A DNA stretch of 64,000 nucleotides from Mya arenaria (Eukaryota > Mollusca > Bivalvia > Myida > Myidae): the NCBI RefSeq assembly GCF_026914265.1, contig NC_069136.1:48840381-48904380 (forward strand), read 5' to 3'. Position numbers and translations under genes: made by a program. The number at the start of each line of letters is the position of its first letter. The stretch's first letter is position 1. Below, one piece after another: positions 1 to 64,000 of this stretch. The notes beneath the pieces were generated by a model. That model worked only from the letters and a program-made list of their open reading frames with translations. It was not told where the DNA came from and made no database searches.

Positions 1-683
1 ATATGTTCTTTTCCTAAAATGCAACAATTTGGTAACTCTCATCTCTTTTTTGAACTATACCAAAGGATAACATTAAAAATTTAGTAACAACAATTATGTG
101 AGCCAAATGTATGTGAGCCTGCTATGTACATGGGTCCTCGTGTTTTCTGTGATATGACGCAACATGAATACTAGAACTAAAATGTACATGCAGCTTAAAT
201 AATTTTAACTTGTTAATTTGACTTAATAACAGCAGTATATAGAGAGCAGTATTATCTGACCACCGGTATTCTGACACCGAGGATGTGAATCGATAGCTGA
301 ATTGACAAATAACCCATTTAACCAAGCCACTTCCTGTGTGAAGCATTCTTTGCAACTTTTCATTGCTCCTCAATACATAAATACATTGTTTGCTATGTCT
401 ACATATAGCCAGATTCTGTGTATGCACATGACTTTATTTGTTGTAAATTCTAAATACCAATACTGTTGCCATCTGAATAGTTATGTTCATAGTAGTTAGT
501 CATTGCAACCTTTGTCAATAATTCAATGAAAACAACAGAGACAAGCCCAGTAGTGGAACATTCAAATATAAACCCTTAGAGGCACAAGGTATAGCCACAA
601 TGACATGGAAACAGAGACACAAATGTTCAAGCACCACAAACAGACAAAACACATCAAAATAGCTTTATCAATAGTGTTACTGC
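1..683. other. Intergenic, no gene seen
   Basis: Only short chance reading frames in both directions, with no splice-site-bounded coding segment that I can recognise. The last nine bases (675-683) are the left target duplication of the adjoining MITE. Confidence 0.5.
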
Positions 684-1010
684 CATTCGGAGTTTCTCGG
701 CCATTTTTATCGAAAACAACCTGGGATGTATATGGACAGTTTACATACTCAATATGTTTAAGTCCGTAGAGTAGATCACGAAGTATTTAATTTAGCAGTT
801 AAACTTAATGACTTAACTCATGCGGATCTTAATTATATTTACAATATTACACTTCACTGGCAATCAATTTAAGCTTAGATCAATAAATGCAAGCTAAAAC
901 ACTGCATTTAATTAAATGATATAATTTACAAAAATGTGAACTACTTCTACTGATGTACTGGCATAAATCTGAGGTTGTTTTCGCGAAATATGGCTGAGGA
1001 GCTCCGAATG
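684..1010. mobile_element. MITE, 9-bp target duplication, family M1 copy 1
   Basis: A 327-bp non-coding element with long terminal inverted repeats: the left end starts CATTCGGA and continues through the 'CTCGGCCAT...GAAAACAACCT' region, and the right end is its inverse, finishing TCCGAATG. It is flanked by the perfect 9-bp direct repeat TGTTACTGC (675-683 and 1011-1019). Two more copies occur at 21259-21593 and 25691-26030, each with its own 9-bp duplication. Long TIRs plus 9-bp duplications are typical of Mutator-like (MULE) non-autonomous elements; no transposase is present. Confidence 0.85.
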
Positions 1011-1375
1011 TGTTACTGCCTCTGAGGGGTCAGTGAAACAAGTTTACTGGAAACACTAGTTCACTGGGGATTTACCCAGTTCATACGCACATAACCTCAC
1101 ATTTGTCAGGTCATATACAGTTTCCTCTTATAAACCACATGTTGTCTGTTATCTGTGTTTTATCTATAAGTTGTTTATTTGTTAGTACTTGCAATCTCAT
1201 TTTGTATTGTTATATTGAAATAGCATTGTTTTGCTGCTCAGAACAAGATATACATGTATGCTTTTGTTTGGTGTGTTTCTGTATCTGAATGTCAATAATC
1301 AAACTGTATTGGGATAGCTGGTGCTTTTGTTGATAGGTTTTGTACTGGTATAGCCAATGGATATATCATTAACAT

Positions 1376-1723
1376 TTAAGCTGCACTTTCACAGATTTGC
1401 TGTTTTTGCAACTTTTTTTTCTTTTTTTCAAACGAGCCAATTTATGCGAAAATTCATGTAAACCAGTTATATAAGACTGTTGCCAAGACATTAGATTGCA
1501 AATTTTTATATTTAAGTTTAAAAATTGATGTTTTATGCATTTTTCTTAAACCGTTGATAATGGTTCTAGCCATAAAACATTAATTTTCAAACGGAAATTT
1601 GAAAATCTGTGATCTGATTTTTTGTCAGCAGTCTTTTATCACTGGTTTGCAGATATTTTATCATTCTTAGACAAAAAATAAAAAAGTTGTAAAAACAGTG
1701 AGTCTGTGAGAGTGCAGCTTTAA
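1376..1723. mobile_element. MITE with TTAA ends, family M2 copy 1
   Basis: The left end reads TTAAGCTGCACTTTCACAGA and the right end is its inverse, GTGAGAGTGCAGCTTTAA. A second copy in gene A (20767-21131) has the same ends. TTAA at both borders suggests a piggyBac-type target site, though a TA duplication cannot be excluded. The interior is AT-rich and itself partly inverted. Confidence 0.75.
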
Positions 1724-3069
1724 TGGATCCAAAGTATACAAGTAAGCTTACCATTCCTAGTCAGTCAGGTAGCAATGCGAAATTTTGATGCCTTTTTACC
1801 CGTATAATTTTTGTAATCATTAAAATGGCCGGTATTGCTTGAAGATTTAAATATCTTAAATGTAATGACTGAAACATTATTATGGATACAGAGCTGAAGT
1901 TTGTCCTTTTGTTCTTTATTTCATCTGAAATTGGATGTGAATGGGCTTCTCTTGTAATCATTCAAGGCCAAAAAGCTCGGTGAGAAACAAAAGAATGGTA
2001 CTTTTTAACTACTACTGGTATGTTTCTATGTTTAGATGCTTTCAAATGGTACCAAAATAATATGTGGTCATTAGGCATCCAATGGTCAGATACCCACAGC
2101 TGATCCATTCCTTTATTCTACATTGACAACTGCATGGCTCAGCCATGTGTAGTGATTTTCCTATGATTGATTATAATCGAAAATTGATTGGTTTGGCCTA
2201 AAATTGGCAACTATTGATTGTATTTGGTCATAATGGATCGGATTCAACAGGCAAGTTGGTTTTCATCTTTCCTCTTGTAAATTGCATTGAGTTTACGTCT
2301 GCCAATTTTCCCCTTTGGGTTCATTTATACATTCGGAAATGTTCAGTTGTTATCGTTAACGATATGGCCGGAAGCAACACAACACTAAATAACTTCAAAC
2401 ATACATATAACATTGTTAACGAATATTAGTTTTTGTACAAAAAAAATAAACCTAAAATTAAGATTGTCAAAAACGGATTGTATTATCAATAATCAGTTAC
2501 ATGAGTGGAACCGATGATCGATAGTCAAACTGGAACCGATTCACAACACTGGCCATGAGTATCTGACCATGTAGGCATGTAAGTTTTGGGTACTGGTTAG
2601 AATGGTATTTATTTTTGTCTTGGAATAATGTTAAAAAAATGTATGTTTTAAAAAATTATAGATATTGTTGTACCTTTATATTTTATTATTGTGCACTATA
2701 TGTGTATAGTAGTCACTGTTTTGTTTGCACTGGCTATTCATGAATTAATTAAAACCAATAAATGATAAAAAATATGTCTTCTTTAATTATGATTAGTTAA
2801 ACCAATACTAATAATTCATTATGCATAAACATGATAATATTATCATAAACAAAGAAATGTTTTAGGATTATTGCATTAAGAAATCTTGGTTAAGGGCTTT
2901 CCACAGTGCAAAAGTTGGTGGGGAAGCCCAAAATAAGATAATTTTTTTTTTAAATAGATCATTGTTAAATCGTGTTTAAGGGAAAAAAATAAATCCTTTG
3001 CAACATATGGCCGTGTAATAAGGAGCATTTGACACATAAGAAGATGTTATCAGATTTGGTTTTTGTTAT
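1724..3069. other. Intergenic, no gene seen
   Basis: AT-rich sequence with only short chance reading frames. Nothing that I can assign. Confidence 0.45.
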
Positions 3070-4585
3070 CCCCGCCGAATCGAAGATTTCGGGAGGGGGA
3101 TATTGTTTTGGCGTTGTCCGTCCTTCCGTCAGTCCTTCCATCCGTCCGTCTGGTACCATATCTTGGTAGGCATTGATCAGAAAATGTTCAAACTTGGTCA
3201 GAATGTTCCCCTCGATCAAATCTCGACCACTTTCAAAAGTTGGTCACATGGGTTCAAAAACTAGGTCACTAAATCTTAGAAAAATCTTTGGAACATAAAA
3301 GAGGCGTTACACATGGTCAGATATTCATGAAACTTAATCAGAATGTTTTCCATGATGAACTCTTGGTCGTAAATAAAACTGGGTCACATATGATTAAAAA
3401 TTTGGTCACTAGGTCAAATCTTAGAAAAATATTGTCCAGAACCATATCATGGTAATTATTGGTCAAGTTATGTTCAAAATTGGTCATGATGTAAACCTTG
3501 ATGAAATATGGACCATTTAAAAAAGTGGGTCACATGGGGTCAAAAACTAGGTCACTAGGTCAAATCTTAGAAAAATCTTTGGAACATACTATAGGCTATA
3601 TACATGGTCAAATATTCATGAAACTTAATAAGAATGTTTTCCTTGATGAACTCTTGGTCGTAAATAAAACTGGGTCACATATGTTCGAACATTAGGTCAC
3701 TAGGTCAAATCTTAGAAAAATCTTGTCCAGAACCATAGCATGGTAATGATTGGTCAAGTTATGTTCAAAATTGGTCATGATGTACTCATTGAAGAAATAT
3801 GGACCATTTAAAAAGTGGGTCACATGGGGTCAAAAAATAGGTCTCTAGGTCAAATCTTAGAAAAGTCTTTGAATCACATTAGAGGAATTATGTATGGTCT
3901 AATATTCATGAAACTTGATCAGAATGTTTCCCTTGATGAACTCTTGGACATGTTTTAAACTGGGTCACTTGGGGTCAGAAACCAGGACAGTATGTGAAAT
4001 CTTTGAAAAATTGTGTCCGAAACTATTTAGTGGTGGTGATTGGTTGGATTATGTTCAAACATGCTCAGAATGTTCTCTTGGGTTAGATTTCGACTGCATT
4101 TTAAAAGTGGGTCATATGGGTCAAAAACTAGGTCACTAGGTCATATCTTACAGAAATCTTGGGAACACTCTCGAGGCATTACATCTGCTCTTATTTCCAT
4201 GAAACTTAATCAGAATGCCTCGATGAAATCTTGGAATAGTTTGAAACTAGTAGGTCATGTGGGGTCAAATATGAAGTCACTGGGTCAAATCTTAAAAAAA
4301 ACCTTTGTGGACACTCTAGAGGCTATATTTTTGCAATATATCTGGACCGGTCTTCATGAAACTTGATCAGAATGTTTGCCTTGATGAAATCTTAGATCGG
4401 TTTGGAACTTGGTATCATGGAGTCATAAACTAGGTTTCTTGGTCAATTCTAATTGTTACATTATATACAATATTTTTTTTATTTCGAACAGTTGCAATCA
4501 AACTCAAACTCATATATATGTATATATTTCATCATCAATTGACTTCCATTCCTTGACTTAGCCCAATCAGGTGGGGGATATCAAT
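3070..4585 (+). repeat. Diverged tandem modules (~160 bp), 'ggtcactaggtcaaatctta' type
   Basis: About eight to nine diverged copies of a module containing 'AGGTCACTAGGTCAAATCTT', 'CATGAAACTTAATCAGAATG' and 'GATGAACTCTTGG'. The array is bracketed by GC-richer ends: GGAGGGGGATAT followed by a CCGTCC-rich stretch at 3090-3150, and GGTGGGGGATATC near 4571. The short frames inside arise from the repeat and are not genes. This module type is widespread in bivalve genomes. Confidence 0.75.
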
Positions 4586-4609
4586 GCAACGAATTTGCTT
4601 GTTTTTTTA

Positions 4610-6385
4610 TACTCACGACAAACGGAAGTTTAAAAGGGGTGTATTTCACTTGAAAACTACTGGATGGAGTTTTTATTAAACTTTATGCTTTGGTAAAGCA
4701 CAATTAGAGAGAGTGCAGTATGCAAGAATCATAATTCTATTTCAGCTTGCTACAGAGTTATTGCCCTTGGTGTTTTTGGTATTGGATTTTTATTAAACTT
4801 TATACAATAAGGAAGTGCAGTGTACAAGAACCAAAACTCTTATTTTAGCTAATTACGGAGTTATTGCCTTTTGTTACTTTTTCTTATCCGAAGCATAACT
4901 TCAAAACTATTCAATGGTATTTTATAAAATAGAATGCTTTGGTTAAAGGCAATGAGTAGAAGTGCAGTGTTTAGGAACCATTACTCTTTTTCAGCTCATT
5001 ACAGATTTATTGCCCTTCGTTATTTTTACCTCTCATGAGCCTTACCTCAAACCTTCAACATGGAAATCAATAAAATTTCATACAATGATAGAACATAATG
5101 AGTGGAAGTGCAGTTTGAAAGAACCATAACTCTATTGTAAATAATTACAGAGTTATTGGCCTGTTTTACATTTTCTTGTCCGGAGCATACCTATTTGCCC
5201 TTTGTAACTTTTTCTTGTCCAGAGTATTACTTGAAAAATACTGGATGAAATTTAATTAAACATCATACAATGGTTAAGCACAATGAAAGAATGTGCAGTT
5301 AACAGGGACTATAACTCTATGTCAGCTTATTAAAGAGTAATTGCCCTATGTTAATGTTCCTATCTGAAAAAAACAAACTTCAAAACATGAGATGGAATTC
5401 AATAAAGTTTAACCGTCATACAATAATAGAACACAATGAAAAAGTGCAGTATGAAGAGCCATAGCTATAGTTAAGCTTTTAGAGAGTATATGTCCTTTGT
5501 TACTTTTTTCTTGTACTTCAAAACTACTGGATGGAATTTAATGAAACATCATTCAATGATAGAATATAATGAAAGGAAGTGCAGTTTGTAATAGCCATAA
5601 CTCTATTTTAGCTAATAACGGAGTTATTGCCCTTTGTTTCTTCTTGTCCAAGGCATAACTTGAAAACTACTGGATGGTATTTAATTAGCCTGCATGCTAT
5701 GATAAAGCACAATGAGGGGAAATGCAATGCATATGAACCATAAACTAATTTATTTTAGCCAATTACAGAGTTATTGCCCTTTAACACTTTTTTTGTCCAG
5801 TGCATTACTTCAGAACTACTGGATGGAAAACAATTTAACGTCATACAATAAAAGAACATAATAAGAGGATGTGAAGTATGTAAAAAACATAAAACCTTTT
5901 TTAACTAATTACATAGTTATAATCCTTTGTCTTCCTATCCAGAGCAAAATTTGAAAACTACTTGATGGAATTTAACTGCATACAATGGTAAAGCACAATG
6001 AGAGGAAATGCAGTATACAAGAACCATAACTATATTCTACATCTTTACAGAGTTATTGCCCTTTGCCACTTTTCCTTGTAATGAGCATTTCATGAAATCA
6101 GTGGATGGAATTTAATTAAACTGCATACAATGGTAAATCTCAGTGAGAGTAAGTGCAGTATACAAGAACAATAACTCTATTCTACCTCATTACAGAGTTT
6201 TTGCCCTTTGTAACTTTTGTTTTGGAGCATATCTTTAATTTAATGGATGCTATTTAATGAAACTTCATATTATGGCAAAGCACAATGAGAGATAGTGCAA
6301 TGTACAAGGACCATAACTCTTTTTCAGCTTGTTATTGCTGTTAGTTACTTTTCCGTTTCCGGAGCATGTTAAACTTGAGATCTAT
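4610..6385 (+). repeat. Second diverged tandem array (~150 bp), 'cagagttattgccctttg' type
   Basis: Around a dozen diverged copies of a module with 'TACAGAGTTATTGCCCTTTG', 'AAAACTACTGGATGGAATTT', 'AATGGTAAAGCACAATGAGA' and 'AGTGCAGTATACAAGAACCA'. It lies directly beside the preceding array but shares no obvious sequence with it. Copies are diverged, so the array is old. No coding potential. Confidence 0.75.
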
Positions 6386-6784
6386 TGGATGGATTTGATT
6401 TGATTTGGTTTTTTTAACGTTTTAACTGATATTCAAACAGTCGGATTTGATGTTATTTCAATTTGCTTTCTTATAGATAAACATACATATTGGCTTTATA
6501 TTTGCAAAGGTAGGCTTAATTTACATTTTGGTGGACTGCACGGCAGTTACTCCCCTTTGGAAATTTGAAGATTTATTTTAAAGTGTGCACATTTCCTAGC
6601 TGCTTTATTTATTCTGTCAATGAGATATGAAGAGATAACAAATAACTAGAGATATGAAACTGTTTTGGATATATTCGTAGTAAATTATATGACATTCTAA
6701 ATAAACAGATTATACAGCATCTGAAATGAAGAAACAAAATCCAAAGCGGAAGTGCTGTATATTGTAAGTAAATGGATGAAGGCA

Positions 6785-6935
6785 ATATTATATAAATATT
6801 GCATGGCTTCCAGTACATATTGTCAACATGAGGGAAATACTATTTCCCGAGGCGAAGCCGAGGGTAACAGTATTTTACCGAATGTTGACAATATGTACTG
6901 TCACACTGGAAGCCATGCAATATTTATTTTATTAT
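6785..6935. repeat. Fold-back (hairpin) element
   Basis: Left arm containing AATATTGCATGGCTTCCAGT and ATTGTCAACAT pairs with right arm ATGTTGACAAT and ACTGGAAGCCATGCAATATT. The centre contains the small hairpin GAGGCGAAGCCGAG. This resembles a non-autonomous inverted-repeat transposon. Confidence 0.7.
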
Positions 6936-7260
6936 ACCGAACACAGTTACATGTATATACACATATAAGGTTTTTACCATTACAGTACACAACTTTCAAA
7001 TTTAATCAATTTATTCTGTAATTATTGTTTGTTTAAGCTGTCATTTTGTTGCAAATTACGTTTAGAAATAATGCAAACACCGTTGTAACCAGATTAACAA
7101 CACATTTTAATAAGCGCTTACCACCTCAGCATTGGAAAACCAAAAAATGCCTATTTTTAGACCTTTTTGTACTGTTGGAATCTTTATAGACTCAACTAAT
7201 GTATTTCCATCGGCCTCCGTATGAGAGGCAAAAGGTTAAAAATTCAGTTTCCACTGCCTC

Positions 7261-7356
7261 TGATGTCCTGAAAAAAATAAATCAATCAATAGTCGATAAC
7301 TTGAACCGTTTTGATGTCCTGAACAAAAAATCAATAGTCGATAACTTGAACCGTTT
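7261..7356 (+). repeat. Two-copy direct repeat (~50 bp)
   Basis: 'GATGTCCTGAA' followed by 'CAATAGTCGATAACTTGAAC' and 'CGTTTT' occurs twice in tandem. The overlapping 105-codon open frame (7199-7516) shows no recognisable domain. Confidence 0.6.
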
Positions 7357-7679
7357 TGTTATGCCATTTTATTTATTGTGCGGGCATCAGCTCTTATTAT
7401 TTATGCGGCCATTAAAAATTCTAAAGCGCACGCGCATCTTTTCTGCGCATGTGATATTACTCTGCCAGTCAACATTACCGGGCAATATTAAAAAAATATT
7501 GACCGCTCGGGTATAGGGAATTTAACATAGACAATATAAGTGAGGTATAATAATACGAAATTGCCCATGATGGGTAATTAACATGAGAAATTGATATGGG
7601 CAGGTCACGTGAGGTATAATAAACATGTATATGTAGGTTAGTTGAAGATAAGCAGAATTATTTATTGTTTGGCCACCAA

Positions 7680-8500
7680 CAACAACGAGGACTTGACACC
7701 TGTTTGGCAAACACAGAGGGAATGTTTTAAGCGACGTGCCCTGTTTTCATGATAGAAACATGTACACATATCAAGGGAAACCATATGGTTTTTGAAAAAC
7801 CCGCTTGCGATGATCGAAACATAGTTGTCACAATGACATTCCAGTGAAGTATCTGTATGCGTCTGTCTAGATTGATTCTTGTCCGGGCTGTATCTCGAGG
7901 ATGCAATTATAGGAAATTTAAAAGCTTGCCATGAAGGTTCACCATGATGATGCGGCGTGCCGCACACAAGACCAAGTTCTGTACCTCAAAGACGAAGGTC
8001 ACGTTTAAAGGTTTATTGTCAAAATAAGTATTGTTGATAGGACTGGCCTGGACTGAATCTTATTTGGACTCTATCTTTAATATGCATTGTGGGAGTTTTA
8101 AACACCTTGCCATGGAGGTTCACCATGATGAAGGGCTTGTCACGCACAAAAGCGATTGCGGTTGAAACGATTGTGTTTGAGCTGTAACTTGACCATGCAG
8201 TATAAGATTTTAAAACTTTCCAGGAAGGTTCCCCATAAAGAGTCACTCACCAGACCAAGGTATGTATCTCAAAGGTAAAAGTCACCTTTGGAGGTCTTAG
8301 ATTGAAAATACCTGTCCGAGCTTTGTCTTGAGGATGCTTTATAGGATTTTAAGAAAAAAATATTCTAAAATTTCACCATGATCAGGTGGCGTGCCGCGAA
8401 CAAGACCCTGGTCTGCAGATCAATGGTCAATGTCACGCTTAGATGTCAAAGGTTGAAATGCTCCTTGTCCAGGCTGTATCTTACCTAATTCATGTTGTCT
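7680..8500 (+). repeat. Diverged tandem modules (~190 bp), 'aaggttcaccatgatga' type
   Basis: Four or so diverged copies containing 'AGGTTCACCATGATGA', a GGCGTGCCGC-like box, 'ACAAGACCAAG', 'TCTCAAAGG' and 'GGTCACGTTTA'. Open frames in the region are fragments of the repeat. Confidence 0.6.
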
Positions 8501-9083
8501 TCGTTGGTCATAATGTCGAAAGAGCTATACATAAAAATGCACAAAAAAAACAATTTTGCATCTATGAAGTGTAACGGATATTATGCCCCCTCATGTCCTC
8601 GATTTGAATTTATGACCACAGGTTTTTAACTATTTATTTAAAGCTGACCATAACCCTTCTTTCCCTTCAAATATTCGAGTTATTTTCCTTCGTAACACCT
8701 TTAATCTAGTTATCTCCCTTCTTTGCCCCGATTATCCTAGTAGCCTCCCTTCATCTACATCTATTGGTAGTTTATTTTTTTTTGTTCAGGTAAAATGACA
8801 AACTATGTCGTAGATCTTTGGAGTATCATAAACTTTCTGTACGATAAAAATGTCGTTCATTTTGCGTGAACAGGGCGACCTTTCGTGACGTCTGAAGGCG
8901 GATGTTTCGCAAAAAAGAAATTGGTTCATGCATATATCAAACACAAATAAAATAATCTCAATAATTTTCTTGTAATCGCGAAACTCCTTCAACAAAAAAA
9001 AACATTTTTATCACAAACATAAAGTCATGAAAAAGGGGAAATGTAAATATAAGTATAGATTCTTAATTTTCGTCCGTCCATGC
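8501..9083. other. Intergenic, nothing recognised
   Basis: No domain-bearing frame, tRNA or clear repeat found. Confidence 0.4.
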
Positions 9084-9158
9084 AGAATAAACGCTCGGTT
9101 GCGATTTTGCAAATTTTTAAATGGTTTTGCAAAATCACGACCGAGCGTTCATTCTTTA
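9084..9158. repeat. Short perfect-style hairpin
   Basis: GAATAAACGCTCGGT and GCGATTTTGCAAA on the left pair with TTTGCAAAATC and ACCGAGCGTTCATTC on the right, around an AT-rich loop of about 10 bases. The stem is about 30 bp with few mismatches. Confidence 0.6.
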
Positions 9159-9339
9159 TGAACGCACGAAAAGTAAGAAGCAATCCATAAATGTGACATG
9201 ATAATATTTATTTGTTTTGGCTTGACACTATGTGGTCCAGAAAAGGTGCCTCCCGAGGTGTCTGTATGATCTTTCTTGGATAGACACCAACCTTTAATTA
9301 CGCCTTGTCTTGGGGAAAGAAGCACTTGCAAGACATTTC

Positions 9340-9368
9340 CACGCACGCACGCACACACACGCGCGCAG
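9340..9368 (+). repeat. Simple repeat (ACGC/AC/GC)
   Basis: A short run of CACGC, then CACA, then CGCG dinucleotides. Confidence 0.7.
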
Positions 9369-9840
9369 GAGACACTGTACTTCTAAACATTCCAGCATTA
9401 CCAAATTGATAACATTTCAATAGTTTTATTTGCGTAAACGAGATATGACCGTTTATTTCATGATATCAAATGTTTTTATATATAATTTGGGATATTTCGC
9501 TGCTGGACATTTTTGTATAAAGACCTTATACCAGGTCGTTCAATATCTTTCAATAAACCAATTTATAAGACTATCAGTATGACCCTTTATTCAATTTTAG
9601 CCCTTACGCTGCAGTCCTATTTGCCGTTTTATACAATAGCATGCATTTGAACTATCTTAAAACAATAGATGCCTAAAGCTCCTCAGATGAGCAATTTACC
9701 GTTGCCGTCATATGTTCCTTTAATCAGAATGTTGAAAACGGATAAGCAAATATCAGAATTGAGAACTTTAAACTAATATATTGTTGTTCAGTAACTGTTG
9801 TAATGATTGTTGTTGGTCGGTCAGTCCATCGAAATAGTTG

Positions 9841-10034
9841 TAGCCCGGAATTAAAGCTATTCTGGTTTTTCCGACCTAATCCTCCGGTACAAACAGAATT
9901 AAACCGTTGTAATATACACATGTTACTTAGGAAACAATAGAGTCATTGGACTGTTACACGAATTTCAATAGCTCGAAATTCACCTTTTATTTGTACCGGC
10001 ATGGGAAAACCCTGTAATGTTAATTCCGGGCTAT
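9841..10034. mobile_element. MITE with TAGCCCGGAATTAA ends
   Basis: A 194-bp element whose left end TAGCCCGGAATTAA is mirrored exactly by TTAATTCCGGGCTA at the right end. The imperfect inverted repeat continues inward through a CCGGTACAAA box on each side. Its borders are consistent with a TA target duplication. No coding capacity. Confidence 0.7.
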
Positions 10035-10845
10035 ATGTATTGGAAGTTCATTGAAATTAATACAAATGACTTTAGAAACCATCACAAATGAGGTATATGC
10101 CCATGGCATGAATCCCGCATACACGAACAGGCTCTCGGCTTTTGATATTATAAGAAGGCTTACTAAAGCATCAAAATAATGAGAACATTCAATATTTTAC
10201 TTGAAGTCTGTGGAAATTACTTTTGGACAAATCAACTCGGGCGAAACATTGATGACCTTGAGCAAATAACTGCAGAAAATTCGAGAAAAATCTCAGGAGC
10301 TTTTAAAAGTCACTTGCCTTGAGCCACGTCTAGTATAGATGACTTTGATAAACATTTCGCTTACTTCACTTGGTCCTCTCGCCTGTTCGGTTAAATCTTT
10401 AAAATACTGAACTAGGGTGTGTCATACCATAATATTACGAAATTACTGTTATCTCAATCTCAGTCTTAATTTATTTTACCAGATAACATCAATGCGCATT
10501 CTGCTATAGAATATGTGGATTAAGCTATTCTACAGAAAACAACAACATGTAATTTGAATAAAAGTCATTGTTATTATCACTAATAATTACCCTATGCAGA
10601 TTTAAAAAACAACAAAAAACATGCATTATGAATATAAAGTTATACGTATACATAGCAAGAAGAGCTGTAGAATTATAGATTGATTTGCATTTAAAAGTTG
10701 TTGTAACTTTAGAAATTAATTCAGGTTTATATAAAGAGAAATGTTCAATATCTTTGTTGCAGATAAATTGGGAAATATTGAAAATAACAAAACAAACTAT
10801 TTTTTAACATGACAACACAATTGAATTTCTCGACTGATTTAATCT
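10035..10845. other. Intergenic, nothing recognised
   Basis: AT-rich sequence without a supportable gene or repeat. Confidence 0.4.
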
Positions 10846-11141
10846 CCTACATGGTGGTGTTAGTAGTTTATACTCCGGGTCCCGGCGTGAGCACATTGAA
10901 GGGTCCCAGAGTGACAGTTCAACCACCGCACACCTATCCTGGGCGGTTAACCAGTACTAGGTGCCTTCACTTCTGCAAGGAACTGACAACTTCTGTACAT
11001 GCCAGAGGCAGTGGTACAGTGCGAATGGTCGTAGAAAGGATTTCATTACCAATCACAACAGAAGTGACCTGGTCCGCCCGGGAATCGAACCCTGGTTGTC
11101 CGATTAACAGTCCAACACTCTACCGACTGAGCTAACAACCG
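10846..11141 (-). mobile_element. tRNA-derived SINE (tRNA-Asn-like head)
   Basis: On the minus strand from 11141 inward, the head has an A box (TAGCTCAGTCGGTAGAGTG), an anticodon-loop-like CTGTTAA (GTT, Asn) and a B box (GGTTCGATTCC). The two acceptor arms do not pair as in a working tRNA, and the sequence runs on into about 220 bp of GC-richer body. I therefore read it as a SINE, not a tRNA gene. The body contains CACCTAGTACTGGTT, which could be a conserved SINE core; I could not test this. It ends about 240 bp upstream of the gene A start codon. Confidence 0.65.
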
Positions 11142-11379
11142 ACAAGGGTGTTTATATCAGCTTGGTGTTGAATGTGGATAACAAATGGTGAACTTGTAAT
11201 CTTTCTATTGTTTTATTTAACAATGGGATGTTAATCGAATGATAACAATACTATCCATTGTATATGCACTTTCAAATTAACAATGAATTGTATTCAACAA
11301 AATCGTAGGAGTTGTTATTGTCTTATGAAACTAGTAAGGCAAAATGACTTTGTTGGAGTCTTTAATTAATAACAGGAAT

Positions 11380-11427
11380 ATGCTTGGAACGCTTTTAATA
11401 GTAATAGTTTGTCTGGCGAAGCCAGTG
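11380..11427 (+). CDS. Gene A exon 1: signal peptide
   Basis: ATG opens 16 codons with a hydrophobic core (LLIVIVCLA), ending at GTG|gtatgt in phase 0. Exon 2 begins in phase 0 at ctcag|GCC; the other nearby acceptor would hit a stop at once. Junction residues ASA after the hydrophobic core suit signal-peptidase cleavage. No TATA box is obvious upstream, and other start exons cannot be excluded. Confidence 0.6.
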
Positions 11428-14400
11428 GTATGTATGATTTATTATAATAACCTTATTTTTAATTTGGTGTTACAAGTATTTTTTTATCTTATGCAGTAGG
11501 GTTTAAAACTACACATAGTGCAGTCAAAATTGAAAATGGGGAAAAATGCACAGAAAATAATTTTGGTTGGTTTGCGTCATATCAGGCACTGCAATGACTA
11601 TACTACAGGTATAGAAAAGTCACACGGCGAAAAGCGTAATCTTTTTTATAAAATGTTTCAAAATAAAAATGATAATTTCTTGACTTTGCCAATTAGCTGT
11701 GACATTTTTTGCAATACAAATACCAGAAATACTGAATATATTATAGTACTGTATAACAAACTTAGAGTAAGGAAATACCGTATCATGTGAACTGTGGTAA
11801 AAGATAACCAACATTTATCCAAAAATGGAATTTTTGGAATCTATTGTTAAAATGACACTCTTATTCAAAATCAAAACATTCACATGTATAACAGACATAC
11901 ATTTTGACTGATAAATATTCAACTCCTTACTAAATAATGCATGTATGGAAAATATTAATTACTGATAACAAGAGTGTAACCATGTATTTAATAGCAGAAT
12001 TTGAAGCGCAAAAATATTATTTTGATTGGTGAATGCTAAAAGATTTACTGTGGTCTACTATATTTGCATAAGGTAGAACTATATACCTTGTTTTATGCTC
12101 GTTTTGTTCAAATTAAACTCGGTATACTTCATAAGAACCATTATTTTCGACATTTATATATAATATTTTTTTTAAATATCAAAACAATATTATTAATTGT
12201 GTTACGTCTAATTTGGGAGTAAGAGTGCATCTTTAAATACTTTAAAACTGAACCATTGATTTTTCGTATAACACGTTCATGTTTTAGTCAAGCAAAAAGA
12301 TACAAGATACAAGACTTTGTTATCATTGATACAAGTATAATATTTCCTTTGATAATATGTTTTGATGCATGTTCTCCTTAGTAATAGTATATATTTGATA
12401 TGTTTGTAATGTATTCTAAATGTAATACTAAATGGTATATTGACTATTGTATATAAGTATGATCATGTTGATGGATGATGAACTGTATGTTTAAATCCAA
12501 ACAAACTATTCTTCTTCTTCTCCTTCAAGACTCTTTATTTAAAGACGGATATAAGATAACAAAAAAAGTCCAATGACAATCGCTTACAAACGTATCATGT
12601 GTTTATTTGTTTTTAGCTAATTATTGCCTTTACGCTCTTTAGACTAATTGAAATTGGTTTTACCAAATTGGCATGTGTAATGTCAAAATAGTAAAACAAA
12701 AAAGAAACAATTTAATGGTGAACGTTAAATTATTTAACATTAAAGAGGTATATGTGTGTGAATACATGACAATAACTAAACTCGATGATATAATGGACTT
12801 TGTGCGGAAGTTATGAAAAAAAGCAATTGCTGGCAAACGTTGGAGTTGTGTAATAAAATTTGTTCATGATGTGAATTAGGAAAACTACCTTCTCACATCT
12901 ATTGTATTTCATTTGGATATCTCAGGCCTCAGCCGATCTGAATACTGGTAACATAGCTTACTACGTGGGTATCGACGAGTACGTCCCGAGGGTTTCGTGC
13001 AGTGTTGAAAGTTGCAAAAGGAGTTTGAACGTGAGCATTGGGAAGTAAGTGCATCGATACTACAGAAATTAAACAAATTGATATACTTTTTCTGTGTGAT
13101 ACTTGTTTAATTTAGAACGATTGTGAAACAAGTTATTAAAACATTATGTCAAGCACTCCCTTTGGCATGGTGTTACACTAGAGTGTTGTTTGAGGTACCA
13201 AGAGGAAACCCTGCTGTCCGGCTTGGTGAACACAAACCAGATAAACCGAGCTCGGAACATTCTGGTGGAAAGCCGGGCAGGATGATGAAATTTATTTGTA
13301 CTTACTTTCAGAATTGTTTCTATATGAATAACAAAGCCTATATTTTTTATCTATTCATCGGGCCCCAATTTCTCGAAACTTCTTAAGCCAAACAGACTTA
13401 AGTAGCTTATTTCAATAATCCAAAATATATACTTTTATAAATTAATTGAATTTTGATAATTGAAAAATTGTTTATTGTGATAAACATAAAGATAATTCCT
13501 GTCTTCAGTATAAACACTTTTATAGAAGTAAATATTACGCAAATTATTGAAAAACAAAAATAGTGAGCTTAGCTTAATCCTGTTATAAGGGACTAAAAGT
13601 TTCGAGAAATTGGGGCTAGGGGTTCTAAAGTTCAGGATTAATCCTCAAATAAGGACTAGGGCATTTAATTTCAGGCTATTATTCAGTTGCAAATACTGTT
13701 TTTGCTTATTTTGATAGCGCTGTTAATTTATAATGACGTCGACAAAATCAGGTGATATAAATGGTCTTTTGTTGAAAGACAATCATTTTGTCCAATATTA
13801 GATACGTGTGTTCAGAAAAAAAACATTCGTCTTTTAAATGAGCACATTTCTATGGTTTTCGATTTATTGTTGTGTTCTTTATTAGCGCAAACATACAACA
13901 ATTACCATTTGTCTGCTTCCAGCTATGCGCATGGCGAATTCCATGGACTCAATTTTACGCTTCAAGAAAAGTCAGTACTGCAACTGAATGAGACGCATTT
14001 TCCGGTTCGATTACTTGGTGGAGTTAGCCCAACGGTACCCTTTCATGAAAGACGGCTTCCTATAAGCAAATAAGCTTGCTTCTATAAGGTTTATAACAAT
14101 TTAGGGTAAAAAATAATCACGTGGTTAAAAAAGATAAAAAAAAATAATAAACCACTACGATTTCATTAGAGAATGTATGATGAAGGCGGAATATTTGCCA
14201 ATAGGAGCCATCTAACCATTTAAATGTGCACTTTTCAAATGTTTTAAAACACCGATGAAACAATGTATCAACTTAAGTAATGTTCAATGGTTTGTAATTT
14301 GATTAAAAGTGTATGGCATTGTCGTCATTTCCTGTAATGTACATGTGATTACATACAAATAACAGTATCATTCAACAATAATTTACCTAAAATACTTTAT

Positions 14401-17400
14401 TTTACCTTGAAGCTGACTATTATACAAAGAGGCTCAATTTTTTTATACCGTTATCGTTATGCCATATTAATATTCACTCAGAGGAAAATAATCCAATTGC
14501 AAGTGCAAAACGACTATGGAGGCAACAACCAAAGTCTGCAGGAGGTGGATTCGACACCACATTTCATCCCATTTCACGAGAGTTTCTGGACGGGAGAATT
14601 TCTTACACTATCACTTGAAACCGAACATGTCAAGTAAGTGACTAAAATAAAGTGTATCGTAGCATTGTGCATGTGTACGTATTGGTATTGGTAATTTTGG
14701 TGTATATATATTGAGAATATTGTTTTTCAGTGTAAGATCGCCATATATTTCACCGCGTTGTCACCAAACGCTGGGTAACAACATGACAGTTTAATGTAGT
14801 ATTTATAATGAGCGAAAAATGTATGAGATCGTAACATGGTCTCGGAAATGACGTCGTTGACATTGTGTCCCAGCTCTGTGTGTGTTGACGTTTGATTCGC
14901 AAGTGAGAGCGGGCTAAAATTGAAACGGTGAAATATCATTTACAATATAACAATCCTAGAAATTTGGCATCAGACTAAAACTATTTGAGAAATAAAAACT
15001 CCACATCTGTTTTAAATGCGGCCATTGCATTCATTGAATATAATAACGTTTGCGTTATGTCATGTTGAATTAAAGTTTGTTTAAGAAACGTACTCTGAAT
15101 CTGACCTTCAGAAATAAGGCTTTTAGTGCATTATATAAAAGGGTTATAACTGCCTTTTGATCCGGGGAGGATGTATGCGACTCGAGTGTGTTTTTGCCAA
15201 ATTTGCTTAAATCCGTTAGAGTCGAATACGTATTTCCGGATATAAAAGCAGCACTCGCAAATAACCCTCTTTTTAAAGAATAATGGCTCTAGACTAGTCA
15301 CATAGAAGGCACGTTGTAACTTTATATAAAAAAATTCTGTACATTAAACCCTTTGAAATAAAACTAATTTTATATGGGCATCAGGCATCCGTAATTTGCA
15401 AATTTGTGGGTCGGATTCCTTAACATTTTGTACCTTTCAGTATCAGATTGAAGCTGAAGGTATTTTGTAAACCTGGCACATACGGAGAAAAATGCAGGAG
15501 TGATGACATAGCAGACGAATACCATCACAACGAGCACTTGCTAGATACATCTGAAAGTATCCTAGATTGTAAAACAGAAGGTACCCTACTGTGGCCTACG
15601 CGCCTATACATCTAAGCATAGTATTGTAGATTGCGTTATACATTTTCTAGGTTTCCTTTTGCGACATTTATGTTTTGACCATTTCTCTGTGATCAGAATT
15701 CGCGACGGCACAAATCACTCCTATATACGAATATGCTTTTCATGAAACAGAATTGAACTAGATTAATAACAGCTCGCAGCAGTTTACAAACCGACGCTAG
15801 AGTCAAATAGGTTGAAACAAGAAGCTATGTTTTTTTCAGACTGGTCAATGATACAGATTGAAACCCACGACCCATACGAGTATCCATCTTCCGTGTTGAA
15901 GAGGCAGTTATTTTATTTCCTCGCCGATTTCGTCTGCTACCCAGAAACAGTGGAGGCAACACTTGAGCTTGGAAACATACACTATAATAATGAAAGGTAA
16001 AGTAGAACAGCTGGATGAATTAGATTGGTTGAATTTCCGGATTTTGCTTTCGTAAACATTCGCAATTTCAACATGTTGTTAATAAAAACATCACTAAATG
16101 ATTCATCTAAGCAACATATCGGTATACGGAAGCGATACTATATTAAACGCGTCTCGATTTTTAGACCATAAAACATGTTTAGTAAAAACAGTCATTTCAC
16201 GAAATATACATAACGCTTAATATATCAAATTGATTCAGAGTACTAGGTATATAAGGTAATGCGATGTTTGATTAAAAATGCATAAAAAAACAACTAAATA
16301 GAACAAGATTTGTCGCCTTGTTTTTTAATCTAAATATAGCTATACTTTACGACTTCGCATTAGTATATATGTAAAGATATAGGTTATTTATTGAGTTTTC
16401 ACAAATCTAGACAGTAAATTTCCATTGAAACTTGATCCCAAGAAATAAATCAGATTGTTATTCAGATTGTTATTCTTCCTCTAAGTATGGTAAACTGGTA
16501 TGTATTGTGTTTTATAATATTATGATATGTATTGTGTTTTATAATATAATGATATGTATTGTGTTTTATAATATAATGATATGTTTTGTGTTTTATAATA
16601 TAATGCTATGTATTGTGTTTTATAAAATAATGATATGTATTGTGTTTTATAATATAATGATACGGATTGTGTTTTATAATATAATGATATGTATTGTGTT
16701 TTATAATATGATGATACGTATTGTGTTTTATAATATAATGATACGGATTGTGTTTTATAATATAATGATACGGATTGTGTTTTATAAAATAATGATATGT
16801 TTTGTGTTTTATAATATAATGATATGTATTGTGTTTCTATAATATTATGATATGTATTGTGTTTTATAATATAATGATATGTATTGTGTTTTATAATGAT
16901 ATGTATGGTGTTTTATAATATAACGATATGTTTGATGTTTTATAATGTAATGATATGTATGGTGCTTTGTAATATAATGATAAGTTTGGTGTGTGTTTTC
17001 AGTGGTCTACTTAGCGTTGCCTTTCTTGGTATATGTATGAACAAGCAGAAGGAAAGGCAAGAATACATCAACACCAAAATCATTCAGACTGTCACGTTCA
17101 TGACAAGGAATGACATGTTTGTTTATTTCAAAAATGCTATCAAGAGGTCAGACAATAGCTTCATAAAAAGCGGTGTAAGTTGAACTTTATACATTTTAAG
17201 AAGATACGGCTGTATGTATTTTGCCGGATATTAGTGACTTGTATTTTATTTTTCTAGCAAAAATAGCTGTGTTAGGTTCGACGTTAACGAAGCGGTAACT
17301 TACTTTTTCTTTAAAAATAAAAATAAATGTTGTTATCATTTGTGTAATATTATTCCTAATGTTAAAAAACATTTCAGTGAAAATAGTATAAAATCGTTCA

Positions 17401-20400
17401 TCATATGATTATTCCTGGTTAAACACATAGTTTAGGATATTTGAAACTTATCTGGTCATGGTATTTTATTTTGATAGATCAACCACATCGAGCTCTTCCG
17501 ACTTATTAAATACAACAACACAGGCGGTATATACTATAACTTGACCGACGGTGTAAGGCCAAGGAACTGTTCGGACACAAACGGATGTGTTCCGGTGGTC
17601 ACCCTGTCACATTCCCCAAGGTATAGTGCATGTATATATCCTGTTTCAATCTCGAAGGAATTCATCCTGTCAATTAACTCTTAGGTATAGGGTCGGTATT
17701 CAACCTGTCACATTCCTAAAGGTATAGTACCGGTGTCCATCCTGTAACATTTTCCATGGTATAGTACCGGTAGTCTCCCTATCACATTACACAGATAGTA
17801 GGTATAGGGCCGGTAATCACCCTGTCATTTTCCCCGAGGTATTGGGTCGGTATTTAACCTGTCATATTCCCCAAGATATAGGGTCGGTAATCACCCTGCC
17901 GTATTCCCCAAGGTATATGGCCGGTAATCACCCTGCCATATTCCCCAAGGTATAGGACCGGTATTCTACCTGCCATACTCCCTAAGGTATAGGGTCGGTA
18001 ACCATCCTGCCATATTCCTCAAGGTATAGGGCCGGTAACCTCCCTGCCATATTCCCCAAGGTATAGGGCCGGTAATCACCCTGCCGAATTCCCCAAGGTA
18101 TAGGGTCGGTAACCACCCTGCCATATTCCTCAAGGTATAGGGCCGGTAACCACCCTGCCATATTCCCCAAGGTATAGGGCCGGTAATCACCCTGCCATAT
18201 TCCCCAAGGTATAGGGTCAGTAATCACCCTGCCATATTCCCAAAGATAGAGGGCCGGTTATCACCCTGTCATACGCCCCAAAGTATAGGGCCGGTATTCA
18301 CCCTGTCTCATTCACCAAGATATAGGGCCTGTAATCACCCTGTCATATTTCCCAAGGTATAGGGCCCGTAATCACCCTGTCATATTCCCCAAGGTATAGG
18401 GCCGGTAATCACCCTGTCATATTCCCCAAGGTATAGGGCCGGTAATCACCCTGTCATATTCCCCAAGGTATAGGGCCGGTAATCACCCTGTCATATTCCC
18501 CAAGGTATAGGGCCGGTAATCACCCTGTCATATTCCCCAAGGTATAGGGCCGCTAATCACCCTGTCATATTCCCCAAGGTATAGGGCCGGTATTCACCCT
18601 GTCATATTCCCCAAGGTACAGGGCCGGTTATCACTCTGTCATATTCCCCAATGTATAGGGCCAGTATTCATCCTGTCATATTCCCCTAGGTATAGGGCCG
18701 GTATTCACCCTGTCTCATTCCCCAAGGTATAGGGCCTGTAATCACCCTGTCATATTCCCCAAGGTATAGGGTCGGTATCCATCCTGTCATATTCCCCAAA
18801 TTATGGGCCCGGTATTCACCCTGTCATATTCCCCAAGGTACAGGGCCGGTTATCACCCTGTCATATTCCCCAATGTATAGGGCCAGTATTCATCCTGTCA
18901 TATTCCCCAATGTATAGGGCCAGTAATCACCCTGTCATATTCCCCAAGGTATAGGGCCGGTATTCACCCTGTCATATTCCCCAAGGTATAGGGCCTGTAA
19001 TCACCCTGTCATATTCCCCAAAGTATAGGGCCGGTAGTCACCCTGTTTTATTCCCCAAGGTGCAGTGCCTGTATTCACCCTGTCATATTTCCCAAGGTAG
19101 AGTTCCTAAAATCATCCTGTCATATCCCCAATGTATAGGACCGATAATCACCCTGTCACATTCCCCTAGGTATAAGGCCGATAATCACCCTGTCACATTC
19201 CCCTAGGTATAAGGCCGGTAATCACCCTGTCATATTCCTTAAGGTATAGGGTCGGAAATCACACTGCCACTTGAGGAGTTATCTTTTTTTTCAGCATATA
19301 ATATTATTCATTAATTGACCGAATTTAATATATATGTGAAGTTATCTTAGTTTTTATTTTTGTTTTTTTTACAGTAAAACTGCGGTTGTTCGAACAGGCG
19401 GTCGTTCGAGAACCGGCGGTCAGTCGAAGCTAAGTCCCGCCTATAATTCCAACTATTTTACAATGCAATATAATGACGATGGATCGAAACCTAAGTAAGT
19501 CGAGAAGTCGAACACTATTGCCGTACACAAATACACAATTCATGTGCAAAACCTTATGATTCACTCGAGGTCATAAATTCATACCATTTCAAACAATAAC
19601 CAGTTTTTACAGTTTTCCCAATTTTAAAAATTGCACTGACATATGAAAGGCAAAATTTGATAAGGTGTGAAAACCCGATTATCACTGTTACTTGATAAGC
19701 GCAATAGAGAGGATACCTGTTAGAAGTTAATGACGAGACTTTATTTGTGAGAAATGTAAATGAGTAATACAATAACAGTCCAACTTCGAATATTGGTGGC
19801 GGATCCGTGGTCTAGTGGTAACTCACTTGACTGTCAGGGATCGAAGGTTCGATTCCCCGCCGCACACAACCATGGTTACATTTTGCATGTGTACTATGCT
19901 TCAAAAACCTAAAATGACTAACACTCTTATCAGAGCACTCGTCGAATGGGCAAGACCCGAGTGCGAGTATAAATAAGCTTGCACAACTACATCGGAATCT
20001 TTGAAAATAATTATTATGATTCAACAGTTACACGAGACAGATGCGCCAATTATCCATCCTTGATTTTGCAAAACTTAAATCTAACTGATGCCATAACATT
20101 CACTGTCATATTCAAATGTTGCTTGTTTAGAAAAAGTTTCTTTTGTTGTTGTTTTTTGTAAAAATAAACTTTGCTATTTATTCATTTATTGTTTTTTTTT
20201 AACATTTTCACCTTAAGAATTCTTAGTAGCTTTTAAGCATATGAGCGATTTCCACAACCCAATACAAAATTGGTGCCGATGTAAACAATCGGTATGACGA
20301 CTTCAAATTTTGAAGAAAACATTATAAGACATAGAATAAAATGGAAATTTTGGTCGTTCGACACAATGGTTCACTCGAAGTTTAAGCTCGGACCCGGTGT

Positions 20401-23400
20401 CCTCGAGCGATCGCAGTTTTATTGAATTTCGTCCTAATATCGGAGGTGAAATGACTTAGTTTGCATTATTTAAATACCAAATTTGTTTGGTTGTTATAAG
20501 TTTTATTTCGGCATAATTTGCATACATACTCGTTCGACAGAAAATATATCTAGGCGATATAAAATAACATGGTATAGCCATGCATCCAAAAATCACGTAC
20601 TTACATATGATACATTAAGCCACTTTTTAATGTAAATATCTTATTGGCCATTGGCCATCATTATTTGAATTTCTGAAAACTGAGTTTATCTCCAATGTGC
20701 TTTGTACCTTCAGCGGATCTGTTTTCCAGTATCAGTATTCATTCATGTGGTTCTAGAGATATATTGTTAAAGCTGCACTCTCACAGATTTACCGTTTTGA
20801 CAACCTTTTTTTATTTTTTTTTCTTTGAATGAGCCATCTTTGCGAAAATATTTGCAAAACAGTGATACAAGACTGCTGACAAACAATCAGATTTTAGATA
20901 TTTATATTTCCGTTCGAAAATTAATGGTTTATGGCTAAAAGCGTCACTAACGGTTTGAGAAAAATGCATTAAACATCATTTTTTGAAATTAATTATGAAA
21001 TCTGCGATCTGATTTTTAATCAGCAGTCTTTTACCACAAGGTTTTCATGCATTATCGCATAAATTGCCTCGAATTATAAAAAAATAAAAAATAAATGTCA
21101 AAACGTTTAATCTGTGAGAATGCAGCTTTAAATAAAATAAAAAGTCTTCAAAATCAGTACTCGCAAATATGTCATAGCAATGTCTTTGATTCCAGTAAAT
21201 GTCTTAATTACCGTATGTACAAACATGAACATACATATGAACATTATTTTGATAAATTCATTCGGAACTCCTCGGCCATTTTATCGAAAACAACCTCGGA
21301 TGTATTTGGACGGTTTACACACTCAAAAAGTGGTACGTTTAAGTCCGCTGCAAGTAGATCGCGTAGTAATTTTATTTAGCAGTTAAACTTTGTGACTTAG
21401 CTCTTCGGATTCTTCATTATGTTTGCTATAATACAATTCAATGACAATAAATTTAAACTTAGATCAATAAATACAACTCTAAAACACTACATTTAACTAA
21501 TGATATAATTCAAAATTTTACGAACTACTTCAGCAGATGTACCTGCATACATCCGAGGTTGTTTTCGATAAAATGGCCGAGGAGCTCCGAATGTGATAAA
21601 TTGTCACCCTATCTTTTACAACAATTAGTTTATTTTAGAATGTGTAACAATCATCTTCCTATTGAATAACTCAGATGGGCTAATGTCCAACGTAATGATA
21701 ACATTTGCAATGTTTTAATTCAGGAGAGATCGGAGACGAATTTCATTACTTATTTAAATGTAGTGTTTTTAATCATTTACGAAAAACAAATTCCAGAGCG
21801 ATTCCACAGAAACACAAATTGACTTAGTTTCAAATCTCTTATGAATGGAAACAATGAACACACTCTTCGTCAATTGGGCAATATTTTAGCTATTATAATG
21901 AATCATCTTTAAAACCCACCCGGCATTTCAAACACATAAACTGTTAGATAATCATAGAAGGATGTATTTTCCTTTTGATATATGTGTAACCACTTTTCCA
22001 CATTATTTCTTTCCTCTGATAGTAACAACCCACAGCCTGGTTATTGTAGTTATTTGTATACTGTTGTATAACCTTATATCACATATATTTATGTGCTAAA
22101 TGTACCAATAAACTTGTAAACTTGTATGTCTATCGTAAACACTGCATACCAAGTATACAATAAAAACTACAGGGACAAGCCTACTAGTCCAAAACTCAAA
22201 TATATACCATATTAAGAGGCATGAGAGGCCTAGACGACATAGAACAAGAGACATAAGCAAACAAACACCAAAAACTGTCCACACATGACCTACTTAGCTT
22301 CATCGATAAATGATAGGATAACCGGCTTGGAACAATCATCGGAACATGAGTTTACTGTGGGTTTTAATTAGTCTAGATGCGATTAATCGCATACTTGGAC
22401 TAGATGCGATTAATCGCATACTTGTCACAACATTTGCATTTATTTTATTTTTCAGTTTGGTTAGAGAAAAGGTTTTTAGCTTCATCGAAAACCGAAATAA
22501 TATTTCTGCGAACAAGCTTAGAAACTGCTTTGGCACTCTGACTGATGGCAAGAACATCATTGATGACAACAATACATTTATAGATGAATTAGATGTTCAA
22601 TATGTAAGCACATCTAAGCTATTTATGTTATTTATTTGTTGTTTGTATTTTTGTGTATGCCTATAAAAATCGAGTATTTTTAAATTTTCTGTTCAGAAAT
22701 GTGTACGTAGATCGATTCTAACGAATGCGCCTAAATGTTTCAGGGAGTATAATTCAGTCAATTTTCCACCAAAGCTAACTTGTTAAACTAGCGTATTATA
22801 AGGTAACATATTTGGTGTTTGAATTTTTGTTTGGGCTAATGACAATCGAGGAGTTTTTAAAAAGTCATTCAATAACTAATTTGATTTGTTTTCTTTGTTA
22901 CTTTTCATATACACGTTGACTTGAATTATTATAAGCATATGTGTTGTTGACAGTATACATTGTGCAAATGTTTGTCGATCTGCCTGTCTGTCCGTGTTGT
23001 CTGTCTTCCTTAACAGAAAGTGCTCTCATGATGGTGTTAAAATAATTTTCTGATCAGACTTTACCTATGCTCAATAAATGTTCAATAAGTAACACTTAAT
23101 AAAAAAAATATAATAAAAGGATCAAGTTAATAAAGAAAATAATTATATACACTACAGGTATATCATAGAAAGTATGTCACTTTAATTTACTGCAACCTTA
23201 CTCCTTAGTCCTGTCGAATACGCTTTAAAACTGGCCAATGCGACTGTGAGAGTAGATCGTTTTTTGCAATAATTTTGATGCTCAGCTACGTTCGACAAAA
23301 TCTTACACCGCTTGGATGATGAATGTACTGAAATCAGACAAAAAAAATCATATTGATTCACATTATGTGCTCTCATGGTATCGTCATAAAGCAATTCAGG

Positions 23401-26400
23401 TAATTTGACTAACTTTTATAAAAAATATTTATAGATGTTGTGGTTTCCAGGAGTATTATCGCAGTTGGAAGATGAACATTACCAATGGACCAAACCAGTT
23501 GTTTCCAATAACCATATTTGCTGATAAGGAACACAAGTTGATTACGAGCCAAACCCGACTGAGCCCCGATTTAACATGGCAAAGCGCGAGAGTTATGTCT
23601 TTTTCACCTAAGATTTCAATCTCACACATCAGGTAGACGCTTTGATCGAGTAGATCTGTTAAAATTGTTGTAAATGCTCGTAGGTCATTCAAAGGCATAT
23701 CAACAGAGGCAACAATCTCTTTAACACGTTGATATCTTCGTTATAGTAATTAGTTCATACTTATTAATTATAAACTTCAACTAATTCGTTTAACATACTA
23801 TCAAACATAAAATCTACATAATGCACAAACATATAAAAGATGGCCAACTTATTCAAACAACACGAACTGGAATGTCAGGCAACATTGTGTTATTTTTCTT
23901 TTACATTTAAAGAGCCATTGGTGACAATGTCTTACATTACGCTTCCTGTCATTCCGATAAACAAAGTGCCATCAGTGACAATGTCTTACATAATGCTTAC
24001 TGCAAAACCCATAACCAAAGAGCCATCAGTGAACATGTCTTACATAATGCTTACTGGCAAACCCTTTACCAAAGAGCCATCAGTGAACATGTTTTACATC
24101 ATGCTTACTGCAAAACCCATAACCAAAGAGCCATCAGTGAACATTTCTTACAAAATGCTTACTGCCAAACCCATAACCAAAGAGCCACCAGTGAACATGT
24201 CTTACATAATGCTTACTGCCAAACCCATAACCAAAGAGCCATCAGTGAACATGTCTTACATAATGCTTACTGCCAAACCCATAACCAAAGAGCCACCAGT
24301 GAACATGTCTTACATTGTGCTAACTGGCAAGCCCTAACCAAAGAGCCATCAGTGAACATGTCTTACATAATGCTTACTGCCAAACCCATAACCAAAGAGC
24401 CATCAGTGAACATGTCTTACATAATGCTTACTGCCAAACCCATAACCAAAGAGCCATCAGTGAACATGTCTTACATAATGCTTACTGCCAAACCCATAAC
24501 CAAAGAGCCATCAGTGAACATGTTTTACATCATGCTTACTGCAAAACCCATAACCAAAGAGCCACCAGTGAACATGTCTTACATAATGCTTACTGCCAAA
24601 CCCATAACCAAAGAGCCATCAGTGAACATGTCTTACATAATGCTTACTGCCAAACCCATAACCAAAGAGCCATCAGTGAACATGTCTTACATAATGCTTA
24701 CTGGCAAATCCTTGACCAAAGAGCCATCAGTGAACATGTCTCACATTATGCTTACTGCCTAACCCATAAACAAAGAGCCATCAGTGAACATGTCTTACAT
24801 AATGCTTACTGGCAAACCCTTTACCAAAGAGCCATCAGTGAACATGTTTTACATAATGCTTACTGTCAAACCCATAACCAAAGAGCCATCAGTGAACATG
24901 TCTTACATAATGCTTACTGGCAAACCCCATAGTCAGATAGCCATCAGCGAAAATGCCTTACACATGATAACTAGCAAACATTTAACCAACTGTACATACT
25001 CGTGAACATTTCTGGTATTTTCGGTAGCTGCCGAAGAACGTATTCTTCTTGTCTGATAGTATATTATTAAAGCATTTTCACTTGCTTTTTAAACAGTGTA
25101 AGAAAGATGTATTCTGAATTGGCAAAACGTGAAAAGTAAAATGCTCTCTTAATAATGTTTTGAGCATTTAAAAAATATTTACTTGAATCATTTCTATGCT
25201 GATAATTATATAGTAAGTATACATACATAGTAAAATGAGCCGAACACAAAGTAAAAGACTACATGTAAATGTTTTTAGGCTTGTATTCACTGAGTCAATG
25301 ATAGCAAAACATGTTTTCAAATGTTACAAAATATATTTAATTTTTGTTTTCAAGAATGTTTTCAAGAATTGCGTAAATATTTGTGGGAAGTGTTATTTTT
25401 TACATATATAAACATTAAAGTACATGTGTACATGCCTTCATAAGAGCGTTTTACATTACAATAAAATTTGTTAAGTTTTGAGCTCAAGATGTTAGCGAAT
25501 ATGTACCCAGTTATCAGCGATAATTTTCCCATACTTACTTTGTTTAATATTTATGTTCATGCACAGGTGAACCTTATGAATGCAATCTGTAAATACTGAT
25601 AATTTTTTAAAGAGAATGTTTTCAAACCGTTTTAAATTATAACCCTATAAACATGCAATTAGTAATATACTAGCGTTATAATGTTGAGGGCATTTGATAC
25701 TCTTCGGCCATTTTTCTAGAACACAACCTCGGATGTATTTGGATGGTTTACATACTCAGAAATCGGTATGTTTAAGTCCGCTGCTTAAAAGTAGATCGCG
25801 TAGTATATTAATTTAGAAGTTAAACTTAATGACTTGACTCTTGGGAATCTTAATTAATTTGCAACAATACACTTCACTGGCAATTAATTTAAACTTAGAT
25901 CAATAAATACAAGCTAAAGCCCTACATTTAATTAATTATATAATTCAAACATTTACGAACTACTTCTACTGATGTACCGGCATGCATCCGAGGTTGTTTT
26001 CGATTAAAAATGGCCAAGGAGTTCCGAATGTGTTGAGGGGTGATGACTATCCTCGCATTCTACCTTGACACAGGAGGTTACATATTGATTCAGACAGATA
26101 TTGACATACAACAATCATAATTGATAAGTTATGATTACATTAAAGGAAGTAGTTCTTATTGGCCAACAGGGTAAGGAAAACGAGATGGGCTCCAATAATT
26201 CACGGCTCTCACAAGAACTGGTACACAATCGATTACAAAGGAAGATAACTTGTTAAATGTCAAAGGGGCACGATCTAGATTGATTCAAATTTAAACTCAC
26301 TTGACGTTCAAAACAAAACAAAAACATACGATTTGTTTATATAAAAAAATATAAGCCTTTTTTATTCAATAGCTGCGTGCCCACAAATTCTCCACTTCAA

Positions 26401-29400
26401 AAGCGCCAAAATATCGCTAATATTTTTATCTGTTCATAAATCGAATTTTTTTTATCATTGAAGTCAAATAAGTGAAGTATGCTAATGCACCAAAATTAAT
26501 AAAAATGCATCAGCTTATGCCCATTTAGACTCAACTACCATACAACGTGTTACTCAAAACTTTACAAGAGTACATATTACTTATAAATTCATGTTCACAG
26601 TGTTACGGTTCACTTGATGGTATGGTTAACAAACACCACTCTTCAACAACAGTATCGGTGCAAGCCTGACTGCCAAAATGAGTCCAGCGGATGCAAGAAT
26701 GGTATAATAATACATGTATTGTGGATTTGCCTATGATATGTGTGTATACAAATGCACTTATACTCATAGTAAAGCAGTCTCGACAGCATTTATGATACAA
26801 TATCAAATATATTCTGTTATATAAATAAATGTGGCGATCAGTCCAGTATCAAACTGTAAATGGGAAAGTATGTTTGATGTCTTCTTAAATTAAAAACCTT
26901 TCTTTTCTTTTTCTCACAAACAAAATCAAAAACTCAACATATATTGATGTTGATTTTAGAATATCTTCTCTTTTCATGGGTTTATAAAATATGAAAAGCT
27001 TGCAGTACCTTGAAAAAAACTATCGCCGCAGCACTTTTGGATTGCATAAACGCGTGAAGAATAAGACGATGCTATCTTAATTCTTTAAACAATTTTTTAT
27101 ATATTGTAATGTAGTTTTGTTTCCCTTCAGGATATACGTTTCCATGTCTTTAAATGAGCCAGAAAAGCCTAAACAAATATTTTTAAAAAATGGACCGAAA
27201 TCTTTTCCATTATGATAATATCAAACTAACATACAATATGTTTTGTTATCACAGAACACCTGTCTCATCCCGCACCAGCATACTCATGTGATCATGGGGT
27301 ATGTGAAGGCGACGGGAAATGCACGTGTCACACCGGATATGCTGGAAGAAAATGCAATGTAAAGATACCGTATTGCTTGTTTTTGGAAACAAATACTTGC
27401 ATGAACGGTGGGCAATGTGTTAATACAAAAACAGAAGCAATTTGTCAATGTACAGTACATAACACAGGACCCATATGTGATATGTGTATACCGGGATATT
27501 CAGGACTAAACTGTGAAAACAACACAGACGAATGCGAATCTAACCCTTGTGAACATAACGGTACTTGTATCGACGGAATGAATAATTACACGTGCACATG
27601 TATCCCGGGATATTCAGGACTCAACTGTGAAAACGACACAGACGAATGCGAATCTAACCCTTGTGAACATAACGGTACTTGTATCGACGGAATGAATAAT
27701 TACACGTGCACATGTATACCGGGATATTCAGGACTCAACTGTGAAAACGACACAGACGAATGCGAATCTAACCCTTGTGAACATAACGGTACTTGTATGG
27801 ACGGAATGAATAATTACACGTGCACATGTATACCGGGGTATTCAGGACTAAACTGTGAAAACGACACAGACGAATGCGAATCTAACCCTTGTGAACATAA
27901 CGGTACTTGTATGGACGGAATGAATAATTACACGTGCACATGTATACCGGGATATTCAGGACTCAACTGTGAAAACGACACAGACGAATGCGAATCTAAT
28001 CCTTGTGAACATAACGGTACTTGTAACGACGGAATGAATAATTACACGTGCACATGTATACCGGGATATTCAGGACTAAACTGTGAAAACGACACAGACG
28101 AATGCGAATCTAACCCTTGTGAACATAACGGTACTTGTATGGACGGAATGAATAATTACACGTGCACATGTATACCGGGATATTCAGGACTAAACTGTGA
28201 AAACGACACAGACGAATGCGAATCTAATCCTTGTGATCACAACGGTACTTGTATGGACGGAATGAATAATTACACGTGCACATGCATACCGGGGTATTCA
28301 GGACTAAACTGTGAAAACAACACAGACGAATGCGAATCTAACCCTTGTGAACATAACGGTACTTGTATGGACGGAATGAATAATTACACGTGCACGTGTA
28401 TCCCAGGATATTCAGGACTCAACTGTGAAAACGACACAGACGAATGCGAATCTAACCCTTGTAAACATAACGGTACTTGTATCGACGGAATGAATAATTA
28501 CACGTGCACATGTATCCCGGGATATTCAGGACTCAACTGTGAAAACGACACAGACGAATGCGAATCTAACCCTTGTGAACATAACGGTACTTGTATCGAC
28601 GGAATGAATAATTACACGTGCACATGTATACCGGGATATTCAGGACTCAACTGTGAAAACGACACAGACGAATGCGAATCTAATCCTTGTGAACATAACG
28701 GTACTTGTATCGACGGAATGAATAATTACACGTGTACATGTATACCGGGATATTCAGGACTCAAATGTGAAAACAACACAGACGAATGCGAATCTAATCC
28801 TTGTGAACATAACGGTACTTGTAACGACGGAATGAATAATTACACGTGCACATGTATACCGGGGTATTCAGGACTAAACTGTGAAAACGACACAGACGAA
28901 TGCGAATCTAACCCTTGTGAACATAACGGTACTTGTATGGACGGAATGAATAACTACACGTGCACATGTATACCGGGTTATTCAGGACTAAACTGTGAAA
29001 ACGACACAGACGAATGCGAATCTAATCCTTGTGAACATAACGGTACTTGTATCGACGGAATGAATAATTACACGTGCACATGTATACCGGGATATTCAGG
29101 ACTCAACTGTGAAAACGACACAGACGAATGCGAATCTAATCCTTGTGAACATAACGGTACTTGTATCGACGGAATGAATAATTACACGTGCACATGTATA
29201 CCGGGGTATTCAGGACTAAACTGTGAAAACGACACAGACGAATGCGAATCTAACCCTTGTGAACATAACGGTACTTGTATGGACGGAATGAATAATTACA
29301 CGTGCACATGTATCCCGGGATATTCAGGACTCAACTGTGAAAACAACACAGACGAATGCGAATCTAACCCTTGTGAACATAACGGTACTTGTATGGACGG

Positions 29401-32400
29401 AATGAATAATTACACGTGCACGTGTATCCCGGGATATTCAGGACACAACTGTGAAAACGACACAGACGAATGTGAACTGAATCCTTGTGAACATAACGGT
29501 ACTTGTATGGACGAAATAAATAATTACACGTGCACGTGTACCCCGGGATATTCAGGACTCAACTGTGAAAACGACACAGACGAATGCGAATCTAACCCTT
29601 GTGAACATAACGGTACTTGTATCGACGGAATGAATAATTACACGTGCACATGTATCCCGGGATATTCAGGACTCAACTGTGAAAACAACACAGACGAATG
29701 CGAATCTAACCCTTGTGAACATAACGGTACTTGTATCGACGGAATGAATAATTACACGTGCACGTGTATCCCGGGATATTCAGGACTCAACTGTGAAAAC
29801 GACACAGACGAATGCGAATCTAACCCTTGTGAACATAACGGTACTTGTATGGACGGAATGAATAATTACACGTGCACATGTATCCCGGGATATTCAGGAC
29901 TCAACTGTGAAAACGACACAGACGAATGCGAATCTAACCCTTGTGAACATAACGGTACTTGTATCGACGGAATGAATAATTACACGTGCACATGTATCCC
30001 GGGATATTCAGGACTCAACTGTGAAAACGACACAGACGAATGCGAATCTAACCCTTGTGAACATAACGGTACTTGTATCGACGGAATGAATAATTACACG
30101 TGCACGTGTATCCCGGGATATTCAGGACTCAACTGTGAAAACGACACAGACGAATGCGAATCTAACCCTTGTGAACATAACGGTACTTGTATCGACGGAA
30201 TGAATAATTACACGTGCAGCTGTATACCGGGTTATTCAGGACTCAACTGTAAAAACAACACAGACGAATGCGAATCTAATCCTTGTGAACATAACGGTAC
30301 TTGTATTGACGGAATAAATAATTACACGTGCAGCTGTATACCGGGATATTCAGGGCTCAACTGTGAAAACAACACAGACGAATGTGAATCTAATCCTTGT
30401 GAACATAACGGTACTTGTATCGACGGAATGAATAATTACACGTGCACGTGTATACCGGGTTATTCAGGACTCAACTGTGCAAACGACACAGACGAATGCG
30501 AATCTAACCCTTGTGAACATAACGGTACTTGTATCGACGGAATGAATAATTACACGTGCACATGTATCCCGGGATATTCAGGACTCAACTGTGAAAACGA
30601 CACACACGAATGCGAATCTAACCCTTGTGAACATAACGGTACTTGTATCGACGGAATGAATAATTACACGTGCACATGTATACCGGGATATTCAGGACTC
30701 AACTGTGAAAACGACACAGACGAATGCGAATCTAACCCTTGTGAACATAACGGTACTTGTATCGACGGAATGAATAATTACACGTGTACATGTATACCGG
30801 GATATTCAGGACTCAACTGTGAAAACGACACAGACGAATGCGAATCTAACCCTTGTGAACATAACGGTACTTGTATCGACGGAATGAATAATTACACGTG
30901 CACATGTATCCCGGGATATTCAGGACTCAACTGTGAAAACAACACAGACGAATGCGAATCTAACCCTTGTGAACATAACGGTACTTGTATCGACGGAATG
31001 AATAATTACACGTGCACATGTATACCGGGATATTCAGGACTCAACTGTGAAAACGACACAGACGAATGCGAATCTAACCCTTGTGAACATAACGGTACTT
31101 GTATCGACGGAATGAATAATTACACGTGCACATGTATACCGGGATATTCAGGACTCAACTGTGAAAACAACACAGACGAATGCGAATTTAACCCTTGTGA
31201 ACATAACGGTACTTGTATCGACGAAATGAATAAATACACGTGCACATGTATCCCGGGATATTCAGGACTCAACTGTGAAAACGACACAGACGAATGCGAA
31301 TCTAACCCTTGTGATCATAACGGTACTTGTATGGACGGAATGAATAATTACACGTGCACATGTATACCGGGATATTCAGGACTAAACTGTGCAAACATCA
31401 CAGACGAATGTCAATCTAAACCTTGTGAACATAACGGTACTTGTATCGACGGAATGAATAATTACACGTGCACATGTATACCGGGATATTCAGGACTCAA
31501 CTGTGAAAACGACACAGACGAATGCGAATCTAACCCTTGTGAACATAACGGTACTTGTATCGACGGAATGAATAATTACACGTGCACATGTATACCGGGA
31601 TATTCAGGACTCAACTGTGAAAACAACACTGACGAATGCGAATCTAATCCTTGTGAACATAACGGAACATGTATCGACGGAATGAATAATTACACGTGCA
31701 CATGTATCCCAGGATATTCAGGACTCAACTGTGAAAACAACACAGACGAATGTGAATCTAATCCTTGTGAACGTAACGGAACTTGTATCGACGGAATGAA
31801 TAATTACACGTGCACATGTAAACCGGGATATTCAGGACTTAACTGTGAAAACAACACAGACGAATGCGAATCTTACCCCTGTGAACATAACGGTACTTGT
31901 ATCGACGGAATGAATAATTACACGTGCACATGTATCCCAGGTTATACAGGACTCAACTGTGAAAACAACACAGACGAATGCGAATCTAAACCTTGTGAAC
32001 ATAACGGTACTTGTATGGACGGAATGAATAATTACACGTGCACATGTATCCCGGGATATTCAGGACTCAACTGTGAAAACAACACAGACGAATGCGAATC
32101 TAACCCTTGTGAACATAACGGTACTTGTATCGACGGAATGAATAATTACACGTGCACGTGTATCCCGGGATATTCAGGACTCAACTGTGAAAACAACACA
32201 GACGAATGCGAATCTAATCCTTGTGAACATAACGGTACTTGTATCGACGGAATGAATAATTACACGTGCACATGTATCCCGGGATATTCAGGACTCAACT
32301 GTGAAAACAACACAGACGAATGCGAATCTAACCCTTGTGAACATAACGGTACTTGTATGGACGGAATGAATAATTACACGTGCACATGTATCCCGGGATA

Positions 32401-35400
32401 TTCAGGACTCAACTGTGAAAATGACACAGACGAATGTGAATCAAATCCTTGTGAACATAACGGTACTTGTATGGACGGAATGAATAATTACACGTGCACA
32501 TGTATCCCAGGATATTCAGGACTCAACTGTGAAAACAACACAGACGAATGCGAATCTAACCCCTGTGGACATAACGGTACTTGTATCGACGGAATAAATA
32601 ATTACACGTGCACATGTATACTGGGATATTCTGGGGTCAACTGTGAAAACGACACAGACGAATGCGAATCTAACCCTTGTCATAATAATGGTTCATGTTT
32701 AGATGATATGTTCAGTTATAGTTGCATTTGTATACCAGGTTATTACGGAGAGCATTGTGAGAAAGAAGTAGATGTGTGCCAATCTTCACCCTGTATGTAC
32801 AACGGCACATGCATCAATCTTGTAAATAATTACACGTGTTTGTGCCCCTCCGGATTTGACGGTAGAAATTGCAATCATAATATAAATGAATGTGCGCACC
32901 ATCCTTGCTCATATTTCAGTCTATGTCACGATGGGATAAATGGGTACACATGCGTATGTGATCCGGGATATACAGGGAGACATTGTGAAATTATTGCAAA
33001 CCGGATAGTTGAAAAGTCTATAGGACCCCTTTGTACTGAAAAGCAATGCAATGGTAATGTATGTCTTCATGGCGGAATACTTGATCGAAGATTTTCCGAA
33101 GAAGAGATGAAATGTTTATGCCATCTTGGTTGGGAAGGTGATAGATGTGAGAAAGACATAGACGAATGTTTGGCCTTGCCTTGCAATGATTCTCGCGTGT
33201 GTAGCAACGCCCCTGGAAGCTTCTGGTGCCTCGAGTACGGTAATGCTTCATTCATTTCACTTTGTGTTAAGACTGTCGGAATCTGACCAAAACAAAATTG
33301 TGTGTGCGGGCTATATAAACATGAAAATAATTTCTTTGATTCTTTAAAAAACAGGGAAAGGCGAAACTGTTTTCACAATATAATTAAATTTCATCATCAT
33401 AATAACTACAACTACAACAGTGTCGTGGTGTATATAACACCTTTTTTCACTCTCCCAGATTGACACACGTACACACAAGATCATAAGAAATGCATTGCTT
33501 TATGCAACATGGCTCCACAAAAAAAAAACTTTGTTTGTAATTTCTTTTTCGAAATTAGGTATAGGTGTTAGCCTATCAAATTAAATATAAAACAAATGCA
33601 TTTCTAAAGAAAAGTGCAGTTATTCCTTTTAAAGAGAATTAAATATGTTTAACTGGTTTTGTTTATCTACTTTATAACATCTGTTAAGCAGGACCTCCCG
33701 TCAGTGCAGTAAACCGATATCTGCATATAGAAATATAAACTGATATTGAGATCTTAAATGAAGGTGACGCCACTATAAGACTATTATAAAACGGCCGTAT
33801 CTTATTTCTCGAAACTTCTTTAACTTAGGCTAAAGGACGTAATTTTAATTAGCTCAAATCCATACTTAAAAAAAACATTTTTATAAATGATATGTCGTCA
33901 CACAGATGATTTCTATTTATAGTCTGGAAAGTTTTTAAAACGAAATTATTACACAATTTTTAGAAAAAAGGCTTAGCTTAAACCTGTATTAAGGGACTAA
34001 ACGCGTTTCAAGAAAATTGAGCCAGTATCTTTATTCTTAGCTAACACATACACATTCAGCTCAACAAAACACAGATATATGCACACTGTTCAAAACATGG
34101 CATATAATGTGTCTGAATTGATCGGAAGACAAGCATGCGTGCGTCTTCTCAATGATGGTGTATCTTTGTTCATGATTGCAAAAAGTAGATCGGGTAAAGT
34201 AGAGGTTCGGTTGCATTTATTGTTTACTAGAAGATAACTCATTAAGCGGGGAAAGAAATTAAATATCATTATAATTATGCTTTCAAATTCTTGTAGAGTT
34301 GATTTGATTCTGCGATGATCTGGATGAACATTATAAAATGGCAAAATATTAAGTAGTGATGTAACATACTTTGACCGGTAGAGAGAATGAGAATTCTGCA
34401 GTGTTATTTACCATTTCAGTTCCTTACACTTGCTTTATTTAGCATACACTTACAGTCTAACCCCGTTGGCTCGAACTCGCTTGGTTCGTATTCCTTGTTG
34501 GCTCGAACTAGATGTTAACGACCGGTCTCTTTAAATTTAATGTAAACATTTCCGCTTGGCTCGAATTTTTCGAGGCTCGAGGTATTTTCGCCGGTCCCTG
34601 GGAGTTCGAGCCAACGAGGTTCGACTGTATTTTTATTTAATTGGGTCAGAATAATTTCACGTTATTGTAAACAACAAAAAACAACATATTGATGTATTTA
34701 TGTGTTTGACAATGTAGAAATAAACTCTTAGTAATAATGCAGATGTTGTATTCTAAACAATGTAAGACGGTTTGCTCAGCTTGAAAGAATAGTTGTTAAA
34801 TAACGGTTCGGTACTTTCATTGACATTATTTAACTCGAAAAAAAAAATCAATATCACGATAAGGTTTTTTTTGTTTATTTTTTTCATCGATCCAGTTTCA
34901 TCTGAGAACACATTGCTGGAAGAACAAATTGAAGAAATCAGAACGTCATACCCTCTTTTATTGAACAAGACAAATGTTTTGCAGTGTGGTACAGTTCAGA
35001 TGGCGCTTGAACGCACTGAAGATTCTGGGTATGTCATGGTTTTCATGTCCTTAAAAAATAGCAAAAGTTTCTTTGATTTGGCTGAAAAGTCTTTAATCTG
35101 TAATGAGATAATTTGGGTTGAAAGAAGTCATTCTTTATTGTTGAAAATATGTTAATGGTTGTTTTGGAGAGGAGGTTTAAGAAGGTTGTTAAAACGATGT
35201 TAATAATTGTTTTGGGAGGACGACGTCTAAGTATGTTGATAAAAGGATGTTAATAATTGTTTTGGGAGGACGTCTAAGTATGTTGATAAAAGGATGTTAA
35301 TAATTGTTTTGGGAGGACGTCTAAGTATGTTGATAAAAGGATGTTAATAATTGTTTTGGGAGGACGTCTAAGTATGTTGATAAAAGGATGTTAATAATTG

Positions 35401-38400
35401 TTTTGGGAGGACGTCTAAGTATGTTGTTAAAACGATGTTAATAATTGTTTTGGGAGGACGTCTAAGTATGTTGATAAAAGGATGTTAATAATTGTTTTGG
35501 GAGGACGTCTAAGTATGTTGATAAAAGGATGTTAATAATTGTTTTGGGAGGACGTCTAAGTATGTTGTTAAAAGGATGTTAATAGTTTATTTGGGAGGAC
35601 GTCTAAGTATGTTGTTAAAAGGATGTTAATAGTTGTTTTGGGAGGACGTCTAAGTATGTTGTTAAAAGGATGTTAATAGTTTATTTGGGAGGACGTCTAA
35701 GTATGTTGATAAAAGGATGTTAATAATTGTTTTGGGAGGACGTCTAAGTATGTTGATAAAAGGATGTTAATAGTCTATTTGGGAGGACGTCTAAGAATGT
35801 TGTTAAAACGATGTTAATAATTGTTTTGGGAGGACGTCTAAGTATGTTGATAAAAGGATGTTAATAATTGTTTTGGGAGGACGTCTAAGTATGTTGTTAA
35901 AAGGATGTTAATAGTTTATTTGGGAGGACGTCTAAGTATGTTGATAAAACGATGTTAATAGTTGTTTTGGGAGGACGTCTAAGTATGTTGTTAAAAGGAT
36001 GTTAATAGTTTATTTGGGAGGACGTCTAAGTATGTTGATAAAACGATGTTAATAATTGTTTTGGGAGGACGTCTAAATATGTTGATAAAACGATGTTAAT
36101 AATTGTTTTGGGAGGACGTCTAAGTATGTTGTTAAAACGATGTTAATAGTTGTTTTGGGAGGACGTCTAAGTATGTTGATAAAATAATGTTAATAGTTGT
36201 TTTGGGAGGACGTCTAAGAATGTTGTTAAAACGATGTTAATAATTGTTTTGGGAGGACGTCTAAGTATGTTGTTAAAAGGATGTTAATAATTGTTTTGGG
36301 AGGACGTCTAAGTATGTTGATAAAAGGATGTTAATAATTGTTTTGGGAGGACGTCTAAGTATGTTGCTGAAACGATGTTAATAGTTGTTTTGGGAGGACG
36401 TCTAAGAATGTTGTTAAAACGATGTTAATAGTTAATTTGGGAGGACGTCTAAGTATGTTGATAAAACGATGTTAATAGTTGTTTTGGGAGGACGTCTAAG
36501 AATGTTGTTAAAAGGATGTTAATAATTGTTTTGGGAGGACGTCTAAGTATGTTGATAAAACAATGTTAATAATTGTTTTGGGAGGACGTCTAAGTATGTT
36601 GTTAAAACGATGTTAATAGTTGTTTTGGGAGGACGTCTAAGTTTGTTGATAAAATGATGTTAATAGTTGTTTTGGGAGGACGTCTAAGAATGTTGTTAAA
36701 ACGATGCTAATAATTGTTTTGGGAGGACGTCTAAGTATGTTGTTAAAAGGATGTTAATAATTGTTTTGGGAGGACGTCTAAGTATGTTGATAAAAGGATG
36801 TTAATAATTGTTTTGGGAGGACGTCTAAGTATGTTGATAAAAGGATGTTAATAATTGTTTTGGGAGGACGTCTAAGTATGTTGATAAAAGGATGTTAATA
36901 ATTGTTTTGGGAGGACGTCTAAGTATGTTGTTAAAACGATGTTAATAGTTGTTTTGGGAGGACGTCTAAGTATGTTGATAAAATGATGTTAATAATTGTT
37001 TTGGGAGGACGTCTAAGTATGTTGGTAAAACGATGTTAATAATTGTTTTGGGAGGACGTCTAAGTATGTTGATAAAAGGATGTTAATAATTGTTTTGGGA
37101 GGACGTCTAAGTATGTTGATAAAACGATGTTAATAGTTTATTTGGGAGGACGTCTAAGTATGTTGCTGAAACGATGTTAATAGTTTATTTGGGAGGACGT
37201 CTAAGTATGTTGCTGAAACGATGTTAATAGTTTATTTGGGAAGACGTCTAAGTATGTTGCTGAAACGATGTTAATGGTTTATTTGGGAGGACGTCTAAGG
37301 ATGTTGTTAAAACGATGTTAATAGTTTATTTGGGAGGACGTCTACGGATGTTGTTAAAACGATGTTAATAGTTGTTTTGGGAGGATGTCTACGGATGTTG
37401 TTAAAACGATGTTAATAGTTGTTTTGGGAGGATGTCTACGGATGTTGTTAAAACGATGTTAATAGTTTATTTGGGAGGACGTCTACGGATGTTGTTAAAA
37501 CGATGTTAATAGTTTATTTGGGAGGACGTCTACGGATGTTGTTAAGACGATGTTTATAGTTTATTTGGGAGGACGTCTACGGATGTTGTTTAGACGATGT
37601 TAATAGTTTATTTGGGAGGACGTCTACGGATGTTGTTAAAACGATGTTAATAGTTGTTTTGGGAGGATGTCTACGGATGTTGTTAAAACGATGTTAATAG
37701 TTGTTTTGGGAGGATGTCTACGGATGTTGTTAAAACGATGTTAATAGTTTATTTGGGAGGACGTCTACGGATGTTGTTAAAACGATGTTAATAGTTTATT
37801 TGGGAGGACGTCTACGGATGTTGTTAAAACGATGTTAATAGTTTATTTGGGAGGACGTCTACGGATGTTGTTAAGACGATGTTAATAGTTTATTTGGGAG
37901 GACGTCTACGGATGTTGTTAAGACGATGTTAATAGTTTATTTGGGAGGACGTCTACGGATGTTGTTAAAACGATGTTAATAGTTGTTTTGGGAGGATGTC
38001 TACGGATGTTGTTAAAACGATGTTAATAGTTGTTTTGGGAGGATGTCTACGGATGTTGTTAAAACGATGTTAATAGTTGTTTTGGGAGGACGTCTAAGTA
38101 TGTTGTTAAAACGATGTTAATAGTTTATTTGGGAGGACGTCTAAGTATGTTGCTGAAAAGAGATAAATACTTGTTTTTTTCTGTTAATATTATTTATTTT
38201 TATTTTATTTTATTTTTTTGGTGGGGGGGGGGTCTTAGGATGTTGATGAAACGATGATAATAGGTGTTTTGCAGGGAAGTCGAAAGATGTTGTTGCCATT
38301 TGTTAATAGTTGTTTTGAAAGGAGGTAGAAAGATCTTGTTGAGAAGATGTTAGTAGTTGTTTTAGGAAAAGGTCGACCGGATGTGTCTGAAACGAGGTTG

Positions 38401-41065
38401 AAATGTGTTGTATACTCTTTATGAAAGTAAACAAAGTAAATCTTACACAATATTGATTAGTTTAAATAAAATAAGATTTTAATGAATGACTTGTTTATCA
38501 AGTCCTTCGCGTTAATTACAGAAGTTTGAGAGTCGGCATCGTGTGTGATGATAAGCCCTTGTCTAAAGATGAACTAGAGAGACTATTTGCTACTTTACCG
38601 TTAACAGAAGTGCTGCGTAAGGATACAGACGTCGGAACAAAGGACACAGCTTCTTCTTGGGAGGTTCGCTTTTTATCACATTTTGTTGCATTTAAATTCA
38701 ATTTAAATGATCTTCCTCGATAATTTACGTCACTTTTTATTTGTTTTAAATGTATGCACGTGGTAGGGTTGAATGACTCCTAAAAGGTAAAGTTTATTTT
38801 TACCACCTGTTATGTTTGTGAAAATGATACCTCTTACACAAATATCACATTTAACATCTGATTTAAAACTTCGTTTCTTTAAACGTTTGAAATTTTAAGA
38901 AAATAAATAAAATGTTAACTTATAAATAATGTTTTCTTTTTTCCAGAAGGTTTTAAGTTTGATGGACAAATACAAGATTGCATTGTCCGGTATTGGACTT
39001 GGTCTTTTAATTGCTCTTTGTGGTATGGTAGTGAGCATCTGTATTTTGTGCGGGTAAGAATACTATAATTCGATTTTGTCACGTAGCAGAGTTACTATAG
39101 AATGTGACGTAATACGTTATATTTAAGATATAATTAAGATTTAATTAAATGGATATGTGTCTACATACTGTATGTTTAGTAATGTAGGGCATATTTGATT
39201 GTCATTTGAATATGAAGATGGTTGACAGCCGACCTGGTACAAATGTACAAAATGGTCATGTTAATTACAAAAACGTGTATTCCTGTGGTTGTAAAGCTGT
39301 CATAGGTAGACAACAAATTAGTACAAATTAGTATAAAAGAGATGACTTGGGATGTGAAAACAGAGTGCGTTTAGGCACGGCAAGGAGACCGGCCTTGGGT
39401 CCTTAATGGACGGCAGTTAGGATGTGGGATTACCTTAAATGTCATGCTGTATTATATACTGATTATTATACTTAGAAAGAACGTTGAACAATAAAGACTT
39501 AGAACACTTGAACAGTTGTTGGTTGGTTACTGGAGGAACTATCACGAAAGTCAAGTGAGCGTTGGCGTTACGTGACAATTTTAAACGGACAAATACCTAC
39601 AAAGACCAGGGGCAGTATTCATAAATGTTCTTAAGTCATTTCCTAACTTAGGTAAATTTCTTAAAATTTTCAAAGTCAAATGAAAATAAATGTATATGTG
39701 TTTTTAACATTAAAATATGTTGTTTTTTTCAATAAGGTCAATAGAAATAATGTAATTCTAATCTTATTTTTTATGACTAAAGAGATAATACAATTAGGAA
39801 AGTGACTTAAGTTAAGAAATGACTTTAGAAGTTATATGAATACCGCCCCTGAGCTGTTAGTTTAAAAAAACATTTTTGCCCTCCTAATGGCAGGCAGTTA
39901 GTCATTTCGCATTGAATGTCTATGAAATTTAAGGTTACGACCCACATCCCTTCCGAGTAGTAGATTTTTTGGTATTGTTATTGACGGATTTTAAATGTTA
40001 TTATAGGAGTTGATGGGTTATAGTATCCAGTAAAAAATGTTTGCGTCTTCCATTAGTTAAATGCATAATATAGAGTTATTCATTTGGGCTGTGCAAATTT
40101 AATAGAAAGCTGCTAACAGGCCAATTAACGTGGTAACCAATAGATTTATAATAATTATAACATGGCCATTTTCTTTGCAACTTTCAAGCATTTTTATTAA
40201 TCATTGTAATATAAGAAATATGTTTTGAAAGATGTCCACGACTGTGGTCATTCTGGTGAACTTGACCTTTCAGCTGTTGATAGGGGTGTACAATATGAAT
40301 CTATAGACCATGACCAAAATCAAAATAAATAAGGGTCATCTGAAGGACATGACCAACCTCCCTACCAAATCTGGGGACCATATACCTAATCGTATTCAAG
40401 AAATCAATTGGGCAAGTTGCTTGTGTCAAGATCACCTCGTCTGTGACCTTTAACCTACTGACTTCAAAGTCAATAGGGGTTCATTTGCTGGTCATGACCA
40501 ACCTCCGTACCAAGGGCTAGTTGTAGAGCTGATTACTCAAGTTATCAATCGGACAAGATTTTGTCTACCGACCGACGGACCGAACGACACGTGCAAACAA
40601 AAACAACTGAAATTATGATGTATACTTGTACCTCACTGTTACCTAGATTAAGCTCAGTTTGACTTGTTCTGAATCAAAAGTAGGCATGTCCTTAAACGGT
40701 GCATATCTTTCAAATTGTTCATTATTATTTGTTCTAGATGTTTCGACGGAAAAAATAAAGTTATCGAGAAGGAACCAGTAGAACTTCCTGATGAAATTAA
40801 TTCAAAACAGCACAAACGAAAATATAGCAAACTCAACAGAGCGTCTAATGATGCATGCGACAGAAACAGAACTTCACAGAAACAATTGCGACATCGGGAA
40901 GAGCTGCAAGAATTACGTCATGTACCACGTGATAAGGATGACGTCATGTATATGCAAAGACCTGTTGCTGCTATCAGTGATGATCCGAAATATAGCAATA
41001 AGTCATCAAGTTCAAGAGAGAGACAGCATTGTATAGAATATACCAATCCCTTGTTTAAATACTAA
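11380..41065 (+). CDS. Giant EGF-repeat single-pass membrane protein (gene A), 16 exons
   Basis: Exons: 11380-11427, 12926-13044, 13923-14034, 14482-14633, 15441-15580, 15840-15996, 17003-17174, 17478-17620, 22456-22603, 23451-23632, 26601-26701, 27255-33239, 34896-35028, 38522-38663, 38947-39053, 40738-41065. All introns are GT-AG, phases match, and 8,169 nt give an open frame of 2,722 residues. Residues 1-16 (MLGTLLIVIVCLAKPV) look like a signal peptide. Residues 17-490 form an N-terminal region that weakly recalls the Notch-ligand N-terminal domain and the start of a DSL domain (TGEFLTLSLE; FCKPGTYGEKC). Residues 500-2487 hold about 52 EGF modules, 45 near-identical. Exons 13-14 encode a juxtamembrane region, exon 15 a membrane span (about 2588-2612), and exon 16 a basic tail ending NPLFKY, with an NPxF endocytosis-like motif. 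A cell-surface adhesion or Notch-type signalling role is inferred. Least sure: exon 1 and the exon 3 donor. Confidence 0.85.
11847..12236 (+). mobile_element. MITE with TTAA ends, family M3 copy in gene A intron 1
   Basis: Starts TTAAAATGACACTCTTATTC and ends with the inverse GGGAGTAAGAGTGCATCTTTAA-type end (inverted match CACTCTTA next to TTAAA). Related copies occur inverted at 41572-41948 and 58257-58632, and as partial forward copies at 44445-44665 and 61127-61348. They share 'GAAAATATTAATTACTGATA' and 'GATTGGTGAATGCTAAAAGA'. Confidence 0.75.
13362..13616. mobile_element. MITE with GCCCCAATTTCTCGAAACTT ends, intron 2
   Basis: The left end GCCCCAATTTCTCGAAACTT is mirrored by AAGTTTCGAGAAATTGGGGC at the right end (20-bp perfect inverted repeat), 255 bp in total. 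A degenerate relative lies at 33796-34028 and its duplicate at 49445-49676. Confidence 0.8.
14745..14936. mobile_element. Possible small inverted-repeat element, intron 4
   Basis: ATATTTCACCG at the left is mirrored by CGGTGAAATAT at the right, 192 bp apart overall. Short arms only; no second copy seen. Confidence 0.35.
16490..16995 (+). repeat. 27-bp minisatellite abutting the exon 7 splice acceptor
   Basis: About 18 units of a 27-bp repeat (ATGATATGTATTGTGTTTTA plus TAATATA). As 27 is divisible by three it yields an artefactual open frame (9-residue period). The last, altered unit runs into ATGATAAGTTTGGTGTG and the TGTTTTCAG acceptor of exon 7 at 17003. Confidence 0.9.
17590..19262 (+). 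repeat. 37-bp minisatellite seeded on the exon 8 splice donor, intron 8
   Basis: About 45 units of 37 bp with core CACCCTGTCATATTCCCCAA followed by GGTATAGGGCCGGTAAT. The end of exon 8 plus its donor (17592-17626, ...CACCCTGTCACATTCCCCAA then G|gtatag) is itself a recognisable first unit. Early units are diverged; the middle (about 18340-18600) is almost perfect. Confidence 0.92.
19375..20422. mobile_element. Non-autonomous TIR element (pogo/Tc1-like), intron 8
   Basis: The left end TAAAACTGCG, then a 'gttcgaac' motif, is mirrored by the right end CGCAGTTTTA preceded by 'CTCGAGCGAT'. TTCGA-rich ends and TA borders suit pogo-type DNA transposons. No transposase frame is visible in its 1,048 bp. 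A tRNA-like SINE head lies inside. Confidence 0.55.
19795..19870 (+). mobile_element. tRNA-Asp-like SINE head
   Basis: Contains an A-box-like TGGTCTAGTGGTAACTCACT, anticodon loop CTGTCAG (GTC, Asp) and B box GGTTCGATTCC, with GTGGCGG and CCGCCGC ends that could pair. The geometry between the B box and the 3' acceptor strand is too short for a true tRNA, so I call it a SINE or tRNA-like relic. Confidence 0.5.
20767..21131. mobile_element. MITE with TTAA ends, family M2 copy 2, intron 8
   Basis: TTAAAGCTGCACTCTCACAG at the left, mirrored by CTGTGAGAATGCAGCTTTAA at the right. Same family as 1376-1723. Confidence 0.75.
21259..21593. mobile_element. MITE, family M1 copy 2, intron 8
   Basis: CATTCGGAACTCCTCGGCC is mirrored by GGCCGAGGAGCTCCGAATG. 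Flanked by the 9-bp direct repeat TGATAAATT (21250-21258 and 21594-21602). Confidence 0.85.
22377..22419. repeat. Tandem pair of a 16-bp perfect palindrome before exon 9
   Basis: ATGCGATTAATCGCAT occurs at 22377-22392 and again at 22404-22419, with ACTTGGACTAG between. It lies 37-79 bp upstream of the exon 9 acceptor, in the usual branch-point zone. Confidence 0.85.
23908..24950 (+). repeat. 54-bp minisatellite, intron 10
   Basis: About 19 units of 54 bp ('CATGTCTTACATAATGCTTA', 'CCCATAACCAAAGAGCCATC'). Because 54 is a multiple of three and the unit lacks stops in one frame, long open frames appear. They are broken by a small deletion near 24333 and a TAA near 24759, and no splice sites join them to gene A. 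I read it as non-coding. Confidence 0.9.
25691..26030. mobile_element. MITE, family M1 copy 3, intron 10
   Basis: Ends CATTTGATACTCTTCGGCC (mutated) and GGCCAAGGAGTTCCGAATG. Flanked by the 9-bp direct repeat TGTTGAGGG (25682-25690 and 26031-26039). Confidence 0.85.
27255..33239 (+). CDS. Gene A exon 12: 5,985-nt exon carrying nearly all EGF modules
   Basis: Acceptor atcacag|AACACC and donor TACG|gtaatg. The exon opens with an EGF module (six cysteines around CDHGVC...CTCHTGYAGRKC), then a second that fuses into the canonical array. It ends with five diverged EGF modules (from about 32651: HNNGSCLDDM, VDVCQSSPC, INECAHHPC, QCNGNVCLHGG, IDECLALPC). The last module is cut by the intron after FWCLEYG, losing its final cysteines. 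Canonical modules are of the calcium-binding type (DTDEC...). An intronless exon this long is consistent with growth by unequal exchange. Confidence 0.92.
27521..32650 (+). repeat. 45 x 114-bp coding tandem array (38-residue cbEGF unit)
   Basis: From the first AACACAGACG (27521) to the matching GACACAGACG (32651) is 5,130 bases, exactly 45 units of 114, with no length change. Units vary mainly at D/N before TDEC, at I/M/N in C(I/M/N)DG, and at scattered single residues (for example CELNPC, CEFNPC, NPCERNG, CTPGYSG). Each unit has C-x-S-x-P-C, C-x4-T-C, C-x-D-x4-Y-x-C and C-x-x-G-x-S-G-x-x-C motifs plus NDT/NNT, NGT and NYT sequons. Confidence 0.95.
33796..34028. mobile_element. Degenerate MITE, 'TTTCTCGAAACTTC' family, intron 12
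   Basis: The left end contains TTATTTCTCGAAACTTCTTT and the right end the decayed inverse (GTTTCAAGAAAATTGAG). Related to 13362-13616. A duplicate is in copy B at 49445-49676. Confidence 0.55.
34451..34629. mobile_element. pogo-like MITE, intron 12
   Basis: A 179-bp element including TA borders. Left CAGTCTAACCCCGTTGGCTC, right the inverse GAGCCAACGAGGTTCGACTG, bounded by TA on both sides. CAGTCGAACC-type ends and TA duplications suit pogo/Tigger-type MITEs. Also in copy B (54294-54462), so it predates the duplication. Confidence 0.75.
35160..38155 (+). repeat. 47-bp minisatellite, ~63 units, intron 13 (copy A only)
   Basis: Period 47 bp, core TTTTGGGAGGACGTCTAAGT. The 5' part is built of 'TAAGTATGTTGATAAAAGG' units. 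The 3' part (from about 37300) is dominated by 'TACGGATGTTGTTAAAACG' and 'AGTTTATTTGGGAGG' variants, with higher-order groupings. Copy B has only about two units here (about 54985-55075). Confidence 0.93.
39077..39577. mobile_element. Solo-LTR-like insertion, intron 15 (copy A only)
   Basis: About 500 bp starting TGTCACGTAG and ending TTACGTGACA, flanked by ATTT or ATTTT (39073-39077 and 39078-39082). Copy B has the empty site, a single CGATTTTAAACGG (about 56262). TG...CA ends, a 4-5-bp duplication and an internal AATAAA (about 39490) suit a solo LTR of a Ty3-like retrotransposon. A DNA-type MITE is the alternative. Confidence 0.7.
39608..39850. mobile_element. MITE with GGGGC(A/G)GTATTCAT ends, intron 15
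   Basis: The left end GGGGCAGTATTCATAAATG is mirrored by ATGAATACCGCCCCTG at the right. Also present in copy B at 56289-56537. Confidence 0.65.
40210..40600 (+). repeat. Dispersed repeat, 'gaccatgacc / ccgaccgacggaccg' type, intron 15
   Basis: Contains GACCATGACCAAAAT, TGACCAACCTCC twice, and the CCGACCGACGGACCGAACGA run near its 3' end, a style common in bivalve dispersed repeats. The copy B version is at about 56893-57285. Confidence 0.5.
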
Positions 41066-41371
41066 ACAAATGTCGGGTAAAATAATTGACGCCAGACTGA
41101 CAGTAGTATTGTATCGCTAACATGTAATCAAACATTGACTAACGTTACATACTTTAATATATGTTGTTAGCTTCGTTTGCATCATGTGTAATAGTGCCTT
41201 ATATACTTCTAGTTTATCATACCAGGTATAAACTTGACAATGCTTATACAATTATTCGATAATTCGAAGTGGTAGATTCTAATGCTTTTAAGCATAAAAT
41301 ATTATCCATTTAAAACAAAAATAATCATTGTACGCATGCATCCGTTTACATACCTAGCTATTTGTGTTATT

Positions 41372-41377
41372 AATAAA
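41372..41377 (+). terminator. Candidate poly(A) signal, gene A
   Basis: AATAAA about 310 bp after the stop codon; also present in copy B (about 58057). No cDNA evidence, and other signals are possible. Confidence 0.35.
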
Positions 41378-41571
41378 CAGATTAACTGCATGTTAATTGC
41401 AAGAAATGCTCAAACACGAAAAAAGTTTTTTAATCGCTTTTTGTCTCAGTATTATATTACAAGCCTTTCAATTGTATCCGAAACCAATTACAAAAAAGAA
41501 ATTGATGTCTGTTCTGTATCGAAGGATTGTTTTCTACTGAAATGTTATGATATGTTGTATATGCCTAACGT

Positions 41572-41948
41572 TTAAAGATACAATCTTACTCCCAAATAAG
41601 ATGTACCACAATTGATTCAATTGTTTTAATTTACTGAAAAAGATATATACATATCGTAAACAATGGTTCTTATGAAGGATACCGCGTTTAATTTGAATAA
41701 AAGGTGCAGAAAACAAATTATTTCTACCTTATGATTTAGTAGTTGATCACAGTTAATCTTTAAGGACACACAAGTCATTTAATATTTGTGCGTTTTCAGC
41801 TATTAAATACATGGTTACAATCGTCTTATCAGTAATTAATATTTTCTATAAATGCATTATTTAGTAAGTTGTTTAAAGTTTATCAATCAAAATAGATGTT
41901 TGTTATACACATGTATGTATTGATTTTAGATAAGAGTGTAACTTGAAT
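41572..41948 (-). mobile_element. MITE family M3, inverted copy downstream of gene A
   Basis: Reverse-orientation relative of 11847-12236: begins TTAAAGATACAATCTTACTC and ends near TAAGAGTGTAACTTGAA. Confidence 0.65.
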
Positions 41949-42577
41949 TATTTTATTTAATATACTCATGGCATAAACCCCTGATTTGTAACAAGACTTA
42001 TTTCCATTTATTTTCATAAAAAATCAAGAATAAATTCAGGTTTGTTTGTGTATTTAACCATATTTTATACATGCTTTTATTATCATTTCCTTTTATGTTA
42101 ATTTTCATCAGGTCACTTAATCCGAATTTGACTTGTTATTAATGAATGTTCCTTTTCTAATTTACGAAAATCAATTTCGATATAAAATAATGGCACGGAT
42201 ATAAACTATAATACCAACATTTATCTAATAGATATATTATGCTTCCGAAACGTAACCGTTACAAAACGTTTCATGTATTTTTTTGTACCGAATGGGTGTT
42301 ATGTATATAAGGACGGTGGCCTTAATTCTGATAAGCCAAACAGTTGACTCAAATCATGCCATGTTAAGTAATATTTGACGTGGCAAACGTAGCAAAGTCA
42401 TCGAGGTACATATCGATTTGTTAAGGATCTAGTTATTATTACCAGTGATCACAACAACAAAATTGCTTATATAAGCACGTTCTAGATTAATTTCCAATCC
42501 TTTCTCCAAGGCTAAGATAAAGTACGCTTCAGCCCTTTAAAGAAACGGTACGTACGTACATGTAATGTAAACAAATA

Positions 42578-42807
42578 TTAAAGGGACTCGTCCATGTTAC
42601 AGAGGGTCAGACAATTATTCAAGAATGCGTCAGGAAATGTTCCATTTTGCCGAAAAGCGTTAGTAAAGCTTTTGACTTTAGACTTGAATTCATAACCCAA
42701 AATGGTATCTGTCAGTTGAAAGTTGGTATTTATTCGTATAAGACAGTCAAACAACTCAAATTGGAAAACAATGTTGCCTACATAAACAAATGAGCCATTT
42801 CCTTTAA
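42578..42807. mobile_element. Probable MITE upstream of FAS1 gene A
   Basis: Starts TTAAAGGGACTCGTCCATG and ends near CATTTCCTTTAA. The inverted match is short. A small minus-strand frame here (79 codons) is also in copy B, but has no domain. Confidence 0.4.
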
Positions 42808-42962
42808 AAAGTCCCACACTGATATGAACTTAAGCCGAAGATCACTCGCACTTATATGAATACACGTGAACAGCCTTGAACCCACATTCCAGTGCTGTCT
42901 TGACATCGGTCGGTTCAACAGTATTGTTATCTTCATGTCCTAGATAGGTTATGTCTGCGAAC

Positions 42963-43314
42963 TTAAAGAGACTCGCTCACGCGTTTTATGTGCAGAAATT
43001 GAACAATAATAATTGAGTGTTAAATGTGAGTAAATGCTTGTTTCAGTGATTAAACACTGTATACCGTTAAAAACCAGATCGTATTTGTTAAAAAGGTGTT
43101 TAAAATGTCACAGAAAATGCTATATTTTGCAGAAAAGTGTTTGAAACGCTATTTTAGACTGTTTTATTTTTTTTTACCTTGGATTTACAAAAGACTCTTA
43201 ACACAATAATCTGCTATTTGCTGTTTAGTGTAAAATATGTAAAATGGCTTAGTTTCATCAAAGTTTTAAAAAAAACTCGATGCAAACATAAAGCACGTGA
43301 ACGTGTCCCTTTAA
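42963..43314. mobile_element. MITE with TTAA ends, FAS1 promoter region, copy A
   Basis: TTAAAGAGACTCGCTCACG is mirrored by CGTGAACGTGTCCCTTTAA. It ends about 165 bp upstream of the FAS1 TATA box and is retained in copy B (59646-59996). Confidence 0.65.
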
Positions 43315-43477
43315 GGAATGCTACATACAAAGATAGCTCCATGCACTTCAGTAATTATATAATTTTTCGAAGAGGTCATAACGTTATGCCAATGTTAATA
43401 AATACCTGTGCCGCGTGAGTACCAATGATTCTCCAAATTCACATGTGCACAAACGTGTTGCCAGCACAACGATATGG

Positions 43478-43484
43478 TATAAAA
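43478..43484 (+). promoter_or_regulatory. TATA box, FAS1 gene A
   Basis: TATAAAA in GGTATAAAACGC, 84 bp upstream of the third base before the ATG. A start near 43508-43515 would give a short leader of about 55 bases. Identical in copy B. Confidence 0.7.
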
Positions 43485-43567
43485 CGCTGGTCACTTTACT
43501 ATGAAACCAGTGTGCCAAGTAGGTTTTGAAGTTCACGGATATCCCATCTTAAACTAACATACACAAA

Positions 43568-46474
43568 ATGATAGCGCGGTTGATTCTAGTCGGCCTTGCA
43601 GCATGTGTGTACGGGGAGACGATACCGGAACTTGCGACAAGACTCGGTGCCACAGAGTTGGTAAAACTAGTTACAGATGCAGGACTTGCAGGGACGCTTT
43701 CCGGTGCAGGTATTAGAAGTTGTTTTTATCTAATGCATACAAAATTGCATTTAAAGGAATCGCTAATGCATGCCATACTATTTCCACTCAATAACTTAAC
43801 TATATTTGTGAAGTATGTATCAAAATTTGAATTGACATATGAGTTGGAACAATGCGAAATTTATTGCAATGTTAGCTCACATGAACCAGTTTACAGGGGC
43901 GGATCCAGAATCCGACGTTAAAGGGGGCGTACCTAAGGGGCGTAAAATTTTGACTTGCGAGCCTCCCTCAGAACTGAAATATATTTTGTTTAATGTGTTG
44001 GAAAGGGGCTTTGGGGTAATCCCCCATAAAATAATTAACGATTTTTTGTCCGATATGGTGCATTTTGGTCGAAAACATGGACGCTCCCCCCCCCCGTAAT
44101 GGATGCGCTAGTGGTTTAATGTTAAATCGTCTTCCACTTATCCAGGCCCTTTCACGGTATTCGGACCAACCAACGCTGCGTTCTCCAAACTCCCTAAGAA
44201 CATCCTGGAGCGTCTCATGCGTGACAAGAAGCTGTTGGCGGATGTTCTCAAGTATCACGTGGTCTCAGGCAATGTCTACTCCTCCCAGCTCAGCAACGAA
44301 CTGACCGCGCCTAGCCTGTTGACGATGAATGGGAAGGCATTGGATATCCGCTTTAACATCTATAACAACGGACAGGTGGTGCTTTTTTATTGGTTGCCAA
44401 GTTAATTCTGTACCTTTGGTCATTCGTGTTTTATTTTTGCCGTTTTAAAGTGATACTGTTATTCAAAATCAATACAGACACATGTATAATAAAAAACAAT
44501 AGGACTGATATATCTTCAATTACCTACTGAAAATGCTTTCATGGAAAATATTAATTACTGATAACAAGATTGTAACCATGTATTTAATAGCGGAAAGCGC
44601 AAAAATATTAAATGATTGGTGAATGCTAAAAGATTTACCGTGGTCTACTTTAGCCTTCATTTGCAATAAATGACATGCATATATTTACATATGTTAAACT
44701 AATTCAGCTGATCACTGCCGATGGGAGCCCAGTTGTGTTGCCTAACCAGAACGCCTCTAACGGAGTGATCCACGTCGTCGACCGTGTCATGTTCCCAATT
44801 CCGTTCGAAGACATCCCCACGGAGGTCACCAAACAAAGTGCTCGCTTCTCTACCCTTCTTACAGGTGAGTAGAAAGGGTATAATGAGTCTGATATTTCTT
44901 TTGAGAAGTGAGTTGTTTGGATATAATATATTGTATCAGGAGCGGATCCAGGGGCTGTATTTACTAACTTCTTCAGTCTGAGTTTGACACTCGGGCTCAG
45001 AAAACTTGAATTCTTGTTTCAAAATGTCTGTTACATTGTATGTAACTAATTTCGGCCAAAGGTGTGTGCCTGATTGTGGGATAGAGTATTTGTAACAGAT
45101 ACACCACCTTTGACCATATTGTCTCCTGTAATGACAATTTTACTACATAATTAAAATTTAGCTTTTTTGAGTCTGAGTAACAAGCTCTTACTCAGAACGT
45201 ATGTGAATACAGGGCCTGGATTTGGCGTCAGAAGTGCAAAATTATAGGTGCGCAACTATGGACATGCCTCCGTTAGAATCGAACTGTGGTATAAATGGAG
45301 GATAGAAGGATTTGGGTGGGGCTATGTTAAGTCTAATATGATTCTGGTGTATTATTCTGGTTCTATTCTTTTTTCTCCGATATTGACATGCAACGGATCA
45401 CTTGGATACTTGTAACATGTGCAACAGTTTCATTCTTACATAGGTCAGATAACCCGCTGGTGTATTTTTCCACACTTTAAAAAAATCAGACTGTCGTTCA
45501 TTGTTAATCTTTTGTTATGCATAACTAGCAGTTTAAACTACGGGTCTCAAAGTCTGATAAAATATTTTTTGTAACTCTTTAATTCGCAAAGTGTTTAGTG
45601 GTACATATACTTGCTGTAAAATATGATGTATGGATAATTAATGATTTGACCGTGGAAAAAGGTAACACGAACATAAATCTGGAACTAAACATAGTATTTT
45701 TGTATTTGTACACTACCTTTCAATAGGTTCGTTTGTACGTATTTACAGCTGTTAAGGCAGCAAACCTAGTAAGCACACTGGCTGGAGGCCCCTTCACACT
45801 CTTTGCTCCAACAAACGCCGCTTTTGCCAAGATACCAGCTGACGTATTGAACAAACTGTTGGCTAACGTAACGGCACTCACTGACGTTTTGACATACCAC
45901 GTTGTCAGTGGCACGTACTGGAGCGCCAGTCTGTCCAATGGGATGATGCCCAAAACGGTCGAAGGAAAGGCTGTCAACATTAAAATTGATGGAGGTAAGT
46001 GATATCAACCTAAGAACAATACGCAGAGTTTACCAATATACGGAGCTCATTCCTGGTGGTTCTATTGCTTAAACCATATCAACAACTATGTGTCTTCATT
46101 GTTGTGAATGTAGATTCAAATTGCGATCAAACTGGATGAAATCATTATGATTTTATTAACTTGTTGTACCCAAACTGTATATAGCCACACCATGTGCTGA
46201 AATCTGTTAACAATTTATAGAATGACAACTGGTACCTGGTTAATTGTATATTTCAAATCTGAATTACTTTACTCTCATACATTTTTTACCTTTATTATTA
46301 TAAATTTGCTTAAAATACCGAACTATTCAAGTGTACTCATGATATTCCTTTCCAGGCAAGGTGATGGTGAATGACGCTACAGTAGAAGAAGCCGACCTCG
46401 CCGTCACAAATGGCGTCATCCACGTCATCGATACCGTCCTTCTCCCGCCCGCGTTTGACCCCAGCATTTACTAG
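43568..46474 (+). CDS. Secreted two-domain fasciclin (FAS1) protein, copy A
   Basis: Exons 43568-43709, 44146-44375, 44708-44864, 45749-45994, 46356-46474. All are GT-AG with matching phases (1, 0, 1, 1), total 894 nt, 297 residues. Residues 1-16 ([16 protein letters not shown]) are a signal peptide. FAS1 domain 1 spans about 18-153: [11 protein letters not shown] (H1 box), the YH motif in LKYHVVSG, and [11 protein letters not shown] (H2 box). Domain 2 spans about 165-292: [19 protein letters not shown] and [14 protein letters not shown]1 domains mediate cell-matrix and homophilic adhesion in TGFBI, periostin and fasciclin. There is no membrane span or GPI-like tail, so it is probably secreted. 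A TATA box and AATAAA flank it. It lies head-to-tail about 2.5 kb after gene A. Confidence 0.93.
43894..44114. mobile_element. MITE with CAGGGGCGGATCCA end, FAS1 intron 1, copy A
   Basis: CAGGGGCGGATCCAG at the left; the right end TGGATGCGCTAGTGG is its imperfect inverse, and there is a C8 run before it. Same element in copy B (60576-60796). A second fragment CAGGAGCGGATCCAGGGG lies in intron 3 (44938). Confidence 0.55.
44445..44665 (+). mobile_element. Partial MITE family M3, FAS1 intron 2, copy A
   Basis: Matches the first half of 11847-12236, including 'GAAAATATTAATTACTGATA' and 'GGTGAATGCTAAAAGATTTA', and stops just before exon 3. Confidence 0.65.
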
Positions 46475-46555
46475 TTTGCATTTACAAAATTATGATTAAT
46501 GACTATATTTTGTTTATATAATATTGTGTCGTTTTGTTTATAGTTTAAAATTCAA

Positions 46556-46561
46556 AATAAA
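46556..46561 (+). terminator. Poly(A) signal, FAS1 copy A
   Basis: AATAAA 82 bp after the stop codon, conserved at 63232 in copy B. Confidence 0.65.
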
Positions 46562-46727
46562 TTGAAAAACACTCGAAATTGACTTCTCTTTAGAAAATAA
46601 AATAATAAGGAACGTTTGTTATAATTCATTGAGAGAGAGTAGCGTCGTGAAAATTGCTGTTTTTGAGTTTAAGTTTCTGCTTCAATTTCCAACATTGGTT
46701 CCTAGTTGCATTATATAAGGATTATAA

Positions 46728-46875
46728 GTATCTTCCATGGCCGAGAGTGTAAGATAGGTTCATTCCGACCCGAGCGTAGGGTGTTTTGCGGAAATAAGGT
46801 TTACCGAGTTTCCGGAAAACGACCTGCGCGAGAGTTGGGATGCACCTATCTTACACGAGCGGCTATGGTAGATGC
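46728..46875. repeat. Fold-back element downstream of FAS1 copy A
   Basis: The left arm with CCATGGCCG and GTGTAAGATAGGTTCAT pairs with the right arm TGCACCTATCTTACAC and CGGCTATGG. The inner hairpin is TTTTGCGGAAA / TTTCCGGAAAA. Also in copy B at about 63405-63553. Confidence 0.65.
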
Positions 46876-47325
46876 CTTTTCTCCCACCTCAGTTAAACAA
46901 AATTAAGTAAAAATGTAATTTTACTGGAACTCTTTTGTGCGTAGTAAAAATAAGTGCATACGGATATGTGATAATTCGTGGTTGTCATGGACATGCGCGC
47001 AGTGATTCAGATTGAAATGTTTATAGTCAAATCGGTCTTTAAATAGTTCTTAGGTGAGTGAAGCATTATTTCTTGAAAGGTGTGTGGAAATTGTTTTATG
47101 GTGACATTTGAAGCGAGAAATAATTAATTGGCATGCTAAATATTGCCACAAGACAAGGTTTCCTTGCTGCTACAGACGACAGTCTTCAACAAGGGAGGTA
47201 ATGACAATGTGATGACCATTAAAAAGGAGTTCCATACGGGTATTTTATCTTCACACGTGGGCAAGATAAGAATTTCTAGCATGGTTAAATTATTGGATCT
47301 ACTTATCTGAGGTGGGAGAATAGTA
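46876..47325. mobile_element. Possible TIR element between the two duplicated blocks
   Basis: TTCTCCCACCTCAG at about 46878 is mirrored by CTGAGGTGGGAGAA at about 47309, enclosing about 450 bp of non-coding sequence. It abuts the fold-back, so both may be parts of one larger element. Confidence 0.4.
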
Positions 47326-49444
47326 CTGCTGAAGATGCAGAACGGACACAGCAATTAGTTGCATACACCACATTGTAATAATAGACAAATGTAGTTGTCC
47401 TTGACCTTGGATCAACAGAACTGAGTGTTTAACGCGACCCATTGTTTTAAAGGGGCTGTTTCACGTATGATAAAATAGCGAAAAAAAAAAGAAAATTGTC
47501 GAAAACTAACATAAATTGGCATCGATGTGTACAATGCATTGAAACTTACTAACTGAAGTACCACATAGTTTACAATTAATTTAGGTTTAGCAGTTATTTC
47601 GTATTTTTCATTAAAAAAGATAACCCTTCTGAACATAACGGTACTTGTATCGACGGAATGAATAATTACACGTGCACATGTATCCCAGGATATTCAGGAC
47701 TCAACTGTGAAAACAACACAGACGAATGCGAATCTAATCCTTGTGAACATAACGGTACTTGTAACGACGGAATGAATAATTACACGTGCACATGTACCCC
47801 GGGATATTCAGGACTCAACTGTGAAAAAGACACAGACGAATGCGAATCTAACCCTTGTGAACATAACGGTACTTGTATCGACGGAATGAATAATTACACG
47901 TGCACATGTACCCCGGGATATTCAGGACTCAACTGTGAAAACAACACAGACGAATGCGAATCTAACCCTTGTGAACATAACGGTACTTGTATCGACGGAA
48001 TGAATAATTACACGTGCACATGTATACCGGGATATTCAGGACTCAACTGTGAAAACGACACGAACGAATGCGAATCTAATCCTTGTGAACATAACGGTAC
48101 TTGTATCGACGGAATGAATAATTACACGTGCACATGTATCCCGGGATATTCAGGACTCAACTGTGAAAACAACACAGACGAATGCGAATCTAACCCTTGT
48201 GAACATAACGGTACTTGTGTCGACGGAATGAATAATTACACGTGCACATGTATCCCGGGATATTCAGGACTCAACTGTGAAAACGACACGAACGAATGCG
48301 AATTTAAACCTTGTCACAATAATGGTTCATGTTTAGATGATATGTTCAGTTATAGTTGCATTTGTATACCAGGTTATTACGGAGAGCATTGTGAGAAAGA
48401 AGTAGATGTGTGCCAATCTTCACCCTGTATGTACAACGGCACATGCATCAATCTTGTGAATAATTACACGTGTTTGTGCCCATCCGGATTTGACGGTAGA
48501 AATTGCAATCATAATATAAATGAATGTGCGCACCATCCTTGCTCATATTTTAGTCTATGTCACGATGGGATAAATGGGTACACATGCGCATGTGATCCGG
48601 GATATACAGGGAGGCATTGTGAAATTATTGTAAACCGGATAGTTGAAAAGTCTATAGGACCCCTTTGTACTGAAAAGCAATGCAATGGTAATGTATGTCT
48701 TCATGGCGAAATACTTGATCGAAGATTTTCCGAAGAAGAGATGAAATGTTTATGCCATCTTGGTTGGGAAGGTGATAGATGTGAGAAAGACACAGACGAA
48801 TGTTTGGCCTTGCCTTGCAATGATTCTCGCGTGTGTAGCAACACCCCTGGAAGCTTCTGGTGCCTGGAGTACGGTAATGCCTCATTCATTTCCCTAAATG
48901 TAAGATTGACGGATTTTGGCCAAAACAAAATTGTGTTTGCGGGCTATATAAACATGAAAATAATATATTTCATTCGTTAAAAAACAGGGAAAGGCGAAAC
49001 TGTTTTCACAATATAATTAAATTTCATCATCATAATAACTACAACTACAACAGTGTCGTGGTGTATATAAAACGACACCACACTCACACGAAATATATTT
49101 TTAACACCTTTTTTCAGTCTCCCAAACTGACACACGTACACACAAGATCATAAGAAATGCGTTGCTTTATGCAACATGGCTCAACAAAAAAACTTTGTTT
49201 GTAATTTCTTTTTCGATTTTAGGTAAATTAAATATAAAACAAATGCATTTTCTAAAGAAAAATGCAGTTATTCCTTTTACAGAGAATTAAATATGTTTAA
49301 CTTGTCTTGTTTGTCTTCTTTATAATTTTTTTAGCAGGACCTCCCGTCACCCTAGTGCAGTAAATCGGTATCTGCATATAGAAATAGAAACTGATATTGA
49401 GTTCTTAAATGAAGGTGACGCCACTATAAGACTATTATAAAACG

Positions 49445-49676
49445 GCCGTATCTTATTTCTCGAAACTTCTTTAACTTAGGCTAAAGCATGTAATTTTAAT
49501 AAGCCCAAATCCATACTTAAAAATACATTTTTATAAATGAAATGTCGTCACCCAGATGATTTCTATTTATAGTCTGGAAAGTCTTTAAAACGAAAATATT
49601 ACACAATTTTTAGAAAAAGGCTTAGCTTAAACCTGTATTAAGGGACTGAATACGTTTCGAGAAATTTGAGCCAGTA
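49445..49676. mobile_element. Degenerate MITE, copy B counterpart of 33796-34028
   Basis: Same ends and interior as the copy A element, differing by scattered substitutions. Confidence 0.5.
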
Positions 49677-49975
49677 TCTTTATTCTTAGCTAACACATAC
49701 ATATTCAGCTCAATAAAACACAGATATATGCACACTGTTCAAAACATGACATATATGTGTCTGAATTGATTGGAAGACAAGTATGCATGCGTCTTCTCAA
49801 TGATGGTGTATCTTTGTTCATGATTGCAAAAAGTAGATCGGGTAAAGTAGAGGTTCGGTTACATTTATTTTTACTAGAAGGTAACTCATTAAGTGGGAAA
49901 AAATTAAATATCATTATAATTATGCTTTCAAATTCTTGTAGGGTTGATTTGATTCTGCGATGATCTGGATGAACA

Positions 49976-50135
49976 TTTAAGGAATGAATTGCGGGCTTGA
50001 TGTCATTATCGGGGTATGAACGCAATTGGGCTGGTCAAAGTGTGTGGAGTCCGAAGGACTCCACGAGTACTATGAGCAGCCCAATTGCGTTCATATCCCC
50101 GACACTGACATCAAGCCCGCAATTCATTACTTATA
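49976..50135. repeat. Large fold-back with nested hairpin
   Basis: Arms of about 50 bp: left AATGAATTGCGGGCTTGATG to AACGCAATTGGGCT, right AGCCCAATTGCGTT to CATCAAGCCCGCAATTCATT. A perfect inner hairpin GTGGAGTCC-GAA-GGACTCCAC lies at the centre. Confidence 0.85.
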
Positions 50136-50215
50136 TTTACACCAATAGTTCATTATTTCATTCAAGAATTGTTAAAAAAAACTTAATTTCATTTAAAAAA
50201 AACTTTCAGTAACCC

Positions 50216-53200
50216 ATTTCTTTTTTTTATTAATATCTATACAACAGCAATATCAATACAAAACACGGTTCATCAGATACACAGGATATTTTCAAATATC
50301 ATATGACTTAATGTTTCATCTATGTTAAATAAGCTTATTTCTTGTCACACCTTGCCATGTTATATATTGAATTGCTGAGCTAAAATTTTAATGTTTTTGT
50401 TTATATAAAAAAGGGGGAGGGGGGTAAAAAGGGGGTTTCTGAGAGACATACTGGTATTTCATGTTTGGTTGTTGTTGTTTGTTTTATTTTTCATGATAAG
50501 AAATTCCACTTATGTAAATGAATATCTAATTTATTTTTCATGACGGCTATTTCGTGTTCGATATGTATACGTATTTGCAAGTACCTTTCAAAGTTACGAA
50601 AGTTTGGTATTGCTTGTCGGTATTTTGAACAGAAAATGAAATATTTCATCAATAGAATCATAAATTTTGTGCTGCTATATTTACTACGTGTAGATGTGTT
50701 TACTCCAAATAAAACTGTTAATAGATTAAGTTCAACAAGTATACTCTTAGTCTGGAGATAGGTCTTTAGTTTTTTCCAAAGATCTTGTATTATGGTGCAT
50801 TCCCAAAACATGTGGCTAATTGTTTCTTCATTGCTTCAGCACAAGTCACATTGGCTCGAGTTGGATATTTTGCATTTGAACAAATATATGTTTGTAGGTA
50901 TGATTCTATTAATTATTTTAAACTGAAATGCTTGTATACATGTATCAATTGTAGCTATGTAAGGCATTATGTAGATTTCCTTCCAATTTAATTCTTTATG
51001 AAAAAGATTTTCCCATTTTTGTTTGTGCTTTAATTCTATATTGCTGTTTATAATCTGTGTACTATAGAGAAATTTTGATATGTTTTTTTTAGATTTTATT
51101 TCATCAAGCATCGACGTATATTCTACTGGAATTGTTATACTCGAAGATTTCAGATCATTCTTCATATATTGTGGTATATTATTAGTCAGTTGTAAATATT
51201 TAAAAAAATCACCATTAGGAATTTGGTAAAGAAATTGCATGTTATCAAATGAGTAGAATTTCTTTTCCCTAAAGTCGAAAATGTGTTCGAGGTATATTAT
51301 TCCCTTGTTATGCCATTCATTATAATATAAGATTTTATTATTGCATTTTATAGATGAATTGTTCCAGATCAATATTTGTTTGTTTCCTCTTAAGTATATT
51401 CCACGAGTACAGAATATTATGAGTGAATACGTTATGGCCACATATGCCTTTAATTTGATTTTCTTCAAGTTTACAATCAAGTATAAAACTCCCACCGTTC
51501 TTTTCTAATACCTTGTTAACAAATATTTTCCATTTACCTAGATTATTTTTATCAATGAGTCTTTTTTACAGCTTGCTTTAATAGCATGTAAGAAGTATCT
51601 AACATTTGGAAGGTTAAGTACACCGTTTTCCCTGGAGCAATATATTTGTTCTCGTTTGATTTTATCAGGTTTATTATCCCAAATAAAGGTAAACATACAT
51701 TTTGTGATATCGTCTATCATTTGATCCGGTGGATTTGGTAGCACAGTGAAAGGGAAAACTAATTTTGGAAGAGCGAATGTTTAAAATACAGAGACCTTTC
51801 CAAGCAGGGTTAACTTTCTGTGTTGCCACTGTTTTAGACATTTTTTGAATTCTTGTATTTTAGGTATAATATTATTGGTTAAAAATATTTTAAAAATTAT
51901 TGTTTGTAAATGTGATTCCTAGAGTTTTTGCTGACCATGTAAAACGACTTCTATCACTGAGTTTTATTTTCTTTCCTTTTAAAATTCGGCCTTGAAGTAC
52001 TACTGTTTTGGAATAGTTAAGTTTTAAGCCTGACGGCATACCAAACTCGTAAATTGAATGTATTAACTTCTTGTATGACGATTCATTTCCATTGTTGAAG
52101 AATGTAGCATCGTCTGCAAAAAGAGTTTGTTTTATTTGAGTGTTTTTAACTGTAATCCCTTCAATTTCTGGGCAATAATCAATGTAATTTGACAGTATTT
52201 CGATACACATTAGAAACAAAAAAGAAGACAATGGACATTCTTGTCGTACTCCGCGTTCTGTTTCAAAACTTTCTGACAGATGACCATTATTAAGAATAAT
52301 TCCTCTGATATCATTATAAAATAATTTTACCCAGTTAATAAGTTCATTTCCAAAATTGAATTTTTAAGACATCTTATTATGAATTCGTTATCAATGCTGT
52401 CAAAAGCAAGCCTTCTCAAAATCCACAAATATCAGAAGTCCTGGTTTGTTTGTGTTGTTCAAATGTTCAATTTCTTCTTGCATAAGTCTTATGTTTTCAC
52501 CAATGTATCTCCCTTTGATAAAACCGGTTTGATTGGGTGATATAATTGCATTTTTTTTATTCTATTTGCAATTGCTTTTGTTGCATTTTTATAGTCTATA
52601 TTGAGAAGACTTATTGGACGCCAATTTGAAAGTAATTCAAGATCTTTGCCTGGCTTAGGTATTAGAGAAATAAGGCCTTGTTTTTGCAGTTCAGTAAGTG
52701 ATTGAGTTTCGAAGGAAAAGTTTATAGATTTTACGAAATGCATTTTTAATACATCCCAAAATACATAATAAAATTCGACTGTTAGCCCATCTGAACCAGG
52801 ACTTCTGTTTAAATTAATATCTTTTAATGCATCTGTGCATTCGGATTCAGTTAACAAACCTTCACATTTTAGTTTTTCTTCATTGTTTAATGATTTTAGA
52901 GGAGCATCAAAAACGTTTATTTCACTATTGCTTTGCGTCTGTTTTTTTGTATAACTTTTCATAAAAGTGTCGTTGTTCGGTTAAAATATCTTTTATATCA
53001 GTTAATATGGTTTGGTTTGCTTTAAGTTTTGTAATCGTTTTTGGTTCATAGTGACGTTTTTCAAGATTTGCAAAAAAATTACTATTTGTTTCACTGTGTT
53101 CTACATATTGTGCTTTTGACCTCAGTATCATGCCATTATTTTTTTCTGTTGTAATAATATCTTATTCCTGATGAAGCAACATTATTTCTTCATCATCACT

Positions 53201-53830
53201 GTAATTGTTATTTGAGCGTGCGTTTTCTTGAATTTTTTGAATTTTTTCAATAAGTTCATTTTCTTTTTTTTTCTTTTTCTTTTTTAATGTAAGTGGAGTA
53301 TTTAATAGAAATGTTTCTAATGGTTCCTTTGATTAATTCCCAAAGAGTATTGGGGTTATAGTTAATTTGTACGGTTTCCATAATTGCAGTTTTTATTTGG
53401 TTTTGGTACTCTGTGTGATTGATGATATTATTGTTTATCTTAAAGTAACCTGGTCCTCTCTTTTGCTCTAGTGCGTTAAGGGTGAGTACTACAGTCGAAT
53501 GGTCTGTTTTATATCCTGACTTGATGCCACATTAAGGTATTGTATTACGAAGATATTCGGAAATAATGAAATAGTCTAGACGAGAGTAAATAATAGGCCT
53601 AGTATTTGAATGCCAAGTGTACTGGCGCAAGTCTGGATTATTTTCGCGCCAAATATCAATCAAATTACAGTTTAAAATCATTTTATTTAATGTTGATTGA
53701 CATTTTCTATTTGTATCTGTCCTTCCATTTTTCTTGTCGATAGAAGGATTAAGTACTGTGTTGAAATCCCCGCCTATTACTATATTTCGTTCATTATTGG
53801 TAGCCACATTAACCCATTCCTACCCCATTC
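50216..53830 (-). mobile_element. 5'-truncated, decayed LINE (L1/Tx1-like ORF2)
   Basis: Read from 53830 downward: the C-terminal half of an AP endonuclease (IVIGGDFN; YSRLDYFIIS), then reverse transcriptase (NRSPGSDGLTVEFY; ISLIPKPGKD; NWRPISLLN; the catalytic FADDATFF at about 52110), then a C-terminal domain with FIWDNKPDKIKR and a zinc-knuckle-like CDLC...HMFWEC at about 50800-50850. The frame is broken into at least seven pieces by stops and shifts, so it is dead. The endonuclease N-terminus and ORF1 are missing. A T-rich stretch at 50216-50230 is the poly(A) end in antisense. Confidence 0.88.
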
Positions 53831-54293
53831 TGTAAATAGAACGACCCGGAAGCATTTTTTAATGACGTCACAATATCGCGGGAAAAGATCAACCACTTGA
53901 AATCACTTTTAAACGTAAAATTCAAACAGTTATGGCAACTTCACATTTAAAATTTAAAAAACTAACACTTTCTAAAATGTTGATTTATATTTTACGGGAC
54001 CTTCTGACACAATACAAACAATAACAAGATAAATATTTTTCATGTATATTGTTATGCAATGAATTGCGATCCGAACATATCCGAAGATGTAGCGTTCATC
54101 GATTGATGAACGCAATTGCGGAAATGACGTTCATTTAAGGAATGGAAGTTGAGGTGTAAATATTATAAAATGGCAAAATATAAAGTAGTAATGTAACATA
54201 CTTTGACCGGTAGAGAGAATGAGAATTCTGAAGCGAATGTTTACCATTTCAGTTCCTTCCACTTGCTTTATTTAGCATACACTTACAGTCTAA

Positions 54294-54462
54294 CCCCGTT
54301 GGCTCGAACTCGCTTGGTTCGTATTCCTTGTTGGCTCGTACTAGATGTAATCGACCGATCTCTTTAAATTTAATGTAAACATTTCCGCTTGGCTCGAGTT
54401 TTTCGAGGATCGAGGTATTTTCGCCGGTCCCTGGGAGTTCGAGCCAACGAGGTTCGACTGTA
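54294..54462. mobile_element. pogo-like MITE, copy B
   Basis: Counterpart of 34451-34629, same CAGTCTAACC and GGTTCGACTG ends with TA borders. Confidence 0.7.
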
Positions 54463-55094
54463 TTTTTATTTAATTGGGTCAGAATAATTCCACGTTAATG
54501 TAAACATCGAAAAAAACATATTGATGTAGTAGTATGTTTCACAATGTAGAAAAAAAACTCGTAGTAAACGTGCATATGTTGTATTCTAAACAATGTAAGA
54601 CGGTTTGCTCAGCTTGATAGAATAGTTGTTAAATAACGGGTCGGTACTTTCATTGACATTATTTAACTCGAAAAAAATATCATTCTCACGATAAGTTTTT
54701 TTGTTTATTTTTTCATTGATCCAGTTTCATCTGAGAACACATTGCTGGAAGAACAAATTGAAGAAATCAGAACATCATACCCACTTTTATTGAACAAGAC
54801 AAATGGTTTGCAGTGTGGTTCAGTTCAGATGGCTCTTGAACGCACTGAAGATTCTGGGTATGTCATGGTTTTCATGTCCTTAAAAAATAGCAAAAGTTTC
54901 TTTGATTTGGCTGAAAAGTCTTTAATCTGTAATGAGATAATTTGGGTTGAAAGAAGACATTATTTATTGTTGAAAATATGTTAATGGTTGTTTTAGGGAG
55001 GAGATTTAAGGATGTTATTGCAACGATGTTAAAAGTTGTTTGGGAGGACGTCTATGTTGTTGAAAAGATATAAATAGTAATTCTTGTATTTCTT

Positions 55095-55098
55095 TATT

Positions 55099-55170
<72 letters not shown>

Positions 55171-55221
55171 ATTTATTTATTTATTTAATTAATTAATTAA
55201 TTAATTAATTAATTAATTAAT

Positions 55222-55280
<59 letters not shown>

Positions 55281-55447
55281 TTTTTTATTCATTCATCCAT
55301 CCGTCCGTCCGTCCGTCCGTCCGTCCGTCCGTCCGTCCATCCATCCATCCATCCATCCATCCATCCATTCATTCATTCATTCATTCATTCATTCATTCAT
55401 TCATTCATTCATTCATTCATTCATTCATTCATTCATTCATTCATTCA
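55095..55447 (+). repeat. Compound tetranucleotide microsatellite (copy B only)
   Basis: Consecutive blocks: (TTTC)n, (TTTA)n, (TTAA)n, (TTTA)n, then short TTCA and TCCA steps, (TCCG)n, (TCCA)n and (TTCA)n. Each block differs from its neighbour by one base. It occupies the place where copy A has the 47-bp minisatellite. Confidence 0.95.
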
Positions 55448-56288
55448 TCATATAATGAAAAGATTTTAGTAGGTGTTTTGCAGGCAAGTCGAAAGATGTT
55501 GTTGAGAAGGTGTTAGTAGTTGTTCTAGGGAGAGGTCGACAGGATGTTGCTGAAACGATGTTGAATTGTGTTGTATTTACTCTTTTTGAAAGTAAATAAA
55601 TGAAAATCTTACACAATAAAGATTAGTTTAAATAAAATAAGAAATTAATGAATGACTTGTTGTGATGATTTATCAAGTCCTTCGCGTTACTTACAGAAGT
55701 TTGAGAGTCGGCATCGTGTGTGATGATAAGCCCTTGTCTAAAGATGAACTAGAGAGACTATTTGCTACTTTACCGTTAACAGAAGTGCTGCGTAAGGATA
55801 CAGACGTCGGAACAAAGAACACAGCTTCTTCTTGGGAGGTTCGCTTTTTATCACATTTTGTTGCATTCAAATTCAATTTAAATGACTAATCATCTTCCTC
55901 GATAATTTACGTCACTTTTTATTTGTTTTAAATGTATGCACGTGGTAGCTAGGGTTGAATGACTCCTAAAATGTAAAGTTTATTTTTACCACCTGTTATG
56001 TTTGTGAAAATGATACCTCTTACACAAATATCACATTTAACATCTGATTTAAAACTTCGTTTCTTTAAACGTTTGAAATGTAAATAAAATAAATAAAATG
56101 TTAACTTATAAATAATGTTTTCTTTTTTCCAGAAGGTTTTAGGTTTGATGGACAAATACAAGATTGCATTGTCCGGTATTGGGCTTGGTCTTTTAATTGC
56201 TCTTTGTGGTATGGTAGTGAGCATCTGTATTTTGTGCGGGTAAGAATACTATAATTCGATTTTAAACGGACAAATACCTACAAAGACC

Positions 56289-56537
56289 AGGGGCAGTATT
56301 CATAAATGTTCTTAAGGCATATCCTAACTTAGGTAAATTTCTTAAAATTTTCAAAATCAAATGAAAATAAATGTATAAGTGTTTTTAACATTAAAATATG
56401 TTGTTGTTTTTTCAATAAGGTCAATAGAAATAATGTAATTCTAATCTTATTTTTTATTTTTTTATGACTAAAGAGATATTACAATTAGGAAAGTGACTTA
56501 AGTTAAGAAATGACTTTAGATATGAATACCGCCCCTG
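56289..56537. mobile_element. MITE with GGGGC(A/G)GTATTCAT ends, copy B
   Basis: Counterpart of 39608-39850. The right side has lost a few bases beside ATGAATACCGCCCC. Confidence 0.6.
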
Positions 56538-56892
56538 AGCTGTTAGTTAAAAAACATTTTTGCCCTCCTAATGGCAGGCAGTTAGTCATTTCGCATTGAA
56601 TGTCTATGAAATTTAAGGTTACGACCCACATCCCTTCCGAGTAGTAGATTTGTGGGTATTGTTATTGACGGATTATAAATGATGTTATAGGAGTTGATGG
56701 GTTATAGTATCCAGTAAAAAATGTTTGCGTCTTCCATTAGTTAAATGCATAATATAGAGTTATTCATTTGGGCTGTGCAAATTTAATAGAAAGCTGCTAA
56801 CAGGCCAATTAACGTGGTAACCAATAGATTTATAATAATTATAACATGGCCATTTTCTTTGCAACTTTCAAGCATTTTTTATTAATCATTGT

Positions 56893-57285
56893 AATATAAG
56901 AAATATGTTTTGAAAGATGTCCACGACTGTGGTCATTCTGGTGAACTTGACCTTTCAGCTGTTGATAGGGGTGTACAATATGAATCTATAGACCATGACC
57001 AAAATCAAAATAAATAAGGGTCATTTGAAGGACATGACCAACCTCCCTACCAAATCTGGGGACCATATACCTAATCGTATTCAAGAAATCAATTGGGCAA
57101 GTTGCTTGTGTCAAGGTCACCTCGTCTGTGACCTTTAACCTACTGACTTCAAAGTCAATAGGGGTTCATTTGCTGGTCATGACCAACCTCCGTACCAAGG
57201 GCTAGTTGTAGAGCTGATTACTCAAGTTATCAATCGGACAAGATTTTGTCTACCGACCGACGGACCGAACGACACGTGCAAACAA
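56893..57285 (+). repeat. Dispersed repeat, copy B of 40210-40600
   Basis: Nearly identical to the copy A sequence, including the CCGACCGACGGACCGAACGA run. Confidence 0.5.
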
Positions 57286-58256
57286 AAACAACTGAAATTA
57301 TGATGTATACTTGTACCTCACTGTTACCTAGATTAAGCTCAGTTTGACTTGTTCTGAATCAAAAGTAGGCATGTCCTTAAACGGTGCATATCTTTCAAAT
57401 TGTTCATTATTATTTGTTCTAGATGTTTCGACGGAAAAAATAAAGTTATCGAGAAGGAACCAGTAGAACTTCCTGATGAAATTAATTCAAAACAGCACAA
57501 ACGAAAATATAGCAAACTCAACAGAGCGTCTAATGATGCATGCGACAGAAACAGAACTTCACAGAAACAATTGCGACATCGGGAAGAGCTGCAAGAATTA
57601 CGTCATGTACCACGTGATAAGGATGACGTCATGTATATGCAAAGACCTGTTGCTGCTATCAGTGATGATCCGAAATATAGCAATAAGTCATCAAGTTCAA
57701 GAGAGAGACAGCATTGTATAGAATATACCAATCCCTTGTTTAAATACTAAACAAATGTCGGGTAAAATAATTGACGCCAGACTGACAGTATTATTGTATC
57801 GCTAACATGTAATCAAACATTGACTAACGTTACATACTTTAATATATGTTGTTAGCTTCGTTTGCATCATGTGTAATAGTGCCTTATATACTTCTAGTTT
57901 ATCATACCAGGTATAAACTTGACAATGCTTATACAATTATTCGATAATTCGAAGTGGTAGATTCTAATGCTTTTAAGCATAAAATATTATCCATTTAAAA
58001 CAAAAATAATCATTGTACGCATGCATCCGTTTACATACCTAGCTATTTGTGTTATTAATAAACAGATTAACTGCATGTTAATTGCAAGAAATGCTCAAAC
58101 ACGAAAAAAGTTTTTTAATCGCTTTTTGTCTCAGTATTATATTACAAGCCTTTCAATTGTATCCGAAACCAATTACAAAAAAGAAATTGATGTATGTTCT
58201 GTATCGAAGGATTGTTTTCTACTGAAATGTTATGATATGTTGTATATGCCTAACGT

Positions 58257-58632
58257 TTAAAGATACAATCTTACTCCCAAATAAGATGTACCACAATTTA
58301 TTCAATTGTTTTAATTTACTGAAAAAGATATATACATATCGTAAACAATGGTTCTTATGAAGGATACCGCGTTTAATTTGAATAAAAGGTGCAGAAAACA
58401 AATTATTTCTACCTTATGATTTAGTAGTTGATCACAGTTAATCTTTAAGGACACACAAGTCATTTAATATTTGTGCGTTTTCAGCTATTAAATACATGGT
58501 TACAATCGTCTTATCAGTAATTAATATTTTCTATAAATGCATTATTTAGTAAGTTGTTTAAAGTTTATCAATCAAAATAGATGTTTGTTATACACATGTA
58601 TGTATTGATTTTAGATAAGAGTGTAACTTGAA
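58257..58632 (-). mobile_element. MITE family M3, inverted, copy B
   Basis: Counterpart of 41572-41948. Confidence 0.6.
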
Positions 58633-59260
58633 TTATTTTAATTAATACCCTCATTACCTAAACTCCTGATTTGTAACAAGACTTATTTCTATTTATTTTC
58701 ATAAAAATCAAGAATAAATTCAGGTTTGTTTGTGTATCTATCCATATTTTATACATGCTTTTATTATCATTTCCTTTTATGTTAATTTTCATCAGGTCAC
58801 TTAATCCGAATTTGACTTGTTATTAATGAATGTTCCTTTTCTAATTTACGAAAATCAATTTCGATATAAAATAATGGCACGGATATAAACTATAATACCA
58901 ACATTTCTCGAATAGACAAATTATGCTTCCGAAACGTAACCGTTACAAAACGTTTCATGTATTTTTGGTACCGAATGGGTGTTATGTATATAAGGACGGT
59001 GGCCTTAATTCTGATAAGCCAAACAGTTGACTCAAATCATGCCATGTTAAGTAATATTTGACGTGGCAAACGTAGCAAAGTCATCGAGGTACATATCGAT
59101 TTGTTAAGGATCTAGTTATTATTACCAGTGATCACAACAACAAAATTGCTTATATAAGCACGTTCTAGATTAATTTCCAATCCTTTCTCCAAGGCTAAGA
59201 TAAAGTACGCTTCAGCCCTTTAAAGAAACGGTACGTACGTACATGTAATGTAAACAAATA

Positions 59261-59490
59261 TTAAAGGGACTCGTCCATGTTACAGAGGGTCAGACAATTA
59301 TTCAAGAATGCGTCAGGAAATGTTCCATTTTGCCGAAAAGCGTTAGTAAACCTTTTGACTTTAGACTTGAATTCATAACCCAAAATGGTATCTGTCAGTT
59401 GAAAGTTGGTATTTATTCGTATAAGACAGTCAAACAACTCAAATTGGAAAACAATGTTGCCTACATAAACAAATGAGCCATTTCCTTTAA
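59261..59490. mobile_element. Probable MITE, copy B of 42578-42807
   Basis: Starts TTAAAGGGACTCGTCCATG. Nearly identical to copy A. Confidence 0.4.
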
Positions 59491-59645
59491 AAAGTCCCAC
59501 ACTGATATGAACTTAAGCCGAAGATCACTCGCACTTATATGAATACACGTGAACAGCCTTGAACCCACATTCCAGTGCTGTCTTGACATCGGTCGGTTCA
59601 ACAGTATTGTTATCTTCATGTCCTAGATAGGTTATGTCTGCGAAC

Positions 59646-59996
59646 TTAAAGAGACTCGCTCACGCGTTTTATGTGCAGAAATTGAACAATAATAATTGAG
59701 TGTTAAATGTGAGTAAATGCTTGTTTCAGTGATTAAACACTGTATACCGTTAAAAACCAGATCGTATTTGTTAAAAAGGTGTTTAAAATGTCACAGAAAA
59801 TGCTATATTTTGCAGAAAAGTGTTTGAAACGTTATTTTAGACTGTTTTATTTTTTTTTACCTTGGATTTACAAAAGACTCTTAACACAATAATCTGCTAT
59901 TTGCTGTTTAGTGTAAAATATGTAAAATGGCTTAGTTTCATCAAAGTTTTAAATAAACTCGATGCAAACATAAAGCACGTGAACGTGTCCCTTTAA
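59646..59996. mobile_element. MITE with TTAA ends, FAS1 promoter region, copy B
   Basis: Counterpart of 42963-43314 with both terminal inverted repeats intact. Confidence 0.65.
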
Positions 59997-60159
59997 GGAA
60001 TGCTACATACAAAGATAGCTCCATGCACTTCAGTAATTATATAATTTTTCGAAGAGGTCATAACGTTATGCCAATGTTAATAAATACCTGTGCCGCGTGA
60101 GTACCAATGATTCTCCAAATTCACATGTGCACAAACGTGTTGCCAGCACAACGATATGG

Positions 60160-60166
60160 TATAAAA
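60160..60166 (+). promoter_or_regulatory. TATA box, FAS1 copy B
   Basis: TATAAAA in the same context and spacing as copy A. The surrounding region from about -110 to the ATG is unchanged by eye. Confidence 0.7.
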
Positions 60167-60249
60167 CGCTGGTCACTTTACTATGAAACCAGTGTGCCAA
60201 GTAGGTTTTGAAGTTCACGGATATCCCATCTTAAACTAACATACACAAA

Positions 60250-63150
60250 ATGATAGCGCGGTTGATTCTAGTCGGCCTTGCAGCATGTGTGTACGGGGAG
60301 ACGATACCGGAACTTGCGACAAGACTCGGTGCCACAGAGTTGGTAAAACTAGTTACAGATGCAGGACTTGCAGGGACGCTTTCCGGTGCAGGTATTAGAA
60401 GTTGTTTTTATCTAATGCATAAAAAATTGCAGTTAAAGGAATCGCTAATGCATGCCATACTATTTCCCCTCAATAACTTAACTATATTTGTGAAGTATGT
60501 ATCAAAATTTGAATTGACATATGAGTTGGAACAATGCGAAATTTATTGCAATGTTAGCTCACATGAACCAGTTTACAGGGGCGGATCCAGAATCCGACGT
60601 TAAAGGGGGCGTACCTAAGGGGCGTAAAATTTTGACTTGCGAGCCTCCCTCAGAACTGAAATATATTTTGTTTAATGTGTTGGAAAGGGGCTTTGGGGTA
60701 ATCCCCCATAAAATAATTAACGATTTTTTGTCCGATATGGTGCATTTTGGTCGAAAACATGGACGCTCCCCCCCCCCGTAATGGATGCGCTAGTGGTTTA
60801 ATGTTAAATCGTCTTCCACTTATCCAGGCCCTTTCACGGTATTCGGACCAACCAACGCTGCATTCTCCAAACTCCCTAAGAATATCCTGGAGCGTCTCAT
60901 GCGTGACAAGAAGCTGTTGGCGGATGTTCTCAAGTATCACGTGGTCTCAGGCAATGTCTACTCCTCCCAGCTCAGCAACGAACTGACCGCGCCTAGCCTG
61001 TTGACGATGAATGGGAAGGCATTGGATATCCGCTTTAACATCTATAACAACGGACAGGTGGTGCTTTTTTATTGGTTGCCAAGTTAATTCTGTACCTTTG
61101 GTCATTCGTGTTTTATTTTTGCCGTTTTAAAGTGATACTGTTATTCAAAATCAATAAAGACACATGTATAATAAAAAACAATAGGACTGATATATCTTCA
61201 ATTACCTACTGAAAATGCTTTCATGGAAAATATTAATTACTGATAACAAGATTGTAACCATTTATTTAATAGCGGAAAGCGCAAAAATATTAAATGATTG
61301 GTGAATGCTAAAAGATTTACCGTGGTCTACTTTAGCCTTCATTTGCAATAAATGACATGCATATATTTACATATGTTAAACTAATTCAGCTGATCACTGC
61401 CGATGGGAGCCCAGTTGTGTTGCCTAACCAGAACGCCTCTAACGGAGTGATCCACGTCGTCGACCGTGTCATGTTCCCAATTCCGTTCGAAGACATCCCC
61501 ACGGAGGTCACCAAACAAAGTGCTCGCTTCTCTACCCTTCTTACAGGTGAGTAGAAAGGGGATAACGAGTCTGATATTTCTTTTGAGAAGTGAGTTGTTT
61601 GGATATAATATATTGTATCAGGAGCGGATCCAGGGGCTGTATTTACTAACTTCTTCAGTCTGAGTTTGACATTCGGGCTCAGAAAACTTGAATTCTTGTT
61701 TCAAAATGTCTTTTACATTGTATGTAACTAATTTCGGCCAAAGGTGTGTGCCTGATTGTGGGATAGAGTATTTGTAACAGATACACCACCTTCGACCATA
61801 ATGTCTCCTGTAATGACAATTTTACTACAGAATTAAAATTTAGCTTTTTTGAGTCTGAGTTACAAGCTCTTACTCAGAACGTATGTGAATACAGGGCCTG
61901 GATTTGGCGTCAGAAGTGCAAAATTATAGGTGCGCAACTATGGACATGCCTCCGTTAGAATCGAACTGTGGTATAAATGGAGGATAGAAGGATTTGGGTG
62001 GGGCTATGTTAAGTCTAATATGATTCTGGTGTATTATTTTGGTTCTATTCTTTTTTCTCCGATATTGACATGCAACGGATCACTTGGATACTTGTAACAT
62101 GTGCAACAGTTTCATTCTTACATAGGTCAGATAACCCGCTGGTGTATTTTTCCACATTCCAAATCAGACTGTCGTTCATTGTTAATCTTTTGTTATGCAT
62201 AACTAGCAGTTTAAACTACGGGTCTCAAAGTCTGATAAAATATTTTTTGTAACTCTTTAATTCGCAAAGTGTTTAGTGGTACATATACTTGCTGTAAAAT
62301 ATGATGTATGGATAATTAATGATTTGACCGTGGAAAAAGGTAACACGAACATAAATCTGGAACTAAACATAGTATTTTTGTATTTGTACACTACCTTTCA
62401 ATAGGTTCGTTTGTACGTATTTACAGCTGTGAAGGCAGCAAACCTAGTAAGCACACTGGCTGGAGGCCCCTTCACACTCTTTGCTCCAACAAACGCCGCT
62501 TTTGCCAAGATACCAGCTGACGTATTGAACAAACTGTTGGCTAACGTAACGGCACTCACTGACGTTTTGACATACCACGTTGTCAGTGGCACGTACTGGA
62601 GCGCCAGTCTGTCCAATGGGATGATGCCCAAAACGGTCGAGGGAAAGGCTGTCAACATTAAAATTGATGGAGGTAAGTGATATCTACCTAACAATACGCA
62701 GAGTTTACCAATATACGGAGCTCATTCCTGGTGGTTCTATTGCTTAAACCATATCAACAACTATGTGTCTTCATTGTTGTGAATGTAGATTCAAATTGCG
62801 ATCAAACTGGATGAAATCATTATGATTTTATTAACTTGTTGTACCCAAACTGTATATAGCCACACCATGTGCTGAAATCTGTTAACAATTTATAGAATGA
62901 CAACTGGTACCTGGTTAATTGTAAATTTCAAATCTGAATTACTTTACTCTCATACTCTTTTTTACCTTTATTATTATGAATTTGCTTAAAATACCGAACT
63001 ATTCAAGTGTAATCATGATATTCCTTTCCAGGCAAGGTGATGGTTAATGACGCTACAGTAGAAGAAGCCGACCTCGCCGTCACAAATGGCGTCATCCACG
63101 TCATCGATACCGTCCTTCTCCCGCCCGCGTTTGACCCCAGCATTTACTAG
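60250..63150 (+). CDS. Secreted two-domain fasciclin (FAS1) protein, copy B
   Basis: Exons 60250-60391, 60828-61057, 61390-61546, 62427-62672, 63032-63150; lengths, phases and splice sites are the same as copy A (894 nt, 297 residues). By eye there are five nucleotide differences in coding sequence (two in exon 2, two in exon 4, one in exon 5), all synonymous, so the two predicted proteins are identical. The introns carry more differences and small indels. Signal peptide, both FAS1 domains, TATA box and poly(A) signal are all intact. It reads as a second working gene, a recent tandem duplicate, or the other allele if the assembly kept both haplotypes. Confidence 0.93.
60576..60796. mobile_element. 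MITE, FAS1 intron 1, copy B
   Basis: Counterpart of 43894-44114; same ends. Confidence 0.5.
61127..61348 (+). mobile_element. Partial MITE family M3, FAS1 intron 2, copy B
   Basis: Counterpart of 44445-44665. Confidence 0.6.
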
Positions 63151-63231
63151 TTTGCATTTACAAAATTATGTTTAATATCTATATTTTGTTCACATAATAT
63201 TGTGTCGTTTTGTTTATAGTTTGAAATTCAA

Positions 63232-63237
63232 AATAAA
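63232..63237 (+). terminator. Poly(A) signal, FAS1 copy B
   Basis: AATAAA 81 bp after the stop codon, as in copy A. Confidence 0.65.
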
Positions 63238-63404
63238 TTGAAAAACACTCGAAATTGACTTCTCTTTAGAAAATAAAATAATTAAGAACGTTTCTTATAA
63301 TTCATTGAGAGAGTAGCGTCGTGAAAATTGCTGTTTTTGAGTTTAAGTTTCTGCTTCAATTTCCAACATTGGTTCCTAGTTGCATTATATAAGGATTATA
63401 AGTA

Positions 63405-63553
63405 TCTTCCATGGCCGAGAGTGTAAGAAAGGTTCATTCCGACCCGAGCGTAGGGTGTTTTGCGGAAATAAGGTTTACCGAGTTTCCGCAAAACAACCTG
63501 CGCGAGAGTTGGGATGAACCTATCTTACACGAGCGGCTATGGTAGATGCCTTT
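63405..63553. repeat. Fold-back element, copy B
   Basis: Counterpart of 46728-46875. The remaining sequence to 63998 matches the copy A flank up to about 47329, so the window stops about 290 bp short of where the copy A junction (47619) would recur. Confidence 0.6.
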
Positions 63554-64000
63554 TCTTCCACCTCAGTTAAACAAAATTAAGTAAAAATGTATTTTTTACT
63601 GGGACTCTTTTGTGCATAGTAAAAATAAGTGCGTACGGATATGTGATAATTCGTGGTTGTCATGGACATGCGCGCAGTGATTCAGATTAAAATGTTTATA
63701 GTCAAATCGGTCTTTAAATAGTTCTTAGGTGAGTGAAGCATTATTTCTTGAAAGGTGTGTGGAAATTGTTTTATGGTGACATTTGAAGCGAGAAATAATT
63801 AATTGGCATGCTAAATATTGCCACAAGACAAGGTTTCCTTGCTGCTACAGACGACAGTCTTCAACAATAGAGGTAATGACAATGTGATGACCATAAAAAA
63901 GGAGTTCCATACGGGTATTTTATCTTCGCCCGTGGGCAAGATAAGAATTTCTAGCATGGTTAAATTATTGGATCTGCTTATCTGAGGTGGGAGAAAAGTA

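Follow-up and report, generated by a model that had tools for sequence, protein, structure and literature searches.

The window, a 64,000-nucleotide stretch of Mya arenaria DNA, carries on its forward strand an array exon (27255..33239, phase 1 to 1, with AG and GT at its edges) that contains all 46 units of a tandem EGF array, 45 of them near-identical. TRF delimits a 114-bp tandem array at 27485-32680 (45.6 copies, 0% indels), and the 46 in-frame units opening with N-x-T-x-E-C are all spaced 38 codons apart. The exon runs from two EGF-like modules through an orphan half unit (CIPGYSGLNCE, 27485..27517), which forms the 5' border of the array, to the 45 full units of 38 amino acids each (27518..32647, from TRF and the in-frame count), a divergent 46th unit (32648..32761) with NGSC, two sequons, and no EOGT motif, and EGF-like modules outside the array (32762..33239, from Pfam and motif counts). 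The first of these, module 47, retains the O-Glc, O-Fuc, and hydroxylation motifs together with NGT and NYT. The surrounding open reading frame (27230-33286) is stop-free, and Pfam EGF matches the exon in 47 stretches (924 bits). The first-pass annotation had described 45 near-identical 114-bp units without indels in one exon, which TRF and the frame count bear out; the coordinates that it gave, 27521..32650, lie one codon late.

Unit variation and the second copy

At the DNA level the 45 units are on average 95.2% identical in pairwise comparison (minimum, 85.1%), and 37 of them are distinct as DNA and 22 as protein. The distinct base variants comprise 27 nonsynonymous and 24 synonymous changes, tallied per base so that a codon altered at two or three bases enters more than once, against an expected nonsynonymous share of 0.75 to 0.81 (P 1e-3 to 5e-6). 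With pN/pS at 0.19, the units are, judged from their substitutions, under purifying selection, which provides independent support that the array is real.

Adjacent units resemble each other more than they would if randomly ordered (P 0.0085 at lag 1, with no correction for the 22 lags). Higher-order repeats were not found, only lags 1 and 2 of the 22 beating random unit order at P<0.05, again uncorrected. The orphan half unit at the 5' border is the mark of exchange within a unit, and this border and the likeness of neighbors are as unequal exchange predicts, so that homogenization by unequal exchange appears the likeliest history of the array.

A truncated second copy of the array exon lies at 47622..48873 on the same strand and consists of a partial unit, in which the first Cys is replaced by Ser, five near-identical units, a divergent unit, and the 3' modules; visual inspection of its 5' edge revealed no phase-1 acceptor. 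It is followed by counterparts of the four downstream exons, exons 2 to 5 (54725-54857, 55697-55838, 56133-56239, and 57423-57750, forward strand). Between the copies, region 32648-33238 differs by 7 synonymous and 8 nonsynonymous codons (pN/pS 0.27). By its sequence, the second copy is part of a tandem duplication.

The locus is highly repetitive, and the second copy of 39578-47325 is 98.5% identical, as might be seen if assembly had expanded the unit count or set an allelic haplotig in tandem. We consider such an artefact highly improbable, since the introns on the array side differ between the copies by 5.8%, which is much for alleles, and the reading frame is unbroken over 6 kb. Moreover, with 37 of 45 units distinct and 221 bp as the longest exact in-register repeat found, long reads can place the units.

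Tandem duplication and evident unit exchange would also suit a recognition receptor (gamete, allorecognition, or immune) of variable array length and copy number. A precedent is HrVC70 of the ascidian vitelline coat, a sperm receptor with 12 EGF repeats (as described in PMC9265791). However, the units are on average conserved rather than diversified, although pN/pS is not a site-wise measure, and a ZP domain is absent from the recovered part. A recognition role thus seems improbable.

Exons flanking the array

Downstream of the array exon, four forward-strand exons join it in frame, and their splice dinucleotides are kept in the second copy. Juxtamembrane exon 2 (34896..35028, phase 1 to 2) shows 5 mismatches in 133 positions against that copy, falling in 3 synonymous and 2 nonsynonymous codons. 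Juxtamembrane exon 3 (38522..38663, phase 2 to 0) is 99.3% identical, with one nonsynonymous change, and has a weak donor (score 1.0; all splice-site scores derive from home-made weights). The transmembrane exon, exon 4 (KYKIALSGIGLGLLIALCGMVVSICILC, 38947..39053, phase 0 to 2), has the top splice scores in the gene model (acceptor, 7.5; donor, 5.8), both sites being retained in the second copy, and a mean hydropathy of 2.74 across 19 residues; it differs by one synonymous and one nonsynonymous change. The 1 and 2 codon changes in exons 3 and 4 are too few to prove coding. The cytoplasmic tail exon, exon 5 (40738..41065), with a weak phase 2 acceptor (score 0.1), encodes 108 codons and a stop, with the C terminus EYTNPLFKY, and has 0/328 mismatches against the second copy (P 0.02 at the block's rate).

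The resulting gene model of 2247 residues, which includes the candidate upstream exon described below, predicts a C-terminal hydrophobic helix and a cytoplasmic tail, as in type I membrane proteins. Since helix and tail are encoded downstream of the array, where the first-pass annotation stopped, the product is probably membrane anchored rather than a free secreted rod.

Beyond the exon 2 donor, however, the frame is open to a TAA at 35153-35155, and this stretch has 0/99 mismatches against the second copy (P 0.0026 at the intron rate). The read-through product would be soluble and may represent the main or an alternative form. Conceivably, such a product forms threads, an egg coat, byssus, or mucus and is a secreted structural fiber or adhesive comparable to octovafibrin, fibropellin, Sbp9, or mussel foot protein-2. 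Tandem arrays of 11 to 49 EGFs are described in molluscan proteins that bear load or provide cohesion (PMC10336842, PMC6244088, PMC5911496), and the conservation of the read-through stretch fits this possibility. Against it, the transmembrane exon and the conserved tail exon lie on the array's strand ahead of the next gene and join in frame, and the recovered part contains no domain of the C-type lectin, avidin, or Calx-beta kind; Pfam searches of the array exon and the modelled exons gave no match to C-type lectin, avidin-like, Calx-beta/CBD, or ZP domains. We regard a secreted fiber as possible but rather unlikely.

The 5' exons were not recovered. A short Cys-rich candidate exon (YRCKPDCQNESSGCKN, 26653..26701, forward strand, phase 0 to 1) is open and joins in frame, but its donor is poor (-2.1 with the home-made weights) and we assign it low confidence. 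Farther upstream, a scan with loose cut-offs gave a few weak candidates, for example, 22456-22603 with a fitting phase, none of them with a domain. On the forward strand 9 exon-like matches were listed (best scores, 14.9 and 12.7), and a reverse-strand control listed 6 (best, 8.2), so that the upstream candidates count as leads only. A simple signal-peptide scan upstream returned one unconvincing match, at 16935 within a minisatellite stretch. A DSL domain was found neither among 10 chosen of the 109 upstream open reading frames listed nor in the 93 modelled N-terminal residues.

Glycosylation motifs of the units

All six Cys columns in EGF spacing are invariant in the 46 units, and 44 fit the Ca2+-binding consensus [DN]-x-[DN]-[EQ]-C ... 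[DN]-x4-[FY]; by sequence, the units are calcium-binding EGF modules. The script count found the O-Glc motif C-x-S-x-[PA]-C in 44/46 units, the O-Fuc motif C-x4-[ST]-C in 46/46, the EOGT motif C-x-x-G-x-[ST]-G-x-x-C in 45/46, and the Asp/Asn hydroxylation consensus in 46/46. That these four fit the unit, as the first-pass annotation had proposed, is confirmed: they occur together in 43 units, and units 18, 33, and 46 fail. The units hold 136 N-sequons in total, namely, N-[DN]-T (45), NGT (45), NYT (44), NIT in unit 35, and NGS in unit 46, although N-D-T is a poor sequon. The annotated maximum of three is reached by 44 units, and 43 combine three sequons with all four other consensuses. When the non-Cys residues of a single consensus unit were shuffled, sequons averaged 0.89 and reached at least three in 3.3% of cases; since the units are duplicates, the excess counts as one event, not 45.

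The claim that every known EGF glycosylation consensus is present did not hold, because a pattern search for the POGLUT2/3 motif C3-x-N-T-x-G-S-F-x-C4 (taken from PMC13084666) found it in 0/46 units. Nor does the motif set appear to be as rare in Notch or Jagged modules as was supposed. In a small reference sample of 18 Notch1/Dll1 modules printed by PDB searches, 4 carry all four O-glycan/hydroxylation motifs when EOGT is read with G or P, and 3 do so with G alone. The same 18 modules hold a single N-sequon; relative to this small sample, what stands out in the array sequence is N-sequon density, not the O-glycan motif set.

Among the 45 units, Cys residues show no variant and sequon residues one (12.8 expected for each class), and sequon residues are less variable than other sites (P 0.009 to 0.026). 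Once the residues that also belong to the O-fucose motif are left out, the effect is not significant (P 0.06 to 0.15), and sequon conservation would therefore seem marginal. The three O-glycan acceptors jointly show no extra conservation against other sites (P 0.70 to 0.77), and the O-fucose Thr alone has no nonsynonymous variant across the 45 units.

Sequence searches gave Dll1 and Notch1 EGF tandems as nearest, and fold searches gave Notch1 tandems, the first 13 matches listed being Notch1 and other Notch chains (38 to 48% identity, but TM-scores of only 0.3 to 0.5). The best structure model is moderate (pLDDT 71.8, pTM 0.30) and three of five models are poor (31 to 34), so that a rod shape is something we infer. 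A Notch receptor was rejected, with no Pfam match to LNR or ankyrin in the array exon or the spliced juxtamembrane-transmembrane-tail sequence. The latter has no convincing relative in Pfam (best E 0.019, below its curated cut-off) or in the PDB (best E 0.42), and 0/3 pattern matches in viral contigs were confirmed as relatives.

Possibly, the product modulates the Notch pathway, its O-fucose sites serving as Fringe targets and the rod binding Notch ligands or receptors. The universal O-Fuc consensus, the O-fucose Thr free of nonsynonymous variants in the 45 units, and the nearness to Notch1 and Dll1 in sequence and fold are in line with this. However, the C-terminal part is without LNR or ankyrin, the O-glycan acceptors as a group are not specially conserved, and the O-fucose site would presumably be blocked by an N-glycan at NGT. 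We judge such a role very unlikely. The proposal of a densely glycosylated rod, perhaps a Fringe-type target, may be retained as a densely glycosylatable rod, its Fringe part being weakened because the acceptors are no more conserved than other sites.

Proposed function and known counterparts

We favor, with a probability of about 0.55, a single-pass membrane protein of type I, with an ectodomain that would form a long glycosylatable rod out of 46 calcium-binding EGF modules in tandem. Ca2+ at the linkers would stiffen the array, which might be covered by N-glycans, with as many as three sites in each module. The rod would set a putative N-terminal head far off the membrane, on the order of 100 nm by the EGF spacing that we assume, serving at the cell surface as a spacer or in adhesion. 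NPLF in the tail, which we take to be an NPxF site for PTB-type or endocytic adaptors, might link the rod to them. Unequal exchange inside the exon would maintain unit likeness and permit changes in array length.

In every one of the 46 units a single Ser/Thr is both part of a sequon and the acceptor position of the O-fucose motif, in agreement with the annotated double role of the NGT threonine; this overlap was not found described in the literature searched, which included PMC11990869, PMC7922208, and PMC13084666. Oligosaccharyltransferase would act on the NGTC site before folding and POFUT1 after it, the latter having modified a whole EGF domain and not peptides (PMC11990869). Each unit would then carry an N-glycan or O-fucose, depending on skipping of the Cys-flanked sequon; Cys-proximal sequons are often skipped, and their use by STT3B requires MagT1/TUSC3 (PMC8645230). 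It is conceivable, but quite unlikely, that this constitutes a repeated either/or device in which ER redox and the choice of oligosaccharyltransferase set the outcome per unit and so grade binding and Fringe sensitivity. In any case, the overlap presents 46 near-copies of one test of which enzyme wins and whether the outcome matters. A membrane-anchored, mostly homogenized array of 46 calcium-binding modules would, if true, also be a natural reagent for measuring rod mechanics and for studying how a folded protein tolerates unequal exchange.

Our literature search found no published description of this gene, a weak negative, and those marine invertebrate proteins with long EGF arrays that the cited sources describe are secreted fibers, coats, or adhesives, with which a membrane-anchored array would contrast. 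Octovafibrin of octopus egg threads is likewise a long molluscan extracellular protein, its body formed by 29 consecutive EGF domains, but these are flanked by C-type lectin domains, form threads, and include no calcium-binding EGF according to the PROSITE result given (PMC10336842); here, the Ca2+ consensus is matched by 44 of 46 units, the gene model predicts a membrane anchor downstream, and no lectin domain was found on the C-terminal side. Similarly, the scallop byssal protein Sbp9 (2033 residues) has 49 tandem EGF-like repeats, but these carry a PCGGPC motif and less than 30% identity to other EGFs, and the protein has Calx-type calcium-binding domains (PMC6244088). In our array PCGGPC is absent from all units, the consensus being CESNPC, close to Notch, and Calx-type domains were not found in the scanned part. 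Fibropellins, whose EGF modules number as many as 21 and which belong to an extracellular layer of a marine invertebrate, end in an avidin-like domain (as described in PMC10336842), where the array gene instead has a transmembrane exon. Notch1 and Delta-like 1 tandems (PDB 9b3n, 5uk5, 2vj3, and 4xbm) share the Ca2+-binding EGF type and the O-glycan consensuses, and Notch1 EGF20 even shares the letters CESNPC and all four motifs; their modules, however, are mutually unlike, 17 of the 18 are without a sequon, and Notch has LNR and ankyrin. Finally, Drosophila Dumpy and abalone VERL likewise show concerted evolution homogenizing repeats within one extracellular gene, but in Dumpy this concerns the PIGSFEAST repeat and in VERL a ZP-N-like repeat, not an EGF module (PMC2930355, PMC9265791).

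Consensus sites and sequon density of the array

The exact, indel-free array of 45 near-identical 114-bp EGF units described in the first-pass annotation is real and nearly as reported: TRF finds a period of 114 over 27485-32680 (45.6 copies, 0 indels), and translation yields 46 units, each spaced exactly 38 codons, with unit 46 diverging from the other 45. The latter share a mean DNA identity of 95.2% and comprise 37 distinct units as DNA and 22 as protein. When each consensus was counted over the units, as that annotation had proposed, O-glucose (POGLUT1) was found in 44 of 46, O-fucose (POFUT1) in 46, EOGT O-GlcNAc in 45 and Asp/Asn hydroxylation in 46; the calcium consensus is fitted by 44. 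The statement that each unit carries every known EGF glycosylation consensus does not hold: these four motifs occur together in 43/46 units, but the POGLUT2/3 motif, as given in the available part of PMC13084666, occurs in 0/46. Three sequons (N-glycan sites) are present in 44/46 units, and 90 of the 136 sequons in the array are directly followed by Cys. As anticipated for the NGT threonine, the residue that accepts O-fucose occupies the third position of a sequon in all 46 units.

Notch and Jagged modules had been thought seldom to carry all motifs together. For the O-glycan/hydroxylation set this finds no support in 18 Notch1 and Dll1 modules taken from PDB-search alignments and counted as the array units were: all four motifs are present in 4/18 when EOGT accepts G or P (3/18 with G alone, letters read by eye), which by this count makes the set no rarity in modules of the Notch type. 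In contrast, a sequon occurs in 1/18 of these modules, versus three per array unit. Judged from motif counts, and within the limits of a convenience sample from two proteins that is no survey, sequon density is the distinguishing trait of the array. Since the diverged module 47, the first non-array EGF-like module 3' of unit 46, has O-Glc, O-Fuc, hydroxylation, NGT and NYT in common with the array units, most of the motif combination probably predates the expansion.

Constraint on the units

The 45 units are constrained (pN/pS = 0.19). Distinct nonsynonymous base variants were compared per class of position with the number expected from synonymous change, a tally per base in which a codon with several altered bases enters more than once. 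Cys positions had 0 variants (12.8 expected), sequon residues 1 (12.8), O-Glc/EOGT positions 3 (8.6), Ca/hydroxylation positions 3 (11.2) and other positions 20 (34.5). Set against these other positions, variants are depleted among sequon residues (P 0.011) and more strongly at Cys (P 0.0018), but not in the O-Glc/EOGT (P 0.30) or Ca (P 0.15) classes. Against random position sets, the six sequon residues gave P 0.0086, or 0.026 with five units from a shortened second gene copy added. Evidence of selection on the sequons is suggestive only: P rises to 0.06 and 0.15 once the two residues that also belong to the O-fucose motif are excluded. Taken jointly, acceptors S8, T16 and S33 of the O-glycan motifs showed no conservation beyond average (P 0.77 and 0.70), so that selection on them as a set is not seen; T16 alone has 0 nonsynonymous variants.

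Gene model and tandem duplication

The array exon (27255-33239, +, phase 1 to 1) continues in an unbroken chain of phases through exons 2 (34896-35028), 3 (38522-38663), 4 (38947-39053) and 5 (40738-41065), all on the same strand, giving an in-frame membrane protein model. In exon 4, hydropathy averages 2.74 over a window of 19 residues, and exon 5 encodes a 108-residue tail ending in EYTNPLFKY. Exons 2 to 5 have no other evident parent gene, because the gene that follows on the same strand begins near 43.57 kb, where the sequence reads as a signal peptide followed by fasciclin domains. That apparently secreted fasciclin (FAS1) gene (43568-46002; three pieces out of four match Pfam Fasciclin) lies just downstream and was duplicated along with the array gene (copy near 60.2-62.7 kb).

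Self-comparison aligns the full gene with the shortened second copy in four blocks: 31987-34332 with 47621-49977 (92.7% identity), 34327-35242 with 54159-55066 (92.8%), 38303-39077 with 55466-56263 (93.0%) and 39578-47325 with 56259-64000 (98.5%). Identity thus falls to about 93% towards the array; the step, near 38.5 kb, possibly reflects gene conversion or else a further duplication at a later time. The second copy retains five near-identical units and the divergent one. Three sequence features point to exchange within the array: the second copy begins inside a unit, whose first Cys reads Ser; the 5' border of the full array also falls within a unit, the half unit CIPGYSGLNCE directly following a different EGF; and adjoining units are more alike (P 0.0085).

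Splice dinucleotides of exons 2 to 5 are preserved in the second copy. The tail exon is identical at 328/328 positions in a block that otherwise differs by 1.2% (P 0.02); one codon differs in exon 3 and two in exon 4, too few to prove coding. With home-made weights, the exon 3 donor and exon 5 acceptor score low. Past the exon 2 donor, the copies show 0/99 mismatches (P 0.0026 at the 5.8% intron rate), and in both of them read-through of exon 2 (34896-35155) stays open until the stop codon at 35153-35155. This conservation and open frame make a soluble alternative form possible, and mark the read-through as a candidate for switching between a membrane-bound and a soluble product. A search upstream of the array exon for 5' exons and a signal peptide found neither; a possible exon at 22456-22603 (phase 1 to 0, compatible with a candidate exon at 26653) has no known domain.

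A 47-bp minisatellite (35138-38177, about 65 copies) lies in the intron separating exon 2 from exon 3; it is largely missing from the second copy, which has tetranucleotide repeats there instead (55087-55448). A 4.2-kb stretch unique to that copy contains LINE-like reverse transcriptase fragments (51890-52977, -), with one RVT_1 match above and one below the Pfam cut-off. Further minisatellites lie at 23909-24962 (54-bp period), 17683-19266 (37 bp) and 16499-16982 (27 bp); the first, whose period is a multiple of three, leaves each of the three forward frames open over long stretches.

Predicted shape and relation to known proteins

Of five four-unit structure models, the best reached pLDDT 71.8 and pTM 0.30, and three only 31-34. 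Its top PDB matches are Notch1 EGF tandems (TM-scores 0.3-0.5); the modelled EGF fold is credible, the inter-domain geometry is not, and we therefore infer a rod shape from known calcium-binding EGF tandems. Calcium would stiffen the linkers between modules and glycans would coat the rod, with each NGTC site taking either an N-glycan or O-fucose. According to the available parts of the sources, POFUT1 activity was observed with an intact EGF domain but not with peptides (PMC11990869), and sequons near Cys are often skipped, their use by STT3B requiring MagT1/TUSC3 (PMC8645230). The predicted cytoplasmic tail may bind adaptors; Pfam and PDB searches with the juxtamembrane region and tail gave no convincing relative.

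By module sequence the array units are nearest to Notch and Dll1, although Notch's defining parts are missing from the array exon and from the juxtamembrane-to-tail exons. By plan the nearest are octovafibrin, Sbp9, mussel foot protein-2 and the fibropellins, which, in the available portions of their descriptions, form extracellular threads, plaques or coats and, where described, have other terminal domains. The array gene belongs among the tandem EGF-array extracellular proteins, a known group, within which its sequon load is unusual.
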